The position numbers and the translations under genes are program-made. Source: Pelagibacteraceae bacterium AG-333-C14 (lineage in GTDB: Bacteria; Pseudomonadota; Alphaproteobacteria; Pelagibacterales; AG-422-B15). Taken from it: 62,695 nucleotides of DNA. The notes under the pieces are model-generated. The model was not told the origin of the DNA and made no database searches. It was given only the letters and a program-made list of their open reading frames with translations. Where the stretch lies: the NCBI GenBank assembly GCA_003282485.1, contig QBZD01000004.1, forward strand, positions 1-62,695. The letters run 5' to 3'. Below, one piece after another: positions 1 through 62,695 of the stretch. How positions within the stretch are numbered: position 1 is the stretch's first letter; each line of letters begins with the position of its first letter.

Positions 1-377
1 GCTGCTGGAGCTTCTTCTGCTGGAGCTTCTTCTGCTGCTGCAGACGCCTCTTGAGCTGCTGCTAAACGTTCTTGAGCTTTCTTCTTTGGTTGCGCTTTTT
101 TTGGATTGTTTCCTTGAGCAGGCATTGGGATTAAACCCGCAGCACCCAGAATCTTTGCAACTTTGTCAGTGGGCTTTGCTCCTTTGGATAACCATTCCTT
201 TATGTTATCCTGATCTAATTGAACTCTGTCTTTATTATCTTTATTTAGAAGAGGATTAAACAATCCTACTTTCTCAATAAATCTACCGTCTCTTGGACTT
301 CGAGAGTCAGCGACTACTACTCTATAGACAGGTCTTTTCTTGGATCCTGCCCTAGATAATCTTATTTTTAATGCCAT
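1..377 (-). CDS. rpsP: 30S ribosomal protein S16 (3' end outside window)
   Basis: Small-subunit ribosomal protein S16, which helps assemble the 16S rRNA 5' domain. The minus-strand reading starts [16 protein letters not shown] and continues through the family's [19 protein letters not shown]-type core, then VQLDQDN and [10 protein letters not shown]. The stop lies beyond base 1, so the gene is partial here. Past the roughly 90-residue core there is a low-complexity tail, Lys-rich and then Ala/Glu/Pro-rich, encoded partly by a 15-nt direct repeat; such tails occur in alphaproteobacterial S16. A TTTCTCC (GGAGAAA on the gene strand) ribosome binding site lies just upstream. It follows ffh by 23 nt in the same direction, the usual alphaproteobacterial ffh-rpsP order. 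Confidence 0.97.
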
Positions 378-400
378 TTTTTTCTCCTTTTGTTAAAAAA

Positions 401-1783
401 TTAAAATTTATTCTTAAAAAAATCATTTGGTATGCCGGCACCTAATTGTCCACCTAACATATTTGGATCTATAGAGCCCATTCCCTTTTTTGATAATTTC
501 TTCATCATGTCGGACATTTTTCTATGCTGTTTTAATATTTTATTGATATCTGAAATTGAAGTACCGGAGCCAGCTGCAATTCTTTTCTTTCTTGATCCAT
601 TTATAATCTTTGGTTTATTCCTCTCATACTTTGTCATTGATAAAATAATTGCCTCCTGTTTTATAATAGAATTTTCAGGATTTTCTTGTTGTGGAATTTT
701 ATCTTTCATATTTTTAAGACCAGGAATAAATTTCATTAAATTTGAAATCCCTCCCATTTTCTTCATTTGTCTAATTTGGCTAAGTAAATCATTAAGGTCA
801 AACTCCCCTTTTTTCAACTTTTCTGCCATCTTTTCAGCGTCTTCTTCTTTAATAGTTTCAGTTGCTTTTTCAACTAATGTTACGATGTCGCCCATTCCCA
901 GAATACGGTTGGCTATTCGTTCAGGATGAAAAACTTCAATAGCATCCATTTGCTCACCCATACCCATAAATTTAATAGGACAGTTAGTGGCATATTTCAT
1001 GCTTAAGGCTGCTCCACCTCTCGCATCCCCATCTACTCTCGTTAATATTGTTCCAGTTACTGTAATTGTTTTAGAGAAGTCAGTCGCAACATTAACTGCT
1101 TCTTGTCCAGTTAAGCTATCAAGAACCAACAATGTCTCCGTTGGGCTAATTTTTTTTTCTAATTGATTTAATTCATTCATAAGAGACTGATCAATATTTA
1201 TTCGTCCAGCCGTATCAAATAATAGACAGTCGATTTCTTGAAGTTGTGCAAATTGTAAAGCTCTCTTTGCAATATCTATTGGCAACTGATCGTCAACCTT
1301 TGGCAGAATTGAAACATTTATTTGTTCTGAAAGTTTCTTTAATTGATCAAATGCTGCAGGACGAGACGTATCAAGAGATATTAATAATACTTTTTTATTT
1401 TTCTTTTCTTTTAAATAATTACCAATTTTTCCAACTGTCGTAGTTTTGCCAGAACCTTGTAGTCCAGCAAAAAGATAAATTGAATTTCCACTTTCATTTA
1501 CTTTCAATTCACTAGAGTCTGAACCAAGAGCCATTATAAGTTCATCATTGACAATTTTGGTTATCATTTGAGCTGGAGTTATTGACCTAAGTATTTCCTT
1601 GCCGAGAGACTCTTTTTTAACTTTTTCTATAAAGTCCTTTGCTACTGGTAAAGCTACGTCAGCTTCTAAGAGCGCTCGCCTAATATCACGTAAGGCCGCA
1701 TCCAAAGAGCTCTCGTCAATAGAACCAGTCTTTTTTAAACCTTTAAAAATAACATCAAACCTATTACTAAGGCTTTCAAACAT
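401..1783 (-). CDS. ffh: Signal recognition particle GTPase Ffh
   Basis: SRP54-type GTPase that binds signal peptides of inner-membrane proteins and SRP RNA, then docks on FtsY (also in this window). 460 aa, full length. The N domain (about 1-90) is followed by the G domain with GLQGSGKTTT near residue 107, DTSRPAAFDQL, DTAGR near 190 and TRVDGDARGG near 248. The C-terminal M domain begins around 300 (GMGDIVTLVEKA) and is Met-rich, with SRKKRIAAGSGTS and KKMGG motifs. The start ATG at 1783 gives the standard MFESLSNRF N terminus. It is transcribed toward rpsP. A dyad-rich region and a TTGACA -35 candidate lie upstream. Confidence 0.98.
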   Translation of the reverse strand: MFESLSNRFDVIFKGLKKTGSIDESSLDAALRDIRRALLEADVALPVAKDFIEKVKKESLGKEILRSITPAQMITKIVNDELIMALGSDSSELKVNESGNSIYLFAGLQGSGKTTTVGKIGNYLKEKKNKKVLLISLDTSRPAAFDQLKKLSEQINVSILPKVDDQLPIDIAKRALQFAQLQEIDCLLFDTAGRINIDQSLMNELNQLEKKISPTETLLVLDSLTGQEAVNVATDFSKTITVTGTILTRVDGDARGGAALSMKYATNCPIKFMGMGEQMDAIEVFHPERIANRILGMGDIVTLVEKATETIKEEDAEKMAEKLKKGEFDLNDLLSQIRQMKKMGGISNLMKFIPGLKNMKDKIPQQENPENSIIKQEAIILSMTKYERNKPKIINGSRKKRIAAGSGTSISDINKILKQHRKMSDMMKKLSKKGMGSIDPNMLGGQLGAGIPNDFFKNKF

Positions 1784-1800
1784 TTATAACTCACTTTCAG

Positions 1801-1897
1801 CAGGTAACGCATCAGTGGGCGAAACTCGCTGACTGATGTCGACACCTAAATTAATAGGTACCGCAGGAATATTTTTCTTGCGGAAAACAGCTGTTTT
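1801..1897. other. Dyad-rich region upstream of ffh: possible structured RNA
   Basis: Four inverted repeats are packed here. Hairpin 1 at 1810-1838 pairs CATCAGT with ACTGATG around an inner GCGA-aac-TCGC. Hairpin 2 at 1844-1859 pairs ACCTA with TAGGT. Hairpin 3 at 1861-1883 pairs CCGCAGGAA with TTCTTGCGG over a 5-nt loop. AAAACAGCTGTTTT at 1884-1897 is a perfect palindrome, followed by more T on the plus strand. Hairpins 1 and 3 each contain one G-U pair if read on the plus strand, which becomes an A-C mismatch on the minus strand. This favours a plus-strand RNA ending at the T run. Equally, the segment would be the 5' leader of ffh if the promoter at 1899-1923 is used. I do not recognise the family with certainty. 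Confidence 0.5.
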
Positions 1898-1898
1898 T

Positions 1899-1929
1899 TA
1901 TTATTTGTCTTCAAACTTGTCAAGTTTGA
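1899..1929 (-). promoter_or_regulatory. Candidate ffh promoter inside a 9-bp palindrome
   Basis: TCAAACTTGTCAAGTTTGA (1911-1929) is a perfect 9-bp inverted repeat with one central base. On the minus strand its centre reads TTGACA, a consensus -35 box. Seventeen bases downstream lies TAAAAA, a fair -10. If used, transcription starts near 1890 and gives ffh a leader of about 105 nt containing the hairpins described at 1801-1897. A palindrome overlapping the -35 would suit repressor binding. The promoter assignment is by inspection only. Confidence 0.4.
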
Positions 1930-1950
1930 ATTGGTACTTATTTCTGGAAA

Positions 1951-1967
1951 ATTAGGTTTTACCTAAT
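1951..1967. promoter_or_regulatory. 7-bp inverted repeat just upstream of dapF
   Basis: ATTAGGTTTTACCTAAT is a perfect 7-bp inverted repeat with a 3-nt spacer. It ends 11 nt before the dapF ATG and abuts a TATAAAG sequence that could be a -10 box. The half-site ACCTA/TAGGT recurs in the dyad at 1844-1859, so both could be operators for one regulator or a hairpin at the dapF mRNA start. Function is unknown. Confidence 0.35.
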
Positions 1968-1978
1968 ATAAAGACTAT

Positions 1979-2803
1979 ATGTCAGAATTTGAATTTATAA
2001 AAATGAATGGCTTAGGGAATGATTTTGTAATCATAGATCAAAGGATTAACGAGCTTGATCACAGCTCAACTGAAGTTCAGCATATATGCAATCGTGATAA
2101 AGGCATAGGCTGCGATCAATTAATATATATTCGAAATTCTGAAATAAGTGGCATACCACTTTTGAAATTTTACAACTCAGATGGCGGTGAGATTAGTGCC
2201 TGCGGAAACGGAACAAGATGTGTCGCAAATTATTTAATGGAACAAGATAATAAAAAAGAAATTGAGATTATGACTAGTGAAAGAAAAATATACTGCCAAG
2301 CTAAATCTAATAGCGTCGTAAGTGTTGATATGGGTAAGCCAATATTTAGTTGGAATAAAATTCCTTTATCAGAAGATATTGATCACAAAACTATTGAGTT
2401 TTCATACAACGAATTAAAAGTATGTAATCCATTTTTTGTCAATCTTGGGAATCCACATGCTATATTTTTTTTGGATAAAATTAAAAAATATAACATTAGT
2501 GACTTTGGCCCAATAATCGAGCATGACAATAATTTTCCAGAGAAAATTAATGTTAGCTTTGCCGAATTAAGAGATAGAAATCATATTATATTGGATGTTT
2601 GGGAAAGAGGTGCAGGTAGAACACTGGCATGCGGTACAGCAGCATGCGCAACTGTGGTCGCTGGTAAAGAATTAGGCTTATCAGATAATAATGTTAAAGT
2701 ATCATTGCCAGGAGGAGATTTAGAAATAGATTATTTGGATAATAAAAATATAATTATGACTGGGCCAACAAAACTAGATTATAAAGACCGGTACACAATA
2801 TGA
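1979..2803 (+). CDS. dapF: Diaminopimelate epimerase
   Basis: Converts LL- to meso-diaminopimelate, the last shared step to lysine and to peptidoglycan cross-linking. 274 aa, normal length. The N terminus FIKMNGLGNDFVIID is diagnostic. Both catalytic cysteines are present: Cys75 in ISACGNGTRC and Cys218 in TLACGTAAC. The substrate-binding GNPHA near 157-161 and WERGAG near 208 are also present. The stop overlaps the next gene's start by 4 nt (ATGA), so it heads a dapF-DUF393-mtaB-ftsY operon. It is divergent from ffh. Confidence 0.97.
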   Translation: MSEFEFIKMNGLGNDFVIIDQRINELDHSSTEVQHICNRDKGIGCDQLIYIRNSEISGIPLLKFYNSDGGEISACGNGTRCVANYLMEQDNKKEIEIMTSERKIYCQAKSNSVVSVDMGKPIFSWNKIPLSEDIDHKTIEFSYNELKVCNPFFVNLGNPHAIFFLDKIKKYNISDFGPIIEHDNNFPEKINVSFAELRDRNHIILDVWERGAGRTLACGTAACATVVAGKELGLSDNNVKVSLPGGDLEIDYLDNKNIIMTGPTKLDYKDRYTI

Positions 2804-3180
2804 ACAAACAGCATTTAGAAAAATCACCAAAGGTTTACTTCAATAATTCTTGCAGTGTATGCAGAATGGAAATCAATCATTATAAAAAGTTTAATGAAAA
2901 ATTAGGTTGGATTGATGTTACAAACAACAAGGAAGCTGAAAAAGAAACAGCTAAATCTTCTGCGGAATTAATTCGAAGACTTCATGTGGAGCAAGATGGT
3001 AAAATATATCAAGGAATAGATGCCTTTTTAATAGTTTGGTCAAGACTGCCAAAGTATAGATGGCTATATAAGCTTGTAAAGACACCAGGAATTTATCATG
3101 CAAGTTACATAGCGTATGAATGCTTAGCTTACATGCTTTTTATCAAAAACAAAGGTCAATTAGCTAATGAAAAATCCTGA
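2800..3180 (+). CDS. DUF393 (DCC family) thiol-disulfide-like protein
   Basis: Small 126-aa protein of the DUF393/DCC family, named for a conserved cysteine pair near the N terminus. YFNNSCSVCRMEI shows Cys18-x-x-Cys21. The middle segment (GKIYQGIDAFLIVWSRLPKYRWLYKLVKTPG) is the typical family region, followed by a hydrophobic C-terminal helix. Members are predicted thioredoxin-like oxidoreductases, but substrates are unknown. It overlaps dapF by 4 nt and mtaB by 14 nt, so translation is probably coupled. Family assignment is firm; function is not established. Confidence 0.85.
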   Translation: MNKQHLEKSPKVYFNNSCSVCRMEINHYKKFNEKLGWIDVTNNKEAEKETAKSSAELIRRLHVEQDGKIYQGIDAFLIVWSRLPKYRWLYKLVKTPGIYHASYIAYECLAYMLFIKNKGQLANEKS

Positions 3181-4423
3181 AGTTAAAACTTACGGCTGCA
3201 GACTTAATTTTTATGAGTCTGAAGTTATTAGAAAGTTTGCTAAAGAAAATAATTTACAAGACCGCACTTTTATTAACAGTTGTGCTGTTACCAATAAAAC
3301 TATTGCTGATCTAAAAACAGAAATTAGAAAGCTCAAAAAAAACGATCCAGATAATAAAATAATTTTAACAGGATGTGCAGCTCAGATTCATAAAGATGAG
3401 TTTGTCGCCATGAATGAGGTAGATTCAATTATTGGCAATAAGGAAAAACTAGAGTCTAAGACTTACAAAGAGATTAAGGAAAGCAATGATAGAATTAATA
3501 AAGTGGGGGATATATTCGAGCATGGTCAAGCGATATCACCAATTATAAAAAAGGTTGAGAATAGAATAAGAGGATTTGTTCAGATTCAAAATGGCTGTGA
3601 CCACAGATGTACTTTTTGTATTATTCCTTATGGACGCGGGGACTCTAGAAGTGTTGAACCTGAGAATGTAGTTAACCAAATTAATACTCTTCTTGATCAA
3701 GGTTATAAAGAGATAGTTTTAACAGGAGTGGATTTAACAAGTTACGGTCACGACTTAGAAAATAAACCAAATCTTGCAACTCTAGTCTCTCACATTCTTT
3801 TCTCCATACCTAACCTTAAGCGACTAAGATTATCTTCACTCGATGTCGCCGAAATTGATAAAAATTTAATGGACCTCATTAAATATGAAAAAAGGATTCT
3901 TCCTCATATTCATCTATCGCTGCAAGCTGGTGATAATATGATTTTGAAAAGAATGAAAAGGAGACACTTGAGAGATGATGCTATTTCAGTAATAAATGAA
4001 ATTAGAAGTGTGAGATCTGAAGTTGTTTTTGGTGCAGATATAATCGCTGGATTTCCAACAGAAAATGATGAAATGTTTCAAAATACAGTAGATTTAATTG
4101 AAGATTGTAACATAACCTTTCTGCATATATTTCCATTCTCGCCTAGAGAAGGAACACCTGCAGCAAGAATGCCCCAAGTTGATCGTTACATAATAAAAAA
4201 AAGAGCAAAAATCCTTAGGGAAATCGGAAAGAAAAAACTCATAGAGTATTATGACGGACTTAAGAATAAGAAGATTAATGTAATTGTTGAAGATAAAGGC
4301 AGAGGCAGATCAGATACTTTTGCAAAGGTACAAATTGATAACAATTTAGACAATGGACGAATAGTTAAAATGATCGTTACAGGTAGAAATCAGGTTGGTT
4401 TAACTGGAAATATAGTTGTTTAA
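3167..4423 (+). CDS. mtaB: tRNA t6A37 methylthiotransferase MtaB
   Basis: Radical-SAM methylthiotransferase that turns t6A37 into ms2t6A37 in tRNAs reading ANN codons. 418 aa. The N-terminal UPF0004 domain carries three cluster cysteines in TYGCRLN, NSCAVT and GCAAQ. The radical-SAM core has CDHRCTFC near residue 145, then IIPYGRGDSRS and LTGVDLTSYG. A short TRAM-like C terminus follows. The YGCRLN plus NSCAVT N terminus favours MtaB over MiaB or RimO. It lies in the dapF-ftsY operon. The sister enzyme TsaD, needed for the t6A substrate, is at 39.1 kb. Confidence 0.93.
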   Translation: MKNPEVKTYGCRLNFYESEVIRKFAKENNLQDRTFINSCAVTNKTIADLKTEIRKLKKNDPDNKIILTGCAAQIHKDEFVAMNEVDSIIGNKEKLESKTYKEIKESNDRINKVGDIFEHGQAISPIIKKVENRIRGFVQIQNGCDHRCTFCIIPYGRGDSRSVEPENVVNQINTLLDQGYKEIVLTGVDLTSYGHDLENKPNLATLVSHILFSIPNLKRLRLSSLDVAEIDKNLMDLIKYEKRILPHIHLSLQAGDNMILKRMKRRHLRDDAISVINEIRSVRSEVVFGADIIAGFPTENDEMFQNTVDLIEDCNITFLHIFPFSPREGTPAARMPQVDRYIIKKRAKILREIGKKKLIEYYDGLKNKKINVIVEDKGRGRSDTFAKVQIDNNLDNGRIVKMIVTGRNQVGLTGNIVV

Positions 4424-5288
4424 TAATTTTAAATCCCAGATAAGTAAAATTTTTTCAAGCCACAGGGTAGATGATGCCTCACTTGAAAAATTCGAAGATC
4501 TTTTAATCATGTCCGATATCGATTTGGAAACCTCTTCGTTTATTATCAGTAAACTTAAAAATGAAAAATTTATAGAGATCCCTTCTATAGAAAAAATACA
4601 ATCCTCATTAGAGGAAATAATAAAAAATATTTTATCTAAAAATAAAAAAAATATTGATTACTCAATAAATAAAAGTCCCTATGTTATTTTAATGACTGGT
4701 GTGAATGGATCAGGCAAAACTACAACGATTGCAAAATTAGCAAAGCAATTTAAGGAAAATAATAAGAATGTCTTAATGGTTGCAGCGGATACATTTAGAG
4801 CAGCTGCAGTAGAGCAATTAAGTGAATGGTCTAATAGAATCGGGACTGACATAATTAAAGATGTTGATGGATCTGATCCAGCAAGTATAGTTTTTAAATC
4901 AATAGAACATGCAAAGCAAAATGGTAATGATGTTATTATTATTGATACAGCTGGCAGACTACAGAACAAACAGGATTTGATGGATCAACTTGGAAAAATT
5001 GATCGAGTTTTAAAAAAACATGACGATAGTTTTCCACATGAATCTATCATAGTTATAGATGCAACTACTGGTCAAAATGCCCTTAAACAGATTGAGGAAT
5101 TCAATAAATATACATCTATTACTGGAGTTATTTTAACGAAGTTTGACTCAAATGCAGCAGGAGGAACAGTTGTATCATTATCAAACTCTACTGATATACC
5201 AGTATTAGCAATCGGCTTGGGTGAAAACATTAATGATATTGAATCATTCGATCCAGATAAATTTTCTAAAAGCTTAGTAAATAACTAA
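4416..5288 (+). CDS. ftsY: SRP receptor GTPase FtsY
   Basis: Membrane-associated receptor for the SRP, forming the GTPase heterodimer with Ffh. 290 aa, with only a short N domain and no long acidic A domain. GTPase motifs are GVNGSGKTTTIAKLA near 92, DTFRAAAVEQL, DTAGRLQ near 178 and TKFDSNAAGG near 240. The start is a TTG at 4416 overlapping the mtaB stop. The first ATG, 31 codons later, would remove conserved N-domain helices (FSSHRVDDASLEKFEDLLI), so TTG is preferred. Its TAA shares the 4-nt CTAA with the stop of the convergent PagL-like gene. Confidence 0.95.
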   Translation: MFNNFKSQISKIFSSHRVDDASLEKFEDLLIMSDIDLETSSFIISKLKNEKFIEIPSIEKIQSSLEEIIKNILSKNKKNIDYSINKSPYVILMTGVNGSGKTTTIAKLAKQFKENNKNVLMVAADTFRAAAVEQLSEWSNRIGTDIIKDVDGSDPASIVFKSIEHAKQNGNDVIIIDTAGRLQNKQDLMDQLGKIDRVLKKHDDSFPHESIIVIDATTGQNALKQIEEFNKYTSITGVILTKFDSNAAGGTVVSLSNSTDIPVLAIGLGENINDIESFDPDKFSKSLVNN

Positions 5289-5773
5289 AATGATCTAATG
5301 AGTGAAACTGTTGCACTCTCGGTTCCTGGATTAGTATCTCCTAAGCTCGCATTTGAAATATGATTTAAGTTGAAACCAATCCTATTTACGCCCATTTCAT
5401 AAGAAAATTCTATCTGGCTTCTAAACTCTAGATTATATCCTAAATCTTTACTGTCTCCTCTATCATAATACCCTACAGCGAAGCTTGGAGTGAAATTCCA
5501 TTTTTTTGAAACTGTAAAGTCTTTCCTTAAACCAGTATAAGCATATTTTCCACTGTCACCATTCAACATGGCGCCAATGAATGGTTTTAAACCATAACTA
5601 TTTTCATAAAAATTATTTCCGTATAATAATTCTAATCTTAATTCAGAGGAGTCTATTGTATCATTAACATCAAACTGGCCAATTGATATTGACCACTTAT
5701 TCTTTTGATCCGCAAAAGAGAAGTTTCCAAGTGCAAAAGTGATGAGTAAAATAAAAAAGCTTTTCTTAAGCAT
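5285..5773 (-). CDS. pagL: PagL-like lipid A 3-O-deacylase
   Basis: Predicted outer-membrane beta-barrel hydrolase that removes the 3-O acyl chain of lipid A. 162 aa with an N-terminal signal peptide (LKKSFFILLITFALGNFSFA). The C terminus has the PagL signature: NHISNAS gives the His138-x-Ser140-Asn motif, followed by NPGTES with Glu152, matching the His/Ser/Glu catalytic set. It ends in an aromatic residue (IRSF), as expected for barrel insertion. The upstream part is alternating polar/hydrophobic. It is 3 nt downstream of a small secreted protein gene. The family call rests on the motif; activity on this organism's lipid A is inferred. Confidence 0.8.
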   Translation of the reverse strand: MLKKSFFILLITFALGNFSFADQKNKWSISIGQFDVNDTIDSSELRLELLYGNNFYENSYGLKPFIGAMLNGDSGKYAYTGLRKDFTVSKKWNFTPSFAVGYYDRGDSKDLGYNLEFRSQIEFSYEMGVNRIGFNLNHISNASLGDTNPGTESATVSLIRSF

Positions 5774-5776
5774 TAG

Positions 5777-6097
5777 TTATGACCCATGCCTTACATAAGT
5801 ATCAGCTATTTCACCTTCTTCTATATATCCACCTGACCATGTAACACATCCTTGAGACCATTTAACAACATTTGCTTCGCCATCACATCCATCAGCTATG
5901 ATTTCCTCTAACTTTTCATACAATGGCTCCTGTAATTCTTGAAATTCAGAAATGTCTTCTCTGGTAGTCAATTCAACATTTTCATAATCTTTAGATTCTT
6001 CTGCAGAGTCATCATCTTCAATGCCGCCAGCAGTTGCTATATTAAAATTTAAGCTTAAAACGAAAAATATTAGAACACTGTAAATTTTTGATTTCAT
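5777..6097 (-). CDS. Small secreted acidic protein of unknown function
   Basis: 106 aa with a clear signal peptide (MKSKIYSVLIFFVLSLNFNIATA, cleavage after ATA). The mature part is very acidic (EDDDSAEESKDYENVELTTRED). It ends in a compact region with two cysteines, DGCDGEANVVKWSQGCVTWSGG, which may form a disulfide in the periplasm. I recognise no family. It sits 3 nt before the PagL-like gene on the same strand and after ccmH across a 75-nt gap, so it may be co-transcribed with pagL. A GGAG-type ribosome binding site precedes the ATG. Confidence 0.7.
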   Translation of the reverse strand: MKSKIYSVLIFFVLSLNFNIATAGGIEDDDSAEESKDYENVELTTREDISEFQELQEPLYEKLEEIIADGCDGEANVVKWSQGCVTWSGGYIEEGEIADTYVRHGS

Positions 6098-6172
6098 AAG
6101 AAATACTCCTTTGTTTTTATATTATATTAAAATCATTTAATTGTTCAAAAAATATCAATAAAGTGACGAAAT

Positions 6173-6535
6173 TTAGGCCTTTTCTTTTTTTCTTCGAAAA
6201 ATAACAATTAAACCAATAGCCATAAAAATAATTGGGGCAAACCAAAGAACATAGGTAAGTTCCTTAACTGGCGGGGTCATCAGAATCCAATCTCCATATT
6301 TTTCAGCTAGGAAACCTTTTATTTCTTTATCTGTCTTGCCCTCAACAATTTTTTCACGAATGAGTGTTTTTAAATCCTCTGCTATTTCAGCATTTGACTC
6401 ATGAATAGTTTGACCTTGGCATACTAAACATCTTACTTCCTTAAATAAATTGATTGCTCGAGTCTCTTCAGCAAATGCAGAGAAACACAACAATATACAA
6501 GTACATACTAAAATAGGAACAAAGCCGAATTTCAT
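6173..6535 (-). CDS. ccmH: Cytochrome c maturation protein CcmH
   Basis: Membrane-anchored periplasmic thiol-oxidoreductase that keeps the apocytochrome CXXCH motif reduced for heme ligation. 120 aa. Signal peptide, then VRCLVCQGQTIHES with Cys36-x-x-Cys39. EKYGDWILMTPPV is typical of the family, followed by a C-terminal membrane helix (LWFAPIIFMAIGLIVIF). This is the short CcmH/Ccl2 form without a fused TPR domain. It is the last gene of the ccm operon, and no ccmI (TPR apocytochrome chaperone) follows it here. Confidence 0.95.
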   Translation of the reverse strand: MKFGFVPILVCTCILLCFSAFAEETRAINLFKEVRCLVCQGQTIHESNAEIAEDLKTLIREKIVEGKTDKEIKGFLAEKYGDWILMTPPVKELTYVLWFAPIIFMAIGLIVIFRRKKEKA

Positions 6536-6538
6536 TAA

Positions 6539-7066
6539 TTATAAATCCTTTATCAACGGTAAAATTTTCTCATCTAATTCGTTCATATGTATTGGGCCAA
6601 TATGTTTATATATAATAATGCCGTTCTGAATAATAAAGGTCTCTGGAACACCATAAACGCCTAGATTAATCGCCGATCTGCCAGAAGTATCAACGCCAAT
6701 TTTTTCAAAGGGATTGCCTAATCCCTCGATAAAATTTTTAGCTTCCGTCTCATTATCTTTATAATTTAAGCCATATATATCTACATCGTATAGCTCTGAC
6801 AAAACCATCAGCACATCATGTTCGGCTCGACAGGGAATGCACCAAGACGACCAAATATTTAATATGACGGGTCTATCACTAATCAAATCTTCATTTGTCA
6901 TTTTTCCACTATTAAATAAGCGATCAACTGAAAATTTGGGCACATTTTTTCCAACTAACGGTGATGATAGTTTTGTTGTGTCGTTATTAAGTGAGAAAAA
7001 GAAAAATATACATAGCAGAACTATGATGATAAGTGGCAAAAACTTAATTAATCGCATTTTCTTCAT
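6539..7066 (-). CDS. ccmG: Thiol:disulfide interchange protein CcmG/DsbE
   Basis: Periplasmic membrane-anchored thioredoxin that passes reductant to CcmH and the apocytochrome. 175 aa, with an N-terminal membrane helix (FLPLIIIVLLCIFFFF). The thioredoxin fold has the active site WSSWCIPCRAEH (Cys76, Cys79) and the cis-Pro loop GVYGVPETF. The start overlaps the end of ccmF by 23 nt; a second in-frame ATG follows three codons later. It lies 3 nt before ccmH. Confidence 0.95.
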   Translation of the reverse strand: MKKMRLIKFLPLIIIVLLCIFFFFSLNNDTTKLSSPLVGKNVPKFSVDRLFNSGKMTNEDLISDRPVILNIWSSWCIPCRAEHDVLMVLSELYDVDIYGLNYKDNETEAKNFIEGLGNPFEKIGVDTSGRSAINLGVYGVPETFIIQNGIIIYKHIGPIHMNELDEKILPLIKDL

Positions 7067-8954
7067 TTTTTTTTCTATTCAAAATTGCAGTTATAATTCC
7101 ACCTAAAATAATCATAATAACGCCTAACCAAAGAATATTCATAAATGGCTTGATATGCAGTCTAAGACTAATCGATTCTTGATTTTGAGGAACATTCATT
7201 ACTACGTATACATCTGAGAAAAATCGGTGAATGATACTTGTTTCAGAAGTTATTGTTGGAGGATCAGAGTAAAAACGGATCTCGGGAGAAAATTCACCTA
7301 AATCTTTCCCATTTTTAGACAGTGATAAATAAGCTCTTATTGAATTGAAATTATCTTTTTCTTCTTGTTCAATATTCTTAAAATCAAAAATATATTCATC
7401 TAATTGAAGCTTGCTACCAACCTTTGCATCATAAATCTTTTCTTGCGAATAAACAGCATTGCTAACAACTGCTAACATAAAAATTCCAAAACCAGCATGG
7501 GCAATACTTTGGCCAAAATTCGACTTCACAATAACCTTAGTGCTTTTAAAATTAAGACCTGAAGATAGTGAGGATATTATTAAAATTAAGCTTAAGAAGA
7601 TGATTAATATTTCGGTAAAGTTAAATAAGTCGAAATATAAAGTTGTTAAGAAAGTGATTGTTAAGCAAGAAATCAAAATGTATCTCATTTCATTTAAAAT
7701 TTTTAAGAGTTTGCTTTCTTCCCAACTCAATTGTGGAGAAAGAATCATGAAGAATAAAAAAAGGATAATAATAGGCGTAATACTTATTGCATAATATTGA
7801 GGGCCTACGGTTAGGCTTTGATTATAGAGAAGGTCCGTTGCTAAAGGATACATAGTGCCAAGAAAAACTACGACCAAAATTGATATAAGAAGCCAATTAT
7901 TTACCATTATACCTGTATTTCTACTGGAAATATTATGTAAAGAAGGCTTATTAATCTTTTCTGATTTTAAAGCGAATAATAAAAATGAAGAGCTTAGTAT
8001 AATGAATAAAAATATTAAAATAAATAAGCCTCTACCTGGGTCAGAGGCAAATGTATGGACTGAATTTAAAACTCCTGACCTAACAAGAAAGGTTCCAGCT
8101 AAACTTAGTGAAAATGTTAGAATTGCAAGAACCATTGTCCAAGACTGCATCGTATTTCTTCTCTGCAAAACAACAACACAATGTATCAAGGCTGTTCCTG
8201 AAAGCCAGGGCATAAGTGAGGCATTTTCTACGGGATCCCAAAACCAGTATCCACCCCATCCTAATTCATAATACGCCCAATATGATCCTAGAGCGATACC
8301 AGCTGTTAGAAAAGACCATGCTGCAAACACCCATGGCTTTGCAACGGTAGCCCATTTTTTATCGACTTCACTAGTCAAGAGACCAGTAATAGACAAACTA
8401 AAAATAAGTGAAAATCCAACATAGCCTATATACAAAATTGGTGGATGAATTGCTAATAATGGGTCCTGCAAAATTGGATTAAGTCCTAACCCGTCATTAA
8501 AATTTTCATTATTTATATTAAAAGGATTAGAAAGGAGTAATAAGAATAATACGAAGCCAAATATCATTAAGCTTTGGACTGCTACAGTTATTTCTTTAAA
8601 CTTCTGAGAGCTTGATTTTGAAAGAGAAAATAAAAAATTAAACAAAACCAATATTAGTATCCAGAGTAACATGCTTCCTTCATGATTTCCCCATACGCCA
8701 GATAACTTGTAGATAAGAGGTTTTTCAGAATGAGAATGAAAATAGACTAAATCAAAATTAAAATCAGAAGTTATAAATAAAAATAATAATATAAAAAAAG
8801 AAACTAAAATTGATAGGAACTGTATTGCTGAAATTTGAGATATGCTAAGAAAATTATAATTCTGAATTTTAAATAGAAACCTTGATTGAATTATCGAGGT
8901 TACTAAACATAAAATTAATAATGAATTTGCAATATAACTTATAGCTAGACTCAT
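7044..8954 (-). CDS. ccmF: Cytochrome c heme lyase subunit CcmF
   Basis: Large integral-membrane component of the System I heme lyase that takes heme from CcmE and attaches it to apocytochrome c. 636 aa from the ATG at 8954, which overlaps the ccmE stop as TAATG; an in-frame GTG at 8966 lies inside ccmE and is less likely. Many membrane helices are visible. The WWD heme-handling signature is seen as WGGYWFWDPVENASLMPWL near residue 230. Conserved HPPILYIGYVG and KPWV segments flank it. A periplasmic domain precedes the last helix. Confidence 0.96.
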   Translation of the reverse strand: MSLAISYIANSLLILCLVTSIIQSRFLFKIQNYNFLSISQISAIQFLSILVSFFILLFLFITSDFNFDLVYFHSHSEKPLIYKLSGVWGNHEGSMLLWILILVLFNFLFSLSKSSSQKFKEITVAVQSLMIFGFVLFLLLLSNPFNINNENFNDGLGLNPILQDPLLAIHPPILYIGYVGFSLIFSLSITGLLTSEVDKKWATVAKPWVFAAWSFLTAGIALGSYWAYYELGWGGYWFWDPVENASLMPWLSGTALIHCVVVLQRRNTMQSWTMVLAILTFSLSLAGTFLVRSGVLNSVHTFASDPGRGLFILIFLFIILSSSFLLFALKSEKINKPSLHNISSRNTGIMVNNWLLISILVVVFLGTMYPLATDLLYNQSLTVGPQYYAISITPIIILFLFFMILSPQLSWEESKLLKILNEMRYILISCLTITFLTTLYFDLFNFTEILIIFLSLILIISSLSSGLNFKSTKVIVKSNFGQSIAHAGFGIFMLAVVSNAVYSQEKIYDAKVGSKLQLDEYIFDFKNIEQEEKDNFNSIRAYLSLSKNGKDLGEFSPEIRFYSDPPTITSETSIIHRFFSDVYVVMNVPQNQESISLRLHIKPFMNILWLGVIMIILGGIITAILNRKKNEENAIN

Positions 8955-9388
8955 TATTCTTGCCACTTACCAGTTTCTTTTAAGGATTTTATAACTTCAG
9001 GTGGCATATAGTTTTCATCATGCTTAGCCAAAACTTTATTAGCAATAAAGCGTCCGTCGTTCATATATATCCCTTCTACAACAACTCCCTTTTCCTCAGC
9101 AAATAAATTAGGCAATATTCCTTGGTATTTGACGCTTATTTGTTCTTGGCCATCAGTTATTTTAAAATGAAAAATACTATCTCCATCACTCACAACTGAT
9201 TCAGATTCAACTAACCCACCGAGTCTGACAATTTGACTACCTGTATGATTGTTTTCTATAATTTCTGACGGACTATAGAAATAAACAATATTATCTCTTA
9301 AATTGTAAACTATTATTAAAATAGCTATTCCAAAAATAATTAAGCTTGCTAAGAATTTAATTAGCCTTTTTTTAACTGTATCAGTCAC
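8954..9388 (-). CDS. ccmE: Heme chaperone CcmE
   Basis: Periplasmic heme chaperone that binds heme covalently through a histidine and delivers it to CcmF. 144 aa, with an N-terminal membrane anchor (residues 9-28). The beta-barrel domain has RLGGLVE and VVVEG. The heme-binding motif is KHDENYMPPE with His123 and Tyr127. The start codon is GTG at 9388, overlapping the end of ccmD, so the two are probably coupled. Normal length for the family. Confidence 0.96.
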   Translation of the reverse strand: MTDTVKKRLIKFLASLIIFGIAILIIVYNLRDNIVYFYSPSEIIENNHTGSQIVRLGGLVESESVVSDGDSIFHFKITDGQEQISVKYQGILPNLFAEEKGVVVEGIYMNDGRFIANKVLAKHDENYMPPEVIKSLKETGKWQE

Positions 9389-9536
9389 GGTTATTATTTA
9401 TTTTATTTAATACTTCTTCTCTTTTTTTTAATCTAAGGAAGTTTATGATGAATAGTGTTATTATAGTAATGAAAAAGAATCCATAAGCAGACCAAATAAA
9501 GGGCGCATATCCTCCCATACTTATAAGTTCATTCAT
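9381..9536 (-). CDS. ccmD: Heme exporter accessory protein CcmD (51 aa)
   Basis: Very small membrane protein that helps release holo-CcmE from CcmABC. Reading the minus strand from the ATG at 9536 gives 51 codons and a TGA at 9381. MGGYAPFIWSAYG is the CcmD signature. One membrane helix (FFFITIITLFIINFL) and a charged tail (RLKKREEVLNKINNN) follow. It overlaps ccmC upstream (ATGA) and ccmE downstream, exactly where ccmD belongs. The size, topology and position make this call secure. Confidence 0.93.
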   Translation of the reverse strand: MNELISMGGYAPFIWSAYGFFFITIITLFIINFLRLKKREEVLNKINNNRD

Positions 9537-10240
9537 TTTACTTCTCTTATCCTTAATATCTTATTATCTAATATTTCAATTCTTAATCTGATAAAAAAAA
9601 CCGTTACCAAAAAAAGAAAAGTTGCGAGCGTCATTATAAAAAGTGGTATCATCATCGATATATCAATACTAGGGGAAGACAGCTTTGAAATAGTAGCAGG
9701 TTGATGCAATGTATTCCACCAATCAACAGAAAATTTTATAATTGGTATATTCACAAAACCAACAATTGCCAATGCTGCAGATATTTTAGAAGCAAGGTCT
9801 TTATTGGTAATGGACTTCCATAAAAAAATGTATGCTAAATACAAAAAGAATAATAATAGCATTGATGTTAATCTTGCATCCCATACCCACCATACGCCCC
9901 AAGTTGGTTTTCCCCATATACTTCCGGTTACAAGTGAAATTAACGTGAATATCATTCCTATTTGTGCAATCGATCTTGCAATTATACTAAAGATTGGATT
10001 TCTAGTAATAAACCAAAGAACTGAAGAACCAGCAAGTATGGTATATGCCATTAATGCAAACCAAGCAGACGGCACATGTATGTACATAATTCTCATGGAG
10101 TCACCCTGGATATAGTCAGGTGGTGATTGCAATAGTGAAAAATATAGCCCAAAAGTAAAAGCAACTATAGTTGATACTATGAGAAATGGATTTGCTTTTT
10201 CAATTATGTTGATTTGCTTATTTGTTAATCTTAAATTCAT
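9533..10240 (-). CDS. ccmC: Heme exporter protein CcmC
   Basis: Integral membrane protein that loads heme onto CcmE. 235 aa with six predicted helices. The tryptophan-rich signature WGVWWVWDARLTSMLLLFFLY is seen near residue 120, with conserved periplasmic histidines in YIHVPSAW and in WNTLHQPAT. It is part of ccmABCDEFGH, 33 nt after ccmB, and overlaps ccmD by 4 nt. Confidence 0.96.
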   Translation of the reverse strand: MNLRLTNKQINIIEKANPFLIVSTIVAFTFGLYFSLLQSPPDYIQGDSMRIMYIHVPSAWFALMAYTILAGSSVLWFITRNPIFSIIARSIAQIGMIFTLISLVTGSIWGKPTWGVWWVWDARLTSMLLLFFLYLAYIFLWKSITNKDLASKISAALAIVGFVNIPIIKFSVDWWNTLHQPATISKLSSPSIDISMMIPLFIMTLATFLFLVTVFFIRLRIEILDNKILRIREVK

Positions 10241-10273
10241 CTTCTATAGATATATATTTATTCATAATTATTT

Positions 10274-10897
10274 CTATTCCACATATAGACGCAGACCATA
10301 TGCTGAGACATAAATTGAAAGAACAAAAGACATCATGGAAAGTGCGAGCAAAATAGGCCACGATTCAAGATTTGTGCCAAATATAAGAAATGGGACAAAT
10401 AGTGGTATTACAATTATTGCTTTTAGAAATATGGTTCTTTTAGCACCAAGAGTTAAAGCGCTGACAAATGTTACTATAAAAACCATCCCAAGAGATCCAA
10501 AAAAAAGGTTCAGAAAAATCAGAAAAAAGTTATCTAAGCTTACATAAAATAAAAAGCTCAATATCGGAAGTATGATGAATAACGGTAAACAATAAACTAA
10601 CCAATGAGTTATATATTTACTAATTATAATAGTTTCTAATGATGGATATCGTTGAATAATAATATCTAAATTTCCATCTTCATAATCAGCATTAAAGATT
10701 CTTTCCATAGTTAGTAAAATTGATAATGATAATCCTATCCAAATTATACCTTTAAACAAAACCTGAAGTTGAACATTATTTGTACCAAACAAAAATGGTA
10801 AAATGATTAACACTAAAACAAAAAAAGAAGAAGTGTAAAAAAAACTTGAGCTTGAGTATAATGCTAAATATAAATCTCTCTTGAGTAATGCTAACAT
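10274..10897 (-). CDS. ccmB: Heme exporter ABC permease CcmB
   Basis: Membrane subunit of the CcmAB ATPase that releases heme-loaded CcmE from CcmC. 207 aa with about six hydrophobic helices. MLALLKRDLYLALYS at the start, DYEDGNLDIIIQRYPSLETIIISK in the middle and GTNLESWPILLALS near the end fit CcmB. It begins 9 nt after ccmA on the same strand. Confidence 0.93.
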   Translation of the reverse strand: MLALLKRDLYLALYSSSSFFYTSSFFVLVLIILPFLFGTNNVQLQVLFKGIIWIGLSLSILLTMERIFNADYEDGNLDIIIQRYPSLETIIISKYITHWLVYCLPLFIILPILSFLFYVSLDNFFLIFLNLFFGSLGMVFIVTFVSALTLGAKRTIFLKAIIVIPLFVPFLIFGTNLESWPILLALSMMSFVLSIYVSAYGLRLYVE

Positions 10898-10906
10898 AAT
10901 GATTAT

Positions 10907-11506
10907 TTAAATTTTAATTTCGTTTGTAAATGTATTTTGTAAATTGATATTCGAAGTAATAATCACAATCCCATTATTAGTGTTAAAATTTTTAATTTTT
11001 TGTATTAATATTTGACTGTTTTCTTCATCTAAAAAAACAAAAGGTTCATCTAAATACCATATCTTACTTTCTGTAAAATTAAGCCTAAGAAGTGATATGC
11101 ACTTTTTTTGCCCATCACTTAAAGAACCAACATCTCTTTCCACAAGGTGTGACATATTGAAATCTTCTAAAATTTTTGAATAAGAAATATTTTTTTGATA
11201 GATAATTTCCCATAGCTTTAAATTATTTTTGACTGATAGATTATCTTTTAGAGAATTCTTTTGACCTACAAAGTTGAACGAGAGTCTATAATTAGTGTCT
11301 TCAAGTACATTTTTATCGTTAAAAAATATTGTTCCATTATAAGATTTTATGAAATTTGATAGTGCCCGGAGGAGAGTGGTTTTACCAGATCCATTGCTGC
11401 CTCTGATTACAAGTGTTTCACCAGATTTAAGCTTTGTATTTAGATCTTTTAGGACTAAGTTTTCACCTCTATAACAAGTTAAGTCCTCAATTTTTAGTTC
11501 ATTCAT
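10907..11506 (-). CDS. ccmA: Heme exporter ABC ATPase CcmA
   Basis: ATPase subunit of the cytochrome c maturation ABC complex. 199 aa, typical for CcmA. Walker A is GSNGSGKTTLLRAL near residue 36. The signature motif is degenerate, LSDGQKKCISLLRL, and Walker B is IWYLDEPFVFLDEEN. It is the first gene of the ccm operon and is divergent from acnA across a short spacer; ccmA-acnA adjacency is common in alphaproteobacteria. Confidence 0.95.
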   Translation of the reverse strand: MNELKIEDLTCYRGENLVLKDLNTKLKSGETLVIRGSNGSGKTTLLRALSNFIKSYNGTIFFNDKNVLEDTNYRLSFNFVGQKNSLKDNLSVKNNLKLWEIIYQKNISYSKILEDFNMSHLVERDVGSLSDGQKKCISLLRLNFTESKIWYLDEPFVFLDEENSQILIQKIKNFNTNNGIVIITSNINLQNTFTNEIKI

Positions 11507-11567
11507 CTTAAACTTTCTATTGATAGCTGTTCAAATTAGTCTTATTAATACATCCAGTAAACCCTCT

Positions 11568-14255
11568 ATGTACGATAGCTTTAAAACAAAAAAAACACTA
11601 AAAATCGGCAAAAAGACCTATACGTATTATAGCCTTAAATATGCTGAGAAAAATGGATTAAAGAATATATCAGCTTTACCCTACTCAATTAAGATACTTC
11701 TTGAGAACCTGATTAGGCATGAAGATGAAAAAACTGTCTTAAAAAGTGATATACTTGAGTTCCAAAAGTGGAAAAAACAAAAAAAAATAGCTAAAGAAAT
11801 TAATTTTAGACCAGCCAGAGTTCTTATGCAGGATTTTACTGGGGTACCCGCGGTGGTAGATCTTGCATCAATGCGATCTGCTATTAAAGATAAAAAAGGT
11901 GACCCAAAAAAAATTAACCCTTTGTCACCTGTAGACCTAGTTATTGATCACTCAGTAATGGTTGATAAATTTGGCTCAGCCTCAGCGCATAAAGCCAATG
12001 TTGATTTGGAATATAAAAGAAATATTGAACGATATGAGTTTCTCAGGTGGGGCCAAAAGTCATTTGATAATTTTCGAGTTGTTCCACCAGGAACAGGAAT
12101 ATGTCATCAAGTAAATTTAGAATATCTTGCTAAAACAATATGGTCATCCAGTGGTTTCATTAATAATAAGAAAGTTGAACTAGCATATCCTGATACAGTA
12201 GTTGGAACCGATAGCCATACTACGATGATCAATGGTCTATCAGTACTGGGTTGGGGAGTTGGAGGTATTGAAGCTGAAGCTGCAATGCTTGGTCAACCAA
12301 TATCAATGGTTGTTCCAGAGGTAATAGGTTTTGAAATTAAAGGTAAAATAAAAGAAGGAATAACAGCGACAGATTTAGTCCTCACGATCACAGAACAGCT
12401 TAGAAAAAAAGGGGTTGTGGGCAAGTTTGTAGAGTTCTTTGGTGAAGGACTTAAAGAATTATCGATACCTGACCGGGCTACAATTTCAAATATGGCTCCT
12501 GAATATGGAGCAACCTGTGGTTTTTTTCCAATTGATGAAGAAACAATTAAATTTTTAAAAGTGAGTGGCAGAGATGAAAAGGGTATTCAACTTGTAAAAA
12601 AATACGCAAAATTTCAAGGACTTTGGGAAGATTATAAAAAGCATGACAGAGTTTATACTGATAAAATGCAATTAGACTTATCACAAATACTGCCAAGTCT
12701 TGCTGGACCTAAGAGACCCCAAGACAAAATAATTCTTTCTAAAGTTTCAGATGAATTTTTGAAATCACTTAAATCTGAATTCTCACAAAAAAATATTTTA
12801 AATCTATCTAAAGTTAAGGGTGAAAATTTTGAAATTGATCACGGTCATGTGGCCATAGCTGCAATAACAAGCTGCACTAATACATCTAACCCTAGCGTAA
12901 TGGTCGGAGCAGGTTTGCTAGCGAAAAAAGCAGCTAAGTTAGGTCTAAAGACTAAACCATGGGTAAAAACTTCACTTGCTCCTGGTTCTAAAATTGTAAC
13001 AGATTATTTAACAAAATCAGGACTGCAAAAATATTTAGATGATTTAGGATTTCACCTAGTTGGGTTTGGGTGCACAACATGTATTGGGAATTCTGGACCT
13101 CTTGATAAAAATATTTCTGATACCATTGGAAAGAATAACCTTATTGTAAGTGGGGTATTATCAGGCAATAGAAACTTTGAAGGAAGAATCAATCCATTTG
13201 TAAAAGCAAATTATCTAGCTTCTCCACCTTTAGTTGTTGCATACGCGCTTGCTGGCTCCATAAAAATAAACTTGGATAAAGATCCAATTGGCATTGGTAG
13301 TAACGGTAAAGAAATATATTTAAAAGATATCTGGCCTACTAATAGAGAAATTCAAAAGATAATAACTAAAACTATTACTTCACAACTCTATAAGCAGAGA
13401 TACAAGAATGTATTTAAGGGCGATAAGAAATGGAACTCCGTAAAAGCACCTCAAGGGTTAACATATAAATGGAATAAAGACTCAACATATGTACAACACC
13501 CTCCTTTTTTTAGAGATCTAAAACTTAATCAAAACAATATAAGCGACATTGAAGATGCTAACATTCTAGGTATTTTTGGAGACTCGGTTACTACAGATCA
13601 TATTAGTCCTGCAGGAGCAATAAAAGATGATGGACCGGCAGGGGACTACCTAAAAAATAAAAAAGTTAAAAGAAATGATTTTAATTCATTTGGAGCCAGA
13701 AGAGGTAACCATCAGGTAATGATGAGGGGAACATTTGCAAATATTAGAATTAAAAATGAAATGTTAAAGAATATTGAAGGCGGCTATACAATTCATCACC
13801 CATCCAATAAACAAATGTCTATTTATGATGCCTCAATTAAATATCAAAAATCTAAGACGCCACTGATTATTATTTCAGGCAAAGATTATGGAATGGGTTC
13901 ATCGAGAGATTGGGCTGCAAAAGGCACTAAATTGCTTGGGGTCAAAGCGGTTATTGCTGAATCTTATGAAAGAATTCACAGATCAAATTTGGTAGGCATG
14001 GGTGTATTGCCATTTAAATTTACTGGATCCGACAACAGAAAAACACTCAAGCTAAAAGGCTCAGAAAAAATAAGTATTATCAATGTTAAAGATAAATTAA
14101 AACCACAAGGAAACTACAGTGCATTAATTAAATACAAGAATGGTGATCTCAAAAAAATTAAAATCAAACTTTTAGTTAATACCGCAACTGAAATAGAATA
14201 TCTCGAAACTGGCGGAATACTTCAGTATGTATTTAAAAATCTTGTAAATTCTTAA
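11568..14255 (+). CDS. acnA: Aconitate hydratase A
   Basis: Citrate-isocitrate isomerase of the TCA cycle with a [4Fe-4S] cluster. From the ATG at 11568 the protein is 895 aa, the usual AcnA length, starting MYDSFKTKKTLKIGKKTYTYYSL. An upstream in-frame TTG at 11520 would add 16 unconserved residues. Cluster ligands are visible in AITSCTNTSNPSVM and GFGCTTCIGNSGPL. Other family blocks are VVGTDSHTTMINGL, DSVTTDHISPAG and SGKDYGMGSSRDWAAKG. It is divergent from ccmA. The intergenic space is about 60 nt, so the two promoters must overlap or lie in the ccmA 5' end. Confidence 0.97.
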   Translation: MYDSFKTKKTLKIGKKTYTYYSLKYAEKNGLKNISALPYSIKILLENLIRHEDEKTVLKSDILEFQKWKKQKKIAKEINFRPARVLMQDFTGVPAVVDLASMRSAIKDKKGDPKKINPLSPVDLVIDHSVMVDKFGSASAHKANVDLEYKRNIERYEFLRWGQKSFDNFRVVPPGTGICHQVNLEYLAKTIWSSSGFINNKKVELAYPDTVVGTDSHTTMINGLSVLGWGVGGIEAEAAMLGQPISMVVPEVIGFEIKGKIKEGITATDLVLTITEQLRKKGVVGKFVEFFGEGLKELSIPDRATISNMAPEYGATCGFFPIDEETIKFLKVSGRDEKGIQLVKKYAKFQGLWEDYKKHDRVYTDKMQLDLSQILPSLAGPKRPQDKIILSKVSDEFLKSLKSEFSQKNILNLSKVKGENFEIDHGHVAIAAITSCTNTSNPSVMVGAGLLAKKAAKLGLKTKPWVKTSLAPGSKIVTDYLTKSGLQKYLDDLGFHLVGFGCTTCIGNSGPLDKNISDTIGKNNLIVSGVLSGNRNFEGRINPFVKANYLASPPLVVAYALAGSIKINLDKDPIGIGSNGKEIYLKDIWPTNREIQKIITKTITSQLYKQRYKNVFKGDKKWNSVKAPQGLTYKWNKDSTYVQHPPFFRDLKLNQNNISDIEDANILGIFGDSVTTDHISPAGAIKDDGPAGDYLKNKKVKRNDFNSFGARRGNHQVMMRGTFANIRIKNEMLKNIEGGYTIHHPSNKQMSIYDASIKYQKSKTPLIIISGKDYGMGSSRDWAAKGTKLLGVKAVIAESYERIHRSNLVGMGVLPFKFTGSDNRKTLKLKGSEKISIINVKDKLKPQGNYSALIKYKNGDLKKIKIKLLVNTATEIEYLETGGILQYVFKNLVNS

Positions 14256-14260
14256 GTAAA

Positions 14261-14902
14261 CTAACTTTTATAATCAGACAAAAATTCCAGGGAACCGTCA
14301 CCACTTCCTGAAATAGTAGTTCTAATGGCTTCAAATACCTTTTCAGAAAACTCCACAAAATCATCAGTATTTATACTGTAGTTTTCTCTGTATAAAGAAA
14401 AGCTAACCTCGACGCATATTTCTCCACAATCGGTATAATAAAAAATATTTGATAAATTACCAAAATCACCTTCATCATTAATTGCGACAGAACACGTCTC
14501 TTCAAAGTTGCCTGAGCCTCTCGTTACAATATTTTTTGTCTTGGTTGGAGCAGCCGAATAGAAACCCGAATCACAGCCAAAAAAAGTTCTTCTGTAATCT
14601 GTTTCTTCTGATTTTGATCCTAAAATACCAAAATTGATATTATCAAAATATGAGGAATTATCATTTTGACCCATTTCTAGAGGTACTAGGTTTGCAAAAA
14701 CATAAAAATTACCTGATGGAACACTTCCAGACTTCTCAAGATCATATATTTTCCAATTTCCTGGCAGCATTGGTAAATCAACTTGGTTATAGGCACTATT
14801 AATTGTTCCTGTATATAAAAGATTTTCATTAAATTCTTCTGCAACAGAATATGAAGTGAATGATAGAAGTAATGCTAAAGTTGATATAATTATGTTTTTC
14901 AT
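14261..14902 (-). CDS. Secreted protein of unknown function
   Basis: 213 aa from the ATG at 14902, which has a GGAAAA ribosome binding site; an ATG 21 nt upstream lacks one. A signal peptide is evident (MKNIIISTLALLLSFTSYSVA, then EEFNENLL). The mature part has short beta-type segments, four cysteines (in GCDS, ETCSV, TDCGEICVE) and many Ser/Asn. I see no recognised domain. It is convergent with acnA and separated from htpG by 80 nt. Probably periplasmic or exported. Confidence 0.65.
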   Translation of the reverse strand: MKNIIISTLALLLSFTSYSVAEEFNENLLYTGTINSAYNQVDLPMLPGNWKIYDLEKSGSVPSGNFYVFANLVPLEMGQNDNSSYFDNINFGILGSKSEETDYRRTFFGCDSGFYSAAPTKTKNIVTRGSGNFEETCSVAINDEGDFGNLSNIFYYTDCGEICVEVSFSLYRENYSINTDDFVEFSEKVFEAIRTTISGSGDGSLEFLSDYKS

Positions 14903-14982
14903 GATTTTTTTCCTATATTTCAAAATATACTAAATTAATTTTATTTAAAATAAGAGTCTTAATTTCATATGTAAATAAAAAT

Positions 14983-16872
14983 TTATTTTACTGATGAATA
15001 AATAATATCAATTAAATCTCTAGAAAACCCAGCAGGGTCAGATGGCTTTTCGCCATCCAAAATTTTTGATTGTTCATACAACATAGTTGCAATTTTACTA
15101 ATTTCCCCAATCTCTTCTTTTTTTGTACACATCTTAGCCATTTTTTTTATGAGCTTATGATCAGAGTTAATTTCCAGTATCTTTAGGGATAATTCCTGAT
15201 TTAATTGATTATGCTGTTGAAGTATCTTTTCCAAATGAGGGTCCATAGCGTTATCATCCCCCACTAAACATACAGCACTGTCAGTCAGCCTCGATGAAAT
15301 CCTTACATCTTTAACTTTATCCTTAAGCTGCTCTTTCAGTAATATAACTAATGGATCGATAGATTTGTTTTCTTTTTTATTATCTTTTTCTTTTTTGCTA
15401 TCAAATGAGTCTAAATCATCAAGTCCTTTTGTAACTGACTTAAAAGATTTTTCTTTATAGAGAGGAGTAGATGATGTCCAAAAGCTATCTACTGGATCAT
15501 CCAGTATTAATACGTTGATGTCCCGAGATTTATAGCCTTCTAAGCTTGGGTTATTCATTATATTTTCATAGCTGTCACCAGTCATGAAGTAAATATCTTT
15601 TTGTTTTTTACCCATACCTTCTAGATACTCATCAAGCGAAATTAATTCTTTTGATTTAGAATTTTTAAAAAGAGCAATCTCTAATAAGGACTCTTTCTTT
15701 TCAAAATCCTCATAAATTCCTTCTTTTAATACAGGGCCAAAATTTAACCAAAATGATTCAAATGATTTTCTATCTTTTAAAAGTTTCTTTTTTAAATCTG
15801 ATAAAGTTCTTTTAACAAGAGAAGATCTTATTTTTGCAACAACAGGATTATTTTGAAGCATCTCCCTGCTGATATTCAATGGAAGGTCCTCGGAATCAAT
15901 TACACCTCTTATAAACCTTAAATATGGCGGGACTAGCTCAGGACAATTATCGGTGATGAAAACTCTTTTTACATACAATTTCAGTCTATTTTCTCTAGCT
16001 GGTTCATATAAATCAAAAGGTTTTGATGATGGTATAAAATTAAGTACTGTGTATTCAATTTTTCCTTCAGCTTTATAGTGCGACGTCATCCAAGGATCAT
16101 CAAACATTTGTCCTACATGATTATAAAATTCTTTATATTGTTCTTCTGTAATTTTATTTTTGGGGCGCGTCCAAATTGCAGAAGCAGAGTTAACAGACTC
16201 AGGCTTTTCATCTTTTTTTTCTGACCCATCCGTTATAAAAATTGGAATACTAATATGATCAGAATACTTCCGTATAATATTTTCAATTCTTGACTTTTCT
16301 AAATACTCTTTTGCTTCTTTTGTTAAGACCAATTCAATAGTCGTTCCTCTATTTGATGGCAAGAGGTCAAGATCTTCACTCTCTTCAATAGTAAAATTAC
16401 TTTCACCATCTGAAACCCAAATCCATAATTTATTTTCTCCAGCTTTTCTTGTTATCACCTTTGTTTGAGAGGCAACCATGAATGCTGAATAAAATCCAAC
16501 TCCAAATTGGCCAATTAATGAAAGATCTTTCGTTTTAGACTCTGATAATTCTTTCAAGAAGTGTGCTGTTCCTGATCTTGCAATTGTTCCGAGGTTTGAT
16601 ATCAGATCTTTTTTATTCATTCCAACACCATTGTCGGAAATTGAAATCACACTTGATTTCTTATTTATATTAATACTTACTGAGAAATTAGGATCATCCT
16701 TAAGTAATTTGTCTTTTGTATTAGATAAATACCTGAGCTTATCACAGGCATCAGATGCATTGGAAACGAGCTCGCGAATAAAGACTTCTTTTTCGGAATA
16801 AACAGAGTTGATCATCAATTTGAGCAATTGACTAACTTCTGTTTGGAATTCTAATTTTTCAGATTTTGCCAT
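14983..16872 (-). CDS. htpG: Molecular chaperone HtpG (Hsp90)
   Basis: Bacterial Hsp90, an ATP-dependent dimeric chaperone. 629 aa, full length. The GHKL ATPase domain motifs are SNASDACDKLRY near 40, SDNGVGM near 79, GTIARSGT near 95 and GQFGVGFYSAF near 118. The middle domain contains LPLNISREMLQ. A charged linker rich in Lys/Asp (around 470-500) precedes the C-terminal dimerisation domain. It is monocistronic by position. Confidence 0.97.
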   Translation of the reverse strand: MAKSEKLEFQTEVSQLLKLMINSVYSEKEVFIRELVSNASDACDKLRYLSNTKDKLLKDDPNFSVSININKKSSVISISDNGVGMNKKDLISNLGTIARSGTAHFLKELSESKTKDLSLIGQFGVGFYSAFMVASQTKVITRKAGENKLWIWVSDGESNFTIEESEDLDLLPSNRGTTIELVLTKEAKEYLEKSRIENIIRKYSDHISIPIFITDGSEKKDEKPESVNSASAIWTRPKNKITEEQYKEFYNHVGQMFDDPWMTSHYKAEGKIEYTVLNFIPSSKPFDLYEPARENRLKLYVKRVFITDNCPELVPPYLRFIRGVIDSEDLPLNISREMLQNNPVVAKIRSSLVKRTLSDLKKKLLKDRKSFESFWLNFGPVLKEGIYEDFEKKESLLEIALFKNSKSKELISLDEYLEGMGKKQKDIYFMTGDSYENIMNNPSLEGYKSRDINVLILDDPVDSFWTSSTPLYKEKSFKSVTKGLDDLDSFDSKKEKDNKKENKSIDPLVILLKEQLKDKVKDVRISSRLTDSAVCLVGDDNAMDPHLEKILQQHNQLNQELSLKILEINSDHKLIKKMAKMCTKKEEIGEISKIATMLYEQSKILDGEKPSDPAGFSRDLIDIIYSSVK

Positions 16873-17000
16873 ATTTTAAAATTGTTAGGGTTTATATCGT
16901 AATTTTTAAGACAAATGCAAGTCATTATGGCTATGTTATTTTAATAAATTTCCCTAAAATTAGGTGTTTATGTATTATTTTCGAGTTAACATTGGATAAC

Positions 17001-17354
17001 ATGGTCATCCACTATTTAAATACCCAAACAAGAGATGAAAAATTAGATCAAAAAACTCGCATAACTAGTTTTAACAAAATAGAGCTCAATATGATTTTAT
17101 CTATTTATGGTAAAAACGTAAGTAATGGAATTTGGAGAGATTATGCGATTGACCATAACGAAAATACAGCTGTCTTTTCAATTTATCGAAGTACATTTGA
17201 AAAAGCTTTTTTACAAATTATCAAAAATAAAAAGTCCTTAAAGAAACAAAAAAAATATCTTCTTTTGAATGCACATTACAAAAAGTTAAAAGACTCAAAT
17301 GAGCTAGTAAGCATTATAAATTTCTTAGATTTTTCCCTAAAGAGAATTGTCTAA
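17001..17354 (+). CDS. DUF2794 protein
   Basis: 117 aa from the ATG at 17001. A longer reading from 16866 would add 45 residues without conservation and overlap the htpG start. The region SFNKIELNMILSIYGKNVSNGIWRDYAIDHNENTAVFSIYRS matches the alphaproteobacterial DUF2794 pattern (hydrophobic-ELN-x-I-LSxYGxxVxxGxWRDYAID, then AVFSxFR). Function is unknown. Its TAA lies 3 nt before the stop of the convergent ybhL-like gene. Confidence 0.75.
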   Translation: MVIHYLNTQTRDEKLDQKTRITSFNKIELNMILSIYGKNVSNGIWRDYAIDHNENTAVFSIYRSTFEKAFLQIIKNKKSLKKQKKYLLLNAHYKKLKDSNELVSIINFLDFSLKRIV

Positions 17355-17357
17355 GAG

Positions 17358-18092
17358 TTATCTTCTTTGACCGAAAAGTCTAAGTAACATAATAAATAAA
17401 TTTATAAAGTCTAAGTAAAGTGTCAGTGCGCCCATGATTGCTTTTTTTGCTGCAACTTCTGCACTATCATAAGCCATATACATATTCTTTATTTTTTGAG
17501 TATCATATGCAGTAAGACCAACAAAAATTAATACACCAAGAATTGAAATTCCATAGTATAGAGCTGGTGATTGCATAAAAATATTTACGATGGATGCAAT
17601 TATTATTCCGATAAGTCCCATAAATAGAAAGGAACCAAAACCTGTAAGATCTCTTTTGGTCGTATACCCATATATACTCATTGCGCCAAAAGTACTTGCA
17701 GTTATAAAGAATACACGAGCGATACTAGCGCCTGTATACGTAATGAAGATTGTAGAAAGAGATAATCCCATCAAAAATGCAAAAATCCAAAACATAGTTT
17801 GTGCACGTGAAGCTGACATGTTTCTAATGCCAAATGACATATACATGACAATTCCAAGAGGTGCTAAGGCGACAACCCACATCATAGGACCGGTATATAA
17901 AGTTACACCTAAACTGGTAAGACCAACAATATCACCTGTAGGACTAGTCACAGCTGTAGCTTGAAATAACATGTACGCCACTAAACCTGTAAGGGCTAAA
18001 CCAGATGCCATATAGTTATAAACACTCATCATGTATTGTCTAAGGCCTTCATCGATCGCTGGTGTTGATTGAGCTCTAGTTTGATAGTCCAT
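17358..18092 (-). CDS. ybhL: BAX inhibitor-1/YbhL-family membrane protein
   Basis: 244 aa, seven hydrophobic helices, typical of bacterial BI-1/TMBIM proteins. Family marks include the N-terminal RAQSTPAIDEGLRQYMMSVYNYMASGLALTG, the middle SRAQTMFWIFAFLMGLSLS, and the C-terminal FVGLTAYDTQKIKNMY followed by GALTLYLDFINLFIMLLRLFG. Relatives leak calcium in a pH-dependent manner or interact with FtsH; the role here is not shown. A perfect 8-bp inverted repeat lies in the spacer shared with the divergent reductase operon. Confidence 0.9.
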   Translation of the reverse strand: MDYQTRAQSTPAIDEGLRQYMMSVYNYMASGLALTGLVAYMLFQATAVTSPTGDIVGLTSLGVTLYTGPMMWVVALAPLGIVMYMSFGIRNMSASRAQTMFWIFAFLMGLSLSTIFITYTGASIARVFFITASTFGAMSIYGYTTKRDLTGFGSFLFMGLIGIIIASIVNIFMQSPALYYGISILGVLIFVGLTAYDTQKIKNMYMAYDSAEVAAKKAIMGALTLYLDFINLFIMLLRLFGQRR

Positions 18093-18120
18093 ATTTAAAA
18101 ACCTCTTGTAAAAATTGTTA

Positions 18121-18138
18121 TATGTATTTTAATACATA
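18121..18138. promoter_or_regulatory. 8-bp inverted repeat in divergent promoter region
   Basis: TATGTATTTTAATACATA is a perfect 8-bp dyad (TATGTATT / AATACATA) with two central bases, between the divergent ybhL-like gene and the reductase operon. Its spacing suits a dimeric repressor or activator. No regulator gene is adjacent, so the assignment is tentative. Confidence 0.35.
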
Positions 18139-18212
18139 AGTATAATAGTAATCAATACAAGTAATTAATTGTTAAGATTTTATTAAGTTATTTCAATACT
18201 TTAGGAGAAAAA

Positions 18213-19223
18213 ATGGAAAAAGTTTTAGTCACAGGAGCTTCGGGATACATAGCAGAACACTGCATTATTGAACTTCTTGAAAATGGATACGCGGTCAAAG
18301 GATCCCTCCGCAACATGAACAGAGAGCAAGAAGTTCGTACCGCAGTAAAAACTGCAGTAGATGATAGTAATCTGGGGTTTTGTGAACTTGATTTATTAAA
18401 AGATGATGGTTGGAGTGACGCAATGGTTGATTGCGATTTCGTCATGCATCTAGCTTCACCTTTTGTGCTCGAAAATCCGAAAGATGAAAATGAACTTATT
18501 AAACCTGCAAAAGAAGGTACCTTAAGAACTCTTGCTGCAGCAAAGAAAGCGGGAATAAAAAGAGTTGTTGTCACATCATCAACTGCAGCAGTTAACTCTC
18601 ATATGAAAACTGGCACTAGTGATCATAATACATGGACAGATGTGAACAGTAAGTACGTCACTCCTTATCAAAAAAGTAAAACTATTGCAGAAAAAGCTGC
18701 ATGGAATTTCTTTAATGATCAAAGTGATGATAATAAAATGGAAATGACTGTCGTTAATCCAGGCGGCGTGATGGGGCCACAACTTGGAAAAGACCTTGAT
18801 GGTGCATCAACACAAATTATCTCGCAACTTATTTCTGGTAAATTTCCAATGATACCAGCGTTATCTTTTCCCTTTGTTGATGTTCGTGATGTGGCTAAAC
18901 TACATCTAAAAGCAATGATAACACCTGAGGCGAATGGAAAAAGATTTATTGCTGCACACACTAAACCTACATGGATGTATGAGATTGCTGAAATATTATA
19001 TAATGCAGGGTACAATAAAATAAAATTGAAAAAAGCTCCATCATTCATGTTAAAGTTAATTGGTTTGATTGATAATCAAACAAAGAGCTTGGTTCCAATG
19101 TTAGATAAATTTGTTCCAACTGATAATTCTCAAACTGTTGAAATTTTAAAGTGGAAACCAATGCCTCTTGAACAAGCTTTTATAGAGCATGCAAAATCTA
19201 TTACTGAAATAAAAAATAGCTAA
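18213..19223 (+). CDS. NAD-dependent epimerase/aldehyde reductase, paralog 1
   Basis: Extended short-chain dehydrogenase of the dihydroflavonol-4-reductase/methylglyoxal-reductase-like group, likely NADPH-dependent. 336 aa. The Rossmann start is VLVTGASGYIAEHCI (GxxGxxA variant). SSTAAVNS is the region of the catalytic Ser, and YQKSKTIAEKAAW supplies the Tyr-x-x-x-Lys pair near 154-158. NPGGVMGP follows. An AGGAG ribosome binding site precedes the ATG. It is the first gene of a four-gene operon and a tandem paralog of the next gene, also 336 aa. Substrate unknown. Confidence 0.85.
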   Translation: MEKVLVTGASGYIAEHCIIELLENGYAVKGSLRNMNREQEVRTAVKTAVDDSNLGFCELDLLKDDGWSDAMVDCDFVMHLASPFVLENPKDENELIKPAKEGTLRTLAAAKKAGIKRVVVTSSTAAVNSHMKTGTSDHNTWTDVNSKYVTPYQKSKTIAEKAAWNFFNDQSDDNKMEMTVVNPGGVMGPQLGKDLDGASTQIISQLISGKFPMIPALSFPFVDVRDVAKLHLKAMITPEANGKRFIAAHTKPTWMYEIAEILYNAGYNKIKLKKAPSFMLKLIGLIDNQTKSLVPMLDKFVPTDNSQTVEILKWKPMPLEQAFIEHAKSITEIKNS

Positions 19224-19225
19224 CA

Positions 19226-20236
19226 ATGGAAAAAGTATTAGTTACAGGAACAACGGGTTATATCGGCCTTCATTGTGTAGCACAGCTACTTGAGGCTGGT
19301 TATCATGTAAGAGGCTCAATGAGGTCTAAAGAGAGAGAACCAGAAGTTAGAAACGCCCTAGCTAAAGTTGTGAACGCAGAAAATAGATTTGAAACATGTG
19401 AACTTGACTTGATGAGTGATGCCGGATGGGATGATGCTGCAACTGGATGTGATTATGTCTTGCATATAGCCTCACCACTCACTGAAAAAGCACCTGATCA
19501 TGAAGATGACATCATAATTCCTGCAAAAGAAGGGCTACTTCGTGCTTTAAAGAGTGCAGTTAAAAATAAGGTTAAAAGATTTGTTATGACCTCATCTTTT
19601 TCAGCGATAGGCTATGGACACGTCAAAGAAGTGTTTGATGAGAGTCATTGGACAGACCCAAGCCAAAAAATTGGTGCATATAATAAGAGCAAAGCTATAG
19701 CTGAGAGAGCTATGTGGGATTATCTATCAGGACTTAATGAAGAAGATAAAATTGAAGCTGCCGCAATTAATCCAACACTTGTTGTAGGGCCTTCATTATC
19801 AGATGATATGGGATCATCTAATATGTTTATTCAAAGAATGCTTGATGGTTCATATTCAATTGTTCCACAAGTTCATCTAGGGTTTGTATCTGTAAAAGAT
19901 ACAGCAAAAGCACATATTGCTGCCATGACACACCCTGATGCGAATGGTAAAAGATTTATTTTATCGGAAAGAAACATGTGGTTGACTGAAATGAATGAAA
20001 TTCTAAAAAGAAATGGATATATAAAAGCACCAACCAAAAAAGCACCAAACTTTCTAATCAAACTTATGGGAATTTTTAATAAGGAAGCTGCAGTAATTGC
20101 AGGATTTGTTGGCAAAACAAAATATACAAATTCTGAAAATGCTAAAAATATACTAAAGTTTAATTTTGAAAATGTTGAAAATGCTGTTGTAGAAACAGCT
20201 AAACAAATGGAAGATTTAGGATTAATAGTAAAATAA
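19226..20236 (+). CDS. NAD-dependent epimerase/aldehyde reductase, paralog 2
   Basis: 336 aa, the same family as its upstream neighbour, from which it is separated by 2 nt. It has VLVTGTTGYIGLHCV with a canonical GxxGxxG, SSFSAIGYG for the catalytic Ser, YNKSKAIAERAMW for Tyr-x-x-x-Lys, and NPTLVVGPSLS. The two proteins share the frame MEKVLVTG, REPEVR-like, CELDL, ASP and DANGKRFI. They look like an old tandem duplication with diverged substrate pockets. The stop TAA overlaps the ATG of the aldo/keto reductase. Confidence 0.85.
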   Translation: MEKVLVTGTTGYIGLHCVAQLLEAGYHVRGSMRSKEREPEVRNALAKVVNAENRFETCELDLMSDAGWDDAATGCDYVLHIASPLTEKAPDHEDDIIIPAKEGLLRALKSAVKNKVKRFVMTSSFSAIGYGHVKEVFDESHWTDPSQKIGAYNKSKAIAERAMWDYLSGLNEEDKIEAAAINPTLVVGPSLSDDMGSSNMFIQRMLDGSYSIVPQVHLGFVSVKDTAKAHIAAMTHPDANGKRFILSERNMWLTEMNEILKRNGYIKAPTKKAPNFLIKLMGIFNKEAAVIAGFVGKTKYTNSENAKNILKFNFENVENAVVETAKQMEDLGLIVK

Positions 20237-21291
20237 TGGAATTCAGAAAGTTAGGACGATCAGATATAGATGTAAGCTCTATTTGTCTCGGTACGATGAC
20301 TTGGGGCGAACAAAATACCGAAGCTGATGCACATGACCAGTTAGATTATTCCCTCGCTCATGAAGTCAACTTTATTGATACTGCAGAAATTTATGCTGTG
20401 CCAACAAAAGCAAAGACACAAGGACTGACAGAGGAGTATATTGGCTCATGGCTTAAGGCACGAGGTAATAGAGATAAAGTTATTCTTGCTACAAAGGTAG
20501 CAGGACGCTCGGGAATGTCATGGCTAAGAGAGAATGAAGAGATTCCAAGGCTGAATAAAGAACAAATTTTTTATGCTGTTGAGGGCAGTCTTAAAAGACT
20601 GCAAACAGATTATATTGATCTTTATCAAGTACACTGGCCTGATCGACCGTTTGGCGCTTTTTCAGGACGTCTTGAATACAAGCACATGGATACCTCTGAT
20701 TCTATTCCACTTGAAGAAACGCTCGAAGCGCTAGGTGAACTGGTGAAGCAGGGAAAGATTAGGGAAATTGGTCTTTCCAATGAAACTCCGTGGGGTACGA
20801 TGAAGTATCTTCAGCATGCTGAAGCCAAAGATCTCCCTCGTGTGGCTTCAATTCAAAACGCATACAATTTAGTGAACAGAGGTTTCGAAATTGGTCTTTC
20901 TGAAGTTGCCGCTCATGAACAAGTGGGGTTGCTTGCTTATTCACCATTAGCTCAAGGAACATTATCTGGAAAATATTTGAACGGGCAGATGCCGCAAGGG
21001 TCTAGAATGGCTTTGTTTGGCGACGGCCCTCTAATGTATAGATACAAAAATGAAAAAACGATGAAGGCGATTGAAATGTATGTTGAAATTGCAAAAAAAT
21101 ATGAGCTCGATCCCTCTCAATTAGCCATCAGATTTTGTGATATACAACCTTTTGTCACGTCTACAATAATTGGAGCAACGACAATGGATCAGTTAAAAGC
21201 CTGCATAGACAGTGTTCATCTTGATTTAAATAAAGAGATTATGAATGAAATTAGAAATGTACATAAGGAAATACCAAACCCATCACCATGA
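20236..21291 (+). CDS. Aldo/keto reductase (Tas-like)
   Basis: NADPH-dependent aldo/keto reductase of the Tas/YajO type, 351 aa. FRKLGRSDIDVSSICLGTMTWG and NFIDTAEIYAVP supply Asp and Tyr of the catalytic tetrad, VILATKVAG the Lys, and YIDLYQVHWPDRP the His. GLSNETPWG and LLAYSPLAQGTLSGKYL are further family blocks. It starts inside the previous stop codon and its own end overlaps phhB by 4 nt, so the four genes form one transcript. It may act with the upstream reductases on related carbonyls; this is inference. Confidence 0.9.
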   Translation: MEFRKLGRSDIDVSSICLGTMTWGEQNTEADAHDQLDYSLAHEVNFIDTAEIYAVPTKAKTQGLTEEYIGSWLKARGNRDKVILATKVAGRSGMSWLRENEEIPRLNKEQIFYAVEGSLKRLQTDYIDLYQVHWPDRPFGAFSGRLEYKHMDTSDSIPLEETLEALGELVKQGKIREIGLSNETPWGTMKYLQHAEAKDLPRVASIQNAYNLVNRGFEIGLSEVAAHEQVGLLAYSPLAQGTLSGKYLNGQMPQGSRMALFGDGPLMYRYKNEKTMKAIEMYVEIAKKYELDPSQLAIRFCDIQPFVTSTIIGATTMDQLKACIDSVHLDLNKEIMNEIRNVHKEIPNPSP

Positions 21292-21578
21292 TTAAAAAAC
21301 TTACAAAAACAGAAGTTACTCAAAAACTGAAACGCTTATCAGGCTGGAAAATGGTCAAAAGCCGTAACGCGATTACTAAAACATTTAAGTTCAAAAATTT
21401 TATGCAAGCCTTTGGTTGGATGACATCTATGGCCATATATGCTGAGAAGAAAGATCATCATCCTGAATGGTTTAATGTCTACAATACCGTAGTAGTAACA
21501 CTATCCACACATGACTCAGGCGGTGTAACAATACTTGACTTAGATATGGCCAGAGAAATGAACCAAAAAAGTAAATAG
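21288..21578 (+). CDS. phhB: Pterin-4a-carbinolamine dehydratase
   Basis: Dehydrates 4a-hydroxytetrahydropterin to quinonoid dihydropterin, recycling the cofactor of aromatic amino acid hydroxylases. 96 aa, normal size. LSGWKMVKSRNAITKTFKFKNF, then AEKKDHHPEWFNVYNTVVVTLSTHDSGGVT with the family's His-His-Pro-Glu-Trp core. No phenylalanine hydroxylase is in the window, so the substrate source is unclear; some bacteria use it with other pterins. Its stop lies one base before the left edge of the repeat/tRNA-fragment array. Confidence 0.92.
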   Translation: MIKKLTKTEVTQKLKRLSGWKMVKSRNAITKTFKFKNFMQAFGWMTSMAIYAEKKDHHPEWFNVYNTVVVTLSTHDSGGVTILDLDMAREMNQKSK

Positions 21579-21579
21579 T

Positions 21580-21660
21580 CACCATATCCGCGATTAATAG
21601 AAAATGTGTCAGTATAGTGTCAGTGAAATTTGTCAATGTGCAATATTTAAAGTGCAATAT
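21580..21660. repeat. Repeat element A: left edge of cassette array, tRNA-Leu nt 1-12
   Basis: Starts one base after the phhB stop. 21580-21606 is identical over 27 nt to 23335-23361. On the minus strand its first part (21580-21591) is nt 1-12 of a tRNA-Leu gene (GCGGATATGGTG) preceded by the same upstream bases. At 21606-21625 come two 11-nt-spaced direct repeats, GTGTCAGTATA and GTGTCAGTG, also found in elements C, D and E. A further pair GTGCAATAT lies at 21638-21646 and 21652-21660. It precedes the membrane-protein gene at 21692. Confidence 0.8.
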
Positions 21661-21691
21661 ATAAGCTGAAAAGATACAATGATTTTATCTT

Positions 21692-22330
21692 ATGAAAGGC
21701 ATTTTCGAATTTGCTGCAGTTCCTTTAATTCTTACTTTGGTAGGATTCATTGCTTATCTATTTGGAGGCTTTACACAACCAGCCGGCATTACTAATCACT
21801 CTGTTTTTGGTTTATTCTTATCTGGCAATCTTTTTGATTTGTATGAAAAACCAAGCACGATTATTATTTTATATGTGCTTTATAGTTATACATATTTTTT
21901 GATAAGAAATGACTTTTTATTTGAACGATATTCATCAGCTTATCTTTATAATTTTGGATATTACTTTATTTCATCAGCTGTATATGTGCTTGGTATTGTT
22001 TCAATAATACTTTACTTTTTGTCATTAGGTCCAATACTTAAGAATGATATTAATTCTCTTACAGCGTTACTTTTATTTATTATAACTCCATTAATTATAA
22101 CTTTATTTTTAATAAATTTATTCCCAATAAAACATAAAAAAAATAGAACCATCATCCTATTTGCACCTTTTGTTTTCGCAATAATTATTATATTCAGTAA
22201 TATAATCTTTGTTGTCATAACAGACTACGAAAAAATAAATTTGGTCAATTTAATTTTAGTAAGTCTATTTTCAGTTTATATTATTAAATCATCATACGAT
22301 TATTTAACTGACAAAAAAAATAAGTCTTAA
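21692..22330 (+). CDS. Multipass membrane protein of unknown function (cassette gene 1)
   Basis: 212 aa, strongly hydrophobic, with about six predicted membrane helices (for example residues 5-28, 57-70, 92-112, 121-145, 153-176, 186-200) and a lysine-rich C terminus (DYLTDKKNKS). No recognised family. It is even more AT-rich than the neighbouring housekeeping genes. It lies between repeat elements A and D and is the only plus-strand gene in the array. Nothing in the sequence points to a specific function. Confidence 0.6.
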   Translation: MKGIFEFAAVPLILTLVGFIAYLFGGFTQPAGITNHSVFGLFLSGNLFDLYEKPSTIIILYVLYSYTYFLIRNDFLFERYSSAYLYNFGYYFISSAVYVLGIVSIILYFLSLGPILKNDINSLTALLLFIITPLIITLFLINLFPIKHKKNRTIILFAPFVFAIIIIFSNIIFVVITDYEKINLVNLILVSLFSVYIIKSSYDYLTDKKNKS

Positions 22331-22331
22331 G

Positions 22332-22372
22332 TGATTATTATTTAATCATGAAGTGTCAGTATATTATCCGAA
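22332..22372. repeat. Repeat element D: between cassette genes 1 and 2
   Basis: The segment TGATTATTATTTAATCATG followed by AAGTGTCAGTATATTATCC closely resembles the start of element C at 25365-25395 (TGATTATTTAATCACG, then AAGTGTCAGTATAGTGTCAG). It has the same orientation. Only one GTGTCAGTATA unit remains here. It begins one base after the stop of the membrane-protein gene and ends just before the stop of the convergent MORN gene. Confidence 0.7.
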
Positions 22373-22381
22373 AGATTTAGA

Positions 22382-23182
22382 TCAGAAAACAGGCTCATCA
22401 TCCTTCCATTCACCACTATGAAGTGTTGAGCCATTTGAATCGATTAGTGATCCCTGTCCATTAAATAAGCCATCCTTAAATCCACCAATGTATTTTTCAC
22501 CATCGGTATAGGTGTAAGTTCCTTGGCCATGCATTTTACTATCTTTCCATTCTCCAACGTATTTTGAACCATCTGTCCAAGTCTCAGTACCATTTCCATG
22601 CTTACTACCACTTTTCCATGCACCAATGTATTTTCCACCTTCAGGATAATTAAGGATGCCTTGTCCATGATACTTATCATCTTTCCATTCTCCCATGTAT
22701 TTTGAACCATCTGTCCAATCCTCAATACCATGTCCGTCACGTTTGCCGTCCCGGTATTCACCTATGTATTTTGTACCATCAGCAAAAAAGTAAGTTCCTT
22801 GTCCATCATATTTACCATTTATAAATTCACCAGCATATTTTTCACCATCGGCATAGGTGTAAGTTCCTTGGCCATGCATTGAGTCATCTTTAAGTCCACC
22901 AACATATTTTTCACCATCGGCATAGGTGTAAGTTCCTTGGCCATGTTTATAATTGTTTTTCCATTCACCAACATATTTATCACCATTGGCATAATAGTAG
23001 ACACCTAGTCCATGAAGTAAATTATTTTTATTTTCTCCAACGTATTTGTCACCAGCGGGTTTACCTGTAGTCCATACGTATGTTCCATACCCATTGAAAC
23101 AGTCACCACTAATGCATTCATCTGAAAAAACTGAAGACGAAAATACAAAGACCAACATGAGAGGTAGAAGTAATCTTTTCAT
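22382..23182 (-). CDS. Secreted MORN-repeat protein (cassette gene 2)
   Basis: 266 aa from the ATG at 23182, which gives a clean signal peptide (MKRLLLPLMLVFVFSSSVFS); an upstream in-frame ATG at 23221 would bury it. The rest is about ten MORN repeats of 23 residues with the pattern G-x-KYVGEWKDxKxHGQGTYTYADG. MORN repeats form elongated beta sheets that bind lipids or proteins; a periplasmic or surface location is likely. Several repeats are nearly identical in DNA, showing recent internal duplication. It lies between repeat elements D and B and its promoter region is the homologous part of element B. Confidence 0.85.
   Translation of the reverse strand: MKRLLLPLMLVFVFSSSVFSDECISGDCFNGYGTYVWTTGKPAGDKYVGENKNNLLHGLGVYYYANGDKYVGEWKNNYKHGQGTYTYADGEKYVGGLKDDSMHGQGTYTYADGEKYAGEFINGKYDGQGTYFFADGTKYIGEYRDGKRDGHGIEDWTDGSKYMGEWKDDKYHGQGILNYPEGGKYIGAWKSGSKHGNGTETWTDGSKYVGEWKDSKMHGQGTYTYTDGEKYIGGFKDGLFNGQGSLIDSNGSTLHSGEWKDDEPVF
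22496..22945. repeat. Near-identical 69-bp units inside the MORN gene
   Basis: A stretch beginning TTCACCATCGGCATAGGTGT recurs at 22841 and 22910 (69 nt apart, exactly 23 codons) and, with one change, at 22496. Identity extends about 36 nt, so these units were copied recently at the DNA level rather than only conserved as protein. They are coding repeats. Confidence 0.8.
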
Positions 23183-23189
23183 ACTTAAA

Positions 23190-23361
23190 TCATACACCAT
23201 AAATTGTGATAATTTAATCATGAAAAGTCAGTAAACAGAGTAAATATTATTAATAGTAATTATAACTGATTGGAATAAATTAATTTGTGCTGTAGACCCT
23301 CACTGGTACCTAAAACCAGCGTGTCTACCAATTCCACCATATCCGCGATTAATAGAAAATG
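23190..23361. repeat. Repeat element B: central full junction with tRNA-Leu nt 1-50
   Basis: The left part (about 23190-23327) aligns with element C (25349-25498) over roughly 140 bp: both run from a CATAC-CCA start region through TTTAATCA-GA, AGTCAGTA-ACAG, TATAACT-ATTG and TTTGTG to the shared CCCTCACTGGTACCTAAAAC block. The right part (23335-23361) is the 27-nt sequence of element A. B therefore looks like a C-type end joined to an A-type end, as expected between two tandem units. It separates cassette genes 2 and 3. Confidence 0.8.
23297..23346 (-). pseudogene. Truncated tRNA-Leu(UAG), nt 1-50
   Basis: The minus strand reads GCGGATATGGTGGAATTGGT then AGACACGC, an anticodon arm CTGGT-TTTAGGT-ACCAG with anticodon UAG, then GTGAGGG, the start of a Leu-type variable arm. 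After that the sequence diverges; there is no T arm, no 3' acceptor strand (TATCCGC) and no CCA. It cannot fold as a complete tRNA. It is therefore a tRNA-Leu fragment embedded in repeat element B, most likely an attachment-site remnant. Confidence 0.85.
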
Positions 23362-23407
23362 CAAAATAGACTATTTCTCAACAGTTTACATCAACCATTA
23401 TTACTCT

Positions 23408-24295
23408 CTAAATACCTGTAATTGCAACAAAAGCAGCTCCTATTGCTGCACCCTTTATTAGCTCTTCATGTTTTTTTGTAAGTTTTCTTATCTCTGGTAA
23501 TATGTCTTCAGTTTTATATTTTTTTATATTTTTTCTAATTGCAATTGCTACAGCAAACCCGAAGATAACTCCAATTAGCGGAGATGCAAAAAGATTAGCA
23601 GTGATCAAGAATGATCCTGTCGAAGCGAGACCAGTGACAGTCCCCTTATTCATTTCTTTTTTTGCTTTCTTTTGAGTATAAGTCGTTCCAAGAGATATTA
23701 CTGAAACTATTAAAAGTAATGGATTTGCGGCTATCAATGAGGATAGAACCATACTAGATGCGATTTCAGATTTAAATTCAAGTTTTTCCTTATCACTCCA
23801 ATTATATATAAGTGCTAATGCTCCGACAGTTGCCATAAATACCTCCGCCATATTTACGGACATGATGTCCATAATCCAACTCTTTTTAATACCAAATGTA
23901 GAATTTATATAATTAGCAATATCGTCAAACTTTTGTTTATCACTTATGTTAAACAAAGGTATGCCATTAATTGTCTGCAAATCTTTTAAAAGTGAAATTA
24001 CATAATTTTTTACTTCATCTGACAAAGTATCTTCTTTAAATGTCTCTCTTACTTTTTCCAACATTTTAAGTGGTGAATGACTTTCATCAAAATGGCGATG
24101 ATAACCGCCTCCAATACCTGTTTCATTGAAAATTTTATCTATGTGTTTGTCATATTCTGATGGGGTATCATCTATTAATCCATCAAATTGTTTTTCCAAT
24201 TTCCTTGAAGCTGGTAAAGCAAAAATTGCAGAAACTCCAATTGATAATTTTTTATACAAATTGGCATAATGAGTTTTAATTTTCCCAAATATCAT
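23408..24295 (-). CDS. Membrane protein of unknown function (cassette gene 3)
   Basis: 295 aa from the ATG at 24295. An in-frame TTG at 24346 would add 17 residues but has no clear ribosome binding site; neither start has a strong one. The N-terminal half is soluble-looking and charged, with FDGLIDDTPSEYDKHIDK and GGGYHRHFDESHSPLKMLEKV. The C-terminal half has about four hydrophobic stretches (MAEVFMATVGALALIYNW, SSLIAANPLLLIVSVISLG, FLITANLFASPLIGVIFGF, GAAIGAAFVAITGI). I do not recognise a family. It sits between repeat elements B and E. Confidence 0.55.
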   Translation of the reverse strand: MIFGKIKTHYANLYKKLSIGVSAIFALPASRKLEKQFDGLIDDTPSEYDKHIDKIFNETGIGGGYHRHFDESHSPLKMLEKVRETFKEDTLSDEVKNYVISLLKDLQTINGIPLFNISDKQKFDDIANYINSTFGIKKSWIMDIMSVNMAEVFMATVGALALIYNWSDKEKLEFKSEIASSMVLSSLIAANPLLLIVSVISLGTTYTQKKAKKEMNKGTVTGLASTGSFLITANLFASPLIGVIFGFAVAIAIRKNIKKYKTEDILPEIRKLTKKHEELIKGAAIGAAFVAITGI

Positions 24296-24345
24296 TTTAC
24301 AATCATAACTTTTACTTGGACAAATATAAGCATAAATTAATTTCA

Positions 24346-24400
24346 AAGTGTCAATATAGTGTCAATGAAAATGTCACTGATCAACTCAATGTGAAATATG
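24346..24400. repeat. Repeat element E: between cassette genes 3 and 4
   Basis: GTGTCAATATAGTGTCAATG followed by AAAATGTC aligns with element A at 21606 (GTGTCAGTATAGTGTCAGTG then AAATTTGTC), with two G-to-A changes. The following CAATGTGAAATATG resembles CAATGTGCAATAT of element A. It occupies the spacer between cassette genes 3 and 4. It has no tRNA fragment. Confidence 0.7.
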
Positions 24401-24427
24401 TATTCATTGTTAGGACTGTTTCTATTA

Positions 24428-25342
24428 TTAAAATTCATAGTGAACCACAGCACTATGTTCTTCTTTCAGGTCATCATATAAAGTTTCATATAATTTTCGC
24501 ATCCATTTTTCTTCTAAATCAGAAAGCTCTGGGTCTTCTTGGAGATTCCAGAAACTATCATATTTCCAATTAGGATTATTAAGCCTTTCTCTTATAATGT
24601 CTTCATTTCTACTGTGATTATCAATCCATTCTCGGTATTTTTCCATTTTTTCAGAGTCATTTAGGTCACGTAATAAATATTTTTCCGAACAGAAATTTGC
24701 TAACGGTGTAAAGAATTCTTCTAACATGGCGTCAGGAAGGCCAACAAATCCAAGTTCATTACATTTTTCAAAGATTATTTTATGATAATTTAAGTCTTTG
24801 TAATAAGTAAATTCATCTGACTCAAAACAAATTTCACTGACAAAATTTCTACAATTTATAAGAAATTTATCTATTATGATATCTCGATTTTCACATTTTA
24901 ATATATTTGGATTTATATTGAGTACTCTCGGTCCTTCAGTTGTATCTAAGTAGTTTCTAGGAAAATATTGAACTAATTCATTAGGGTCATCTAAGTCCTT
25001 ATGTTCATCTTTCAAATCATATTCAGTTTTTCTAAATAATTTTAAAATTGGCAATTTTAACTCTAAATGAACTAATTTGTTTACTTTTCCAATTTGGTCA
25101 GCAAATTCTCCTTTATCTAAACTTTCTGCAAAATAATCTTCGATAGTGACGGTGTAAATTAATGAAACATCTAAATTATAACTTATTTTTTGTTTAATTG
25201 TTTCATTGCAGAAAATATTGAGACAATGCTCAGCGTCTTTCTCAAAAATAACATTTTCTCTTTTGTTTAAGCTTCCACAGTCAAATATATACTTTGTCAG
25301 TTCGCCTCTATTTATTTTTTCTTTTAGAATTATCTTATACAT
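24428..25342 (-). CDS. Soluble protein of unknown function (cassette gene 4)
   Basis: 304 aa with an ATG start at 25342. Acidic, Lys/Glu/Asp-rich, without signal peptide or membrane helices, so probably cytoplasmic. It has a Trp/Asp-rich C terminus (NPNWKYDSFWNLQEDPELSDLEEKWMRKL). Cysteines in DCGSLN and NIFCNE are not arranged as a known metal site. I recognise no domain. Its upstream region is the homologous part of repeat element C, matching the arrangement of the MORN gene with element B. Confidence 0.55.
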   Translation of the reverse strand: MYKIILKEKINRGELTKYIFDCGSLNKRENVIFEKDAEHCLNIFCNETIKQKISYNLDVSLIYTVTIEDYFAESLDKGEFADQIGKVNKLVHLELKLPILKLFRKTEYDLKDEHKDLDDPNELVQYFPRNYLDTTEGPRVLNINPNILKCENRDIIIDKFLINCRNFVSEICFESDEFTYYKDLNYHKIIFEKCNELGFVGLPDAMLEEFFTPLANFCSEKYLLRDLNDSEKMEKYREWIDNHSRNEDIIRERLNNPNWKYDSFWNLQEDPELSDLEEKWMRKLYETLYDDLKEEHSAVVHYEF

Positions 25343-25348
25343 ACAAAA

Positions 25349-25498
25349 TCATACCCCACAAATCATGATTATTTAATCACGAAGTGTCAGTATAGTGTCA
25401 GTAGACAGTCCGATCCTTATTAAAAAATGACTATAACTAATTGAAATGACTCTATTTGTGATGTGAGCCCTCACTGGTACCTAAAACCAGCGTGTCTA
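25349..25498. repeat. Repeat element C: right edge of cassette array, tRNA-Leu nt 20-50
   Basis: Homologous to the left part of element B over about 140 bp. It holds the best pair of direct repeats, GTGTCAGTATA and GTGTCAG, at about 25384-25401. It ends with 25468-25498, identical over 31 nt to 23297-23327: on the minus strand this is tRNA-Leu nt 20-50 (D-arm end, UAG anticodon arm, GTGAGGG). Unlike B, the tRNA match stops at nt 20 and the 27-nt A-type end is missing. The quinone oxidoreductase gene ends 11 nt away. Confidence 0.8.
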
Positions 25499-25508
25499 AG
25501 GTAGACAC
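25492..25508. other. Inverted repeat at the array/chromosome junction
   Basis: GTGTCTAAGGTAGACAC is a perfect 7-bp dyad with a 3-nt spacer. Its left arm is tRNA-Leu antisense. Its right arm with the preceding GG reads GGTAGACAC, which is tRNA-Leu nt 18-26 in the opposite orientation. It lies directly after the stop of the minus-strand oxidoreductase gene and could fold at its mRNA end, but there is no T run. It may mark a rearranged integration junction. Confidence 0.5.
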
Positions 25509-26525
25509 CTAAGATTTATAAAAAGAGGTAGTTAGTGATATTTTTCCAGTAGCCTTACGGGCTAAAATTGTTTCAAGAGCTTCTTGTCCTCTTTCAAGTG
25601 GGAGAACTTCTGTAACAGGTGCTTTTAATTTACCTTCTTCATACCAGCTCGTCAGTTGGTTCATATTGTCCAAATGATTTTGTGGCTCTAAAGCTGTAAA
25701 TTGGCCCCAAAATACGCCAACCGCTGAACATCCTTTAATCAGATAAAGATTCATGGGTATTTTAGGTATATGACCCGCTGCCCAACCAATAACTAAAAAA
25801 CGTCCATTCCAAGCAATACTTCTTAATGCGGGCTCGGTAAAATCAGCTCCAACGGGATCATAGATAACGTCTGGTCCTTTGCCACCTGTTGCTTTAGAGA
25901 TTTCACTTCTAAACTGTTTAACTTGATCACGATCTGTTAAATCATAGCCACCATAATTAATCACTTCATCTGCGCCGTACTGTTTGCATACTTCTAATTT
26001 CTCATCTGATGATGCAGCTGCAACAACTTTAGCGCCAAGAGCTTTACCAATTTCAACCGCTGATATACCAACACCGCCAGCTGCTCCTAAAACCAATAAA
26101 GTTTCACCTGCTTTGAGTTGGCCACGATTTTTTAATGCGTATTGTGATGTGCCGTAAGTCAATGTAAAACAAGAGGCTGTGGTAAAGTCCATACTGCTTG
26201 GTTTTTTATAAATTTGTCCTGCACTGACAACTACTTGTTCTCTGAAACCTCCAAAACCTGTCATCGCTACAACCTCATCGCCAACTTTCCAATCTATGAT
26301 GCTTTCACCAACTGCGCTAATGGTTCCTGATATTTCACCTCCTGGTGAAAAAGGAAGTGGAGGTTTTACTTGATACTTATCTTGTATGATTAAGGTATCA
26401 GGAAAATTAACTCCAGCAGCATGCACATCAACCAATATTTGACTCTTCTTTAGTTCAGGAACTTCAACATCCTCATAAACCAACGAACTTGGAGGCCCAA
26501 ATTCTTTACAAACAATTGCTTTCAT
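25509..26525 (-). CDS. NADPH:quinone oxidoreductase (zinc-independent MDR)
   Basis: Medium-chain dehydrogenase/reductase of the quinone oxidoreductase type, 338 aa. MKAIVCKEFGPPSSLVYEDVEVPELKKSQ is the typical start. AAGVNFPDTLIIQDKYQVKPPLPFSPGGEISG is the substrate side, and LVLGAAGGVGISAVEIGKALGAKVVAAASS the NADPH fold. The structural zinc cysteines of alcohol dehydrogenases are missing. It is divergent from the IalB-like gene with a 30-nt spacer. Its 3' end forms the right chromosomal flank of the cassette array. Confidence 0.9.
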   Translation of the reverse strand: MKAIVCKEFGPPSSLVYEDVEVPELKKSQILVDVHAAGVNFPDTLIIQDKYQVKPPLPFSPGGEISGTISAVGESIIDWKVGDEVVAMTGFGGFREQVVVSAGQIYKKPSSMDFTTASCFTLTYGTSQYALKNRGQLKAGETLLVLGAAGGVGISAVEIGKALGAKVVAAASSDEKLEVCKQYGADEVINYGGYDLTDRDQVKQFRSEISKATGGKGPDVIYDPVGADFTEPALRSIAWNGRFLVIGWAAGHIPKIPMNLYLIKGCSAVGVFWGQFTALEPQNHLDNMNQLTSWYEEGKLKAPVTEVLPLERGQEALETILARKATGKISLTTSFYKS

Positions 26526-26555
26526 AATTATGAATCTCGATATAAATTACTCAAT

Positions 26556-27074
26556 ATGAAATTTGTTAATTTCAGTCTTATTCTATCAATATTGCTGCTG
26601 AGTTCAATAAATGCTTTTGCAGTAATGGACGTCGTACATCTTGGCTCTTTTGGCAAAAATGGATCTTGGCAAGCAAAAGAATTTAAAGATGGTGCATCAA
26701 AGATTTGCTACATAATTTCAAAACCGATTGCAACCAATCCCTCAGACTTAAATCGAGGAGAACATGCTTTCATGATTACAAACTTTCAAGAAGATGGAAC
26801 CTCTCATGAAGCGAGTGTAGATACGGGCTTCACTTTCAAGCCAAAGAGTATGGTTGAGGTCAGCATTAATAACAGCAACTATAAATTTTTCACTGTTGAA
26901 TCAAGAGCCTGGCTAGCAAATGGAGAAAATGATCAACAACTCATCAAAGATATGAAGAATGGGGCACGCGTCAAAGTAAAAAGTATCTCAAGCAGAGGAA
27001 CAAAAATAACAGATACATATTCACTCATTGGATTTACAAAAGCATTGGCGGCGATCGACAAAGCCTGCTCATAA
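26556..27074 (+). CDS. IalB-like periplasmic protein
   Basis: 172 aa with a signal peptide (FSLILSILLLSSINAFA). The mature domain resembles the invasion-associated locus B family (COG5342): GSWQAKEFKDGASKICYIISKP, an R-G-E-H block, VEVSINNSNYKFFTVESRAWL, and KSISSRGTKITDTYSLIGFTKAL, ending with AIDKACS. Two cysteines (in KICY and KACS) may form a disulfide. Free-living alphaproteobacteria carry many such proteins, so the name does not imply virulence. It is 6 nt upstream of rlmN. Confidence 0.75.
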   Translation: MKFVNFSLILSILLLSSINAFAVMDVVHLGSFGKNGSWQAKEFKDGASKICYIISKPIATNPSDLNRGEHAFMITNFQEDGTSHEASVDTGFTFKPKSMVEVSINNSNYKFFTVESRAWLANGENDQQLIKDMKNGARVKVKSISSRGTKITDTYSLIGFTKALAAIDKACS

Positions 27075-27080
27075 ACAATC

Positions 27081-28178
27081 ATGACAGATGAAAAATCAGA
27101 CTTAATTGGACTAAGTCAATCAGAGATATATGAGTCTTTGCTCGCCAATGACCTCATAGATGCAAAAGATAAATTTCGTGCTAAGCAAATATGGCACTGG
27201 CTTTATAATAAAGGCGAGACTGATTTTGAAAAAATGAGTTCGATCTCTAAGGAATTAAGATCATCACTCCCTCACTATTATCAAATTAAAAGACCTACAA
27301 TACAAACACATGAAAAATCTACTGATGGAACACAAAAATGGTTATTCAAACTCAACGATGGAAATCTCATAGAGACAGTTTTTATTCCCGAAGACAATCG
27401 AGGAACTTTGTGTGTGTCATCACAAGTAGGCTGTACATTGAATTGTACATTTTGCTACACAGGAACGCAAAAGTTAGTACGTAATTTAACCAGTGAAGAA
27501 ATTGTTTCACAATTATTGGTAGCTAAGGATGAACTATCTGATTGGTCCAATAAACATGGAAGAAAGATATCAAATGTTGTTTTCATGGGAATGGGGGAGC
27601 CTCTCTATAATTATAAAAATGTCAAACAAGCTGCAGAAATTATGGGTGATAAGGAGGGAATTCAGCTATCAACGAAGAGAATAACACTGAGTACATCAGG
27701 CATAGTCCCTGAAATAATGAAATGGGGGGAAGAAGTGGATTCAAGGCTTGCGATATCGTTACATGCAACAAACGATGAATTACGCAATGAGATCGTGCCA
27801 ATTAATAAAAAATTTCCCTTAAAAGAATTAATTAAATCTTGCAGAGAATATCCAAGAGCTAAAAATGCAAAGCGCATTACTTTTGAGTATGTGATGCTCA
27901 AAGGGGTCAATGATGGCGTGGCCGATGCACAGAAATTGGTTAAATTAATTTCAGGAATTCCAGCAAAAATTAATCTAATCCCATTTAATCCGTGGCCTAA
28001 TTCACCTTATGAATGCTCTGATAAAGAGCAAATTAAGAAATTTAGTGACATCATTAAAAATGCAGGTTATGCAAGCCCTGTTAGAAAAACAAGAGGACAA
28101 GATATTATGGCAGCATGCGGTCAACTCAAGTCTTCAAGTATTAAAGTAAGAAAAAGTGAACTAAGAAATCATGGATAA
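27081..28178 (+). CDS. rlmN: Dual-specificity 23S rRNA/tRNA m2A methyltransferase RlmN
   Basis: Radical-SAM enzyme methylating C2 of adenosine 2503 in 23S rRNA and A37 in some tRNAs. 365 aa. Cluster motif [11 protein letters not shown] near residue 118, then [12 protein letters not shown] and [11 protein letters not shown]. The second catalytic cysteine is in [11 protein letters not shown] near the C terminus. The N-terminal [15 protein letters not shown] helix-hairpin region is present. It overlaps argG by 8 nt. Confidence 0.96.
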
Positions 28179-29364
28179 AGTAAATAAAGTTGTTCTTGCT
28201 TACTCAGGTGGGCTCGATACATCCGTTATATTAAGATGGCTTAAAGAAACCTACTCGTGCGAGGTAGTTACGTTTACCGCAAACTTAGGCCAAGATGAAG
28301 ATTATAATATGGTTGAGAAAAAAGCAACTCAGCAAGGTGTTAAAGAAATATTCATTGAAGATCTCAAAGAAGAATTCGTTCGAGATTATGTTTTTCCTAT
28401 GTTCAGAGCCAATCCACTTTATGAGGGCTATTATCTTTTAGGCACATCTATTGCGAGACCTTTGATTGCACAAAAACAAATTGAAATTGCGAACAAAGTA
28501 GGAGCTGATGCTGTTTCGCATGGTGCAACTGGCAAAGGTAACGATCAAATTAGATTTGAGTTGGGTTATTATTATCACAAACCAGACATAAAAATTATCA
28601 GTCCATGGAGAGAATGGGATCTTACATCCAGAACATCTTTAGTTGAGTATGCTGATCAATACGGTATTGAAATTGCAAAAGATAAAAGAGGTGAACAACC
28701 TTTTAGTATTGATGAAAATATTTTGCACTCTTCTGCTGAGGGCAAAGTCCTCGAAGATCCTTGGGAAGAAGCTCCTGATTATGTATATACGAGATCTGTA
28801 TCCCCTGAAATTGCACCAGATACTCCAGAAGAGATCACCATAGAATTTAAACAGGGTGATGCCTGCGCTTTAAACGGACAAAGCATGACACCTTTTGAAT
28901 TATTGAAAGCCTTGAACGAGATGGGCGGAAAACATGGTATTGGTAGGGTCGATTTGGTTGAAAATAGATATATCGGCATGAAATCTAGAGGAATATACGA
29001 AACACCCGGGGGAACAATCCTCTATCACGCACACAGAGCCATAGAAAGCATCACATTAGACAAAGAAGCAGCACATATGAAAGATGAACTGTCTCCTAAG
29101 TATGCAGAATTAGTCTACAACGGCTATTGGTTTTCACCAGAGAGAGAAATGATGCAATCCATGATTGATAAATCTCAAGCAAATGTAGAAGGTAAAGTCA
29201 GACTAAAACTCTATAAAGGCAATACAATGATTACAGGCCGTGAATCCTCAATGAGTTTGTATAATCCTAATCTAGCAACTTTTGAATCAGATGACATCTA
29301 CTCACAAAAAGATGCTGAAGGCTTTATCAAGCTGAATGCTTTGAGATTAAGAGAGAAAAAATAA
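28171..29364 (+). CDS. argG: Argininosuccinate synthase
   Basis: Joins citrulline and aspartate with ATP in arginine synthesis. 397 aa, full length. The PP-loop is [16 protein letters not shown] near residue 10. Further family blocks are [29 protein letters not shown] and [13 protein letters not shown]. It overlaps the rlmN end. Its stop is immediately followed by the stop of the convergent folD with no spacer. Confidence 0.97.
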
Positions 29365-30252
29365 TTATTGTTGCTGCCGTATGGCAGCGTCAACTGTGTT
29401 CTTCAATAAACATGCGATTGTCATAGGTCCAACACCGCCAGGTACTGGGGTTATTGCTGAAGCTACACTTAATACTTCATCAAAATCGACATCGCCAACG
29501 AGTTTTGTTTTGCCTGGATTTTCCGGATGATCAACACGATTGATGCCGACATCAATAACTATCGCACCTTCTTTAATCCAATCTTTTTTAACCATCAGTG
29601 GTCTTCCCACCGCCGCAACAACAATATCTGCTTGCCTGGTAAGCTCTTGAATATTTCTTGTTTTTGAGTGAACAATGGTCACGGTGCAAGACTCCTCTAA
29701 AAGCAATTGTGCCATAGGTTTCCCAACGATATTGGATCTGCCAATAATGACAGCGTGCATCCCTTTAAGATCAGCAACAGATCTTTTTAACATCAGATAA
29801 CAGCCAAGAGGAGTACACGGGGTAAATGTTTTATTTAAAAGGTCTCCACCAATTGAGTTTCTACCAACGTTTACTGCATGAAATCCATCTGCATCTTTAA
29901 TGGGATCAATTGAATCGATGATTGCTCTTGAGTCTATATGTGATGGCAGTGGTAATTGAACCAGTATACCGTTCACTTTGTCGTCTTTGTTAAGATCATC
30001 AATAAGCTTCAATAAATCAGTTTCAGCAACGCTAGTATCTAAAAAATGGTCTTCCACATCCATTCCAATTTCTTTAGCCATTTTTGTTTTAGTCTTTACA
30101 TAAACCTGACTAGCTGGATCTTCACCCACTAAGACAACTGCAAGGGTAGGAACTTTGTTAAAATCTTTTTTAAAAGCCTCAACTTTTACTGCAGTTTCTG
30201 CACGCAAATCAGCAGCAATTTTTTTTCCATCAATTAATTTATTTTCATCCAT
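29365..30252 (-). CDS. folD: Methylenetetrahydrofolate dehydrogenase/cyclohydrolase FolD
   Basis: Bifunctional enzyme interconverting 5,10-methylene-, methenyl- and 10-formyl-THF. 295 aa. [20 protein letters not shown] holds the catalytic Tyr and Lys near 51-55. [39 protein letters not shown] (NADP site) and [15 protein letters not shown] all fit. It is the last gene of the minus-strand run from YCF48 to folD and provides one-carbon units for purine synthesis (purH at 45.6 kb). Confidence 0.97.
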
Positions 30253-30255
30253 AAT

Positions 30256-30549
30256 TTATAATGCAGTTGTCATATAAAAATATTCAAAAAGTAGATTTCT
30301 AATGAAGTACAAAATCAAGATTAAAATAACTGGAGATATATCAATCCCACTCAGATTTGGCAAAAAGTTTCTTATTGGGTTAAGCAATGGGTCAGTTAAC
30401 TTTTTTGTTCCATAATAAACAGCAATAATAATTCTATTCTGGGTATTAAAGATATTCATTGCCAACAACCAGCTAAAAATGACATTGATGATTAATACCC
30501 ATGTATAAAGATTGATAACTTGATCAAAGAGAATAATGAGTGAATTCAT
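30256..30549 (-). CDS. YggT-family membrane protein
   Basis: 97 aa with two to three hydrophobic helices. INVIFSWLLAMNIFNTQNRIIIAVYYGTKKLTDPLLNPIRNFLPNLSGIDISPVILILILYFIRNLL carries the YGGT-family pattern: a helix with SW, then LTDPLLxPIRxxLPxxxGIDxSPVI. Relatives occur in cell-division and osmotic-tolerance contexts, but the molecular role is unknown. It overlaps the upstream amidotransferase gene by 4 nt and lies 3 nt before folD. Confidence 0.88.
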   Translation of the reverse strand: MNSLIILFDQVINLYTWVLIINVIFSWLLAMNIFNTQNRIIIAVYYGTKKLTDPLLNPIRNFLPNLSGIDISPVILILILYFIRNLLFEYFYMTTAL

Positions 30550-31244
30550 GAATTAATGTCTTTCAATAAGTAGTTATCTAAAAAGGATTCTAACCATAAA
30601 TTTATTTTTTTACCATGTTTAAGTCGATGAGTAAGTTGTTCACGTCGATTTTGTGCACCTTTTTCTTTCAGCATATAGCCTGCATAGTACAGCCAACGAA
30701 GATGCATCTTCCAATTAACCTCAGGATGAAATTGTATAGCTAAAGCATTCTTATATCGAAATGCCTGCTCTCTAAATAGATCACCCTTAGCTAGAATTTC
30801 GCATGACTGGGGCACGGTAAAACCTTCTCGGTGCCACTGGAAAAACTTTTTCTGACTTTGAAACATCTTATGGCCGTCTCCTGTGGGATTGATGTCAAAA
30901 AAACCAATTTCAAGCGTGAGATCTTGAGATTTTTGAACTGACCCTCCAAGGTTCTTTGCCAGCATTTGAGCACCTAAACATATACCCAGGAATGGCTTAT
31001 TGGATTCAAGTACTTTGGATATCCAATCTATCTCGTATTTTATATAATCAAGATCATCATTAGCACTTGGCGGTCCACCATATATGACTGCTAAATCATG
31101 CTCATCCATATTTTCTGGAAGCTTTTCACCAATGACTGGCCTTCTAACATCAAGAGTATAGCCTCTCTCTCTTAACTTGATGCCAACATCTCCTGTGCTT
31201 GATCTTGGTTGATGAACAACCATTAATGCAGTTTTTTTATTCAT
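30546..31244 (-). CDS. Class I glutamine amidotransferase-like protein
   Basis: 232 aa, resembling stand-alone GMP-synthase-type amidotransferases. AVIYGGPPSANDDLDYIKYEIDWI precedes the nucleophile elbow FLGICLGAQMLAKNLGG with Cys89. FFQWHREGF and IQFHPEVNW supply the catalytic His and Glu. A charged C-terminal extension follows. The cognate acceptor domain is unknown; it could be a gamma-glutamyl hydrolase-like enzyme acting on small molecules. It is co-transcribed with an SDR upstream and YggT downstream. Confidence 0.85.
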   Translation of the reverse strand: MNKKTALMVVHQPRSSTGDVGIKLRERGYTLDVRRPVIGEKLPENMDEHDLAVIYGGPPSANDDLDYIKYEIDWISKVLESNKPFLGICLGAQMLAKNLGGSVQKSQDLTLEIGFFDINPTGDGHKMFQSQKKFFQWHREGFTVPQSCEILAKGDLFREQAFRYKNALAIQFHPEVNWKMHLRWLYYAGYMLKEKGAQNRREQLTHRLKHGKKINLWLESFLDNYLLKDINS

Positions 31245-31260
31245 AGCTTAAACTATGAAA

Positions 31261-32031
31261 CTACATTGCGCTTAGGCCACCATCAAGAACAATCTCTGAA
31301 CCTGTCATGAATTTAGACTCTTCTGACGCCAAATATAAAATAGCATAAGACACGTCATCTGTATCACCAATTTTATTCATTGGAATTTGCCTTGATAATT
31401 TTGCAACAGCTTCAGCTTCGCCAAAAGCTTGCTTTATTGGATCAAGAATAGGTGTGTTTACAAAAGCTGGATGAATTGAGTTACATCTCACATCATACCC
31501 TTTCTTTGCACAAAATAAGGCTACTGATTTAGAGAGGTGACGTACACCTGCTTTAGATGAATTATAGGCAGCTGTATTCCAGCCCGCAACAATACCTGAA
31601 ATTGATGAAATATTAATTATTGATCCATTCCCGTACTTACCCATGACTGGAACTGCATACTTGCAGCCAAGAAAAACACTATCAAGATTAACGTGGTGCA
31701 CTTTTTTCCATATATCAAAATCAGTTGACACAACATCAGCACCAAGACTAATCCCAGCACTATTCACAAGAATATTTATTTTTCCGTGATCATTCTCTGT
31801 TTTATTTATTAATTCAATCCATGAGTCTTCTTGGGTAACATCATGAAACAAAGTCTGGAATTGAGACTGACTAAAGTCATTCAGGCGATCTGGCATTGAG
31901 TCTAATACTTCACGATTTACATCGGTAAGTACTACTTTTGCTCCCTCTTCTAGAAGCATACGTGCTGCGGCAAATCCGAGTCCAGAAGCTGCGCCAGTGA
32001 TAATTGCAACTTTGTCCTGTACTCGTCCCAT
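31261..32031 (-). CDS. SDR-family NAD(P)-dependent oxidoreductase
   Basis: Classical short-chain dehydrogenase, 256 aa. Cofactor site ITGAASGLGFAAARMLLEEG with Asp in LTDVN (suggesting NAD preference). NSAGISLG, INISSISGIVAG (catalytic Ser), AAYNSSKAGVRHL (Tyr-x-x-x-Lys) and C-terminal ASEESKFMTGSEIVLDGG follow. This is the cyclopentanol/3-alpha-hydroxysteroid dehydrogenase-like type. It starts 1 nt after the stop of the YCF48-like gene. Neighbouring DUF1302/DUF1329/YCF48 genes often sit near catabolic SDRs for hydrophobic substrates, which hints at a lipid or terpenoid substrate. Confidence 0.88.
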   Translation of the reverse strand: MGRVQDKVAIITGAASGLGFAAARMLLEEGAKVVLTDVNREVLDSMPDRLNDFSQSQFQTLFHDVTQEDSWIELINKTENDHGKINILVNSAGISLGADVVSTDFDIWKKVHHVNLDSVFLGCKYAVPVMGKYGNGSIINISSISGIVAGWNTAAYNSSKAGVRHLSKSVALFCAKKGYDVRCNSIHPAFVNTPILDPIKQAFGEAEAVAKLSRQIPMNKIGDTDDVSYAILYLASEESKFMTGSEIVLDGGLSAM

Positions 32032-32032
32032 C

Positions 32033-33163
32033 CTATCCTAAATCTAATTTAAAATAACTGTCCTGAGAACTTGTATCTTCTGATGAGTAATTATTATAGC
32101 ATTCAATCATACTGTGCTTTCTAAAGCCTTTCTCTCCAGCCAATAGAAATTCATCACTTCCTAAATATACAACTGAAGTGTTGCTTAAACGATCAGACCT
32201 CACACATGTTTCTATATTTTTTTTTCTGTATAAATCAATAATTGAAATCGCTCCTCCATTGCCACTCATCGCGATACGTCCGTCATCAAGAGTAACTGCA
32301 TTGGTTAAGCTATTTTTTGAACCTATATTAAGCTTTTTAAAAGCTAGAGTCTTACACTCGCCTGAAAAATATCCACTCTCATAACAAGCTAATGTTGTAA
32401 TTGCGTCACTTGGTATTCTATCATCCTGTCCGTACTGTGTAATCAAGGTAAGGTTTCCGGACATACCCAGAAGAAGAGACTGCCCGTCATCAACTTTTAT
32501 GCCTGCCCAGTATGAACCTTCATAGTCGGTACTAACCGCAAGCCAATTTAAACCCCTATCATCTGAAATATAATATTTCCCTAACTCTCCAACAGCATAA
32601 ACTTCATTTTGAGCTGACTTCCTCCAAATTTGTGCATCAGCGTAAGTAAAGTTTAGATGTGGCTGGAATTCATCATCATCAAGAAACAAGTAGCCCCATG
32701 TTTTACCTCCATCTTCCGTTCTTAATGAAAGGGCGAATGCTCCTATTGCAATGCCTTCCTTATCATCAAACATATGTATTGAAAGTAGTGGTGCGTCCCA
32801 ATCAACATCTTCGTATTGCTTAACCCAAGTTTTACCATAATCATTTGAATGAAGTATGGTTGCATCATGGCCAGTCACCCAACACGACTGCTTACTTGAA
32901 CAACTGATATCAGTTAATGTGCTTGTATAGGGTACACTGTCAGCTTGAATCCAACTATTGCCAAGATCATCAGAATACAAAATAATTCCATGCTCTCCCA
33001 CCGCATAAATTCTATTATCTACTTTATCCATTGCGTTAATTAGAGACTGTGATGCTAGCACTGATTTTGCAGCATAGCCTGATCCATAATTAAAGTTTGA
33101 TGAAGATACTGAACCTACATTGAGAAGTAAAAAAGTGAATAAAATAGTTAGCGTGCGGAACAT
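32033..33163 (-). CDS. YCF48/BNR-repeat periplasmic protein
   Basis: 376 aa with a signal peptide (LTILFTFLLLNVGSVSS). The body is a beta-propeller of the YCF48/sialidase-like type: repeats such as AVGEHGIILYSDDLGNSWIQ, VTGHDATILHSNDYGKTWVK, AIGAFALSLRTEDGGKTWGY and AVGELGKYYISDDRGLNWL carry Asp-box S-x-D-x-G-x-x-W motifs. Automatic names such as photosystem II assembly factor derive from plastid Ycf48; no photosystem is expected here. It lies downstream of DUF1302-DUF1329, behind a terminator, as in the known DUF1302/DUF1329/YCF48 clusters. Confidence 0.85.
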   Translation of the reverse strand: MFRTLTILFTFLLLNVGSVSSSNFNYGSGYAAKSVLASQSLINAMDKVDNRIYAVGEHGIILYSDDLGNSWIQADSVPYTSTLTDISCSSKQSCWVTGHDATILHSNDYGKTWVKQYEDVDWDAPLLSIHMFDDKEGIAIGAFALSLRTEDGGKTWGYLFLDDDEFQPHLNFTYADAQIWRKSAQNEVYAVGELGKYYISDDRGLNWLAVSTDYEGSYWAGIKVDDGQSLLLGMSGNLTLITQYGQDDRIPSDAITTLACYESGYFSGECKTLAFKKLNIGSKNSLTNAVTLDDGRIAMSGNGGAISIIDLYRKKNIETCVRSDRLSNTSVVYLGSDEFLLAGEKGFRKHSMIECYNNYSSEDTSSQDSYFKLDLG

Positions 33164-33180
33164 ATTGTTTTAAATAAATT

Positions 33181-33213
33181 AAAACCCGACTTAAAAAATT
33201 CAAGTCGGGTTTT
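33181..33213. terminator. Strong intrinsic terminator after the DUF1329 gene
   Basis: AAAACCCGACTT pairs perfectly with AAGTCGGGTTTT (12 bp) around a 9-nt loop. The A and T ends make it terminator-like on either strand. On the minus strand it follows the DUF1329 stop by about 30 nt and precedes the YCF48 gene. It would insulate strongly expressed DUF1302-DUF1329 from the downstream YCF48-folD genes. Confidence 0.85.
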
Positions 33214-33241
33214 ATCTTAATTATTGTTAGTGGTAAAGAGC

Positions 33242-34471
33242 TTACCTTGCGTATCTTCTTAAACCGTCTGGAGTATAGAAGCTAACAGCTTTCTCTTCAC
33301 CATTGTAGATTGATCCACGAGGCTGAACTGCAGGACCAAATAAGTTTGTTCCAACATAAGTTCTCGTTGCAAAGTCAAAAGTGTATTCACCTTGCACATT
33401 ACATGTAGTGTCTTCAAGACCTTCACCACCCATATTACCTTGGACAGTTGTTTGGTAACTTGCGCGCATTAAATCTTGATTGCCATCATACATGTCATGG
33501 TAAAGAAGCATTCCTGGATTACCATCCATATAGTAGAAAGTTCTTGATGCATATAGATGTCTTTGACCAGGTTTTAGTTGCGCGTGAACAATATGAACAT
33601 CCATTTCCTCAAAACGAACTACATCCGGATTTGGATGATTAGGAGTGAAAGTATTTTCAATTGTTGAGTCTGCAAGCATGTCGTTGTTGTTTGGAACAAT
33701 CATTTTTTTCATGCCTTCATAAGACCAGTCATATTTGTCTTGTGCTCCATTAAATCCACCATAAGAGTCAATTGTTTGGATACCACCACCTGCAGCTGTA
33801 AGAGAGTCATAAGAAATATCTGGCGCTCTTCTTACTCTACGTGTAGCTGGGCTGTATTGCCAAGCTTTACGAGGTTGCATGTAACTATCAATAAAGTCAT
33901 GCACGAGTGTCACTGTACCCGCGCTTCTTGGTGGGCCTAAGTTTTTCTGCATAAACAATGCAAAAATATTCTTGTCTGCATACATTGTTTTTGTGTTTGG
34001 ATTTATAGGGAAAGAAATTGTAGTTTCTTGTTGACCTGTAGTTATATTTCCATCAGCCGTTACACGAGCTGAAGTTTGTATTCTATCAACTGCACTAACT
34101 GAACCTGCAAACATTCTGTAATTCCATACAAAGTGTTGGGCATGGGAAGGATCAGGAAAAGGTATTTGTCCCATATTTGGAACCTCAAATCCCTCATTAT
34201 CGTTAATCATAGTACCATTTGATTCACTTATAGCCATTATGTCTGAGGCCATTGTGCAATTGCCACCTGATTCATATACATCCATACGGAAAGTTTCAGG
34301 GTACGCAGAAAACATATTCATCATACCAGGAGTTAACATGTTTGAATATTCCGATACATTATCTGCTGTAACAGAATATTTTATGTGTCCATCAGCAGAT
34401 GCAGATGATACTGAAAATGCCAAGACAGCAATCAGTGACACGATTAATTTTTTTATTTTCATGATATTCAT
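33242..34471 (-). CDS. DUF1329 outer-membrane-associated protein
   Basis: 409 aa with a signal peptide (KLIVSLIAVLAFSVSSASA). DUF1329 proteins have a LolB/lipoprotein-carrier-like fold and pair with DUF1302 proteins. Supporting segments are PSHAQHFVWNYRMFAGS, PRKAWQYSPATRRVRRAPDISYDS, YDWSYEGMKKMIVPNN, and the C-terminal ATRTYVGTNLFGP with FYTPDGLRRYAR. An AAAGGA ribosome binding site precedes the first of two close ATGs. It lies 17 nt after the DUF1302 gene. A role in handling hydrophobic molecules at the outer membrane is inferred from family context. Confidence 0.88.
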   Translation of the reverse strand: MNIMKIKKLIVSLIAVLAFSVSSASADGHIKYSVTADNVSEYSNMLTPGMMNMFSAYPETFRMDVYESGGNCTMASDIMAISESNGTMINDNEGFEVPNMGQIPFPDPSHAQHFVWNYRMFAGSVSAVDRIQTSARVTADGNITTGQQETTISFPINPNTKTMYADKNIFALFMQKNLGPPRSAGTVTLVHDFIDSYMQPRKAWQYSPATRRVRRAPDISYDSLTAAGGGIQTIDSYGGFNGAQDKYDWSYEGMKKMIVPNNNDMLADSTIENTFTPNHPNPDVVRFEEMDVHIVHAQLKPGQRHLYASRTFYYMDGNPGMLLYHDMYDGNQDLMRASYQTTVQGNMGGEGLEDTTCNVQGEYTFDFATRTYVGTNLFGPAVQPRGSIYNGEEKAVSFYTPDGLRRYAR

Positions 34472-34488
34472 TTTATCCTTTCCCTAAA

Positions 34489-37203
34489 TTAAAATGCATA
34501 TGAGAAGTTTGCAGAGACATAGTCCTTATCAGTACTAGAGTTGACTAATTCGTCCCCCATCTCCATTTGGTAACTAATACTTGTAGTCATGCCCCCATTA
34601 GTGAATCTTGCAGTTGCTGAAGCACTCATTCTGTCTTCAACGAATCCACCTAATGATGAAGGAGCGTTACCAGAGAAGTCATGGTTGAACCCAAAGGAAG
34701 GACTAAATGACCACGCTGAGTTGTTAAAGTTGTTATATGTCAACGATCCACGGATTTTATATGCCATAGCATTTTTATCTGGACCTGCAGCTTGTTCACA
34801 GTAGTCATCACCAAACAATCCATTTGATTGAATTGTTAAAGCGTAGTTTCCAAGATAGTTGTTATTACAACCATTTCGGTATACATCATGAGCGCCTTGG
34901 AATTGACCAGATGCGACAACACCTTGAGCATAATTAAGATCTGGAACACCAACATAACCAAAATCGACTAATAATGTTGCGCCATCAGCACCAGCATTTG
35001 CAACAAAAGGTTCTGAAGCGGTAAATGTTTTAACAAAGTTAGCAGTTACTGACCACGCGTCAAATTCTGCTGTTCCGTCACAAACACTGTAACCAGACAT
35101 TGCTAATGATGAAGTGCCAGTAGCTGAACTTATGTCACAATTAGGTGCAGCAGACCATTTTGTAGAATTAACTGCAGGCATCAAAGCTGAAACAGCCAGA
35201 GCCGCAACTGTACTTTGAACAGCAGTACCATAAGTACTATCGATCAAATTCATCGTTAGGTCACTAGGTGCAATTTGCATTGGAAAGTCAGGTCTGAAAG
35301 CAACTTCACCTGCAACTGCCCAACCGTTGATTGTTGTAGATGCAGAGGCACCAAATGTTTCAATATCCTCTGGGTAGTAAAGTTGATATCTACCAGCGTT
35401 TGCAAAAGATAACGTTGAGATCGCACCAAGAGTAGCACCTTGAATTCCAGCAATAGTTGCACCTGCATAGAGTGCGTTACCTGACTCAGTGGCAAACGCT
35501 TGAAATTTATAACAACGTGATGGATCATGTAAGTGAGTTGGTGCACTTGCATTTAACGCAGCAGTTCCTGCACCACCCATCCAAGCTCCTGTAGTCGAAT
35601 TAGCTAAAAAACAAACAGAAGGGCCAGTTGCAATTGTTGCAATTGCTCGTTCTGTGGCAGTTACAGTACCATTTGTATGATCCAATTGAGCAAGTCCATT
35701 TGGAGCAGCAGTAACTAAATTGTTTAACATTGCAAACATATCAGTTGCGTATCCATCAGTGATTGCCAACATTCTAATTCTCGGCGAATTACTGTGAGAA
35801 TTATTATAATAGAGTCCCCAATCAACACCTTGACCAATATTATCAGCATATCCAGTCAGATTTAAACCGAACTGCCCACTGTCCTTAGCAAGAGTGTCCG
35901 GAGCTCTTCTTATATATAGAAGACCCGGCATGTCACCTTGACCTGGGTATTGAGAATAAAGACGCGTAAATGCATCTCTCACAGTTGTAGTTGTTTGGGT
36001 CGTGTTAGCGCTAGAAGCATGTCCAGCCATTAAATCGTATTGACCATCTAAACTAGCATTAGATGCTACACCTTGGAATACAGCCGGAATACTTCCAGCT
36101 ACGCCAGCTTGAACAGCAAGACCATTGGAAGCATATCCTGAACCAAAGTACGTATCTTGTATATCATGGAAAATAGACCATCCATCTTCATTTTCACCCC
36201 AAAGGTGATCTGCATTGGATGAGTCACATAATCCATCATCACTCGCGAGGTCAGATAAATCTGAAACTGATACACCTTTAATACACTCAGAAACATCAAA
36301 ATAGTTACTATCAATTGGTAATGTTGCATTTTCATTTACATTGGCTGCACTGATGATGCCGGTTCTATTACCAACACCTACAAGATCACTACCAAAAAAT
36401 GTACCCGCTGCATCTAACTCAACTTCTTTTTGTTCAAGTTGATAGTAAGCATCTAAGGTTACACCACCATCAAGATACATTGAAGCACCAACCATAGCTT
36501 GTGGCAGAAGAGCATCTTTTAATTGAGCGCCAGGTGATCGTAGTATCGGGAGAGAAACAGAATTAACTACGTTTACACCAATAGGAAACAATGCAGAAGC
36601 ACCTTGACTTTGAACATAACTACCAAGTGTTAAATCAACGTTTGAAGAGACTGGCGCTGATATATAGGCATTACCTAGTTTAAAATCATTTTCCAAATGT
36701 TCTTCGGCTTGGCTTGAAAGAGTCTTAAACGCTACATCGTTAATATCTATTAATGGGTTAACCATAGCAACACCAGAAAGAGATAAACTTACACCGTTCG
36801 CATTACTTCCAATAAAGCTAATTGATAGTGTTTGACCAGCATCAATTACATCACCTTGTTGAAAATTCAATCTTCCATCATCACTTGCAACAGATCCAAT
36901 GCTTATTTCTCTACCAGTGGTAGTTGCGGCAACTCCATCTTCTCTTTTGTAGTTACATCCACCATTACCTTTATATGGTGAACCACCAACTAAAGCTTTC
37001 ATTGCGTCTGTTTGATCGTTAGCAGCACCACTGACCAACATACAATTGTTGTCTGAAGCTCTTACAGCAATACCGTGAGTTACAACTGTCGAAACGTTTC
37101 CATTAAAACCGCCAAGATTAACCTCTTGTGCATTTGATGGAGTGATACTCAAAGCTGCAAAAACTAGTGCAGATAAGAGTGACGTGATTGATTTATTTAA
37201 CAT
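34489..37203 (-). CDS. DUF1302 outer-membrane protein
   Basis: 904 aa with a signal peptide (LLSALVFAALSITPSNA). Large DUF1302-family protein predicted to form an outer-membrane barrel: the C terminus alternates (TSISYQMEMGDEL, DYVSANFSYAF) and ends in Phe. Family features are VNPLIDINDVAF near 145, GNAYISAPVSSNVDLTLGSYVQSQG near 190, and DQPLR-like QLKDALLPQAM. An unusually strong AGGGGGAG ribosome binding site lies just before the ATG, which suggests high expression. It is longer than the roughly 600-aa relatives I recall; the extra is Ala/Ser/Thr-rich. Substrate unknown. Confidence 0.85.
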   Translation of the reverse strand: MLNKSITSLLSALVFAALSITPSNAQEVNLGGFNGNVSTVVTHGIAVRASDNNCMLVSGAANDQTDAMKALVGGSPYKGNGGCNYKREDGVAATTTGREISIGSVASDDGRLNFQQGDVIDAGQTLSISFIGSNANGVSLSLSGVAMVNPLIDINDVAFKTLSSQAEEHLENDFKLGNAYISAPVSSNVDLTLGSYVQSQGASALFPIGVNVVNSVSLPILRSPGAQLKDALLPQAMVGASMYLDGGVTLDAYYQLEQKEVELDAAGTFFGSDLVGVGNRTGIISAANVNENATLPIDSNYFDVSECIKGVSVSDLSDLASDDGLCDSSNADHLWGENEDGWSIFHDIQDTYFGSGYASNGLAVQAGVAGSIPAVFQGVASNASLDGQYDLMAGHASSANTTQTTTTVRDAFTRLYSQYPGQGDMPGLLYIRRAPDTLAKDSGQFGLNLTGYADNIGQGVDWGLYYNNSHSNSPRIRMLAITDGYATDMFAMLNNLVTAAPNGLAQLDHTNGTVTATERAIATIATGPSVCFLANSTTGAWMGGAGTAALNASAPTHLHDPSRCYKFQAFATESGNALYAGATIAGIQGATLGAISTLSFANAGRYQLYYPEDIETFGASASTTINGWAVAGEVAFRPDFPMQIAPSDLTMNLIDSTYGTAVQSTVAALAVSALMPAVNSTKWSAAPNCDISSATGTSSLAMSGYSVCDGTAEFDAWSVTANFVKTFTASEPFVANAGADGATLLVDFGYVGVPDLNYAQGVVASGQFQGAHDVYRNGCNNNYLGNYALTIQSNGLFGDDYCEQAAGPDKNAMAYKIRGSLTYNNFNNSAWSFSPSFGFNHDFSGNAPSSLGGFVEDRMSASATARFTNGGMTTSISYQMEMGDELVNSSTDKDYVSANFSYAF

Positions 37204-37233
37204 TTAGTCTCCCCCTAAAATATAAAACTATTC

Positions 37234-37251
37234 GTTAGCATGATAACTAAC
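37234..37251. promoter_or_regulatory. Small dyad upstream of the DUF1302 gene
   Basis: GTTAGCATGATAACTAAC pairs GTTAG with CTAAC over an 8-nt centre, about 30 nt upstream of the DUF1302 ATG. It would lie in the 5' untranslated region or be an operator. The stem is only 5 bp, so this is a weak candidate. Confidence 0.2.
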
Positions 37252-37377
37252 AAATTTCTGCCATTGAACTGAAAAAAACAACTTTAGTCAAGCAATTAAA
37301 GGTGCTTTTATAAAAGTATAATTTTTATTTATAGAACACTAAATTCGCGCTTAATCATTGTAATTTAATGATATTTA

Positions 37378-38091
37378 TTACTTTAGCTTCAAATTCTTAA
37401 TTAAGCCAAGGACTGATTGTTCAGACGGATTAAGAGAATAATGAACATTATAGCCAATTTTTTCAGCATATTCCCCAACACGCTGGCTGACACATATGTA
37501 ATTTATTTTTTTCAGAGAGGATTTTGAAACCTTTTCTAATTTGCAGAGCTCAAGAAAAACCATAAGTGAATACTTAGAGAAAAATACAACGGCAGAAAAT
37601 TTATTAATCTTTAAGTAATTTATAACTGATTTTTTTAATTTTTTGACTTTGATCGTTTCATAGACCCTCACTAATGAAATTTTATATTTCATCTTTCGTA
37701 ACGATCTAACAAGTTCTTTATTGTACACATTAGAACATAAAAATTGCACATCACTTCTTTCATTTAATATGGACTTAGATTTATTGATTAAGTCTGTACT
37801 GTCTTTTGCGGAAATGAGTATTTTTTGACATCCCAATTGTTTGAGACGTTGAGTTGTTTTTTTTCCAATAACCATAAATTCGTTTTTTTTACAACTTTCT
37901 ATGGTTTTAGTTTTGACAAGATAATCTAGAGATCTTGGACTGGTAATAAGTATTACACGATTAAATAGAGAAACTTTTCTTTTAAAAATTTTAAATTTTG
38001 ATAGTTCTTGAATCTCAGAATTAATTTTTAATTTTTCTAATTTTTTTTGAAACTCTAAAGAGTTTTTTCTAGGGCGTGTAATTAAAATCAC
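37378..38091 (-). CDS. hemD: Uroporphyrinogen-III synthase
   Basis: Cyclises hydroxymethylbilane to uroporphyrinogen III. 237 aa. HemD is poorly conserved; support comes from LITRPRKNSLEFQKKLEKL at the start, VILITSPRSLDYLV, KKTTQRLKQLGC, AVVFFSKYSLMVFLELC and ICVSQRVGEYAEKIGYNVHYS near the end. The direct overlap of 23 nt with hemC is the classic hemC-hemD arrangement. It supplies heme made available to the ccm system. Confidence 0.88.
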   Translation of the reverse strand: MILITRPRKNSLEFQKKLEKLKINSEIQELSKFKIFKRKVSLFNRVILITSPRSLDYLVKTKTIESCKKNEFMVIGKKTTQRLKQLGCQKILISAKDSTDLINKSKSILNERSDVQFLCSNVYNKELVRSLRKMKYKISLVRVYETIKVKKLKKSVINYLKINKFSAVVFFSKYSLMVFLELCKLEKVSKSSLKKINYICVSQRVGEYAEKIGYNVHYSLNPSEQSVLGLIKNLKLK

Positions 38092-39034
38092 TTTTTAAAT
38101 TATCCAATTCATTTATTTTCGTTTGACCTAAAGCATTAATGATCTCCTTGCTGAGTTCATCACATAATTTTAAATAGTTTTCTTTTAAATCTTCCTCTGA
38201 TTTTTTAAAAATTTTATTTCCTTGATGATCAAACATTTCAAATTTAAGCGATATGTTATTTTCATTTATATTTGCATAAATTGACACAGGACTGTTGCAG
38301 TTTGCATTTATATTTTTTAAAACTCTTCTTTCAGCCATACATTCTGTTTGAGTTTTAAGATCATTAATGGGTGCTAATATTTTTTTTACTTCACTGCCTT
38401 TGAGGGCCTGCACACCAACAGCGCCCTGGCAAGCGGCTGGTAAAAATAAATTATGCTCTAATACTTCAGTGACTAAATGATCTAAATCTAATCGGACTAA
38501 TCCAGCGAGACTTAATATGACAGCGTCATATTCGTTATTTCTAAGTTTTTGAATGCGCGTATCGACATTGCCTCTCAGTAATTTGATTGATATATCTTTT
38601 CGTAAACTCAAAACTTGCGAACGTCGCCTTATAGAACTGGTGCCAATTACACTGCCCGCTGGTAAGTCCATAAAACTTTTTCCTGAATTAGTTATTAATG
38701 CGTCATTTGTTTTATGTCTTTGCATCCAACAAATAATATCAAGATCTGGATAAACATCCTGAGCGGGTACGTCTTTCATTGAATGTACGCCAATATCAAT
38801 TTTACCCGATATGATTTGTTCCTCAATTTCTTTGATAAAAAGACCTTTTCCACCAATTTGGTCTAATCGATGCGTATTATGGACATCTCCTGTTGTTTTG
38901 ATTGTCTTTATATCAAAGACTTCCTTATTCAAGTTTGGGTCTTGTTTGAGCAGTTCCTGAATCAAGAGATTAGTCTGAGATTTAGATAAGTTGCTGCTGC
39001 GAATCCCTACTACAATTTTCTGCGATTCAGACAT
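38069..39034 (-). CDS. hemC: Porphobilinogen deaminase (hydroxymethylbilane synthase)
   Basis: Polymerises four porphobilinogens on a dipyrromethane cofactor. 321 aa. VGIRSSNLSKSQTNLL is the N-terminal motif, GGKGLFIKEIEEQI, VHSMKDVPA, GTSSIRRRSQVL, LLRGNVDTRIQKL and LPAACQGAVGVQ follow. The cofactor cysteine is in NANCNSPVSIYA near residue 247. It is divergent from tsaD across a 91-nt spacer with an inverted repeat. Confidence 0.95.
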   Translation of the reverse strand: MSESQKIVVGIRSSNLSKSQTNLLIQELLKQDPNLNKEVFDIKTIKTTGDVHNTHRLDQIGGKGLFIKEIEEQIISGKIDIGVHSMKDVPAQDVYPDLDIICWMQRHKTNDALITNSGKSFMDLPAGSVIGTSSIRRRSQVLSLRKDISIKLLRGNVDTRIQKLRNNEYDAVILSLAGLVRLDLDHLVTEVLEHNLFLPAACQGAVGVQALKGSEVKKILAPINDLKTQTECMAERRVLKNINANCNSPVSIYANINENNISLKFEMFDHQGNKIFKKSEEDLKENYLKLCDELSKEIINALGQTKINELDNLKSDFNYTP

Positions 39035-39085
39035 ACATTATAATATCGAACATTTTCTACGTTAGGTTTATAATTAAAGATATAA

Positions 39086-39111
39086 CACTTAAAGTATACT
39101 TAATTTAAGTG
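39086..39111. promoter_or_regulatory. Inverted repeat between hemC and tsaD
   Basis: CACTTAAA at 39086 and TTTAAGTG at 39104-39111 form a perfect 8-bp dyad with a 10-nt centre. Within it AAGTATACTT is itself a palindrome. It lies in the divergent hemC/tsaD promoter region, about 15 nt before the tsaD ATG, and may be an operator. No regulator can be named. Confidence 0.3.
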
Positions 39112-39125
39112 GATTTTTATAAATT

Positions 39126-40208
39126 ATGACTATGAAAAAAATCAGGGTCCTTGGGATCGAGTCCAGTTGTGATGAAACATCAGTATCAGTTGTAGAGAAA
39201 ACAGGAGATAAGATTAAAGTCCTTTCAAACATTGTAAAATCTCAACTCGATGTTCATAAAGACTATGGAGGGGTTGTTCCAGAGCTCGCTGCAAGAGCTC
39301 ACTCAGACGTCATTCATAAATTAATTAAAATGGCTCTTGATCAGGCAAGCATTACATTCCGTAGCATTCATGCCATCGCTTCAACAGCGGGTCCTGGTTT
39401 ACTTGGCGGGTTGTTAGTCGGTGTTGTTGCTGGAAAAACTCTAGCTTCATCCCTCAAAAAACCATTCATCGCTGTCAATCACTTGGAAGGCCATGCCCTG
39501 TCTATTAAGCTCGAACAAAAGATTGAGTTTCCATATCTCTTACTTTTAGTTTCTGGTGGACATACTGAATTTACAATAATCAAAAAATTTAATAACTATA
39601 AACGCATCGGCACAACCATTGATGATGCCTTAGGCGAAGCGTTTGATAAAACTGCTCGTCTTTTAAAAATGGAATATCCAGGTGGACCCGAAATCGAAAA
39701 ATATGCCAAAGAAGGAGATGAAAATAAATTCAAGTTACCCTTACCCCTAATCAATGAAAAGAATTGTCACTTCTCTTTTGCTGGTCTCAAATCAGCGGTG
39801 GCTAATGTGGTAGCAGAAAATAAATGTACTGAAAAATTTAAAAAAGATATGTCAGCCTCTTTTCAAAAAACTATTAATGAAATTTTATCGACCAAAGCTC
39901 AACATGCCATTGAGCATTTTCAAAGAATCAATAAATCAAAAAAAACTACAAAAATTGTAGTTGCTGGAGGAGTGGCTGCAAACAAAAGTCTACGCAGCGC
40001 GCTCACAGAATTAGAGTCAACTCATCGATGTGAATTTTTATTTCCGTCCATAAAGTATTGTACTGATAATGGAGCGATGATCGCACTTGCAGGAATAGAA
40101 AGATATGAGCGAAACCTGTTTAACAAGCTAGATTTTGAACCAAAACCAAGATGGCCACTTGATAAAGATGCTTTATTCATGAAAGGAAAAAGAATCATTG
40201 GCGAATAA
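39126..40208 (+). CDS. tsaD: tRNA N6-adenosine threonylcarbamoyltransferase TsaD
   Basis: Transfers threonylcarbamoyl to A37 of ANN-decoding tRNAs, the substrate later modified by MtaB. 360 aa. VLGIESSCDETSVSVV, SQLDVHKDYGGVVPELAARAH (metal His) and NHLEGHALS (metal His), LLVSGGHTE and GTTIDDALGEAFDK are all present, and the C terminus has CTDNGAMIALAG. Two ATGs lie 6 nt apart at the start. The end overlaps gpsA. Confidence 0.97.
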   Translation: MTMKKIRVLGIESSCDETSVSVVEKTGDKIKVLSNIVKSQLDVHKDYGGVVPELAARAHSDVIHKLIKMALDQASITFRSIHAIASTAGPGLLGGLLVGVVAGKTLASSLKKPFIAVNHLEGHALSIKLEQKIEFPYLLLLVSGGHTEFTIIKKFNNYKRIGTTIDDALGEAFDKTARLLKMEYPGGPEIEKYAKEGDENKFKLPLPLINEKNCHFSFAGLKSAVANVVAENKCTEKFKKDMSASFQKTINEILSTKAQHAIEHFQRINKSKKTTKIVVAGGVAANKSLRSALTELESTHRCEFLFPSIKYCTDNGAMIALAGIERYERNLFNKLDFEPKPRWPLDKDALFMKGKRIIGE

Positions 40209-41196
40209 AAAAGAGTTTAAAATTGGAGTCATTGGAGCTGGTGCCTGGGGTACAGCGCTTGCCAATATATTGGCACAAAAACAAAATGTAAGTCTCTGGG
40301 CAAAAGAAAAAAGTGTCTATGAAAACATTAAAAAGTATAGAGAAAACAAGAGATTTCTTCCAAAAATTAAATTAAGCAAAAAAATAAATTGTACAACAGA
40401 AATCAATAATGTTTCTGAATGCGAGATATTATTTTTAGTGGTTCCTGTTCAATATCTCTCTGGTGTTCTGACTAAATTAAAAAATTCTTTAGACGAAAAA
40501 ACAATTTTTGTTTGCTGTTCAAAAGGACTAGAAATGAACAGCTTAAAATTACCAAGCCAAATTGTATCTTCAATATTTCCAAAAAATAAAATTGCAATTA
40601 TCTCAGGACCAAACTTTGCTGCGGAAATTGCAAAGGGATTACCTGCTGCTACAACTGTTGCATCCAAGCAAGAAGAAGTAGCAAAAAAAATTGCAACACT
40701 CATTAAATCACCAACACTACGACCTTATTTATCCAATGATATTATTGGATCACAAATTGCAGGTGCACTAAAAAATATATACGCCATAGCCAGTGGCATT
40801 GTTGTTGGAAAAAAATACGGTGAGAATGCAGTAGCCTCAATCATCTCAAGAAGCTTCGCCGAAATAACAACTGTTGCAAAATCAATGAATGCAAAAAAAA
40901 GTACACTCGCTGGTCTTTCAGGTATGGGCGATTTATTTCTTACATGTTCTTCTAAAGAATCCAGAAACTTTTCCCTCGGTATTGATTTGGCAAAAGGAAA
41001 AACATTAAATGAAATTATTCAAAAAAAATTTTCAATCGCAGAAGGCGTATTCACTGTTCGAGCATTAAAAAAACTTGCGGATAGAGAAAAATTAGATTTA
41101 CCCATTAATGAAGCTGTCTATAGAGTCTTGTACCGAAAAAAAAATATTGATCTTGCGATCCAAGAACTTTTAAATAGGCCCATAACGAAAGAATAA
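40198..41196 (+). CDS. gpsA: Glycerol-3-phosphate dehydrogenase [NAD(P)+]
   Basis: Reduces dihydroxyacetone phosphate to sn-glycerol-3-phosphate for phospholipid synthesis. 332 aa. GVIGAGAWGTALANILA is the NAD(P) site, CCSKGLEM, SGPNFAAEIAKGLPAATTVAS, the catalytic Lys in GALKNIYAIASG, and GLSGMGDLFLTC follow. The start is a TTG at 40198 overlapping the tsaD stop; no ATG gives the conserved N terminus, so TTG is needed. Confidence 0.96.
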   Translation: MANKKEFKIGVIGAGAWGTALANILAQKQNVSLWAKEKSVYENIKKYRENKRFLPKIKLSKKINCTTEINNVSECEILFLVVPVQYLSGVLTKLKNSLDEKTIFVCCSKGLEMNSLKLPSQIVSSIFPKNKIAIISGPNFAAEIAKGLPAATTVASKQEEVAKKIATLIKSPTLRPYLSNDIIGSQIAGALKNIYAIASGIVVGKKYGENAVASIISRSFAEITTVAKSMNAKKSTLAGLSGMGDLFLTCSSKESRNFSLGIDLAKGKTLNEIIQKKFSIAEGVFTVRALKKLADREKLDLPINEAVYRVLYRKKNIDLAIQELLNRPITKE

Positions 41197-41198
41197 AA

Positions 41199-41615
41199 AT
41201 GCAATATTGGTTAATGAAATCAGAACCTGAAACATGGTCCTGGGAACAGCAAGTCAAAGCTGGCGCCAAAGGTGAGGGCTGGGACGGAGTACGTAATTAT
41301 CAAGCATCTAATAACATGAAGAAAATGAAGAAGGGGGACCTTTGTTTTTTTTATCATTCAGTAAAAGAGCGTGATGTTGTGGGCATTGTTAAAGTTGTTA
41401 AAGAGTATCACCCTGATCCAACCGATAAGTCTGAACGTTTTGGTATGGTGAGCGTAAGCGCAGTGAAACCGCTAAAAAAAAGAGTAAATCTTACTCAAGT
41501 TAAAGATGACAAAAGACTTAATCATCTCGCATTAGTCAAACAATCGCGATTATCCGTAATGCCCATCGATAAGAAGTCCTGGACTATTATTTGCAATCTA
41601 GGTGGTATCAAATAA
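41199..41615 (+). CDS. EVE-domain protein
   Basis: 138 aa, a single EVE domain (PUA-like fold), related to human THYN1. MQYWLMKSEPETWSWEQQ, GWDGVRNYQASNNMKKMKKGDLCFFYHS, VGIVKVVKEYHPDPTD and SRLSVMPIDKKSWTII are characteristic. Such domains bind modified bases in DNA or RNA, so it may read a modified nucleotide; its target is unknown. Two nt after gpsA, in the tsaD-gpsA operon, a common alphaproteobacterial arrangement. Confidence 0.92.
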   Translation: MQYWLMKSEPETWSWEQQVKAGAKGEGWDGVRNYQASNNMKKMKKGDLCFFYHSVKERDVVGIVKVVKEYHPDPTDKSERFGMVSVSAVKPLKKRVNLTQVKDDKRLNHLALVKQSRLSVMPIDKKSWTIICNLGGIK

Positions 41616-41627
41616 GATATTTGGTCT

Positions 41628-43568
41628 ATGAGCGATAATGAAAAATTTGATGTCAGTGCCGATTGGTCTGCCAACGCCCAGATAAATCAAGATAAATATA
41701 ATGAGTGGTATAAAGAATCATTCAACAACAATGAAGATTTTTGGAACGAGCACGGCAAACGTATCGAATGGATGAAGCCGTATACAAAAGTGAAGGATGT
41801 TTCATTTAATAAAGATAACTTTTCAATCAAATGGTACGAGGATGGCGCACTTAATGCATCAGCCAATTGCATCGATAGACATTTAAAAGATAAAGGGGAT
41901 CAGACAGCCATCATTTGGGAAGGCGATGATCCAAAAGACTCAAAACACATTACTTATAATGAACTTCATAAAGAAGTTTCAAAATTATCTAATGGCATGA
42001 AATCCCTTGGTGTAAAAAAAGGTGACCGCGTAACCATCTATATGCCAATGATTCCTGAAGCAGCATACGCTATGCTTGCCTGCACACGCATTGGCGCTAT
42101 TCACTCAGTCGTGTTCGGTGGATTTTCTCCTGACTCACTTGCAGGACGCATCAGTGATTGTAAATCAGATATTGTGATAACGGCTGATGAAGGATTAAGG
42201 GGCGGCAAACCAATTCCATTAAAAAAGAATACAGACGATGCCATCAACATCTCAGGTGGTGTGAGACATTGTATTGTTGTCAAACGAACAGGTGGGGCAA
42301 TCGATTGGCATGAAGACCGTGATGTTTGGTATCACAAACTTTTAAGTGATGCTTCAGATGATTGTCCACCAGAAGAAATGAGTGCGGAGGATCCATTGTT
42401 TATTCTTTATACATCGGGCTCTACAGGAAAACCAAAAGGAGTGATGCACACTACTGGCGGTTACATGGTGTATGCGTCCATGACACATCAATATGTATTT
42501 GATTACAAACCAGGAGATGTTTATTGGTGCACGGCTGATGTCGGCTGGGTGACAGGTCACAGTTACATTGTATATGGACCACTCGCAAACGGTGCTGTTA
42601 CCGTGATGTTTGAAGGGGTACCTAATTATCCAAGTGCGTCTCGTTTCTGGGAAGTGGTTGATAAACACAAAGTAAATATTTTCTACACAGCGCCGACAGC
42701 TATTCGCGCACTCATGCGTGAAGGTGAAGGACCGGTAACAAAAACAAGTCGATCTTCTCTTAAATTACTTGGTACTGTTGGTGAGCCTATCAATCCAGAA
42801 GCCTGGATGTGGTATTATAATGTCATCGGTGAAAAAAAATGTCCCATCGTCGATACATGGTGGCAAACAGAAACAGGGGGCATCTTAATTTCACCTCTTC
42901 CTGGCGCTATTGCTCAAAAACCAGGATCAGCAACAAAGCCTTTCTTTGGTATTCAACCTGAGATCATGGATGCTGAAGGAAATATATTAGAAGGTGCTTG
43001 TGAAGGTTCTTTGTGTCTTGCAGATTCTTGGCCGGGTCAAATGAGAACGGTATACGGCGATCACAAAAGATTTATTGAAACTTATTTTTCACAATTTGAT
43101 GGAAAGTATTTCACAGGTGATGGATGCAAGCGGGATGAAGATGGCTACTATTGGATCACCGGCCGTGTTGATGATGTCATTAATGTATCCGGTCACCGTA
43201 TGGGAACAGCAGAAGTTGAATCTGCTTTAGTTGCTCATCCAAAAGTCAGTGAAGCCGCTGTTGTTGGTTATCCTCATGATATTAAAGGTCAGGGAATTTA
43301 TGCTTACGTAACTTTAAACGCGGGTGAAGAAACTTCTGATGAATTATATAAAGAGTTGGTTGCTTGGGTTCGAAAAGAAATTGGACCCATTGCATCACCC
43401 GATCTTATTCAATGGGCGCCCGGTCTTCCAAAAACTCGTTCTGGCAAAATCATGCGAAGAATTTTAAGAAAGATTGCAGAGAATGAATACAGCAATCTTG
43501 GCGATACATCTACTTTAGCCGAACCAGCAGTAGTCGATGATCTAATCGATAATCGAATGAACAAGTAA
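41628..43568 (+). CDS. acs: Acetyl-CoA synthetase
   Basis: ATP-dependent acetate activation to acetyl-CoA. 646 aa, full length. [18 protein letters not shown] is the P-loop-like AMP-binding motif. [63 protein letters not shown] and [15 protein letters not shown] follow; the last holds the lysine that is acetylated in homologs. Feeds acetate into the TCA cycle with AcnA. It lies 12 nt after the EVE gene. Confidence 0.97.
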
Positions 43569-43650
43569 TTTAACTAATTTCATTAAATCTTTTTTTAAAC
43601 ATATTTTTAACCAACTTCAGACTTGATTTTGAGTCATTGTTTGAATCAAC

Positions 43651-44202
43651 ATGAAGAAGTCTAATTTTAAGCCACAGTATATAAGTCGAAAATCCTATCT
43701 AGCGGACTCGACCTTGGTGATTAATCCTTCAAAAACAAAGCCGAAACTTTCTAGAACACCCAAACTTTTATCGAGCTTTGTAATAGCCTCTGGTCTGATT
43801 GGACTCATGTTTTTCTCCCTTAATGTTGAGGCCAAACCGATTCGGTATGAATGTACTGATACCAATTTGGTTGGCCTTGGAGGGCTATTGACAGGCAACG
43901 TTCAAGGCTATGAGTTTGAGAATGAGACTTTTGAGATAGAAGTTGATACGGAAAGCGAAACTATTAATACAATTTCAGGTAGTCGCATGTTTGCAGCACA
44001 ATGTGAAACTATTGGTGGAAATGATAAAGAATTCTATTCCGTCTGTTCTGATCATTTTGGGCAGATCATACTAAATTATCACTCAGGATATTTTACCAGA
44101 ACCTATCATACAGGAAATATACCATTAAATGATTCAATTTTTGTAGGTCTTGGAGAATGTGAACAAATGTTTGAGGTTAATACTGAAAAGGTAGTTGGAT
44201 AA
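43651..44202 (+). CDS. Secreted or anchored protein of unknown function
   Basis: 183 aa. An unusual 40-residue basic N terminus precedes one hydrophobic segment (LLSSFVIASGLIGLMFFSLNVEA), which is either a signal peptide with a long n-region or an anchor. The exported part has five cysteines (RYECTDTN, AAQCETIGG, YSVCSDH, GLGECEQ) and is rich in Gly, Thr and Glu. I recognise no family. Separated by 82 nt from acs and 29 nt from the cupin gene. Confidence 0.6.
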   Translation: MKKSNFKPQYISRKSYLADSTLVINPSKTKPKLSRTPKLLSSFVIASGLIGLMFFSLNVEAKPIRYECTDTNLVGLGGLLTGNVQGYEFENETFEIEVDTESETINTISGSRMFAAQCETIGGNDKEFYSVCSDHFGQIILNYHSGYFTRTYHTGNIPLNDSIFVGLGECEQMFEVNTEKVVG

Positions 44203-44231
44203 ATCCTATCTAATGTATAAGCTTACTCATC

Positions 44232-44648
44232 ATGAGTGATAAAGATCTTATTAAGAGTTTAATAAAAGAACACAAAATGGAACCTCATCCTGAGGGTGGA
44301 CATTATGTTGAGATATTTAGAAATGACGATGTCACTCATATATATTTTTTATTAGAAGAACATGAAAACTCTCATTGGCACAGAATAACCAAAACGGAAA
44401 CGTTACACTTTTACTCTGGTAGTCCTCTTAGCGTGTACACCTCAAAAGACGGAGTAGAATTTCAGATTGATGAAATTGGGTCCAATAATAATTTTATGCA
44501 TACTGTTGAAAAAGGCACTTGGTTTGCCTTGAAGTCTACTGGTTCCTATAGCTTGATTGGCTGTACGGTTGCGCCTGCCTTTCAATTTGACGATTTAGAA
44601 CTTGCTCCAAAGGATTGGAAGCCGTCTACATTTGATCAGCAGCTTTAA
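44232..44648 (+). CDS. DUF985 cupin-fold protein
   Basis: 138 aa, single cupin domain of the DUF985 family. KEHKMEPHPEGGHYVEIFR at the start, THIYFLLEEHENSHWHRITKTETLHFYSGSPLSVY in the middle and VEKGTWFALKSTGSYSLIGCTVAPAFQFDDLELA at the end match the family. The His residues of SHWHR and LHF are the probable metal or sugar site. Enzymatic role is uncharacterised. Convergent with the small SDHAF4 gene, 8 nt away. Confidence 0.9.
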   Translation: MSDKDLIKSLIKEHKMEPHPEGGHYVEIFRNDDVTHIYFLLEEHENSHWHRITKTETLHFYSGSPLSVYTSKDGVEFQIDEIGSNNNFMHTVEKGTWFALKSTGSYSLIGCTVAPAFQFDDLELAPKDWKPSTFDQQL

Positions 44649-44656
44649 GATAACAA

Positions 44657-44812
44657 TTAGAAGTCTGAGGTAATTCCCTTTTTCTCCCAGTCGCCAAAGC
44701 GAGTTGGTTCAGGACCATCAGTCCCACCTATTTCCTTTTTCTTTTTAGGGAGTTTTGAGGCAGTTTTCTTGTCTTCTGTATCCTCGACAACTTCAGTTTT
44801 TTTATCGCTCAT
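44657..44812 (-). CDS. Succinate dehydrogenase assembly factor 4 (DUF1674), 51 aa
   Basis: Reading the minus strand from the ATG at 44812 gives 51 codons ending TAA at 44657. The charged N terminus is followed by the hallmark EIGGTDGPEPTRFGDWEKKG and a C-terminal ITSDF, which is the DUF1674/SDHAF4 signature (EIGG-x-x-GPEPTR-[YF]-GDWE-x-KG-x-x-x-DF). Homologs shield or assemble flavinylated SdhA. The sdh genes themselves are not in this window. Too short for most gene callers but well supported by motif. Confidence 0.9.
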   Translation of the reverse strand: MSDKKTEVVEDTEDKKTASKLPKKKKEIGGTDGPEPTRFGDWEKKGITSDF

Positions 44813-44911
44813 GATACTTAATTTAATCTTAAATTTTGAGTTATCAAAGCATGAAAAATAGTGGGAAACAAATGGGGTTTCTGTTATACAGAGAAATAAT
44901 GCTTCTTACAC

Positions 44912-45568
44912 ATGTCGGTTAAAATATCACCTTCGATACTAGCATCTGATTTTTCATCATTAGGCGAGGAAGTCGTCAACATCACTAAAGCAGGCGCTGA
45001 CTATATTCATGTTGATGTCATGGATGGACACTTTGTGCCAAACTTAACCATCGGACCTGACATTGTAAAATCAATCAGAGATAAATCATCACTGCCTTTT
45101 GATGTTCACTTAATGATTGATCCTGTTCAACCATACATTGAAAAATTTGTTGAAGCAGGAGCTGATATTGTATCCGTTCACCCTGAAGCTAATGACGATA
45201 CACAAGCTTGCATTGATAAAATAAAATCTTTGAATGTGAAAGCAGGACTTGCAATTAATCCTGATACAGAATGGGAAGTAGTAAAACCGTTTATGGATCA
45301 ACTAGATCTTATTTTGGTCATGAGTGTACATCCAGGTTTTGGCGGACAAAAATTTATTCCAACTGCACTTGATAAACTTGAGAAGCTTCGAAAAGAAATT
45401 GACCAATCAGGTAGAGAAATTGATTTAGAAATTGATGGGGGAATCAATTTTGAAAATATTCAATCAGTGATTGATGCTGGAGCAAACATGATTGTGGCTG
45501 GCACCACAACATTCAAAGGTGGTCCAGGTGAATACGCAAATAATATTGAAAAATTAAGAGGCCATTAA
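44912..45568 (+). CDS. rpe: Ribulose-phosphate 3-epimerase
   Basis: Interconverts ribulose-5-P and xylulose-5-P in the pentose phosphate pathway. 218 aa TIM barrel. KISPSILASDFSSLGEE, YIHVDVMDGHFVPNLTIG (metal His and catalytic Asp), LMIDPVQPYI, LVMSVHPGFGGQKFIP and LEIDGGINFENI are diagnostic. It is followed by purH after 1 nt; ribose-5-phosphate from this pathway feeds purine synthesis. Confidence 0.97.
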   Translation: MSVKISPSILASDFSSLGEEVVNITKAGADYIHVDVMDGHFVPNLTIGPDIVKSIRDKSSLPFDVHLMIDPVQPYIEKFVEAGADIVSVHPEANDDTQACIDKIKSLNVKAGLAINPDTEWEVVKPFMDQLDLILVMSVHPGFGGQKFIPTALDKLEKLRKEIDQSGREIDLEIDGGINFENIQSVIDAGANMIVAGTTTFKGGPGEYANNIEKLRGH

Positions 45569-45569
45569 A

Positions 45570-47135
45570 TTGGACGTCAAAATAAAAACTGCTCTGATAT
45601 CTGTTTCAGATAAATCAGGTTTAGAAAAAATTGTTTACTCACTAAAAGAACATGGTGTGAAAATAGTTTCAACAGGCGGCACTGCAAAAGCCATTGCTGA
45701 TATGGGTGTGGACGTCATGGATGTCTCTACACTAACAAATTTTCCAGAAATGATGGGCGGACGTGTTAAGACATTACACCCCAATGTTCATGGAGGATTA
45801 CTTGCTAAAAGAGATGATAAAGACCATGTTCAGTCTCAAACTGAGCATGGCATTAAAGATATTGATTTGATCATTGTTAATCTTTATCCCTTTGAAGAGA
45901 CCATAAACAACCAAGAAAATGAGGAAATTTGCATCGAAAATATAGACATTGGCGGACCCGCGATGTTGCGCTCAGCTGCAAAGAATCATAAATTTGTAAC
46001 AGTAGTTACTGACGTAAACGACTACTCAGATGTGATCAACGAGATGAAGGAAAACAAAGGATCAACAACTTTAGACTTTAGAAAAAAGTTAGCTGCCAAG
46101 ACATTTTCAATGACTGCTTATTACGACTCGATGATCAGCAATTGGTTTCATCGAGATCAAAGTGATCACATTGAAAATTTTTCATCAGCAGGTAAATTAT
46201 CATCAACACTTCGCTACGGTGAAAACCCACACCAATCAGCTGGACTTTATAAATCATCACAGCAAAGATCGGGTATTCCTTATGCAACGTTACTGCAAGG
46301 AAAAGAACTGAGTTACAATAATATTAATGACTCTGATGCCGCACTGCAATTGATAAAAGAATTTGATCAAAAAATTCCAACTGTTGCAATCATCAAACAT
46401 GCAAACCCCTGCGGTGTTGCAAGTGCAAGTTCATTAAGCAATGCATACTTAAAGGCATTCTCATGTGATACTACAAGTGCGTTTGGTGGAATTATTGCTG
46501 CTAACCAAATTATTGATGAAGATACCGCAAAAGAAATGATTAAAATATTTACTGAAGTTATTATTGCGCCTGGTATCAGTGATGAAGCAGAGAAGATTTT
46601 TAAAACAAAAAATAATTTACGTATTTTAGTTTTGCCTTCTTTGCATGAGAAACACATTTCAAAAAACTTTAAAAGTATCGAAGGTGGTATTCTCGTTCAG
46701 TCAAGTGATACTAAACTAACTGAAAAATCAGATTTAAAAATTGTTACTCAGAAAGAACCAACAAGTGATCAAATGGATGATATGTTGTTTGCATTCAAAG
46801 TGTGTAAACATGTTAAATCAAACGCCATCATTTATGTAAAAAATCAAAAGACAATTGGTATAGGTGCAGGTCAGATGAGTAGAGTTGATAGTGCCAAAAT
46901 TGCATCTCAAAAAAACAGTGAGATGGAAAGCAGTGATGAAAATTCTCTCAAAGACTCAGTTGTTGCCTCAGATGCTTTTTTCCCCTTTTCAGATGGTCTC
47001 TTGGTAACGATATCATCAGGAGCCACAGCAGTGATTCAGCCTGGTGGCTCAATTAAGGATAATGAAGTCATAGAAGCTGCAGATAATGCTGAAATTTCAA
47101 TGGTTTTTACTGGTGTTCGGCACTTCAGACATTAA
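45570..47135 (+). CDS. purH: Bifunctional AICAR formyltransferase/IMP cyclohydrolase
   Basis: Last two steps of IMP synthesis. 521 aa. The N-terminal MGS-like cyclohydrolase domain has ALISVSDKSGLEKIV, STGGTAKAI, KTLHPNVHGGLLAKR and NLYPFEETI. The C-terminal transformylase has RYGENPHQSAGLY, YNNINDSDAALQLI, IKHANPCGVASA, SAFGGIIAAN, and ends GAGQMSRVDSAKIA, DAFFPFSDGL and FTGVRHFRH. The start is a TTG one base after the rpe stop. Its TAA shares TTAA with the stop of the convergent FkbM gene. Confidence 0.97.
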   Translation: MDVKIKTALISVSDKSGLEKIVYSLKEHGVKIVSTGGTAKAIADMGVDVMDVSTLTNFPEMMGGRVKTLHPNVHGGLLAKRDDKDHVQSQTEHGIKDIDLIIVNLYPFEETINNQENEEICIENIDIGGPAMLRSAAKNHKFVTVVTDVNDYSDVINEMKENKGSTTLDFRKKLAAKTFSMTAYYDSMISNWFHRDQSDHIENFSSAGKLSSTLRYGENPHQSAGLYKSSQQRSGIPYATLLQGKELSYNNINDSDAALQLIKEFDQKIPTVAIIKHANPCGVASASSLSNAYLKAFSCDTTSAFGGIIAANQIIDEDTAKEMIKIFTEVIIAPGISDEAEKIFKTKNNLRILVLPSLHEKHISKNFKSIEGGILVQSSDTKLTEKSDLKIVTQKEPTSDQMDDMLFAFKVCKHVKSNAIIYVKNQKTIGIGAGQMSRVDSAKIASQKNSEMESSDENSLKDSVVASDAFFPFSDGLLVTISSGATAVIQPGGSIKDNEVIEAADNAEISMVFTGVRHFRH

Positions 47136-48370
47136 AAATTAATATAAAAGTAATCCTTTACCGTATCCTGATGCGTGAATGTACCCTTCTCAATTAATTT
47201 GAAATTAAATGCCTCTAGAAATTTTGAGGTCTCACTCAACTCTTCATCAAAAATTTCTATTTGTAAGAAGACCTTGTTATTGTTAATTAAGTTTTCGATA
47301 CCTTGCAGTACAGATAATTCAAAACCTTCAACATCTATTTTTATGGCAACGATATTATCTGTGTCTTTAATTATATCATCACCTCGAACTTGAGAAATCT
47401 TCATCTCTCCTTCAGAAGAGACACTGGCTCCACCAGATTGATAAGTGCCAAATCTTGTACCAGCTAGTAAATAACCTTCTTTATTCTCATTTGATAAAGC
47501 CAAGTTATGAGATTGAATAATTTGAGAAAAACCATTTAGTTGGATGTTTGCCTCCATTCTTTCAAAAGCTTCCTTGTGCGGTTCGAATGCATCTATTTTT
47601 ATATTTGGAACATTTTTTGCAATTGTTAATGCATAAACTCCAATATTTGCACCAACATCAACAAAACGACTAATTTTGTATTTTTTAATATTATCTAATA
47701 AGAGTTTTATTTGTTCTTCTTCATAACGATTAGTAAAATAAATTTCACGATCAATGGAGTCTCTAATATCAAGGTTTAATAAAATATCGTTAAGTCTAAA
47801 AACAAGCTTTTCTTTTTTGGTATAAAATAAATATCTTCGCAAAAAACTTTTTCTTAATTTTCTATAACCCTTCTTAAGTATTGGAAATATTGCAATTGTA
47901 ATCATCAGAAAAACCAATACCCATTTTATTTGATTAGTGCCGCTTGCTAAAATTATTTGCTGATCAGTAACTGAGTCAATTGATGGAATGCTCATAATCA
48001 TGGCACACTGAATATTTTCCATTAAATCAAAAGAACCTGTTAATAGAGGGACTGAATAAATAAGATTATTTTTATAATTTGAGTAATGATAAATACCCAA
48101 ATGAAACGAAACATAAACAATTGGAAAAATCGTATCTAAAATGAGACTTACAAAAATGGAAAGTGTTTTTCCTTCCACTCCTAAAATAGAAAACGCAAGC
48201 TCTACGTCATCCCTTTGAAAACCAAACTTTAGATCCAATAGATTTTGCCCCACGGCATATGGAAGCATAGGGATAATTATAAACAAACTGATAATAATAG
48301 ATGAAAAAAGCACTAAAAGCAGGGCCTTACTGCTAGCTATAAGTCTGGAATAGTCTCTTACTTTTTGCAT
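47132..48370 (-). CDS. Membrane-anchored FkbM-family methyltransferase
   Basis: 412 aa. The N-terminal 170 residues hold about four membrane helices (LLLVLFSSIIISLFIIIP, TLSIFVSLILDTIFPIVYV, LIYSVPLLTG region, WVLVFLMITIAIFPIL). The C-terminal domain is an FkbM-type SAM methyltransferase: RFVDVGANIGVYALTIAK (SAM site), IDAFEPHKEAFERM, and VAIKIDVEGFELSVLQGIENL. FkbM enzymes O-methylate sugars or polyketides. Membrane fusion suggests modification of a lipid-linked or surface glycan. It pairs with the soluble paralog at 49858 and the MFS transporter between them. Confidence 0.82.
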   Translation of the reverse strand: MQKVRDYSRLIASSKALLLVLFSSIIISLFIIIPMLPYAVGQNLLDLKFGFQRDDVELAFSILGVEGKTLSIFVSLILDTIFPIVYVSFHLGIYHYSNYKNNLIYSVPLLTGSFDLMENIQCAMIMSIPSIDSVTDQQIILASGTNQIKWVLVFLMITIAIFPILKKGYRKLRKSFLRRYLFYTKKEKLVFRLNDILLNLDIRDSIDREIYFTNRYEEEQIKLLLDNIKKYKISRFVDVGANIGVYALTIAKNVPNIKIDAFEPHKEAFERMEANIQLNGFSQIIQSHNLALSNENKEGYLLAGTRFGTYQSGGASVSSEGEMKISQVRGDDIIKDTDNIVAIKIDVEGFELSVLQGIENLINNNKVFLQIEIFDEELSETSKFLEAFNFKLIEKGTFTHQDTVKDYFYINF

Positions 48371-48377
48371 GAATATT

Positions 48378-49718
48378 TTATTCTTTTACAAAAAACATCC
48401 CTATAATTCCAACCAAATTGAAAAATACAATTGCGATCATTGCATATTGTAGGCTATCAGTGAATGCAAGAATTAGAGACATTACTCCTGGCACAAGCCA
48501 AGCAGTAGATTTTCCAGCAAATGCATAGAGACCAAAAAATTCAGTCATCTTTTCTTGAGGAGAAAGTTTAACCATTAATGCTCGTGAGGCAGTTTGTGCT
48601 GGGCCATAAAAAATTGAAATGCCAATAACTACAAAAATGTAAGTGATCTGACTTGTAGAATTGAATATTCCAAATGTTAACTCCTCTACACTTGCTGAAT
48701 ACTCATTGACAGTAAAAAAATAAAATATTGTATCTTTATCAATTGATAAGCCTAATACTCCTGAAACCAATAACCCCCAAAGTGATAGGTTAATAACATT
48801 TTTGGAGCCAATCATATCATTTAGGTAGCCTCCATAAATTGAGCTCGGCCCAGACAAAACATTTAAAATGATACCAAGTATCAAAACTTGTGTGAGCGAC
48901 ATACCTACTACCAAACTAGCGTAGACTCCCCCAACAACAAACAGTGCATTGAGCGCATCTTGATAAAACATTCTTGTAATTAAAAAAGTAAAAATATTTT
49001 TATACTGCCTTGCTTCTTTAAAAGTATTTATAAAGTTGCTTAATCCTATTTTTACTGATTCATAAACACTAATTTGGTTTTTCTTAAGATCAGGGGTAAA
49101 TAAAAACAAAGGAATAATAAATACTGCATACCAAATAGCGCTAAGCGGTCCGACAATTCTTATATGTTCGTACTCACTTGTATTCAAACCATAAAGACTT
49201 TCAGTTTCACCACCCGGCCATACAAATATTATTAAAAATAAAATTAACGCGATGAGACCAGCAATATAACCAACCCCATAACCCATACCACTTAACCAAC
49301 CGGAATTCTCGGAAGTCTCAATGGTTGCTAAGACTGAGTTATTAAAGACCTCAGAAAATCCAACCATAGCAGATGCAAGTATTAAGCCAAACATGACTAA
49401 CCAAATACCATCAGGAGCTCCTGGGGGTGAGTACCAAAGCAAAGCCATTCCGACTACAAATAAAGTTGATGTAATTCCCATTAGTAACTTTCTGTTTCCC
49501 TTAATGTCGGTAATTGATCCAAGAACGGGACTTAAGATGGCAATAGCCAAGCCTGAAATTGTTTGAGTAAGAGTTAATTTTTGGGCACCATCGGCACCTG
49601 TTATAAATACATCAGTAAAATACACTGAAAAAACAAACGTCATGATTAATGTGTAGAAAGGCTGATTTGCAAAATCAAACATTGTCCATGAATATCTAGC
49701 TAATCTTGAAGCTCTCAT
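48378..49718 (-). CDS. MFS transporter, UMF1/Atg22-like
   Basis: 446 aa with about twelve membrane helices. The opening SWTMFDFANQPFYTLIMTFVFSVYF is typical of the UMF1 family related to yeast Atg22 (a vacuolar amino acid effluxer). ILSPVLGSITDIKGNRKLLMG is the MFS loop 2-3 motif, and FYGPAQTASRALMVKLSPQEKMTEFFGLYAFAGKSTAWLVPG a family block near the end. Substrate unknown. It is flanked by two FkbM methyltransferases on the same strand, 7 nt before the downstream one. Confidence 0.87.
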   Translation of the reverse strand: MRASRLARYSWTMFDFANQPFYTLIMTFVFSVYFTDVFITGADGAQKLTLTQTISGLAIAILSPVLGSITDIKGNRKLLMGITSTLFVVGMALLWYSPPGAPDGIWLVMFGLILASAMVGFSEVFNNSVLATIETSENSGWLSGMGYGVGYIAGLIALILFLIIFVWPGGETESLYGLNTSEYEHIRIVGPLSAIWYAVFIIPLFLFTPDLKKNQISVYESVKIGLSNFINTFKEARQYKNIFTFLITRMFYQDALNALFVVGGVYASLVVGMSLTQVLILGIILNVLSGPSSIYGGYLNDMIGSKNVINLSLWGLLVSGVLGLSIDKDTIFYFFTVNEYSASVEELTFGIFNSTSQITYIFVVIGISIFYGPAQTASRALMVKLSPQEKMTEFFGLYAFAGKSTAWLVPGVMSLILAFTDSLQYAMIAIVFFNLVGIIGMFFVKE

Positions 49719-49857
49719 AGCAATACTCTACACAAATAAAATTACTATGTATGTGAAATATTTAATTAGTAATAAATTAAATTATTATTTGGAATAGTTG
49801 AGGAAACAACTGACAATTATAACTCGCATTTTACATCCACAAAGAAACAATCTTATT

Positions 49858-50613
49858 TTAGTAATTTTGGAAGTTGCAATCTGCATAAGTATTGGGCTTA
49901 TGCGGTTTTGTACCTTTGTAGTTATAATATCCTATTTCATTTAATAACTTTTCAATTTTATCATAATTTTCATATCTGATTTCAATTTGCAAATAGGATT
50001 GATTATTTTTCAAAATTTCTTGGGCTCCACTAAGCATCTCAAATTCAAAACCTTCAACATCAATTTTCATTACTATTTTATGATCTTTTAAATTAAATAA
50101 ATCATCTAAAGGTTTAATCAAAGACTGTTCTGTAACTTCTGTATCTTCTTCATTAATCTTATAATTAGGCGACCAGTCAGAATTTGAGCCCAATAAAATT
50201 GTTCCACTGTTGTCACCTACAGCAGTGTGAAAAACTTCAATATTAGAAAATTTATTTTTATTAATTGATTCATTGATTCGATTTATATTTTTTTTGATTG
50301 GATCTATTGCTTTGATTTTAAGTTTATCAAACTTTTTTGCTAGTCGTAGAGAATAAATACCCCAGCAAGCCCCTACATCTAAAAAATATTCTGAACTCTG
50401 ATCATTTATAACATCAACTAAATTTTGAAAGCTTTGTTCTTCATACTCTCTATTTATATAAAATGTTCGATCAATTAAATGTCTTATGTCTAAATTAAAA
50501 AGTATACCTTCGTGACTAATCTCTCTTTCATAGTCTGAAAAATAAAATGCATATTTCTTTATAATCGACGGTATCAACCTTTTCAGGAATGGAATTTTTA
50601 AAAAATAATTCAT
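49858..50613 (-). CDS. FkbM-family methyltransferase (soluble)
   Basis: 251 aa. Rossmann-type SAM methyltransferase: YFLDVGACWGIYSLRLAKKF for SAM, IKAIDPIKKNINRI, and IVMKIDVEGFEFEMLSGAQEIL near 190. The segment ILFNLDIRHLIDRTFYINREYEEQSF closely parallels ILLNLDIRDSIDREIYFTNRYEEEQ of the membrane-anchored enzyme at 47132, so the two are paralogs, one without the membrane part. No signal peptide. The tRNA-Gly gene lies just upstream on the same strand. Confidence 0.85.
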   Translation of the reverse strand: MNYFLKIPFLKRLIPSIIKKYAFYFSDYEREISHEGILFNLDIRHLIDRTFYINREYEEQSFQNLVDVINDQSSEYFLDVGACWGIYSLRLAKKFDKLKIKAIDPIKKNINRINESINKNKFSNIEVFHTAVGDNSGTILLGSNSDWSPNYKINEEDTEVTEQSLIKPLDDLFNLKDHKIVMKIDVEGFEFEMLSGAQEILKNNQSYLQIEIRYENYDKIEKLLNEIGYYNYKGTKPHKPNTYADCNFQNY

Positions 50614-50623
50614 TTTCTATAGA

Positions 50624-50698
50624 TGGAGCGAGTGAAGGGAGTCGAACCCTCGACCTAAACGTTGGCAACGTTTCGCTCTACCACTGAGCTACACTCGC
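50624..50698 (-). tRNA. tRNA-Gly (anticodon GCC)
   Basis: The minus strand gives a full 75-nt tRNA including encoded CCA. The acceptor stem GCGAGTG pairs with CACTCGC. The D arm is TAGCTCAGTGGTAGAGC. The anticodon arm AAACG-TTGCCAA-CGTTT has anticodon GCC. The T arm GAGGGTTCGACTCCCTT has TTCGA. It lies 11 nt upstream of the FkbM gene, same strand, and 91 nt from the divergent Lon-N-domain gene. Structure and conserved positions are intact. Confidence 0.97.
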
Positions 50699-50789
50699 AT
50701 TAATAAAATGGTTCTAAATGAAAAAGCCTTGTTTTTCAAGATAAGGGGATTATTTATATATTTAATAATATAGTATAACATTCATACAA

Positions 50790-51437
50790 ATGATTAAATC
50801 CACAGATACCGAGCTTCTACCCAAGAAAGTTGCAATATTTCCATTAACTGGAGCTGTACTTTTTCCAGGCACTCAGCTGCCTTTAAATATATTTGAACCT
50901 AGATATGTTCAAATGATTGACGATGCATTGGCCTCACCTGGCCGCGTCATAGGGATGATACAACCAAGCAAACCAGGCGAGAAGACGCTGAAGAAAGTAG
51001 GTTGTTTAGGAAGAATATCTACATTCAATGAAGCTGAAGATAATCGATACTTAGTAACATTGTCAGGGACTATCAGATTTGAAGTCACGGAAGAACTGAA
51101 TACAACTACTCCTTATCGACAAATCATTCCAGATTATAAACAATATGAACCTGACCTGAAACCTCAGGAAGTTGAGTCAATTGATCGATCCAAGCTCCTG
51201 GCCCTAGTTAAAAAATATCTTGAGAATAGAAAAATAATGGCTGATTGGGAGATAATAAAAGATACGCCTACAGAACAACTTATAAATTATTCAGGAATTC
51301 TTGTGCCTTTTACTGCCGAAGAAAAGCAGTTACTTCTTGAGTCAAAAACAATTATTACCAGAAGCCACGTACTGGAAGCACTTTATCAATCGTACATATT
51401 TGACTCACCTGGCGAAAAGAGTGATCAATTACACTAA
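50790..51437 (+). CDS. Lon N-terminal-domain (LonSB/PUA-like) protein
   Basis: 215 aa consisting of the Lon substrate-binding domain without ATPase or protease parts. KKVAIFPLTGAVLFPGTQLPLNIFEPRYVQMIDDAL and RVIGMIQP are the hallmark start; VGCLGRISTFNEAEDNRYLVTLSGTIRFEV and the C-terminal helical region follow. Such stand-alone proteins are common in alphaproteobacteria, and their role is not established. Convergent with the UbiH-like gene, sharing a 4-nt CTAA at the stops. Confidence 0.92.
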   Translation: MIKSTDTELLPKKVAIFPLTGAVLFPGTQLPLNIFEPRYVQMIDDALASPGRVIGMIQPSKPGEKTLKKVGCLGRISTFNEAEDNRYLVTLSGTIRFEVTEELNTTTPYRQIIPDYKQYEPDLKPQEVESIDRSKLLALVKKYLENRKIMADWEIIKDTPTEQLINYSGILVPFTAEEKQLLLESKTIITRSHVLEALYQSYIFDSPGEKSDQLH

Positions 51438-52594
51438 AGCGCTTTAAAATTTTCAACGCCCGTTGCATTTTTAATAATTTTTCTTTTTAGTAGATTATTT
51501 TTATCTAAAACTTTAATGCCCATATTAGCAAACATACTCAGGAAGGTATTTTTACTCTTTAAAATTTTGTCCAATGCCAGTGTTCCAAAAGAATAGGCTG
51601 CATTATCTATTTTTCTAAGTTGATCAAATTCTTTGAATGCCATTCTATTGTTCACTTCATACCCTAAGGATGTATATTTTAGGATTACTTCCACAAATAA
51701 AGAAATATCCTTAATGCTTAAATTTAAGCCTTGTCCAGCTATTGGATGAATATTGTGCGCAATATTCCCCATAAGAACTGTGTTTCTATGATAAAGTTTT
51801 TTTGCATAAAGAAAATTCAGTTTATGAGTTTCTATATTTTCAATCTTTAATGCGCCGATTTCTTTTTCAAAATATTCATTTACTTTACTTTCTAATTTAC
51901 TCTTTTCATAATTAAGCTCCTTCGAACTATTTTTAAGTGACCAAACTAACGATGCTTGATTATGAGAATAAGGTAAGAAAGCTAATGGTCCGCTGGATGT
52001 AAAGATCTGAAATGCATGATTCTGTTTTTTAAACTCCCCTTTAACATTAATTGAAAAAGCAGTTTGGTTTAAATTTTGAGAAATAAATTTAATATTATTT
52101 TGCTCTAATAAATTTTCATCATTAACTGATAAAATTAAGACTCTAGCAAATATTTCTTTCTGCTCATCAATGAGTATAGAAACTTTATTTGAATGTGTTT
52201 CTTTGCGTATCGATTTAGTTTTGAATAAAGTATCAATATTTTTATTTTCTTTAAGACTTGTAGCTAATTGACCACTAATAATCTTGTTTGGCAAAATCTT
52301 TCCCATTGTAGAATTTGGTTCGTTATCAAATGTTATACTTGAACCATCTTTAATGCTTGCTAAGCAACATGATATTTTTTCTATATCAGTGAATTTGTTG
52401 AACTCTAAAGGATCGTCAATAATACTGCATAAATAGTTTATGGAACCAGAGGATAAGAAGGTGACTAGGTTAGATTCAGTCTTTTGGGTAGTTTGATTTT
52501 TGACATAACACACACTAAAATTATTCTTTGCAAGTGCTAATGCAGCTATTTCAGAGGATATACCCCCGCCATATATAATAAAATCATAGTTCAT
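51434..52594 (-). CDS. ubiH: Ubiquinone biosynthesis FAD hydroxylase (UbiH/UbiF/Coq6 family)
   Basis: Flavin monooxygenase of ubiquinone ring hydroxylation, 386 aa. The FAD-binding start is FIIYGGGISSEIAALALAK. The second FAD motif VLMGNIAHNIHPIAGQGLNLSIKD uses Asn in place of Asp at GN, as UbiH-type members do. The middle part is divergent. Which ring carbon it hydroxylates cannot be told from sequence; alphaproteobacteria use UbiL/UbiM/UbiH variants. Divergent from ftsK. Confidence 0.85.
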   Translation of the reverse strand: MNYDFIIYGGGISSEIAALALAKNNFSVCYVKNQTTQKTESNLVTFLSSGSINYLCSIIDDPLEFNKFTDIEKISCCLASIKDGSSITFDNEPNSTMGKILPNKIISGQLATSLKENKNIDTLFKTKSIRKETHSNKVSILIDEQKEIFARVLILSVNDENLLEQNNIKFISQNLNQTAFSINVKGEFKKQNHAFQIFTSSGPLAFLPYSHNQASLVWSLKNSSKELNYEKSKLESKVNEYFEKEIGALKIENIETHKLNFLYAKKLYHRNTVLMGNIAHNIHPIAGQGLNLSIKDISLFVEVILKYTSLGYEVNNRMAFKEFDQLRKIDNAAYSFGTLALDKILKSKNTFLSMFANMGIKVLDKNNLLKRKIIKNATGVENFKAL

Positions 52595-52698
52595 TTTTTA
52601 TAAAAATATTTTGTCCTTATATTATTTAAGAAGTTATATAATGGCCATGTGAATCAATTGCCAACAGAATATTTTAAATATTTATCAAAGGTGTAAAT

Positions 52699-54975
52699 AT
52701 GAAACTTTTGCCCGATTCATTAAGAATTTTTGCACTCAATCGTGTATTGGAGTTATCAGGTTTATTAATTGCTACTCTGTGCATTTTTGTTTTCATATCG
52801 GTCATAAGTCACTCACCTTTTGATCCAAGCATTAATAACTTAAATAGTTCTGAGGTAACAAATCTTGGTGGAAATGCCGGGGCGAACATTTCTGATCTTC
52901 TTCTTCAATTGTTCGGCTACTTTAGTTTATTAATTTGTCCTGTCTTGATCAGTTGGTCTTATAAAGTTTTCTTTACAAAAAAAATGAGGTTGTTTCCTCT
53001 TAATTTATTTTTGTTGCCATTAATGATTATTGTGGCATCAACTTTTTCAGAGTTAATGCATTTATCAAACCAAAATGGATTAATAGCTGATCAACTTGTA
53101 AATCTTTTAATAAATTCTGGCTTGATAGAAAGTAGCTATATTTTTTATAGCGTCATAATATTTTTATTTATTACCTTTTTACTTCTTTTCTATGGTGCAA
53201 TGGGTTTGAACACAAACGAGTGGAGTAATATTTATCTTTTTTTGGGAGCAGTATTTAAGTTTATTGCTACACCGGCTTCTAAGCTTGAATTTTTAAAAAA
53301 ATATTTCAATTTTAATTTTTTATTAAGAAGAAGGTTGAGTGATCAAATAATTAACAATCAAAAGCTTGAGCCAAAAATTAATTTTGATGAGATGCGAAAT
53401 AAGCCTGTCAGTAGTTTTATAAACAGAGAAGAGAAGGAGGCGTTAGTAGAGGAACAAAATGAAATATTTATTGATGACTTAAATTATCAAGCTCCTGGAA
53501 TTGATATTCTTACTCGACCCGATACTAAAACAGAAACATTAGCTAATCAGGAAGAGCTTAAAATTAACGCAGAAAAACTCAAAAATGTTCTTACCGATTT
53601 TAAAATTGAGGGGGAGATCATTAAAGTGTCCCCTGGTCCAATAGTTACTATGTATGAATTGCAGCCCGCACCAGGAATTAAAGCCTCTAAAATTATTTCT
53701 TTGTCAGATGATATTGCAAGAAATATGAGCGCCATGTCAGCTAGGGTGGCTATAATTCCAGGAAAAAATGTCATTGGCATAGAGATACCAAACTCAGATA
53801 AAAATCCTGTTTACTTAAGTGAATTATTTAAAAATGAAAAATTCGTTTCAAATGAAAAGAATTTAATTTTAGCTTTAGGGAAAGATATTAGCGGACATGC
53901 TGTATTTGCAAATCTTGAAAATATGCCACACCTGTTAATAGCGGGGACAACAGGTTCGGGTAAATCTGTTGGTATAAATGTTATGATTACTTCAATTTTA
54001 TACAAACACTCACCCGATGATTGCAAATTTATATTGATAGATCCAAAAATGCTTGAACTTTCTGTTTACGAAGGCGTGCCTCATTTAATTACTCCAGTTG
54101 TAACGGACCCCAAAAAAGCAATAACTGCGCTCAAGTGGGTTGTTAGAGAAATGGAGTCAAGATACAAAAAAATGTCTCTTCTAGGCGTAAGAAATATAGA
54201 AAATTATAATATCCGAATTGCTGACGCTATTAAAAAATCTGAAAAAATCATAAGATCTATTCAATCAGGTATTAATCCAGAAACAGGTCAACCAGAAACA
54301 AGAAGGATTGAAATCGAAAATAAAAAAATGCCTTTTATTGTTGTTGTTGTTGATGAAATGGCAGATTTAATGATGGTTGCTGGAAAAGAAATTGAACATA
54401 CAATCCAGCGATTGTCTCAGATGGCACGAGCAGCAGGAATACATTTAATTATGGCTACGCAAAGACCGAGTGTCGATGTAATCACTGGAACAATCAAAGC
54501 AAATTTTCCAAGTAGAATAAGTTTTCAAGTAAGTTCTAAATTTGACAGCCGAACCATTCTTGGAGAAGAGGGCGCTGAAAGGCTGCTTGGAAAAGGCGAT
54601 ATGTTAATGATGACTGCAGGAGGGCAAACAACACGAATTCATGGACCGTTTATATCCGATAATGAAATTGAAAATATTGTCAAATCACTGCAGAGACAAG
54701 GGCAACCTGAATATGATGACGAAATTACCAAAGAGGAGGAAGAAATTAATGACACTGATAATCTATCAGACAGTGATAAAGATGCATTGTTTAGTGACTC
54801 AATTGATATCATTTCAAGAGAAGGTAAGGCTTCTACAAGCTTGCTCCAACGTAAACTTCAAATTGGCTATAATCGTGCTGCAAGAATAATGGATCAATTA
54901 GAAGAACAAGGGTACATCAGCTCAGCTAATCATGTGGGCAAAAGAGAAATCAACTATGAAAAATTTACAAATTGA
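52699..54975 (+). CDS. ftsK: DNA translocase FtsK
   Basis: Septal DNA pump coordinating chromosome dimer resolution with division. 758 aa. Four N-terminal membrane helices (residues about 20-180), a short linker with an acidic patch (NREEKEALVEEQNEIF), then the motor: AGTTGSGKSVGINVMI (Walker A, near 420), VVVVDEMADLMMVAGKEIE (Walker B) and ATQRPSVDVITGTIKANFPSRISF. The gamma winged helix that reads KOPS is at the end (GKASTSLLQRKLQIGYNRAARIMDQLEEQGYIS). Overlaps lolA by 4 nt. Confidence 0.97.
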   Translation: MKLLPDSLRIFALNRVLELSGLLIATLCIFVFISVISHSPFDPSINNLNSSEVTNLGGNAGANISDLLLQLFGYFSLLICPVLISWSYKVFFTKKMRLFPLNLFLLPLMIIVASTFSELMHLSNQNGLIADQLVNLLINSGLIESSYIFYSVIIFLFITFLLLFYGAMGLNTNEWSNIYLFLGAVFKFIATPASKLEFLKKYFNFNFLLRRRLSDQIINNQKLEPKINFDEMRNKPVSSFINREEKEALVEEQNEIFIDDLNYQAPGIDILTRPDTKTETLANQEELKINAEKLKNVLTDFKIEGEIIKVSPGPIVTMYELQPAPGIKASKIISLSDDIARNMSAMSARVAIIPGKNVIGIEIPNSDKNPVYLSELFKNEKFVSNEKNLILALGKDISGHAVFANLENMPHLLIAGTTGSGKSVGINVMITSILYKHSPDDCKFILIDPKMLELSVYEGVPHLITPVVTDPKKAITALKWVVREMESRYKKMSLLGVRNIENYNIRIADAIKKSEKIIRSIQSGINPETGQPETRRIEIENKKMPFIVVVVDEMADLMMVAGKEIEHTIQRLSQMARAAGIHLIMATQRPSVDVITGTIKANFPSRISFQVSSKFDSRTILGEEGAERLLGKGDMLMMTAGGQTTRIHGPFISDNEIENIVKSLQRQGQPEYDDEITKEEEEINDTDNLSDSDKDALFSDSIDIISREGKASTSLLQRKLQIGYNRAARIMDQLEEQGYISSANHVGKREINYEKFTN

Positions 54976-55556
54976 TGCTCCGCATCTCGATTTTACTGAT
55001 TCTAGTTTTATTTCCGTGGCATATTTCTTTTGCTGAGACTGATTTAATTATTACTAAAATTCAAACTGGTTGGAATAATATACAGTCAATGTCTGGTGAA
55101 TTCTCACAGATAGATTCTGATGGCCACCTAGAGGATGGCAAATTTTACTTTTTAAAGCCATATCAATCTAAGTTTGTTTATACAAATAAAAACGAAGACA
55201 TTGTTACTAATGAAACCCTATTACGTATAGTTGATAAAAAAGGCTTTCAAATTGATAGTTATGCAATAGGAAGTAACCCTGTTAAAAAACTTCTTTCCAA
55301 TGACCTAGATATTGAACAGGAATTTAAGGTTGATTATGCAATTGAAAACGAATTCAACTATGAAGTTCAAGCGGGCGTTAAAAATGATAGCACTTTAAGT
55401 CGAGTGATTCTTACTTTCAATAAAGATACTATGGCGCTTGAAAAATGGGAGATTTTTGATGAATTAGATAATAAAACTGTTTTAGAGTTTACAAAGACCA
55501 AAAAGAATATATTTATAAGCCAAAATTTATTCGTAGTTAGATATAGAATTAACTAA
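54972..55556 (+). CDS. lolA: Outer-membrane lipoprotein carrier LolA
   Basis: Periplasmic chaperone shuttling lipoproteins from LolCDE to the outer membrane. 194 aa with a signal peptide (LLILVLFPWHISFA). IQSMSGEFSQIDSDGHLEDGKFYFLKPYQSKFVY, ILRIVD-like LLRIVDKKGFQIDSYAIGSNPVKKLL and DELDNKTVLEFTKTKKN match the LolA family. The ftsK-lolA gene order is widespread in proteobacteria and supports the call. No LolB is seen here, as usual in alphaproteobacteria. Confidence 0.9.
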   Translation: MMLRISILLILVLFPWHISFAETDLIITKIQTGWNNIQSMSGEFSQIDSDGHLEDGKFYFLKPYQSKFVYTNKNEDIVTNETLLRIVDKKGFQIDSYAIGSNPVKKLLSNDLDIEQEFKVDYAIENEFNYEVQAGVKNDSTLSRVILTFNKDTMALEKWEIFDELDNKTVLEFTKTKKNIFISQNLFVVRYRIN

Positions 55557-55597
55557 TTACAGGCAGGTTGAAAATAAAAGTTTTCATTATTTAATTT

Positions 55598-56956
55598 ATG
55601 ACGGTTAGTTCCATTAGTGAACTCAAGCATTGGCTTGAGTCCAATAAAATATCAGAAGTAGAATGTATTTTCCCAGATATGGCAGGTTCATCTAAAGGCA
55701 AGATTTTGCCTGTAGAAAGATTTATCAAATCATTTGAGGAACAAAGCTTAAGGCTGGCCGATTCTGTTTTTGGACAGACAGTATCAGGTAAGTGGGTTTA
55801 TGAAAGTGAAGTTATTGATTACGTTGAGGAAGATCTTTTCATGGCGCCGGATCTTTCAACAATAAGAAAAATTCCATGGAATAAAGAGCCAACTGCGCAA
55901 ATAATATGTGATCTCAACTATCCAACAGGTGAACCATCTAAATTGGCACCGCGACAAGTTTTAAAAAATATTATTAGGCAATTGAGCGATGAACACCTTC
56001 AAGCAGTGGTTGCACCAGAACTAGAATTCTATCTTTGTGAGCAAAATTTAGATCCTGATTTGCCATTAAAAACCCCGATTGGAAAATCTGGAAGAAGAGA
56101 AACTGGAAGTAGAGTTTTTGGCATTGATGCCGTTAATGAATTTGATAAATTAACAGACGATATTTATGATTACTGTGAATTAATGAATATCGGAGTTGAC
56201 ACTCTGGTACATGAGTCAGGACCTTCACAGATAGAAATCAATTTGAATCATGGTGACCCTTTAGCATTAGCAGACCAAGCCTTTATGTTCAAAAGAGCCG
56301 TTAGACAAGTTGCTTTAAAACATAACATTCATGCAACTTTTATGGCTAAACCGTATCAAGGTCAGCCAGGCAGCTCGATGCACATTCATCAAAACTTAGT
56401 TTCAGCAAAGACGGGCGCAAATTTGTTTTCTGATAAAGAAGGAAATAATTCAAAAGAGTTTTTTCATTTTATTGGAGGTTTACAAACATATTTGCCAGAT
56501 GCCATGCTTTTGTTTGCACCTTACGTTAATTCATATAGAAGATTTGTAATTGATGCTTCAGCCCCAATCAATACCCACTGGGGGATTGAAAATAGAACTG
56601 TAGCTTTTAGGGTTCCAACTTCCCAAAATACATCGCGTCGAGTAGAAAATAGAATACCAGGCTCAGATACAAACCCTTACCTTGCTATTGCAGCATCGTT
56701 AGCATGTGGGCTACTTGGTCTAAAGGAGAAGATAGAACCTGAAAAACCTATTGCTGGAGACGCTTTTGAACGAAGGCATAACATTCCAAAATATCTCCCC
56801 GATGCCCTTAAAAGACTCAAGGTGAGTAATGAGTTGTCTGATAGCTTAGGTAAAGAGTTTGTTACTTTATATACAGAGATCAAGCAAACCGAACATGATG
56901 CTTACCAAAATGTGATTAGTGCTTGGGAAAGAGAACATCTTCTTTTAAACGTATAG
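55598..56956 (+). CDS. Glutamine synthetase family protein (PuuA/GlnT-like)
   Basis: 452 aa, glutamine synthetase fold, N-terminal beta-grasp (VECIFPDMAGSSKGKILP) and catalytic domain. VVAPELEFYL holds metal-binding Glu residues, ESGPSQIEINLNHGDPL follows, GSSMHIHQNL holds the metal His, and NRTVAFRVP plus ENRIPGSDTNPYLAIAA the ATP/ammonium region. The pattern is that of gamma-glutamylpolyamine/ethanolamide synthetases rather than GlnA: no adenylylation-loop Tyr context is evident. Likely ligates glutamate to an amine for catabolism; the amine is unknown. Confidence 0.88.
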   Translation: MTVSSISELKHWLESNKISEVECIFPDMAGSSKGKILPVERFIKSFEEQSLRLADSVFGQTVSGKWVYESEVIDYVEEDLFMAPDLSTIRKIPWNKEPTAQIICDLNYPTGEPSKLAPRQVLKNIIRQLSDEHLQAVVAPELEFYLCEQNLDPDLPLKTPIGKSGRRETGSRVFGIDAVNEFDKLTDDIYDYCELMNIGVDTLVHESGPSQIEINLNHGDPLALADQAFMFKRAVRQVALKHNIHATFMAKPYQGQPGSSMHIHQNLVSAKTGANLFSDKEGNNSKEFFHFIGGLQTYLPDAMLLFAPYVNSYRRFVIDASAPINTHWGIENRTVAFRVPTSQNTSRRVENRIPGSDTNPYLAIAASLACGLLGLKEKIEPEKPIAGDAFERRHNIPKYLPDALKRLKVSNELSDSLGKEFVTLYTEIKQTEHDAYQNVISAWEREHLLLNV

Positions 56957-56959
56957 ATC

Positions 56960-57619
56960 TTATAAAATTTCTTTATTTATATAGTACCCTTTTTTTTCCT
57001 CAAACATAATCAGATCTTTTATATTAAGTTTTGAGTCTATTTTTTTCCTTAGGGCATATATATGTGTTTCCAAAGTATGGGTATCAATGCTGTCTCCATA
57101 GCTCCATACTTTATTCAGAAGGTCTTTCTTTGTAATATAGGGATCAGAATTTTCCATTAAACAAGTAAAAATTTGACCTTCTTTTTCCGTGAATCTTAAA
57201 AACGTAGATTGATTGATCAGTTTTCTTGTCGATGGATCATAAGAGAAGTTTCTATATTTAATTATTCTTTTGCTATGAATATTTATTTGAATTAAACAAT
57301 TTTCTATTCTTTGATAAATATCACTCATTTTAAATGGTATATTTATATTTATAACTTCTGATGGAATTTTGAAGTTACTGCTTGTTTGATTTGGCTCATT
57401 GACTAAAAAAATACTATCAAGTTTAATATCTTGGTTTACTATTTTTATTAAGGAAGAGTTATCTGATACCAAAATATTAAAGTTATTTTTTTTAATTTTC
57501 TCTAGGGTAAAATTTTGAAAACAAAATAATTTAGACGCTTTTGCACTTCTTGTGACCTCAGTAAATATATTATTGAGGCAAGGATTTTCGAAAATAAATG
57601 GAATTGTACTTTTGCCCAT
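56960..57619 (-). CDS. OmpR/PhoB-type winged-helix regulator with degenerate receiver
   Basis: 219 aa. The C-terminal half (about 120-215) is a Trans_reg_C winged helix: FRFTEKEGQIFTCLMENSDPYITKKDLLNKVW then IDTHTLETHIYALRKKI and the wing FEEKKGYYIN. The N-terminal 110 residues take the place of a receiver domain but show no clear Asp-Asp pocket or phosphoacceptor (NPCLNNIF, NFNILVSDNSSL, DSIFLVNEP). It is therefore probably not controlled by a standard histidine kinase. It is divergent from the L,D-transpeptidase and may regulate it. Confidence 0.8.
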   Translation of the reverse strand: MGKSTIPFIFENPCLNNIFTEVTRSAKASKLFCFQNFTLEKIKKNNFNILVSDNSSLIKIVNQDIKLDSIFLVNEPNQTSSNFKIPSEVININIPFKMSDIYQRIENCLIQINIHSKRIIKYRNFSYDPSTRKLINQSTFLRFTEKEGQIFTCLMENSDPYITKKDLLNKVWSYGDSIDTHTLETHIYALRKKIDSKLNIKDLIMFEEKKGYYINKEIL

Positions 57620-57644
57620 AGAAATACTACTTATAATACCATCT

Positions 57645-58139
57645 ATGAAGTTATTGGTAAAAAAAAATCATTTATTTGTTAAAGGGGAGCAATTACAGTG
57701 CGCGATAGGTCTTAATGGGTTAACTGAGAACAAGCGGGAAGGTGATTTATCGACTCCAATAGGAACTTTTCATTTTAATAAAATTTATTATAGAGCCGAC
57801 AGATTAAACAATATGAAATTTATTATTGATTCCGCAGTTATTAACAAAAATGATGGATGGTGCGATGATCAAAAAAGTGAATTATACAATCGGTACATTC
57901 AATTTCCGTTTCAGGAAAGTGCTGAGCGTTTATATAGAGATGATCATATCTATGATATTATATGCGTCTTAGACTATAATACATCTCCAATCATACCCGG
58001 GCTCGGAAGTGCCATTTTCTTACACGTCGCCAAATCTGGTTTCTTAGGGACAGAGGGATGTGTTGCGATAGAAAGAGAGGCATTAATTGAAATTGCAACT
58101 AATCTTACTGCCGACTCAACAATTGTAATTGAAAATTAA
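57645..58139 (+). CDS. L,D-transpeptidase (YkuD) family protein
   Basis: 164 aa from the ATG at 57645; an upstream ATG at 57552 would overlap the divergent regulator by 68 nt. It is a YkuD catalytic domain: CAIGLNGLTENKREGDLSTPIGTFHF near the start, and IFLHVAKSGFLGTEGCVAI with His127 and the nucleophile Cys139. No signal peptide is visible from this start, unusual for a periplasmic peptidoglycan enzyme; this alphaproteobacterial subgroup is often annotated without one. Convergent with the YggS gene, sharing a 4-nt TTAA. Confidence 0.82.
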   Translation: MKLLVKKNHLFVKGEQLQCAIGLNGLTENKREGDLSTPIGTFHFNKIYYRADRLNNMKFIIDSAVINKNDGWCDDQKSELYNRYIQFPFQESAERLYRDDHIYDIICVLDYNTSPIIPGLGSAIFLHVAKSGFLGTEGCVAIEREALIEIATNLTADSTIVIEN

Positions 58140-58783
58140 TTTCTCTCTCCAAATATTTTTGTCCCAACACGAATATGGGTAGCACCACATTCTAATGCTG
58201 TTTCAAAATCATTGGACATACCCATGCTCAGTGATGATAGATTAAAATTCTTAGCTATATCACGTAAAGTCAAAAAATGTTTTTTGGGGTCTTCATTAAG
58301 TGGAGGTATACACATTAACCCTAAAATATCTAAGCTATAGTTTTCCAAACACTCGGTAATAAATTTATTGGCTTCTGAGAGCATTACGCCTGATTTTTGT
58401 GGCTCATTGCCTGTATTAATCTGTATAAAATATTTTCTACTAACATTCTTAAGTTTCTCGATTTCTGCAAGTAACTTTACTACTTTCATTCGATCAATAG
58501 AGTGAATAACATTACAATTTTCATGAATCGATCCAACTTTTCTACTTTGAATATTTCCAATATAATGCAATTGGATATTTGGATTTAATTTTTTTAAGTC
58601 TGGCCACTTACGCTCTATTTCTTGAATTTGATTTTCACCAAATGAAAGGTGTCCTTGATTAAAAACTTTTATAATATCTTCAGGAAGCTTTTTTTTGCTG
58701 ACCCCAATCAACTCAATTTCTTCAATATCACGCCCAGCTTCTAATACTGCTTTATTAAACTCTGCTAAAAAATTCTCATACAT
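58136..58783 (-). CDS. yggS: YggS-family pyridoxal phosphate homeostasis protein
   Basis: 215 aa PLP-binding TIM-barrel protein of the YggS/PROSC family, which buffers PLP and affects amino acid pools. ELIGVSKKKLPEDIIKVFNQGHLSFGENQIQEIERKW holds the PLP lysine (VSKK). LHYIGNIQSRKV, HSIDRMKVVKLLAE, QINTGNEPQKSG, GLMCIPP, SMGMSNDFETALECGATHIRVGTKIFGER are all family blocks. The window shows it alone between the convergent transpeptidase and the porin. Confidence 0.94.
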   Translation of the reverse strand: MYENFLAEFNKAVLEAGRDIEEIELIGVSKKKLPEDIIKVFNQGHLSFGENQIQEIERKWPDLKKLNPNIQLHYIGNIQSRKVGSIHENCNVIHSIDRMKVVKLLAEIEKLKNVSRKYFIQINTGNEPQKSGVMLSEANKFITECLENYSLDILGLMCIPPLNEDPKKHFLTLRDIAKNFNLSSLSMGMSNDFETALECGATHIRVGTKIFGERN

Positions 58784-58798
58784 AATTGTAGTCTATAC

Positions 58799-58834
58799 AT
58801 AAAAAAACACCCTACACAATAAATGCGTAGGGTG
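58799..58834 (-). terminator. Intrinsic terminator of the porin gene
   Basis: On the minus strand CACCCTAC, a loop of 11 nt, and GTAGGGTG (8-bp GC-rich stem) are followed by a run of seven T. It lies about 30 nt after the porin stop. It is one of only two textbook terminators in the window. Confidence 0.88.
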
Positions 58835-58864
58835 CTTAATAGTTTAAAGTTAAATTAATTTAAC

Positions 58865-59782
58865 TTAGAAACCAATTGAGTAAGCAAGTATGTGTGTATC
58901 ACTGTCACCAGTAGTACCACCAGCTGTGTCTTGCTCTATATACTCGTATGAGAACGATGCAGCTCCCATGTTTTTAATCGCTGATAAAGTCATGTAGTCA
59001 ATGTCATTACCAGTTGAGTCATGCGCACCAAACTGAGCGCCGACATACATTCCCATTACAGATGTACCAACACCGTACTGAGTTTCCTCAGAACTTGCTG
59101 AATCATCAGAATCATAGAATGCATAACCTAGGTCTAGACCCGCGATTGAGTAACCAAGAGCATACATAGAAGATGTTCTGTCAACATTTGAACTTCCTGT
59201 AAGATAACCAACTCCACCTTGGTCGTAGTCAATATCAGCAAAACCTGCTTTTAAAGTCACGCCCATGATTGATCCAGTAACACCCATTGAGTTAGTTCTA
59301 TTGACGTCTTCCGCAGAAGCTGTACCAACAGAAGCTTGAATTGTAAAGCCGTTGATTGAAGGAGATACATATCTCACTGAGTTATTTGATTGAGCATCAC
59401 CATCTAGGTATGTTGTTGTGTTATACGCGTTTGAACACCAGAACATACTGAAACATGCAGTTGATGTGTCAACTTTATCTAAAGCTGAATCACCTCTGCC
59501 ATCACCACTGAAATTGATTGAACCCATTCCAGTATCGATTGTTACTAGAGTTTGTAATGTGTCTTTAATGTTCATTGATACAGCCAAACCCATTCCATTG
59601 TCTAATGAGTCTGTATAAGATACTGTAACAGTTTCTGATGTATGATAGTTAGTAACACCACCACCATCACTATCGGCAAAAGCACCAAGCACATATCCGC
59701 TTACAGACATTTCTGCTTGAGCTACACCAGCAGACATCAAAGATGCCAATGCAGTTGCGCCTAAGATTTTTGATCTATTCAT
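58865..59782 (-). CDS. Outer-membrane porin
   Basis: 305 aa. Signal peptide NRSKILGATALASLMSAGVAQA, then EMSVSGYVLGAFADSDGGG. The body is Gly/Ser/Thr/Asp-rich with alternating beta strands, for example LDNGMGLAVSMNIKD, NSVRYVSPSINGFTIQASVG, GVTLKAGFADIDYDQGG, and SMYALGYSIAGLDLGYAFYDSD. It ends in Phe (HILAYSIGF). This is the Gram-negative porin pattern seen in alphaproteobacteria. It has its own long upstream region and terminator, which suggests strong monocistronic expression. Two cysteines (ACFSMFWCSN) in one loop are notable. Confidence 0.9.
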   Translation of the reverse strand: MNRSKILGATALASLMSAGVAQAEMSVSGYVLGAFADSDGGGVTNYHTSETVTVSYTDSLDNGMGLAVSMNIKDTLQTLVTIDTGMGSINFSGDGRGDSALDKVDTSTACFSMFWCSNAYNTTTYLDGDAQSNNSVRYVSPSINGFTIQASVGTASAEDVNRTNSMGVTGSIMGVTLKAGFADIDYDQGGVGYLTGSSNVDRTSSMYALGYSIAGLDLGYAFYDSDDSASSEETQYGVGTSVMGMYVGAQFGAHDSTGNDIDYMTLSAIKNMGAASFSYEYIEQDTAGGTTGDSDTHILAYSIGF

Positions 59783-60022
59783 AAATTTTTTCCTTTCATT
59801 ATGCAGTTGATCATAGTTAAATTTAACTAGGACGGAATATACAAGAAAACAGCTAAAAAATTAATAATTTTGTATAAATGACACAATTTTTATTTTCATG
59901 TGTTGTAAATATATCACATCATTAAATTACAAAAAATTGCAGTTTTACGATAAAATTTGATGTATTAATCTTTTTTGCTATATTTATTTTATTATTTTTT
60001 AACATTTGCGCCTTGTATCAAC
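59783..60022. other. AT-rich spacer between the divergent porin and DUF3576 genes
   Basis: 240 nt, the longest gene-free stretch in the window. It should hold the promoters of both genes. It is very AT-rich with runs of A and T. I see no convincing hairpin, operator or RNA gene. Confidence 0.4.
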
Positions 60023-60568
60023 ATGAACATAATTAAACAAAAAAAACGCTTTTTTTTTGCTTTTTTGATCGCTTCATTGCTCTTTCAGGCCTGCAGTCAA
60101 GTAGATGTTGTTCCAAATAAAACAACTCATGAAGATATCGTTAAGGATAATATGAAGCCAGGCCAGGCCAAATGGACAACTATTTTTGATGATGACAGAG
60201 GCATATCTTTAAGAGATATGGTTTTGGGCGATGATGCCAAAAGCTTGGAAATGACTGTTGATAGTCTCACATTTAATGTGGTTTTAGATAAATTAAGTTT
60301 CATGCCATTAGCCTCAGTTGATTCAGCTTCTGGAATAGTAATTACCGATTGGTACGCTGTTGAGGAAAATGAATTAAGAATAAAAATTAACGTCAGGTTA
60401 TTAGATAGCGAGTTAACTGACAATTCTATTTCTGTACAAATGTTTACACAAAGATTTGATGGTTCAAAATGGGTCGATCAGGGTTTAGATACAGAAAAAG
60501 CAAATAAAATAAAAGAGAGCATTTTAAGTGAAGCCCGTTCACTTAAAACCGCGATCGACTTATCATAA
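60023..60568 (+). CDS. DUF3576 probable lipoprotein
   Basis: 181 aa from the ATG at 60023 (an upstream ATG at 59975 adds 16 residues before the signal). The signal peptide RFFFAFLIASLLFQACSQ ends in a possible lipobox LFQAC. DUF3576 segments are ISLRDMVLGDD, TLDFMP-like LDKLSFMPLASVDSASGIVITDWYA, and ELRIKINVRLLDSELTDNSISVQMFTQR. It lies 21 nt upstream of leuS, the regular alphaproteobacterial position of this family, next to outer-membrane biogenesis genes. Function unknown. Confidence 0.85.
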   Translation: MNIIKQKKRFFFAFLIASLLFQACSQVDVVPNKTTHEDIVKDNMKPGQAKWTTIFDDDRGISLRDMVLGDDAKSLEMTVDSLTFNVVLDKLSFMPLASVDSASGIVITDWYAVEENELRIKINVRLLDSELTDNSISVQMFTQRFDGSKWVDQGLDTEKANKIKESILSEARSLKTAIDLS

Positions 60569-60589
60569 TAAATAACTTATTTTATTTTA

Positions 60590-62695
60590 ATGTCTGAGAA
60601 GTATAACCCACGAGCGATAGAATCAAAATGGCAATCTTATTGGCGTAACAATAATACCTTCAAGAGTGAATTGGATACAGAAAAAGAGAAATATTACGTT
60701 TTAGAAATGTTTCCCTATCCCTCAGGAAAAATTCATATGGGGCATGTTAGGAATTACACTCTTGGTGATGTGATCGCAAGGTATAAGAGAGCGAAAGGTT
60801 TTAATGTTATGCATCCTATGGGGTGGGACGCTTTTGGTTTGCCTGCAGAAAATGCGGCTATAGAAAATAATATTTCACCTGGCAAATGGACTTATGAAAA
60901 TATTGATACAATGCGATCTCAACTTCAGTCAATGGGTCTCTCTATAGATTGGGACCGTGAAGTAGCTACATGTGATAAAGAATATTATCATCAACAGCAA
61001 AAATTATTTCTTCAGTTTTATAAGGAAGATTTAATTTATAAAAAGGAGTCTCTTGTTAATTGGGATCCGGTTGAAAATACAGTCTTAGCAAATGAACAAG
61101 TAATAGACGGCAAAGGGTGGCGCTCAGGTGCGGATGTTGAACAAAAAAAATTATCTCAATGGTTTTTTAAAATAACATCGCATGCAAACAATCTTTTAGA
61201 GAGCTTGGATGGTATGCCTGGCTGGCCTGAAAAAGTAAAGACAATGCAAAAAAATTGGATTGGTCGCTCAGTAGGTTGCGAAATTCATTTTGAAGTGGAG
61301 TCTGACTATAAAGAATATAGTCCAGAAAAGCTGGAAATTTTTACTACAAGGCCCGACACAATTTTTGGTGCAACTTTCATAGCTATTTCTCCTTTTCATC
61401 CAATTGTTGACGATATACTTAAACATGATCCTGCTATTGTTGAGGAAATAAATAAACTTAGATCTCAAAAACTAAACGAAGAAACAATTTCAAAAAATGA
61501 AAAGATTGGAATTCCAACAGCACTTAAAATTAAACATCCCTTCATAGACGGTAAAACACTTCCTTTGTTTATCGCAAACTTTATTTTAATGGATTACGGA
61601 ACAGGAGCTATTTATGGTTGCCCAGCCCATGATCAAAGAGATTTTGATTTTGCAAAAAAATATAAACTTGAAATAATTGAAGTTATAAAACCTGACGATA
61701 CAAGTACTATTATTGATAATGAAGCCTACACTGGAGAGGGTTCTCTGATTAACTCGTCGTTTTTGAATGGACTTAAAATCGCTGAGGCTAAAGAAAAAAT
61801 TATTTATGAGCTTGAAAAAATCAAAATAGGAAAAAAGACAATTAATTATCGTTTGAGAGATTGGGGTATTTCAAGACAACGTTACTGGGGTTGTCCCATA
61901 CCAATTTTATACCGTGAAGATGGAGAAATTATTCCCGTTCCTGAAAAGGATTTGCCGATTGAGCTTCCAAATGAAGTTGATCTAAGTCAATCTGGTAATC
62001 CTCTGGAAAGTCATCCTGACTGGAAATATACAATATGTCCACACACTGGAATGAAGGCAATTAGAGAAACAGATACTCTTGATACTTTTGTTGACTCAGC
62101 ATGGTATTTTTTAAGATTTTGCTCCCCTAAGAATAGAGATCCTTTTGATGAAAATGAAATTAACTATTGGATGCCTGTAGATCAATATGTCGGTGGTATC
62201 GAACACGCAATTTTACATTTACTGTATTCAAGGTTTTTTACAAAGGCCTTAAAAATAAAAAAAATTAACGAGCCATTTAAATCCCTTTTCACACAAGGGA
62301 TGGTCTGTCATGCTACATATAAAAACAAAGATAATGCATGGGTATTTCCAAGTGATGTAGAAGAAAAAGATGGTAAATTTTATCAAATATCAAATGGGTT
62401 AGATGTGACGATGGGTGCAATTGAGTCAATGTCAAAATCAAAAAAAAATGTCATTGATCCCGAGGAAATAATTAAAAGCTACGGATCTGATTCTGCAAGA
62501 TGGTTTATGTTATCTGACAGTCCACCCGAAAGAGATATAAATTGGTCTGACTCTGGAATTCATGGTTCCTGGAGATTTTGCCAAAAAATATGGTCAACAA
62601 TCACTTCAAATCTTTCAATACTAAGTGATAAAAATATTACACTTCATGATCAAGACGGCTCAGTAAATGCGCAGGCACTGCTTCGCAACACCCAT
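60590..62695 (+). CDS. leuS: Leucyl-tRNA synthetase (3' end outside window)
   Basis: Class I aminoacyl-tRNA synthetase. 702 codons are present and the frame runs off the window. It starts [38 protein letters not shown] contains the HIGH-type [19 protein letters not shown] follows. The CP1 editing domain shows [22 protein letters not shown] and GDGTGA-like [27 protein letters not shown]-type sequence and [18 protein letters not shown] follow, then the KMSKS loop as [11 protein letters not shown]. The gene is intact as far as seen. Confidence 0.97.

Follow-up and report, generated by a model that had tools for sequence, protein, structure and literature searches.

An eroded array of four small gene cassettes between phhB and a quinone oxidoreductase gene in a SAR11 bacterium, probably moved by a recombinase acting in trans

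The stretch of DNA analysed here (the window; 62,695 nucleotides) comes from a tiny ocean bacterium of the SAR11 group (Pelagibacterales). It contains four cargo genes and five boundaries (A, D, B, E and C, from left to right), in the order and at the coordinates given by the initial annotation, lying between phhB (pterin-4a-carbinolamine dehydratase; 21288..21578, + strand; Pfam PF01329, 5e-32) and a quinone oxidoreductase gene (QOR; 25509..26525, − strand), the latter present in 41 of the 43 genomes of the genus. Boundary A opens with an outer left junction (21580..21606)—27 nt of the tRNA-Leu(UAG) 5' end and upstream sequence, antisense on the + strand and identical both to 23335-23361 and to the real tRNA locus—and continues with the left repeat pair GTGTCAGTATAGTGTCAGT (21606..21624, +), while the conserved left motif that normally precedes this pair is deleted. 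Cassette 1 encodes a 212-aa membrane protein (21692..22330, +; no Pfam, PHROGs or PADLOC family). The fused boundary D (22337..22371) joins the right-end AT palindrome of cassette 1 and GTGTCAGTATA to TTATCCG, a left-repeat type also present at G000:C10, G000 being the host genome. Cassette 2 carries a secreted MORN-repeat protein of 279 aa (22382..23221, −; Pfam PF02493, 2.6e-59), and its right end in boundary B (23210..23289), with the repeat surviving only in the decayed form AAGTCAGTAAACAG and a conserved right motif at 23261-23289, shows 90% identity to a displaced copy at G000:C10:3121-3308. The rest of boundary B (23298..23392, −) consists of a tRNA-Leu(UAG) 5' half and ~35 bp of upstream (promoter) sequence, 95 nt that match the real gene and its upstream region (G000:C10:1686-1780) at 100% identity; the intact tRNA gene was located by ARAGORN at G000:C10:1650-1734. 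Cassette 3 encodes a protein of up to 312 aa with hydrophobic stretches (23408..24346, −) and cassette 4 a 304-aa protein (24428..25342, −), neither with a confident family; between them lies boundary E (24345..24370, +), also fused, in which the repeat pair GTGTCAATATAGTGTCAAT is followed by sequence resembling the first left end of G055. Boundary C comprises an AT palindrome with the right repeat pair GTGTCAGTATAGTGTCAGT (25360..25402, the pair at 25384-25402), the conserved right motif TATAACTAATTGAAATGACTCTATTTGTG (25432..25460, +; 0-6 mismatches in the units of relatives), and the tRNA-Leu core CCCTCACTGGTACCTAAAACCAGCGTGTCTA with the outer right junction AGGTAGACACC (25468..25508), a junction of the same kind as in G055, G012, G015, G040, G001 and G057.

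The 62.7-kb window contains just four copies of the motif GTGTCARTATA, one in each of boundaries A (21606), D (22353), E (24348) and C (25384). Shuffled sequence gave a mean of 0.08 copies and never four, so that the similarity of the boundaries, claimed at annotation for repeat units at four of the five, withstands a comparison with chance. Boundaries A and C, the outer ends of the array, share 19 identical nt; A and B have 27 nt in common, and B and C 31 nt. D and E are fused or eroded and incomplete as sites. The annotated pieces of tRNA-Leu(UAG) are indeed present in A, B and C, and the proposal of a tRNA-Leu-derived site holds in this respect, although the site in the window is not in itself a tRNA gene. 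Gene content and family searches of the interval also bore out the claim that it contains no recombinase.

Judged by the sequences of relatives, cassettes of this design insert into the tRNA-Leu(UAG) gene next to tig. This site is empty in 10 genomes, with 86-87 bp from the tRNA to the next gene, and occupied in 11; relatives hold from zero to two complete cassettes there, and G005 and G012 a larger restriction-modification element. Subtracting the core-to-core distance from the occupied length recovers the empty-site length within a base or two in four of the 11 occupied genomes (85 bp in G048, G007 and G000, and 86 bp in G039). Direct repeats of part of the tRNA accompany the inserted cassettes, and the cargo differs between close relatives. 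Because each cassette brings a new tRNA 5' half and promoter, the gene stays whole, and a displaced copy of the 5' half is left behind. The real tRNA-Leu(UAG) is the main array site, and the phhB-QOR interval of the window represents a secondary, worn one. An artefact of single-cell genome assembly or amplification is scarcely credible as the source of these arrays: G007:C12 does hold an inverted duplicate of its array, typical of an amplification chimera, but many genomes carry cassettes that share an orientation, have exact empty counterparts and keep the flanks on both sides conserved.

Intact cassettes of relatives follow a common plan, in which the tRNA-Leu(UAG) 5' half with its promoter is followed by a left motif (GCTAAGGTTTTGGTTTAAG), a pair of 11-bp direct repeats and the cargo, as a rule one to five genes transcribed in the direction of the tRNA; the same repeat pair then recurs, followed by the right motif and another tRNA core. 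The anatomy of the array in the window is far less regular. About 18 bp separate the repeats from the left motif, and about 47 bp from the right one. The repeat sequence varies among cassettes, and the two ends agree in nine of the 11 cassettes scored (permutation p = 2e-6), the exceptions being G000:C10, which is decayed, and G059. The two arms carry their repeats in direct orientation, and the intact ends appear to possess a feature of lambda-type attP sites, namely paired repeats at fixed offsets on both sides of a core. Between core and repeats, the end motifs bear only a weak likeness to IHF sites: each shows, by eye, one mismatch to WATCAANNNNTTR, and by our own estimate ~0.1 such matches would be expected by chance per end. 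The host has two HU/IHF-family genes.

Complete small units with intact ends and one to five whole genes recur in G048 (1250 bp), G007 (1187 and 1882 bp), G042 (1215 bp) and G055:C26 (about 1.2 kb). It is thus unlikely that the units are deletion remnants of larger tRNA-integrated islands or prophages that once had their own integrase. Such an origin would accord with the visible erosion of the window array, where the left motif is missing from A and both D and E are fused, and with the larger element at the same tRNA in G005 and G012; however, random decay would not yield intact ends, a single whole gene and one orientation together, and an integrase relic was seen in none of the units examined.

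The initial annotation had read the interval as a cassette or satellite system, and the phhB-QOR interval of relatives agrees with the empty sites and swapped cargo of that reading: it is empty in most of them (11-20 bp in 22 relatives) and elsewhere, in about ten, filled with other cargo between shared boundary pieces. What did not stand is the place of the main array, which is the real tRNA-Leu(UAG). In G055:C26, one complete cassette with both ends intact occupies phhB-QOR, and on sequence comparison the same cassette design appears at this second site, with related cargo at both. The cargo of G042 (at tRNA-Leu) and G055 (at phhB-QOR) matches at 56-64% with a shared repeat type, the G042 cargo matches that of G049 and G051 at 72-73%, and the MORN protein of cassette 2 has 42-43% identity to a homologue in the tRNA-Leu cassette of G039 (cargo BLAST). 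These two sites also bear on whether the exchange proceeds by host homologous recombination alone, between tRNA half-copies and flanking genes and with no site-specific recombinase now involved, which we hold to be quite improbable. At ~79 bp, the tRNA core would permit some homologous exchange, and mosaic flanks at phhB in G055 and G000 show that filled sites moved in this way; the last ~50 bp of phhB in the window resembles the other clade of the genus, and the filled site was probably passed between clades via homologous recombination in its flanks. However, the phhB-QOR site offers the core no comparable homology when empty, so the founding insertion there needs another route, and homologous exchange would not call for repeats and motifs at fixed spacing.

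Cargo direction is uniform, towards the tRNA, in 17 of the 18 units counted (p = 1.4e-4), the membrane gene of cassette 1 being the sole one to point away. A PHROGs search of the cargo returned a MORN family with no assigned function and nothing else; phage integrase and structural genes were absent, which speaks against a pelagiphage prophage or its remnant. PADLOC found no defence family. The proteins of cassettes 3 and 4 had no relatives in the viral contigs searched, and single-sequence structure prediction was uninformative for them (mean pLDDT about 36).

None of the cassettes listed contains a recombinase. The search of the host genome (84.5% complete) for tyrosine recombinases, a check put forward at annotation, returned only XerC- and XerD-like enzymes, both on other contigs; XerC/XerD could still be the cassette enzyme, but no dif-like core was seen. 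Across 43 genomes, a Pfam integrase search yielded XerC/XerD types and, besides these, only genes from two unrelated islands and one fragment at a contig end. Three candidate helpers were set aside: the recombinases of G007:C14 belong to an island beside tRNA-Gly in which no matching repeats were seen, the integrase of G042:C1 to an island with neither a tRNA nor a matching end motif, and the pelagiphage HTVC011P shares the target gene but has other repeats and the opposite arm orientation. Scans of viral contigs with the right-end, left-end and repeat patterns gave no matches, or chance matches within genes. The 23-nt tRNA core occurs in 87 viral stretches, and none of the 80 screened for a recombinase scored; the seeds were mostly of the Xer type, and phage integrases may therefore have been missed. 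In none of the genomes and viral contigs searched did a recombinase turn up together with these repeats.

Since the cassettes bring no recombinase with them, they would have to rely on one in trans, and we infer that a tyrosine recombinase acts on them in this manner. The interval is, in our judgement, likely to be an array, now eroded, of four small cassettes that are integrative but non-autonomous and are moved by such an enzyme; with other genes or nothing at the same places in relatives, it looks like a system of swapped single-gene cassettes that borrows its enzyme. The cassette ends would form the attachment site, with the repeat pairs as putative arm-binding sites, the flanking motifs as putative sites for an accessory (IHF-like) protein and the tRNA 5' region as the presumed exchange core. 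The enzyme could be supplied by a phage or other element integrating at tRNA-Leu(UAG), and cassettes with different repeats may answer to different recombinases. Deletion between adjacent repeats seems to account for boundaries D and E. As for the crossover, both the phhB-QOR junctions and the larger elements in G005 and G012 favour a position within GTGTCTACCAATTCCACCATATCC over the anticodon loop, an assignment that drift keeps from being firm. Tentatively, it is also possible that the matched 11-bp repeat pairs serve as an address code, each type being recognised by its own recombinase, borne on a phage or plasmid. Visiting elements would in that way take single host genes from the tRNA-Leu site of one cell to that of another, and this oriented cassette system would work with no integrase of its own. 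SAR11 ranks with the most abundant groups of bacteria, and the host genome has no integron or prophage integrase, only housekeeping recombinases, yet accessory genes turn over. A cassette with recognisable ends provides a searchable signature for single-gene gain and loss in SAR11, and the question of the mover becomes testable: the helper should have a recombinase beside an attachment site whose repeats belong to one of the cassette types, namely TGTCAGT, TGTCAAT, TGGTACT, TGTCCTC, TGGTCCT or TGTCACC in pairs spaced by 11 bp.

Several known systems resemble the cassettes in part. Pelagiphages HTVC011P, HTVC025P and uv-Fonsiphage-EPL use the same tRNA-Leu(TAG), next to the trigger-factor gene, as attB, and their integrases are only 32-37% alike (PMC6811365). 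The attP sites of HTVC011P, HTVC025P and HTVC041P share the kind of target, which is reported for the first two, and HTVC011P has short TG-starting repeats (TGTTGCA) on both sides of its presumed attP core. The phages, however, encode an integrase and bring a complete tRNA-Leu gene; the anticodon loop is their presumed core, and the arm repeats are inverted and of other sequence, whereas those of the cassettes are direct. Cis-mobilizable elements (CIMEs), with their tandem accretion at tRNA genes, share flanking attachment sites, the lack of recombination genes and tandem arrays at a tRNA gene, together with mobilisation by the recombinase of another element, which would apply here as well. 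CIMEs mostly derive by deletion from a known ICE family, whose sites they share; here, in contrast, cassettes hold one to five genes and have no known parent element, several repeat types meet on one tRNA, and no helper with matching repeats was found in the genomes or viral contigs searched.

Tycheposons likewise bring flexible, tRNA-targeted cargo to streamlined ocean bacteria—Prochlorococcus and others—and some are satellites; Hackl et al. are said to have described them in 2023 as partly satellites and partly cargo carriers. Their trait of integrating at tRNA genes is present here, at a tRNA-Leu(UAG) with empty and occupied sites. That the units are a cargo-only class of tycheposon-type satellites whose recombinase-bearing copies went unsampled would fit this common ocean habitat, tRNA targeting and flexible cargo, but it is very unlikely: no unit carries the hallmark tyrosine recombinase, the host having XerC/XerD only, and one-gene cassettes fall below the 4-200 kb quoted for tycheposons in the passages cited (PMC10872708). 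Also similar in part are the additive flexible genomic islands with tRNA-fragment repeats of Actinomarinales (PMC7771536) and Methylophilaceae (PMC10872708), described in the portions cited as small cassettes at tRNA genes that leave direct repeats of part of the tRNA. End anatomy is not among the features described in those portions, and the present cassettes differ in that their paired repeats are cassette-specific, two end motifs are conserved, the cargo is uniformly oriented and a second site, not a tRNA, is used.

Integrons, finally, offer a parallel in organisation: arrays of short gene cassettes in a single orientation, without a recombinase of their own, exchanged at a shared site. Here, however, no integron integrase (IntI) lies next to the array, a tRNA gene takes the place of attI at the first position, and the boundaries are tRNA-Leu 5' halves with direct repeats instead of the inverted-repeat pattern of attC, as the initial annotation had already concluded in setting these sites apart from attC. 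Recombinase-less elements targeted to tRNA genes are a known kind, and these cassettes are organised like those of integrons without being integrons.

The phhB–QOR (quinone oxidoreductase) interval of the window, contig C4 of a 1.19-Mb host genome in 42 contigs (G000, 84.5% complete), contains four genes and five noncoding boundaries (A, D, B, E and C from left to right; 21580–25508), and re-reading bore out this layout as given in the initial annotation. The proposal made there, a cassette-like array at a tRNA-Leu-derived site, survives because relatives do not all carry the same genes at this position. The gap is empty in 22 relatives, with phhB and QOR 11–20 bp apart, and spans 0.9–8.8 kb with other genes in G055, G040, G049, G051, G001, G012, G019, G057, G015 and a few more. 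On the QOR side, most filled gaps carry tRNA-Leu pieces, GTGTCTAC, a similar stretch of 10 nt and then TAAGATTTAT; tRNA-Leu pieces also occur on the phhB side of some. This shared QOR-side junction suggests that the site was founded a single time and later refilled. The final 40–80 bp of phhB in G055 and G000 are closer to the genus's other clade (88–92% versus a mean identity of 71%), while the remainder of the flank is native, a pattern suggesting transfer of the filled allele by homologous recombination as well. A 1971-aa repetitive protein occupies the gap in one group of relatives (L090 in G001, 1400–7400; L056 in G015, 1100–7100), with 97% identity between two of them; G001, G012, G019 and G057 share a gap length of about 5.98 kb. 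Elsewhere in the window, two similar 336-aa dehydrogenase-like genes lie side by side (18213–20236), apparently a tandem duplication.

A genus-wide search using the window region led to the main site, the real tRNA-Leu(UAG), which in G000 adjoins the trigger-factor gene tig on a contig other than the window. The tRNA 5' end and the neighbouring dehydrogenase gene are separated by 86–87 bp in 10 genomes and by 1.3–12.8 kb in 11. Comparison shows the insertion to be exact, since subtracting the first-to-last tRNA core distance from the occupied length leaves 85, 85, 86 and 85 bp (G048, G007, G039 and G000), against 86–87 bp when empty. Insertion supplies the tRNA with a new 5' half and promoter, and the old half ends up at the far end of the insert. 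Another class of element was found at the same tRNA (L041 in G005, 6768–16466; L042 in G012, about 6000–13626; L307 in G059, 2204–5115); its far end shares only the part from GTGTCTACCAATTCCACC onward, after AAAACTCG or AAGTCC, without the right motif, and in G005 and G012 it bears a type I restriction-modification system. At L040 (G007:C12), a cassette array is duplicated in inverted orientation (1–3100 versus 10700–14000), probably a single-cell amplification chimera.

Intact units from G007 (two), G005, G012, G039, G048, G055 (several) and G042 (two) have a common anatomy. In order, it comprises the tRNA core, the upstream region, the left motif GCTAAGGTTTTGGTTTAAG, about 18 bp, a 7-mer present twice with 11-bp spacing, cargo, the 7-mer pair again, about 47 bp, the right motif TATAACTAATTGAAATGACTCTATTTGTG and the tRNA core CCTCACTGGTACC. 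The 7-mer varies among units (TGTCAGT, TGTCAAT, TGGTACT, TGTCCTC, TGGTCCT, TGTCACC) and is identical or nearly so at the two ends in nine of the 11 units scored outside the window (p = 2e-6, from shuffling end partners), the exceptions being a decayed unit at G000:C10 and that of G059, from another genus of the family. Among 397 genomes of the order, the left motif is confined to 13, every one within this family.

The window has four copies of GTGTCARTATA, located solely at A, D, E and C (0.08 expected). The outer ends A and C bear the same repeat pair; A has lost its left motif. Boundary B combines cassette 2's right end with the tRNA half, and 95 nt of it match the real tRNA-Leu(UAG) without a difference, covering the gene's 5' half and upstream region. 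At D, cassette 1's right end (GTGTCAGTATA) is fused to TTATCCG, the left repeat of cassette 2, which G000:C10 also has; at E, a repeat pair devoid of tRNA sequence is followed by DNA resembling the first left end of G055. We infer that D and E are deletions between neighbouring repeats. One complete cassette, both ends intact, lies between phhB and QOR in G055:C26.

Apart from the window's MORN gene, cargo names were assigned by eye. Cassette 2 encodes a secreted MORN-repeat protein with a homologue at tRNA-Leu in G039; no confident family was found for the cargo of cassettes 1, 3 and 4. Other units carry trypsin-like proteases, SHOCT-like tails, a subtilisin-like 1094-aa protein and a MORN pair, and the single unit at tRNA-Leu in G000:C10 has nfeD- and stomatin-like genes. 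Genes read towards the tRNA in 17 of the 18 units counted (p = 1.4e-4), the sole exception being the window's membrane gene. Kindred cargo occurs at the two sites: in G042 (tRNA) and G055 (phhB–QOR), at 56–64% and with one repeat type in common, and in G042 and G049/G051, at 72–73%.

Comparison among genomes shows that insertion at tRNA-Leu is exact and that a second site exists; it also shows common end anatomy, matched repeats, uniform cargo orientation and the lack of a recombinase inside the cassettes. The end layout, in which a core has a conserved inner motif and paired outer repeats on either side, is probably that of a tyrosine recombinase attachment site with arm-binding sites. The putative enzyme would be supplied in trans, as first proposed, with the repeat pairs as arm sites, the conserved motifs as IHF sites and possibly a separate helper for each repeat type. 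G000 has two HU/IHF-family genes, and each conserved motif bears a weak resemblance to the IHF consensus, with one mismatch. In this 84.5% complete genome, XerC and XerD (named by size and family, not curated) are the only recombinases; among 43 genomes, further ones above fragment length occur only in G007:C14 and G042:C1, both in unrelated islands. The former (L143, about 3300–9000) is a small island adjoining tRNA-Gly; it encodes two tyrosine recombinases as well as a WHCHILF-motif (HUH-like) protein and may be a rolling-circle plasmid or phage that has integrated. The latter (L303, about 7200–15700) is satellite-like, encoding an integrase of 415 aa together with a primase-like protein of 809 aa; it has no matching end motifs. 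G042 also holds two intact cassettes.

There are precedents for small cassettes that sit at tRNA genes and bear repeats of tRNA fragments (PMC7771536, PMC10872708); no prior description of the present end anatomy was found in the literature searched, which lay mostly outside subscription journals. Integration at the same tRNA-Leu(TAG), with trigger factor alongside, is known for the pelagiphages HTVC011P and HTVC025P and for a Fonsibacter prophage, whose integrases are only 32–37% alike (PMC6811365). In the intergenic region adjoining the HTVC011P integrase, TGTTGCA repeats flank a short anticodon-loop match on both sides, which supports arm-like repeats at this target. These repeats differ from those of the cassettes in both sequence and relative orientation, so these phages are not established as the cassette helper. 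A whole tRNA-Leu(TAG) gene adjoins the integrase in HTVC011P (L270), HTVC041P (L275) and HTVC025P (L276); by carrying the entire gene, the phages, unlike the cassettes, rebuild the same tRNA target in a different way.
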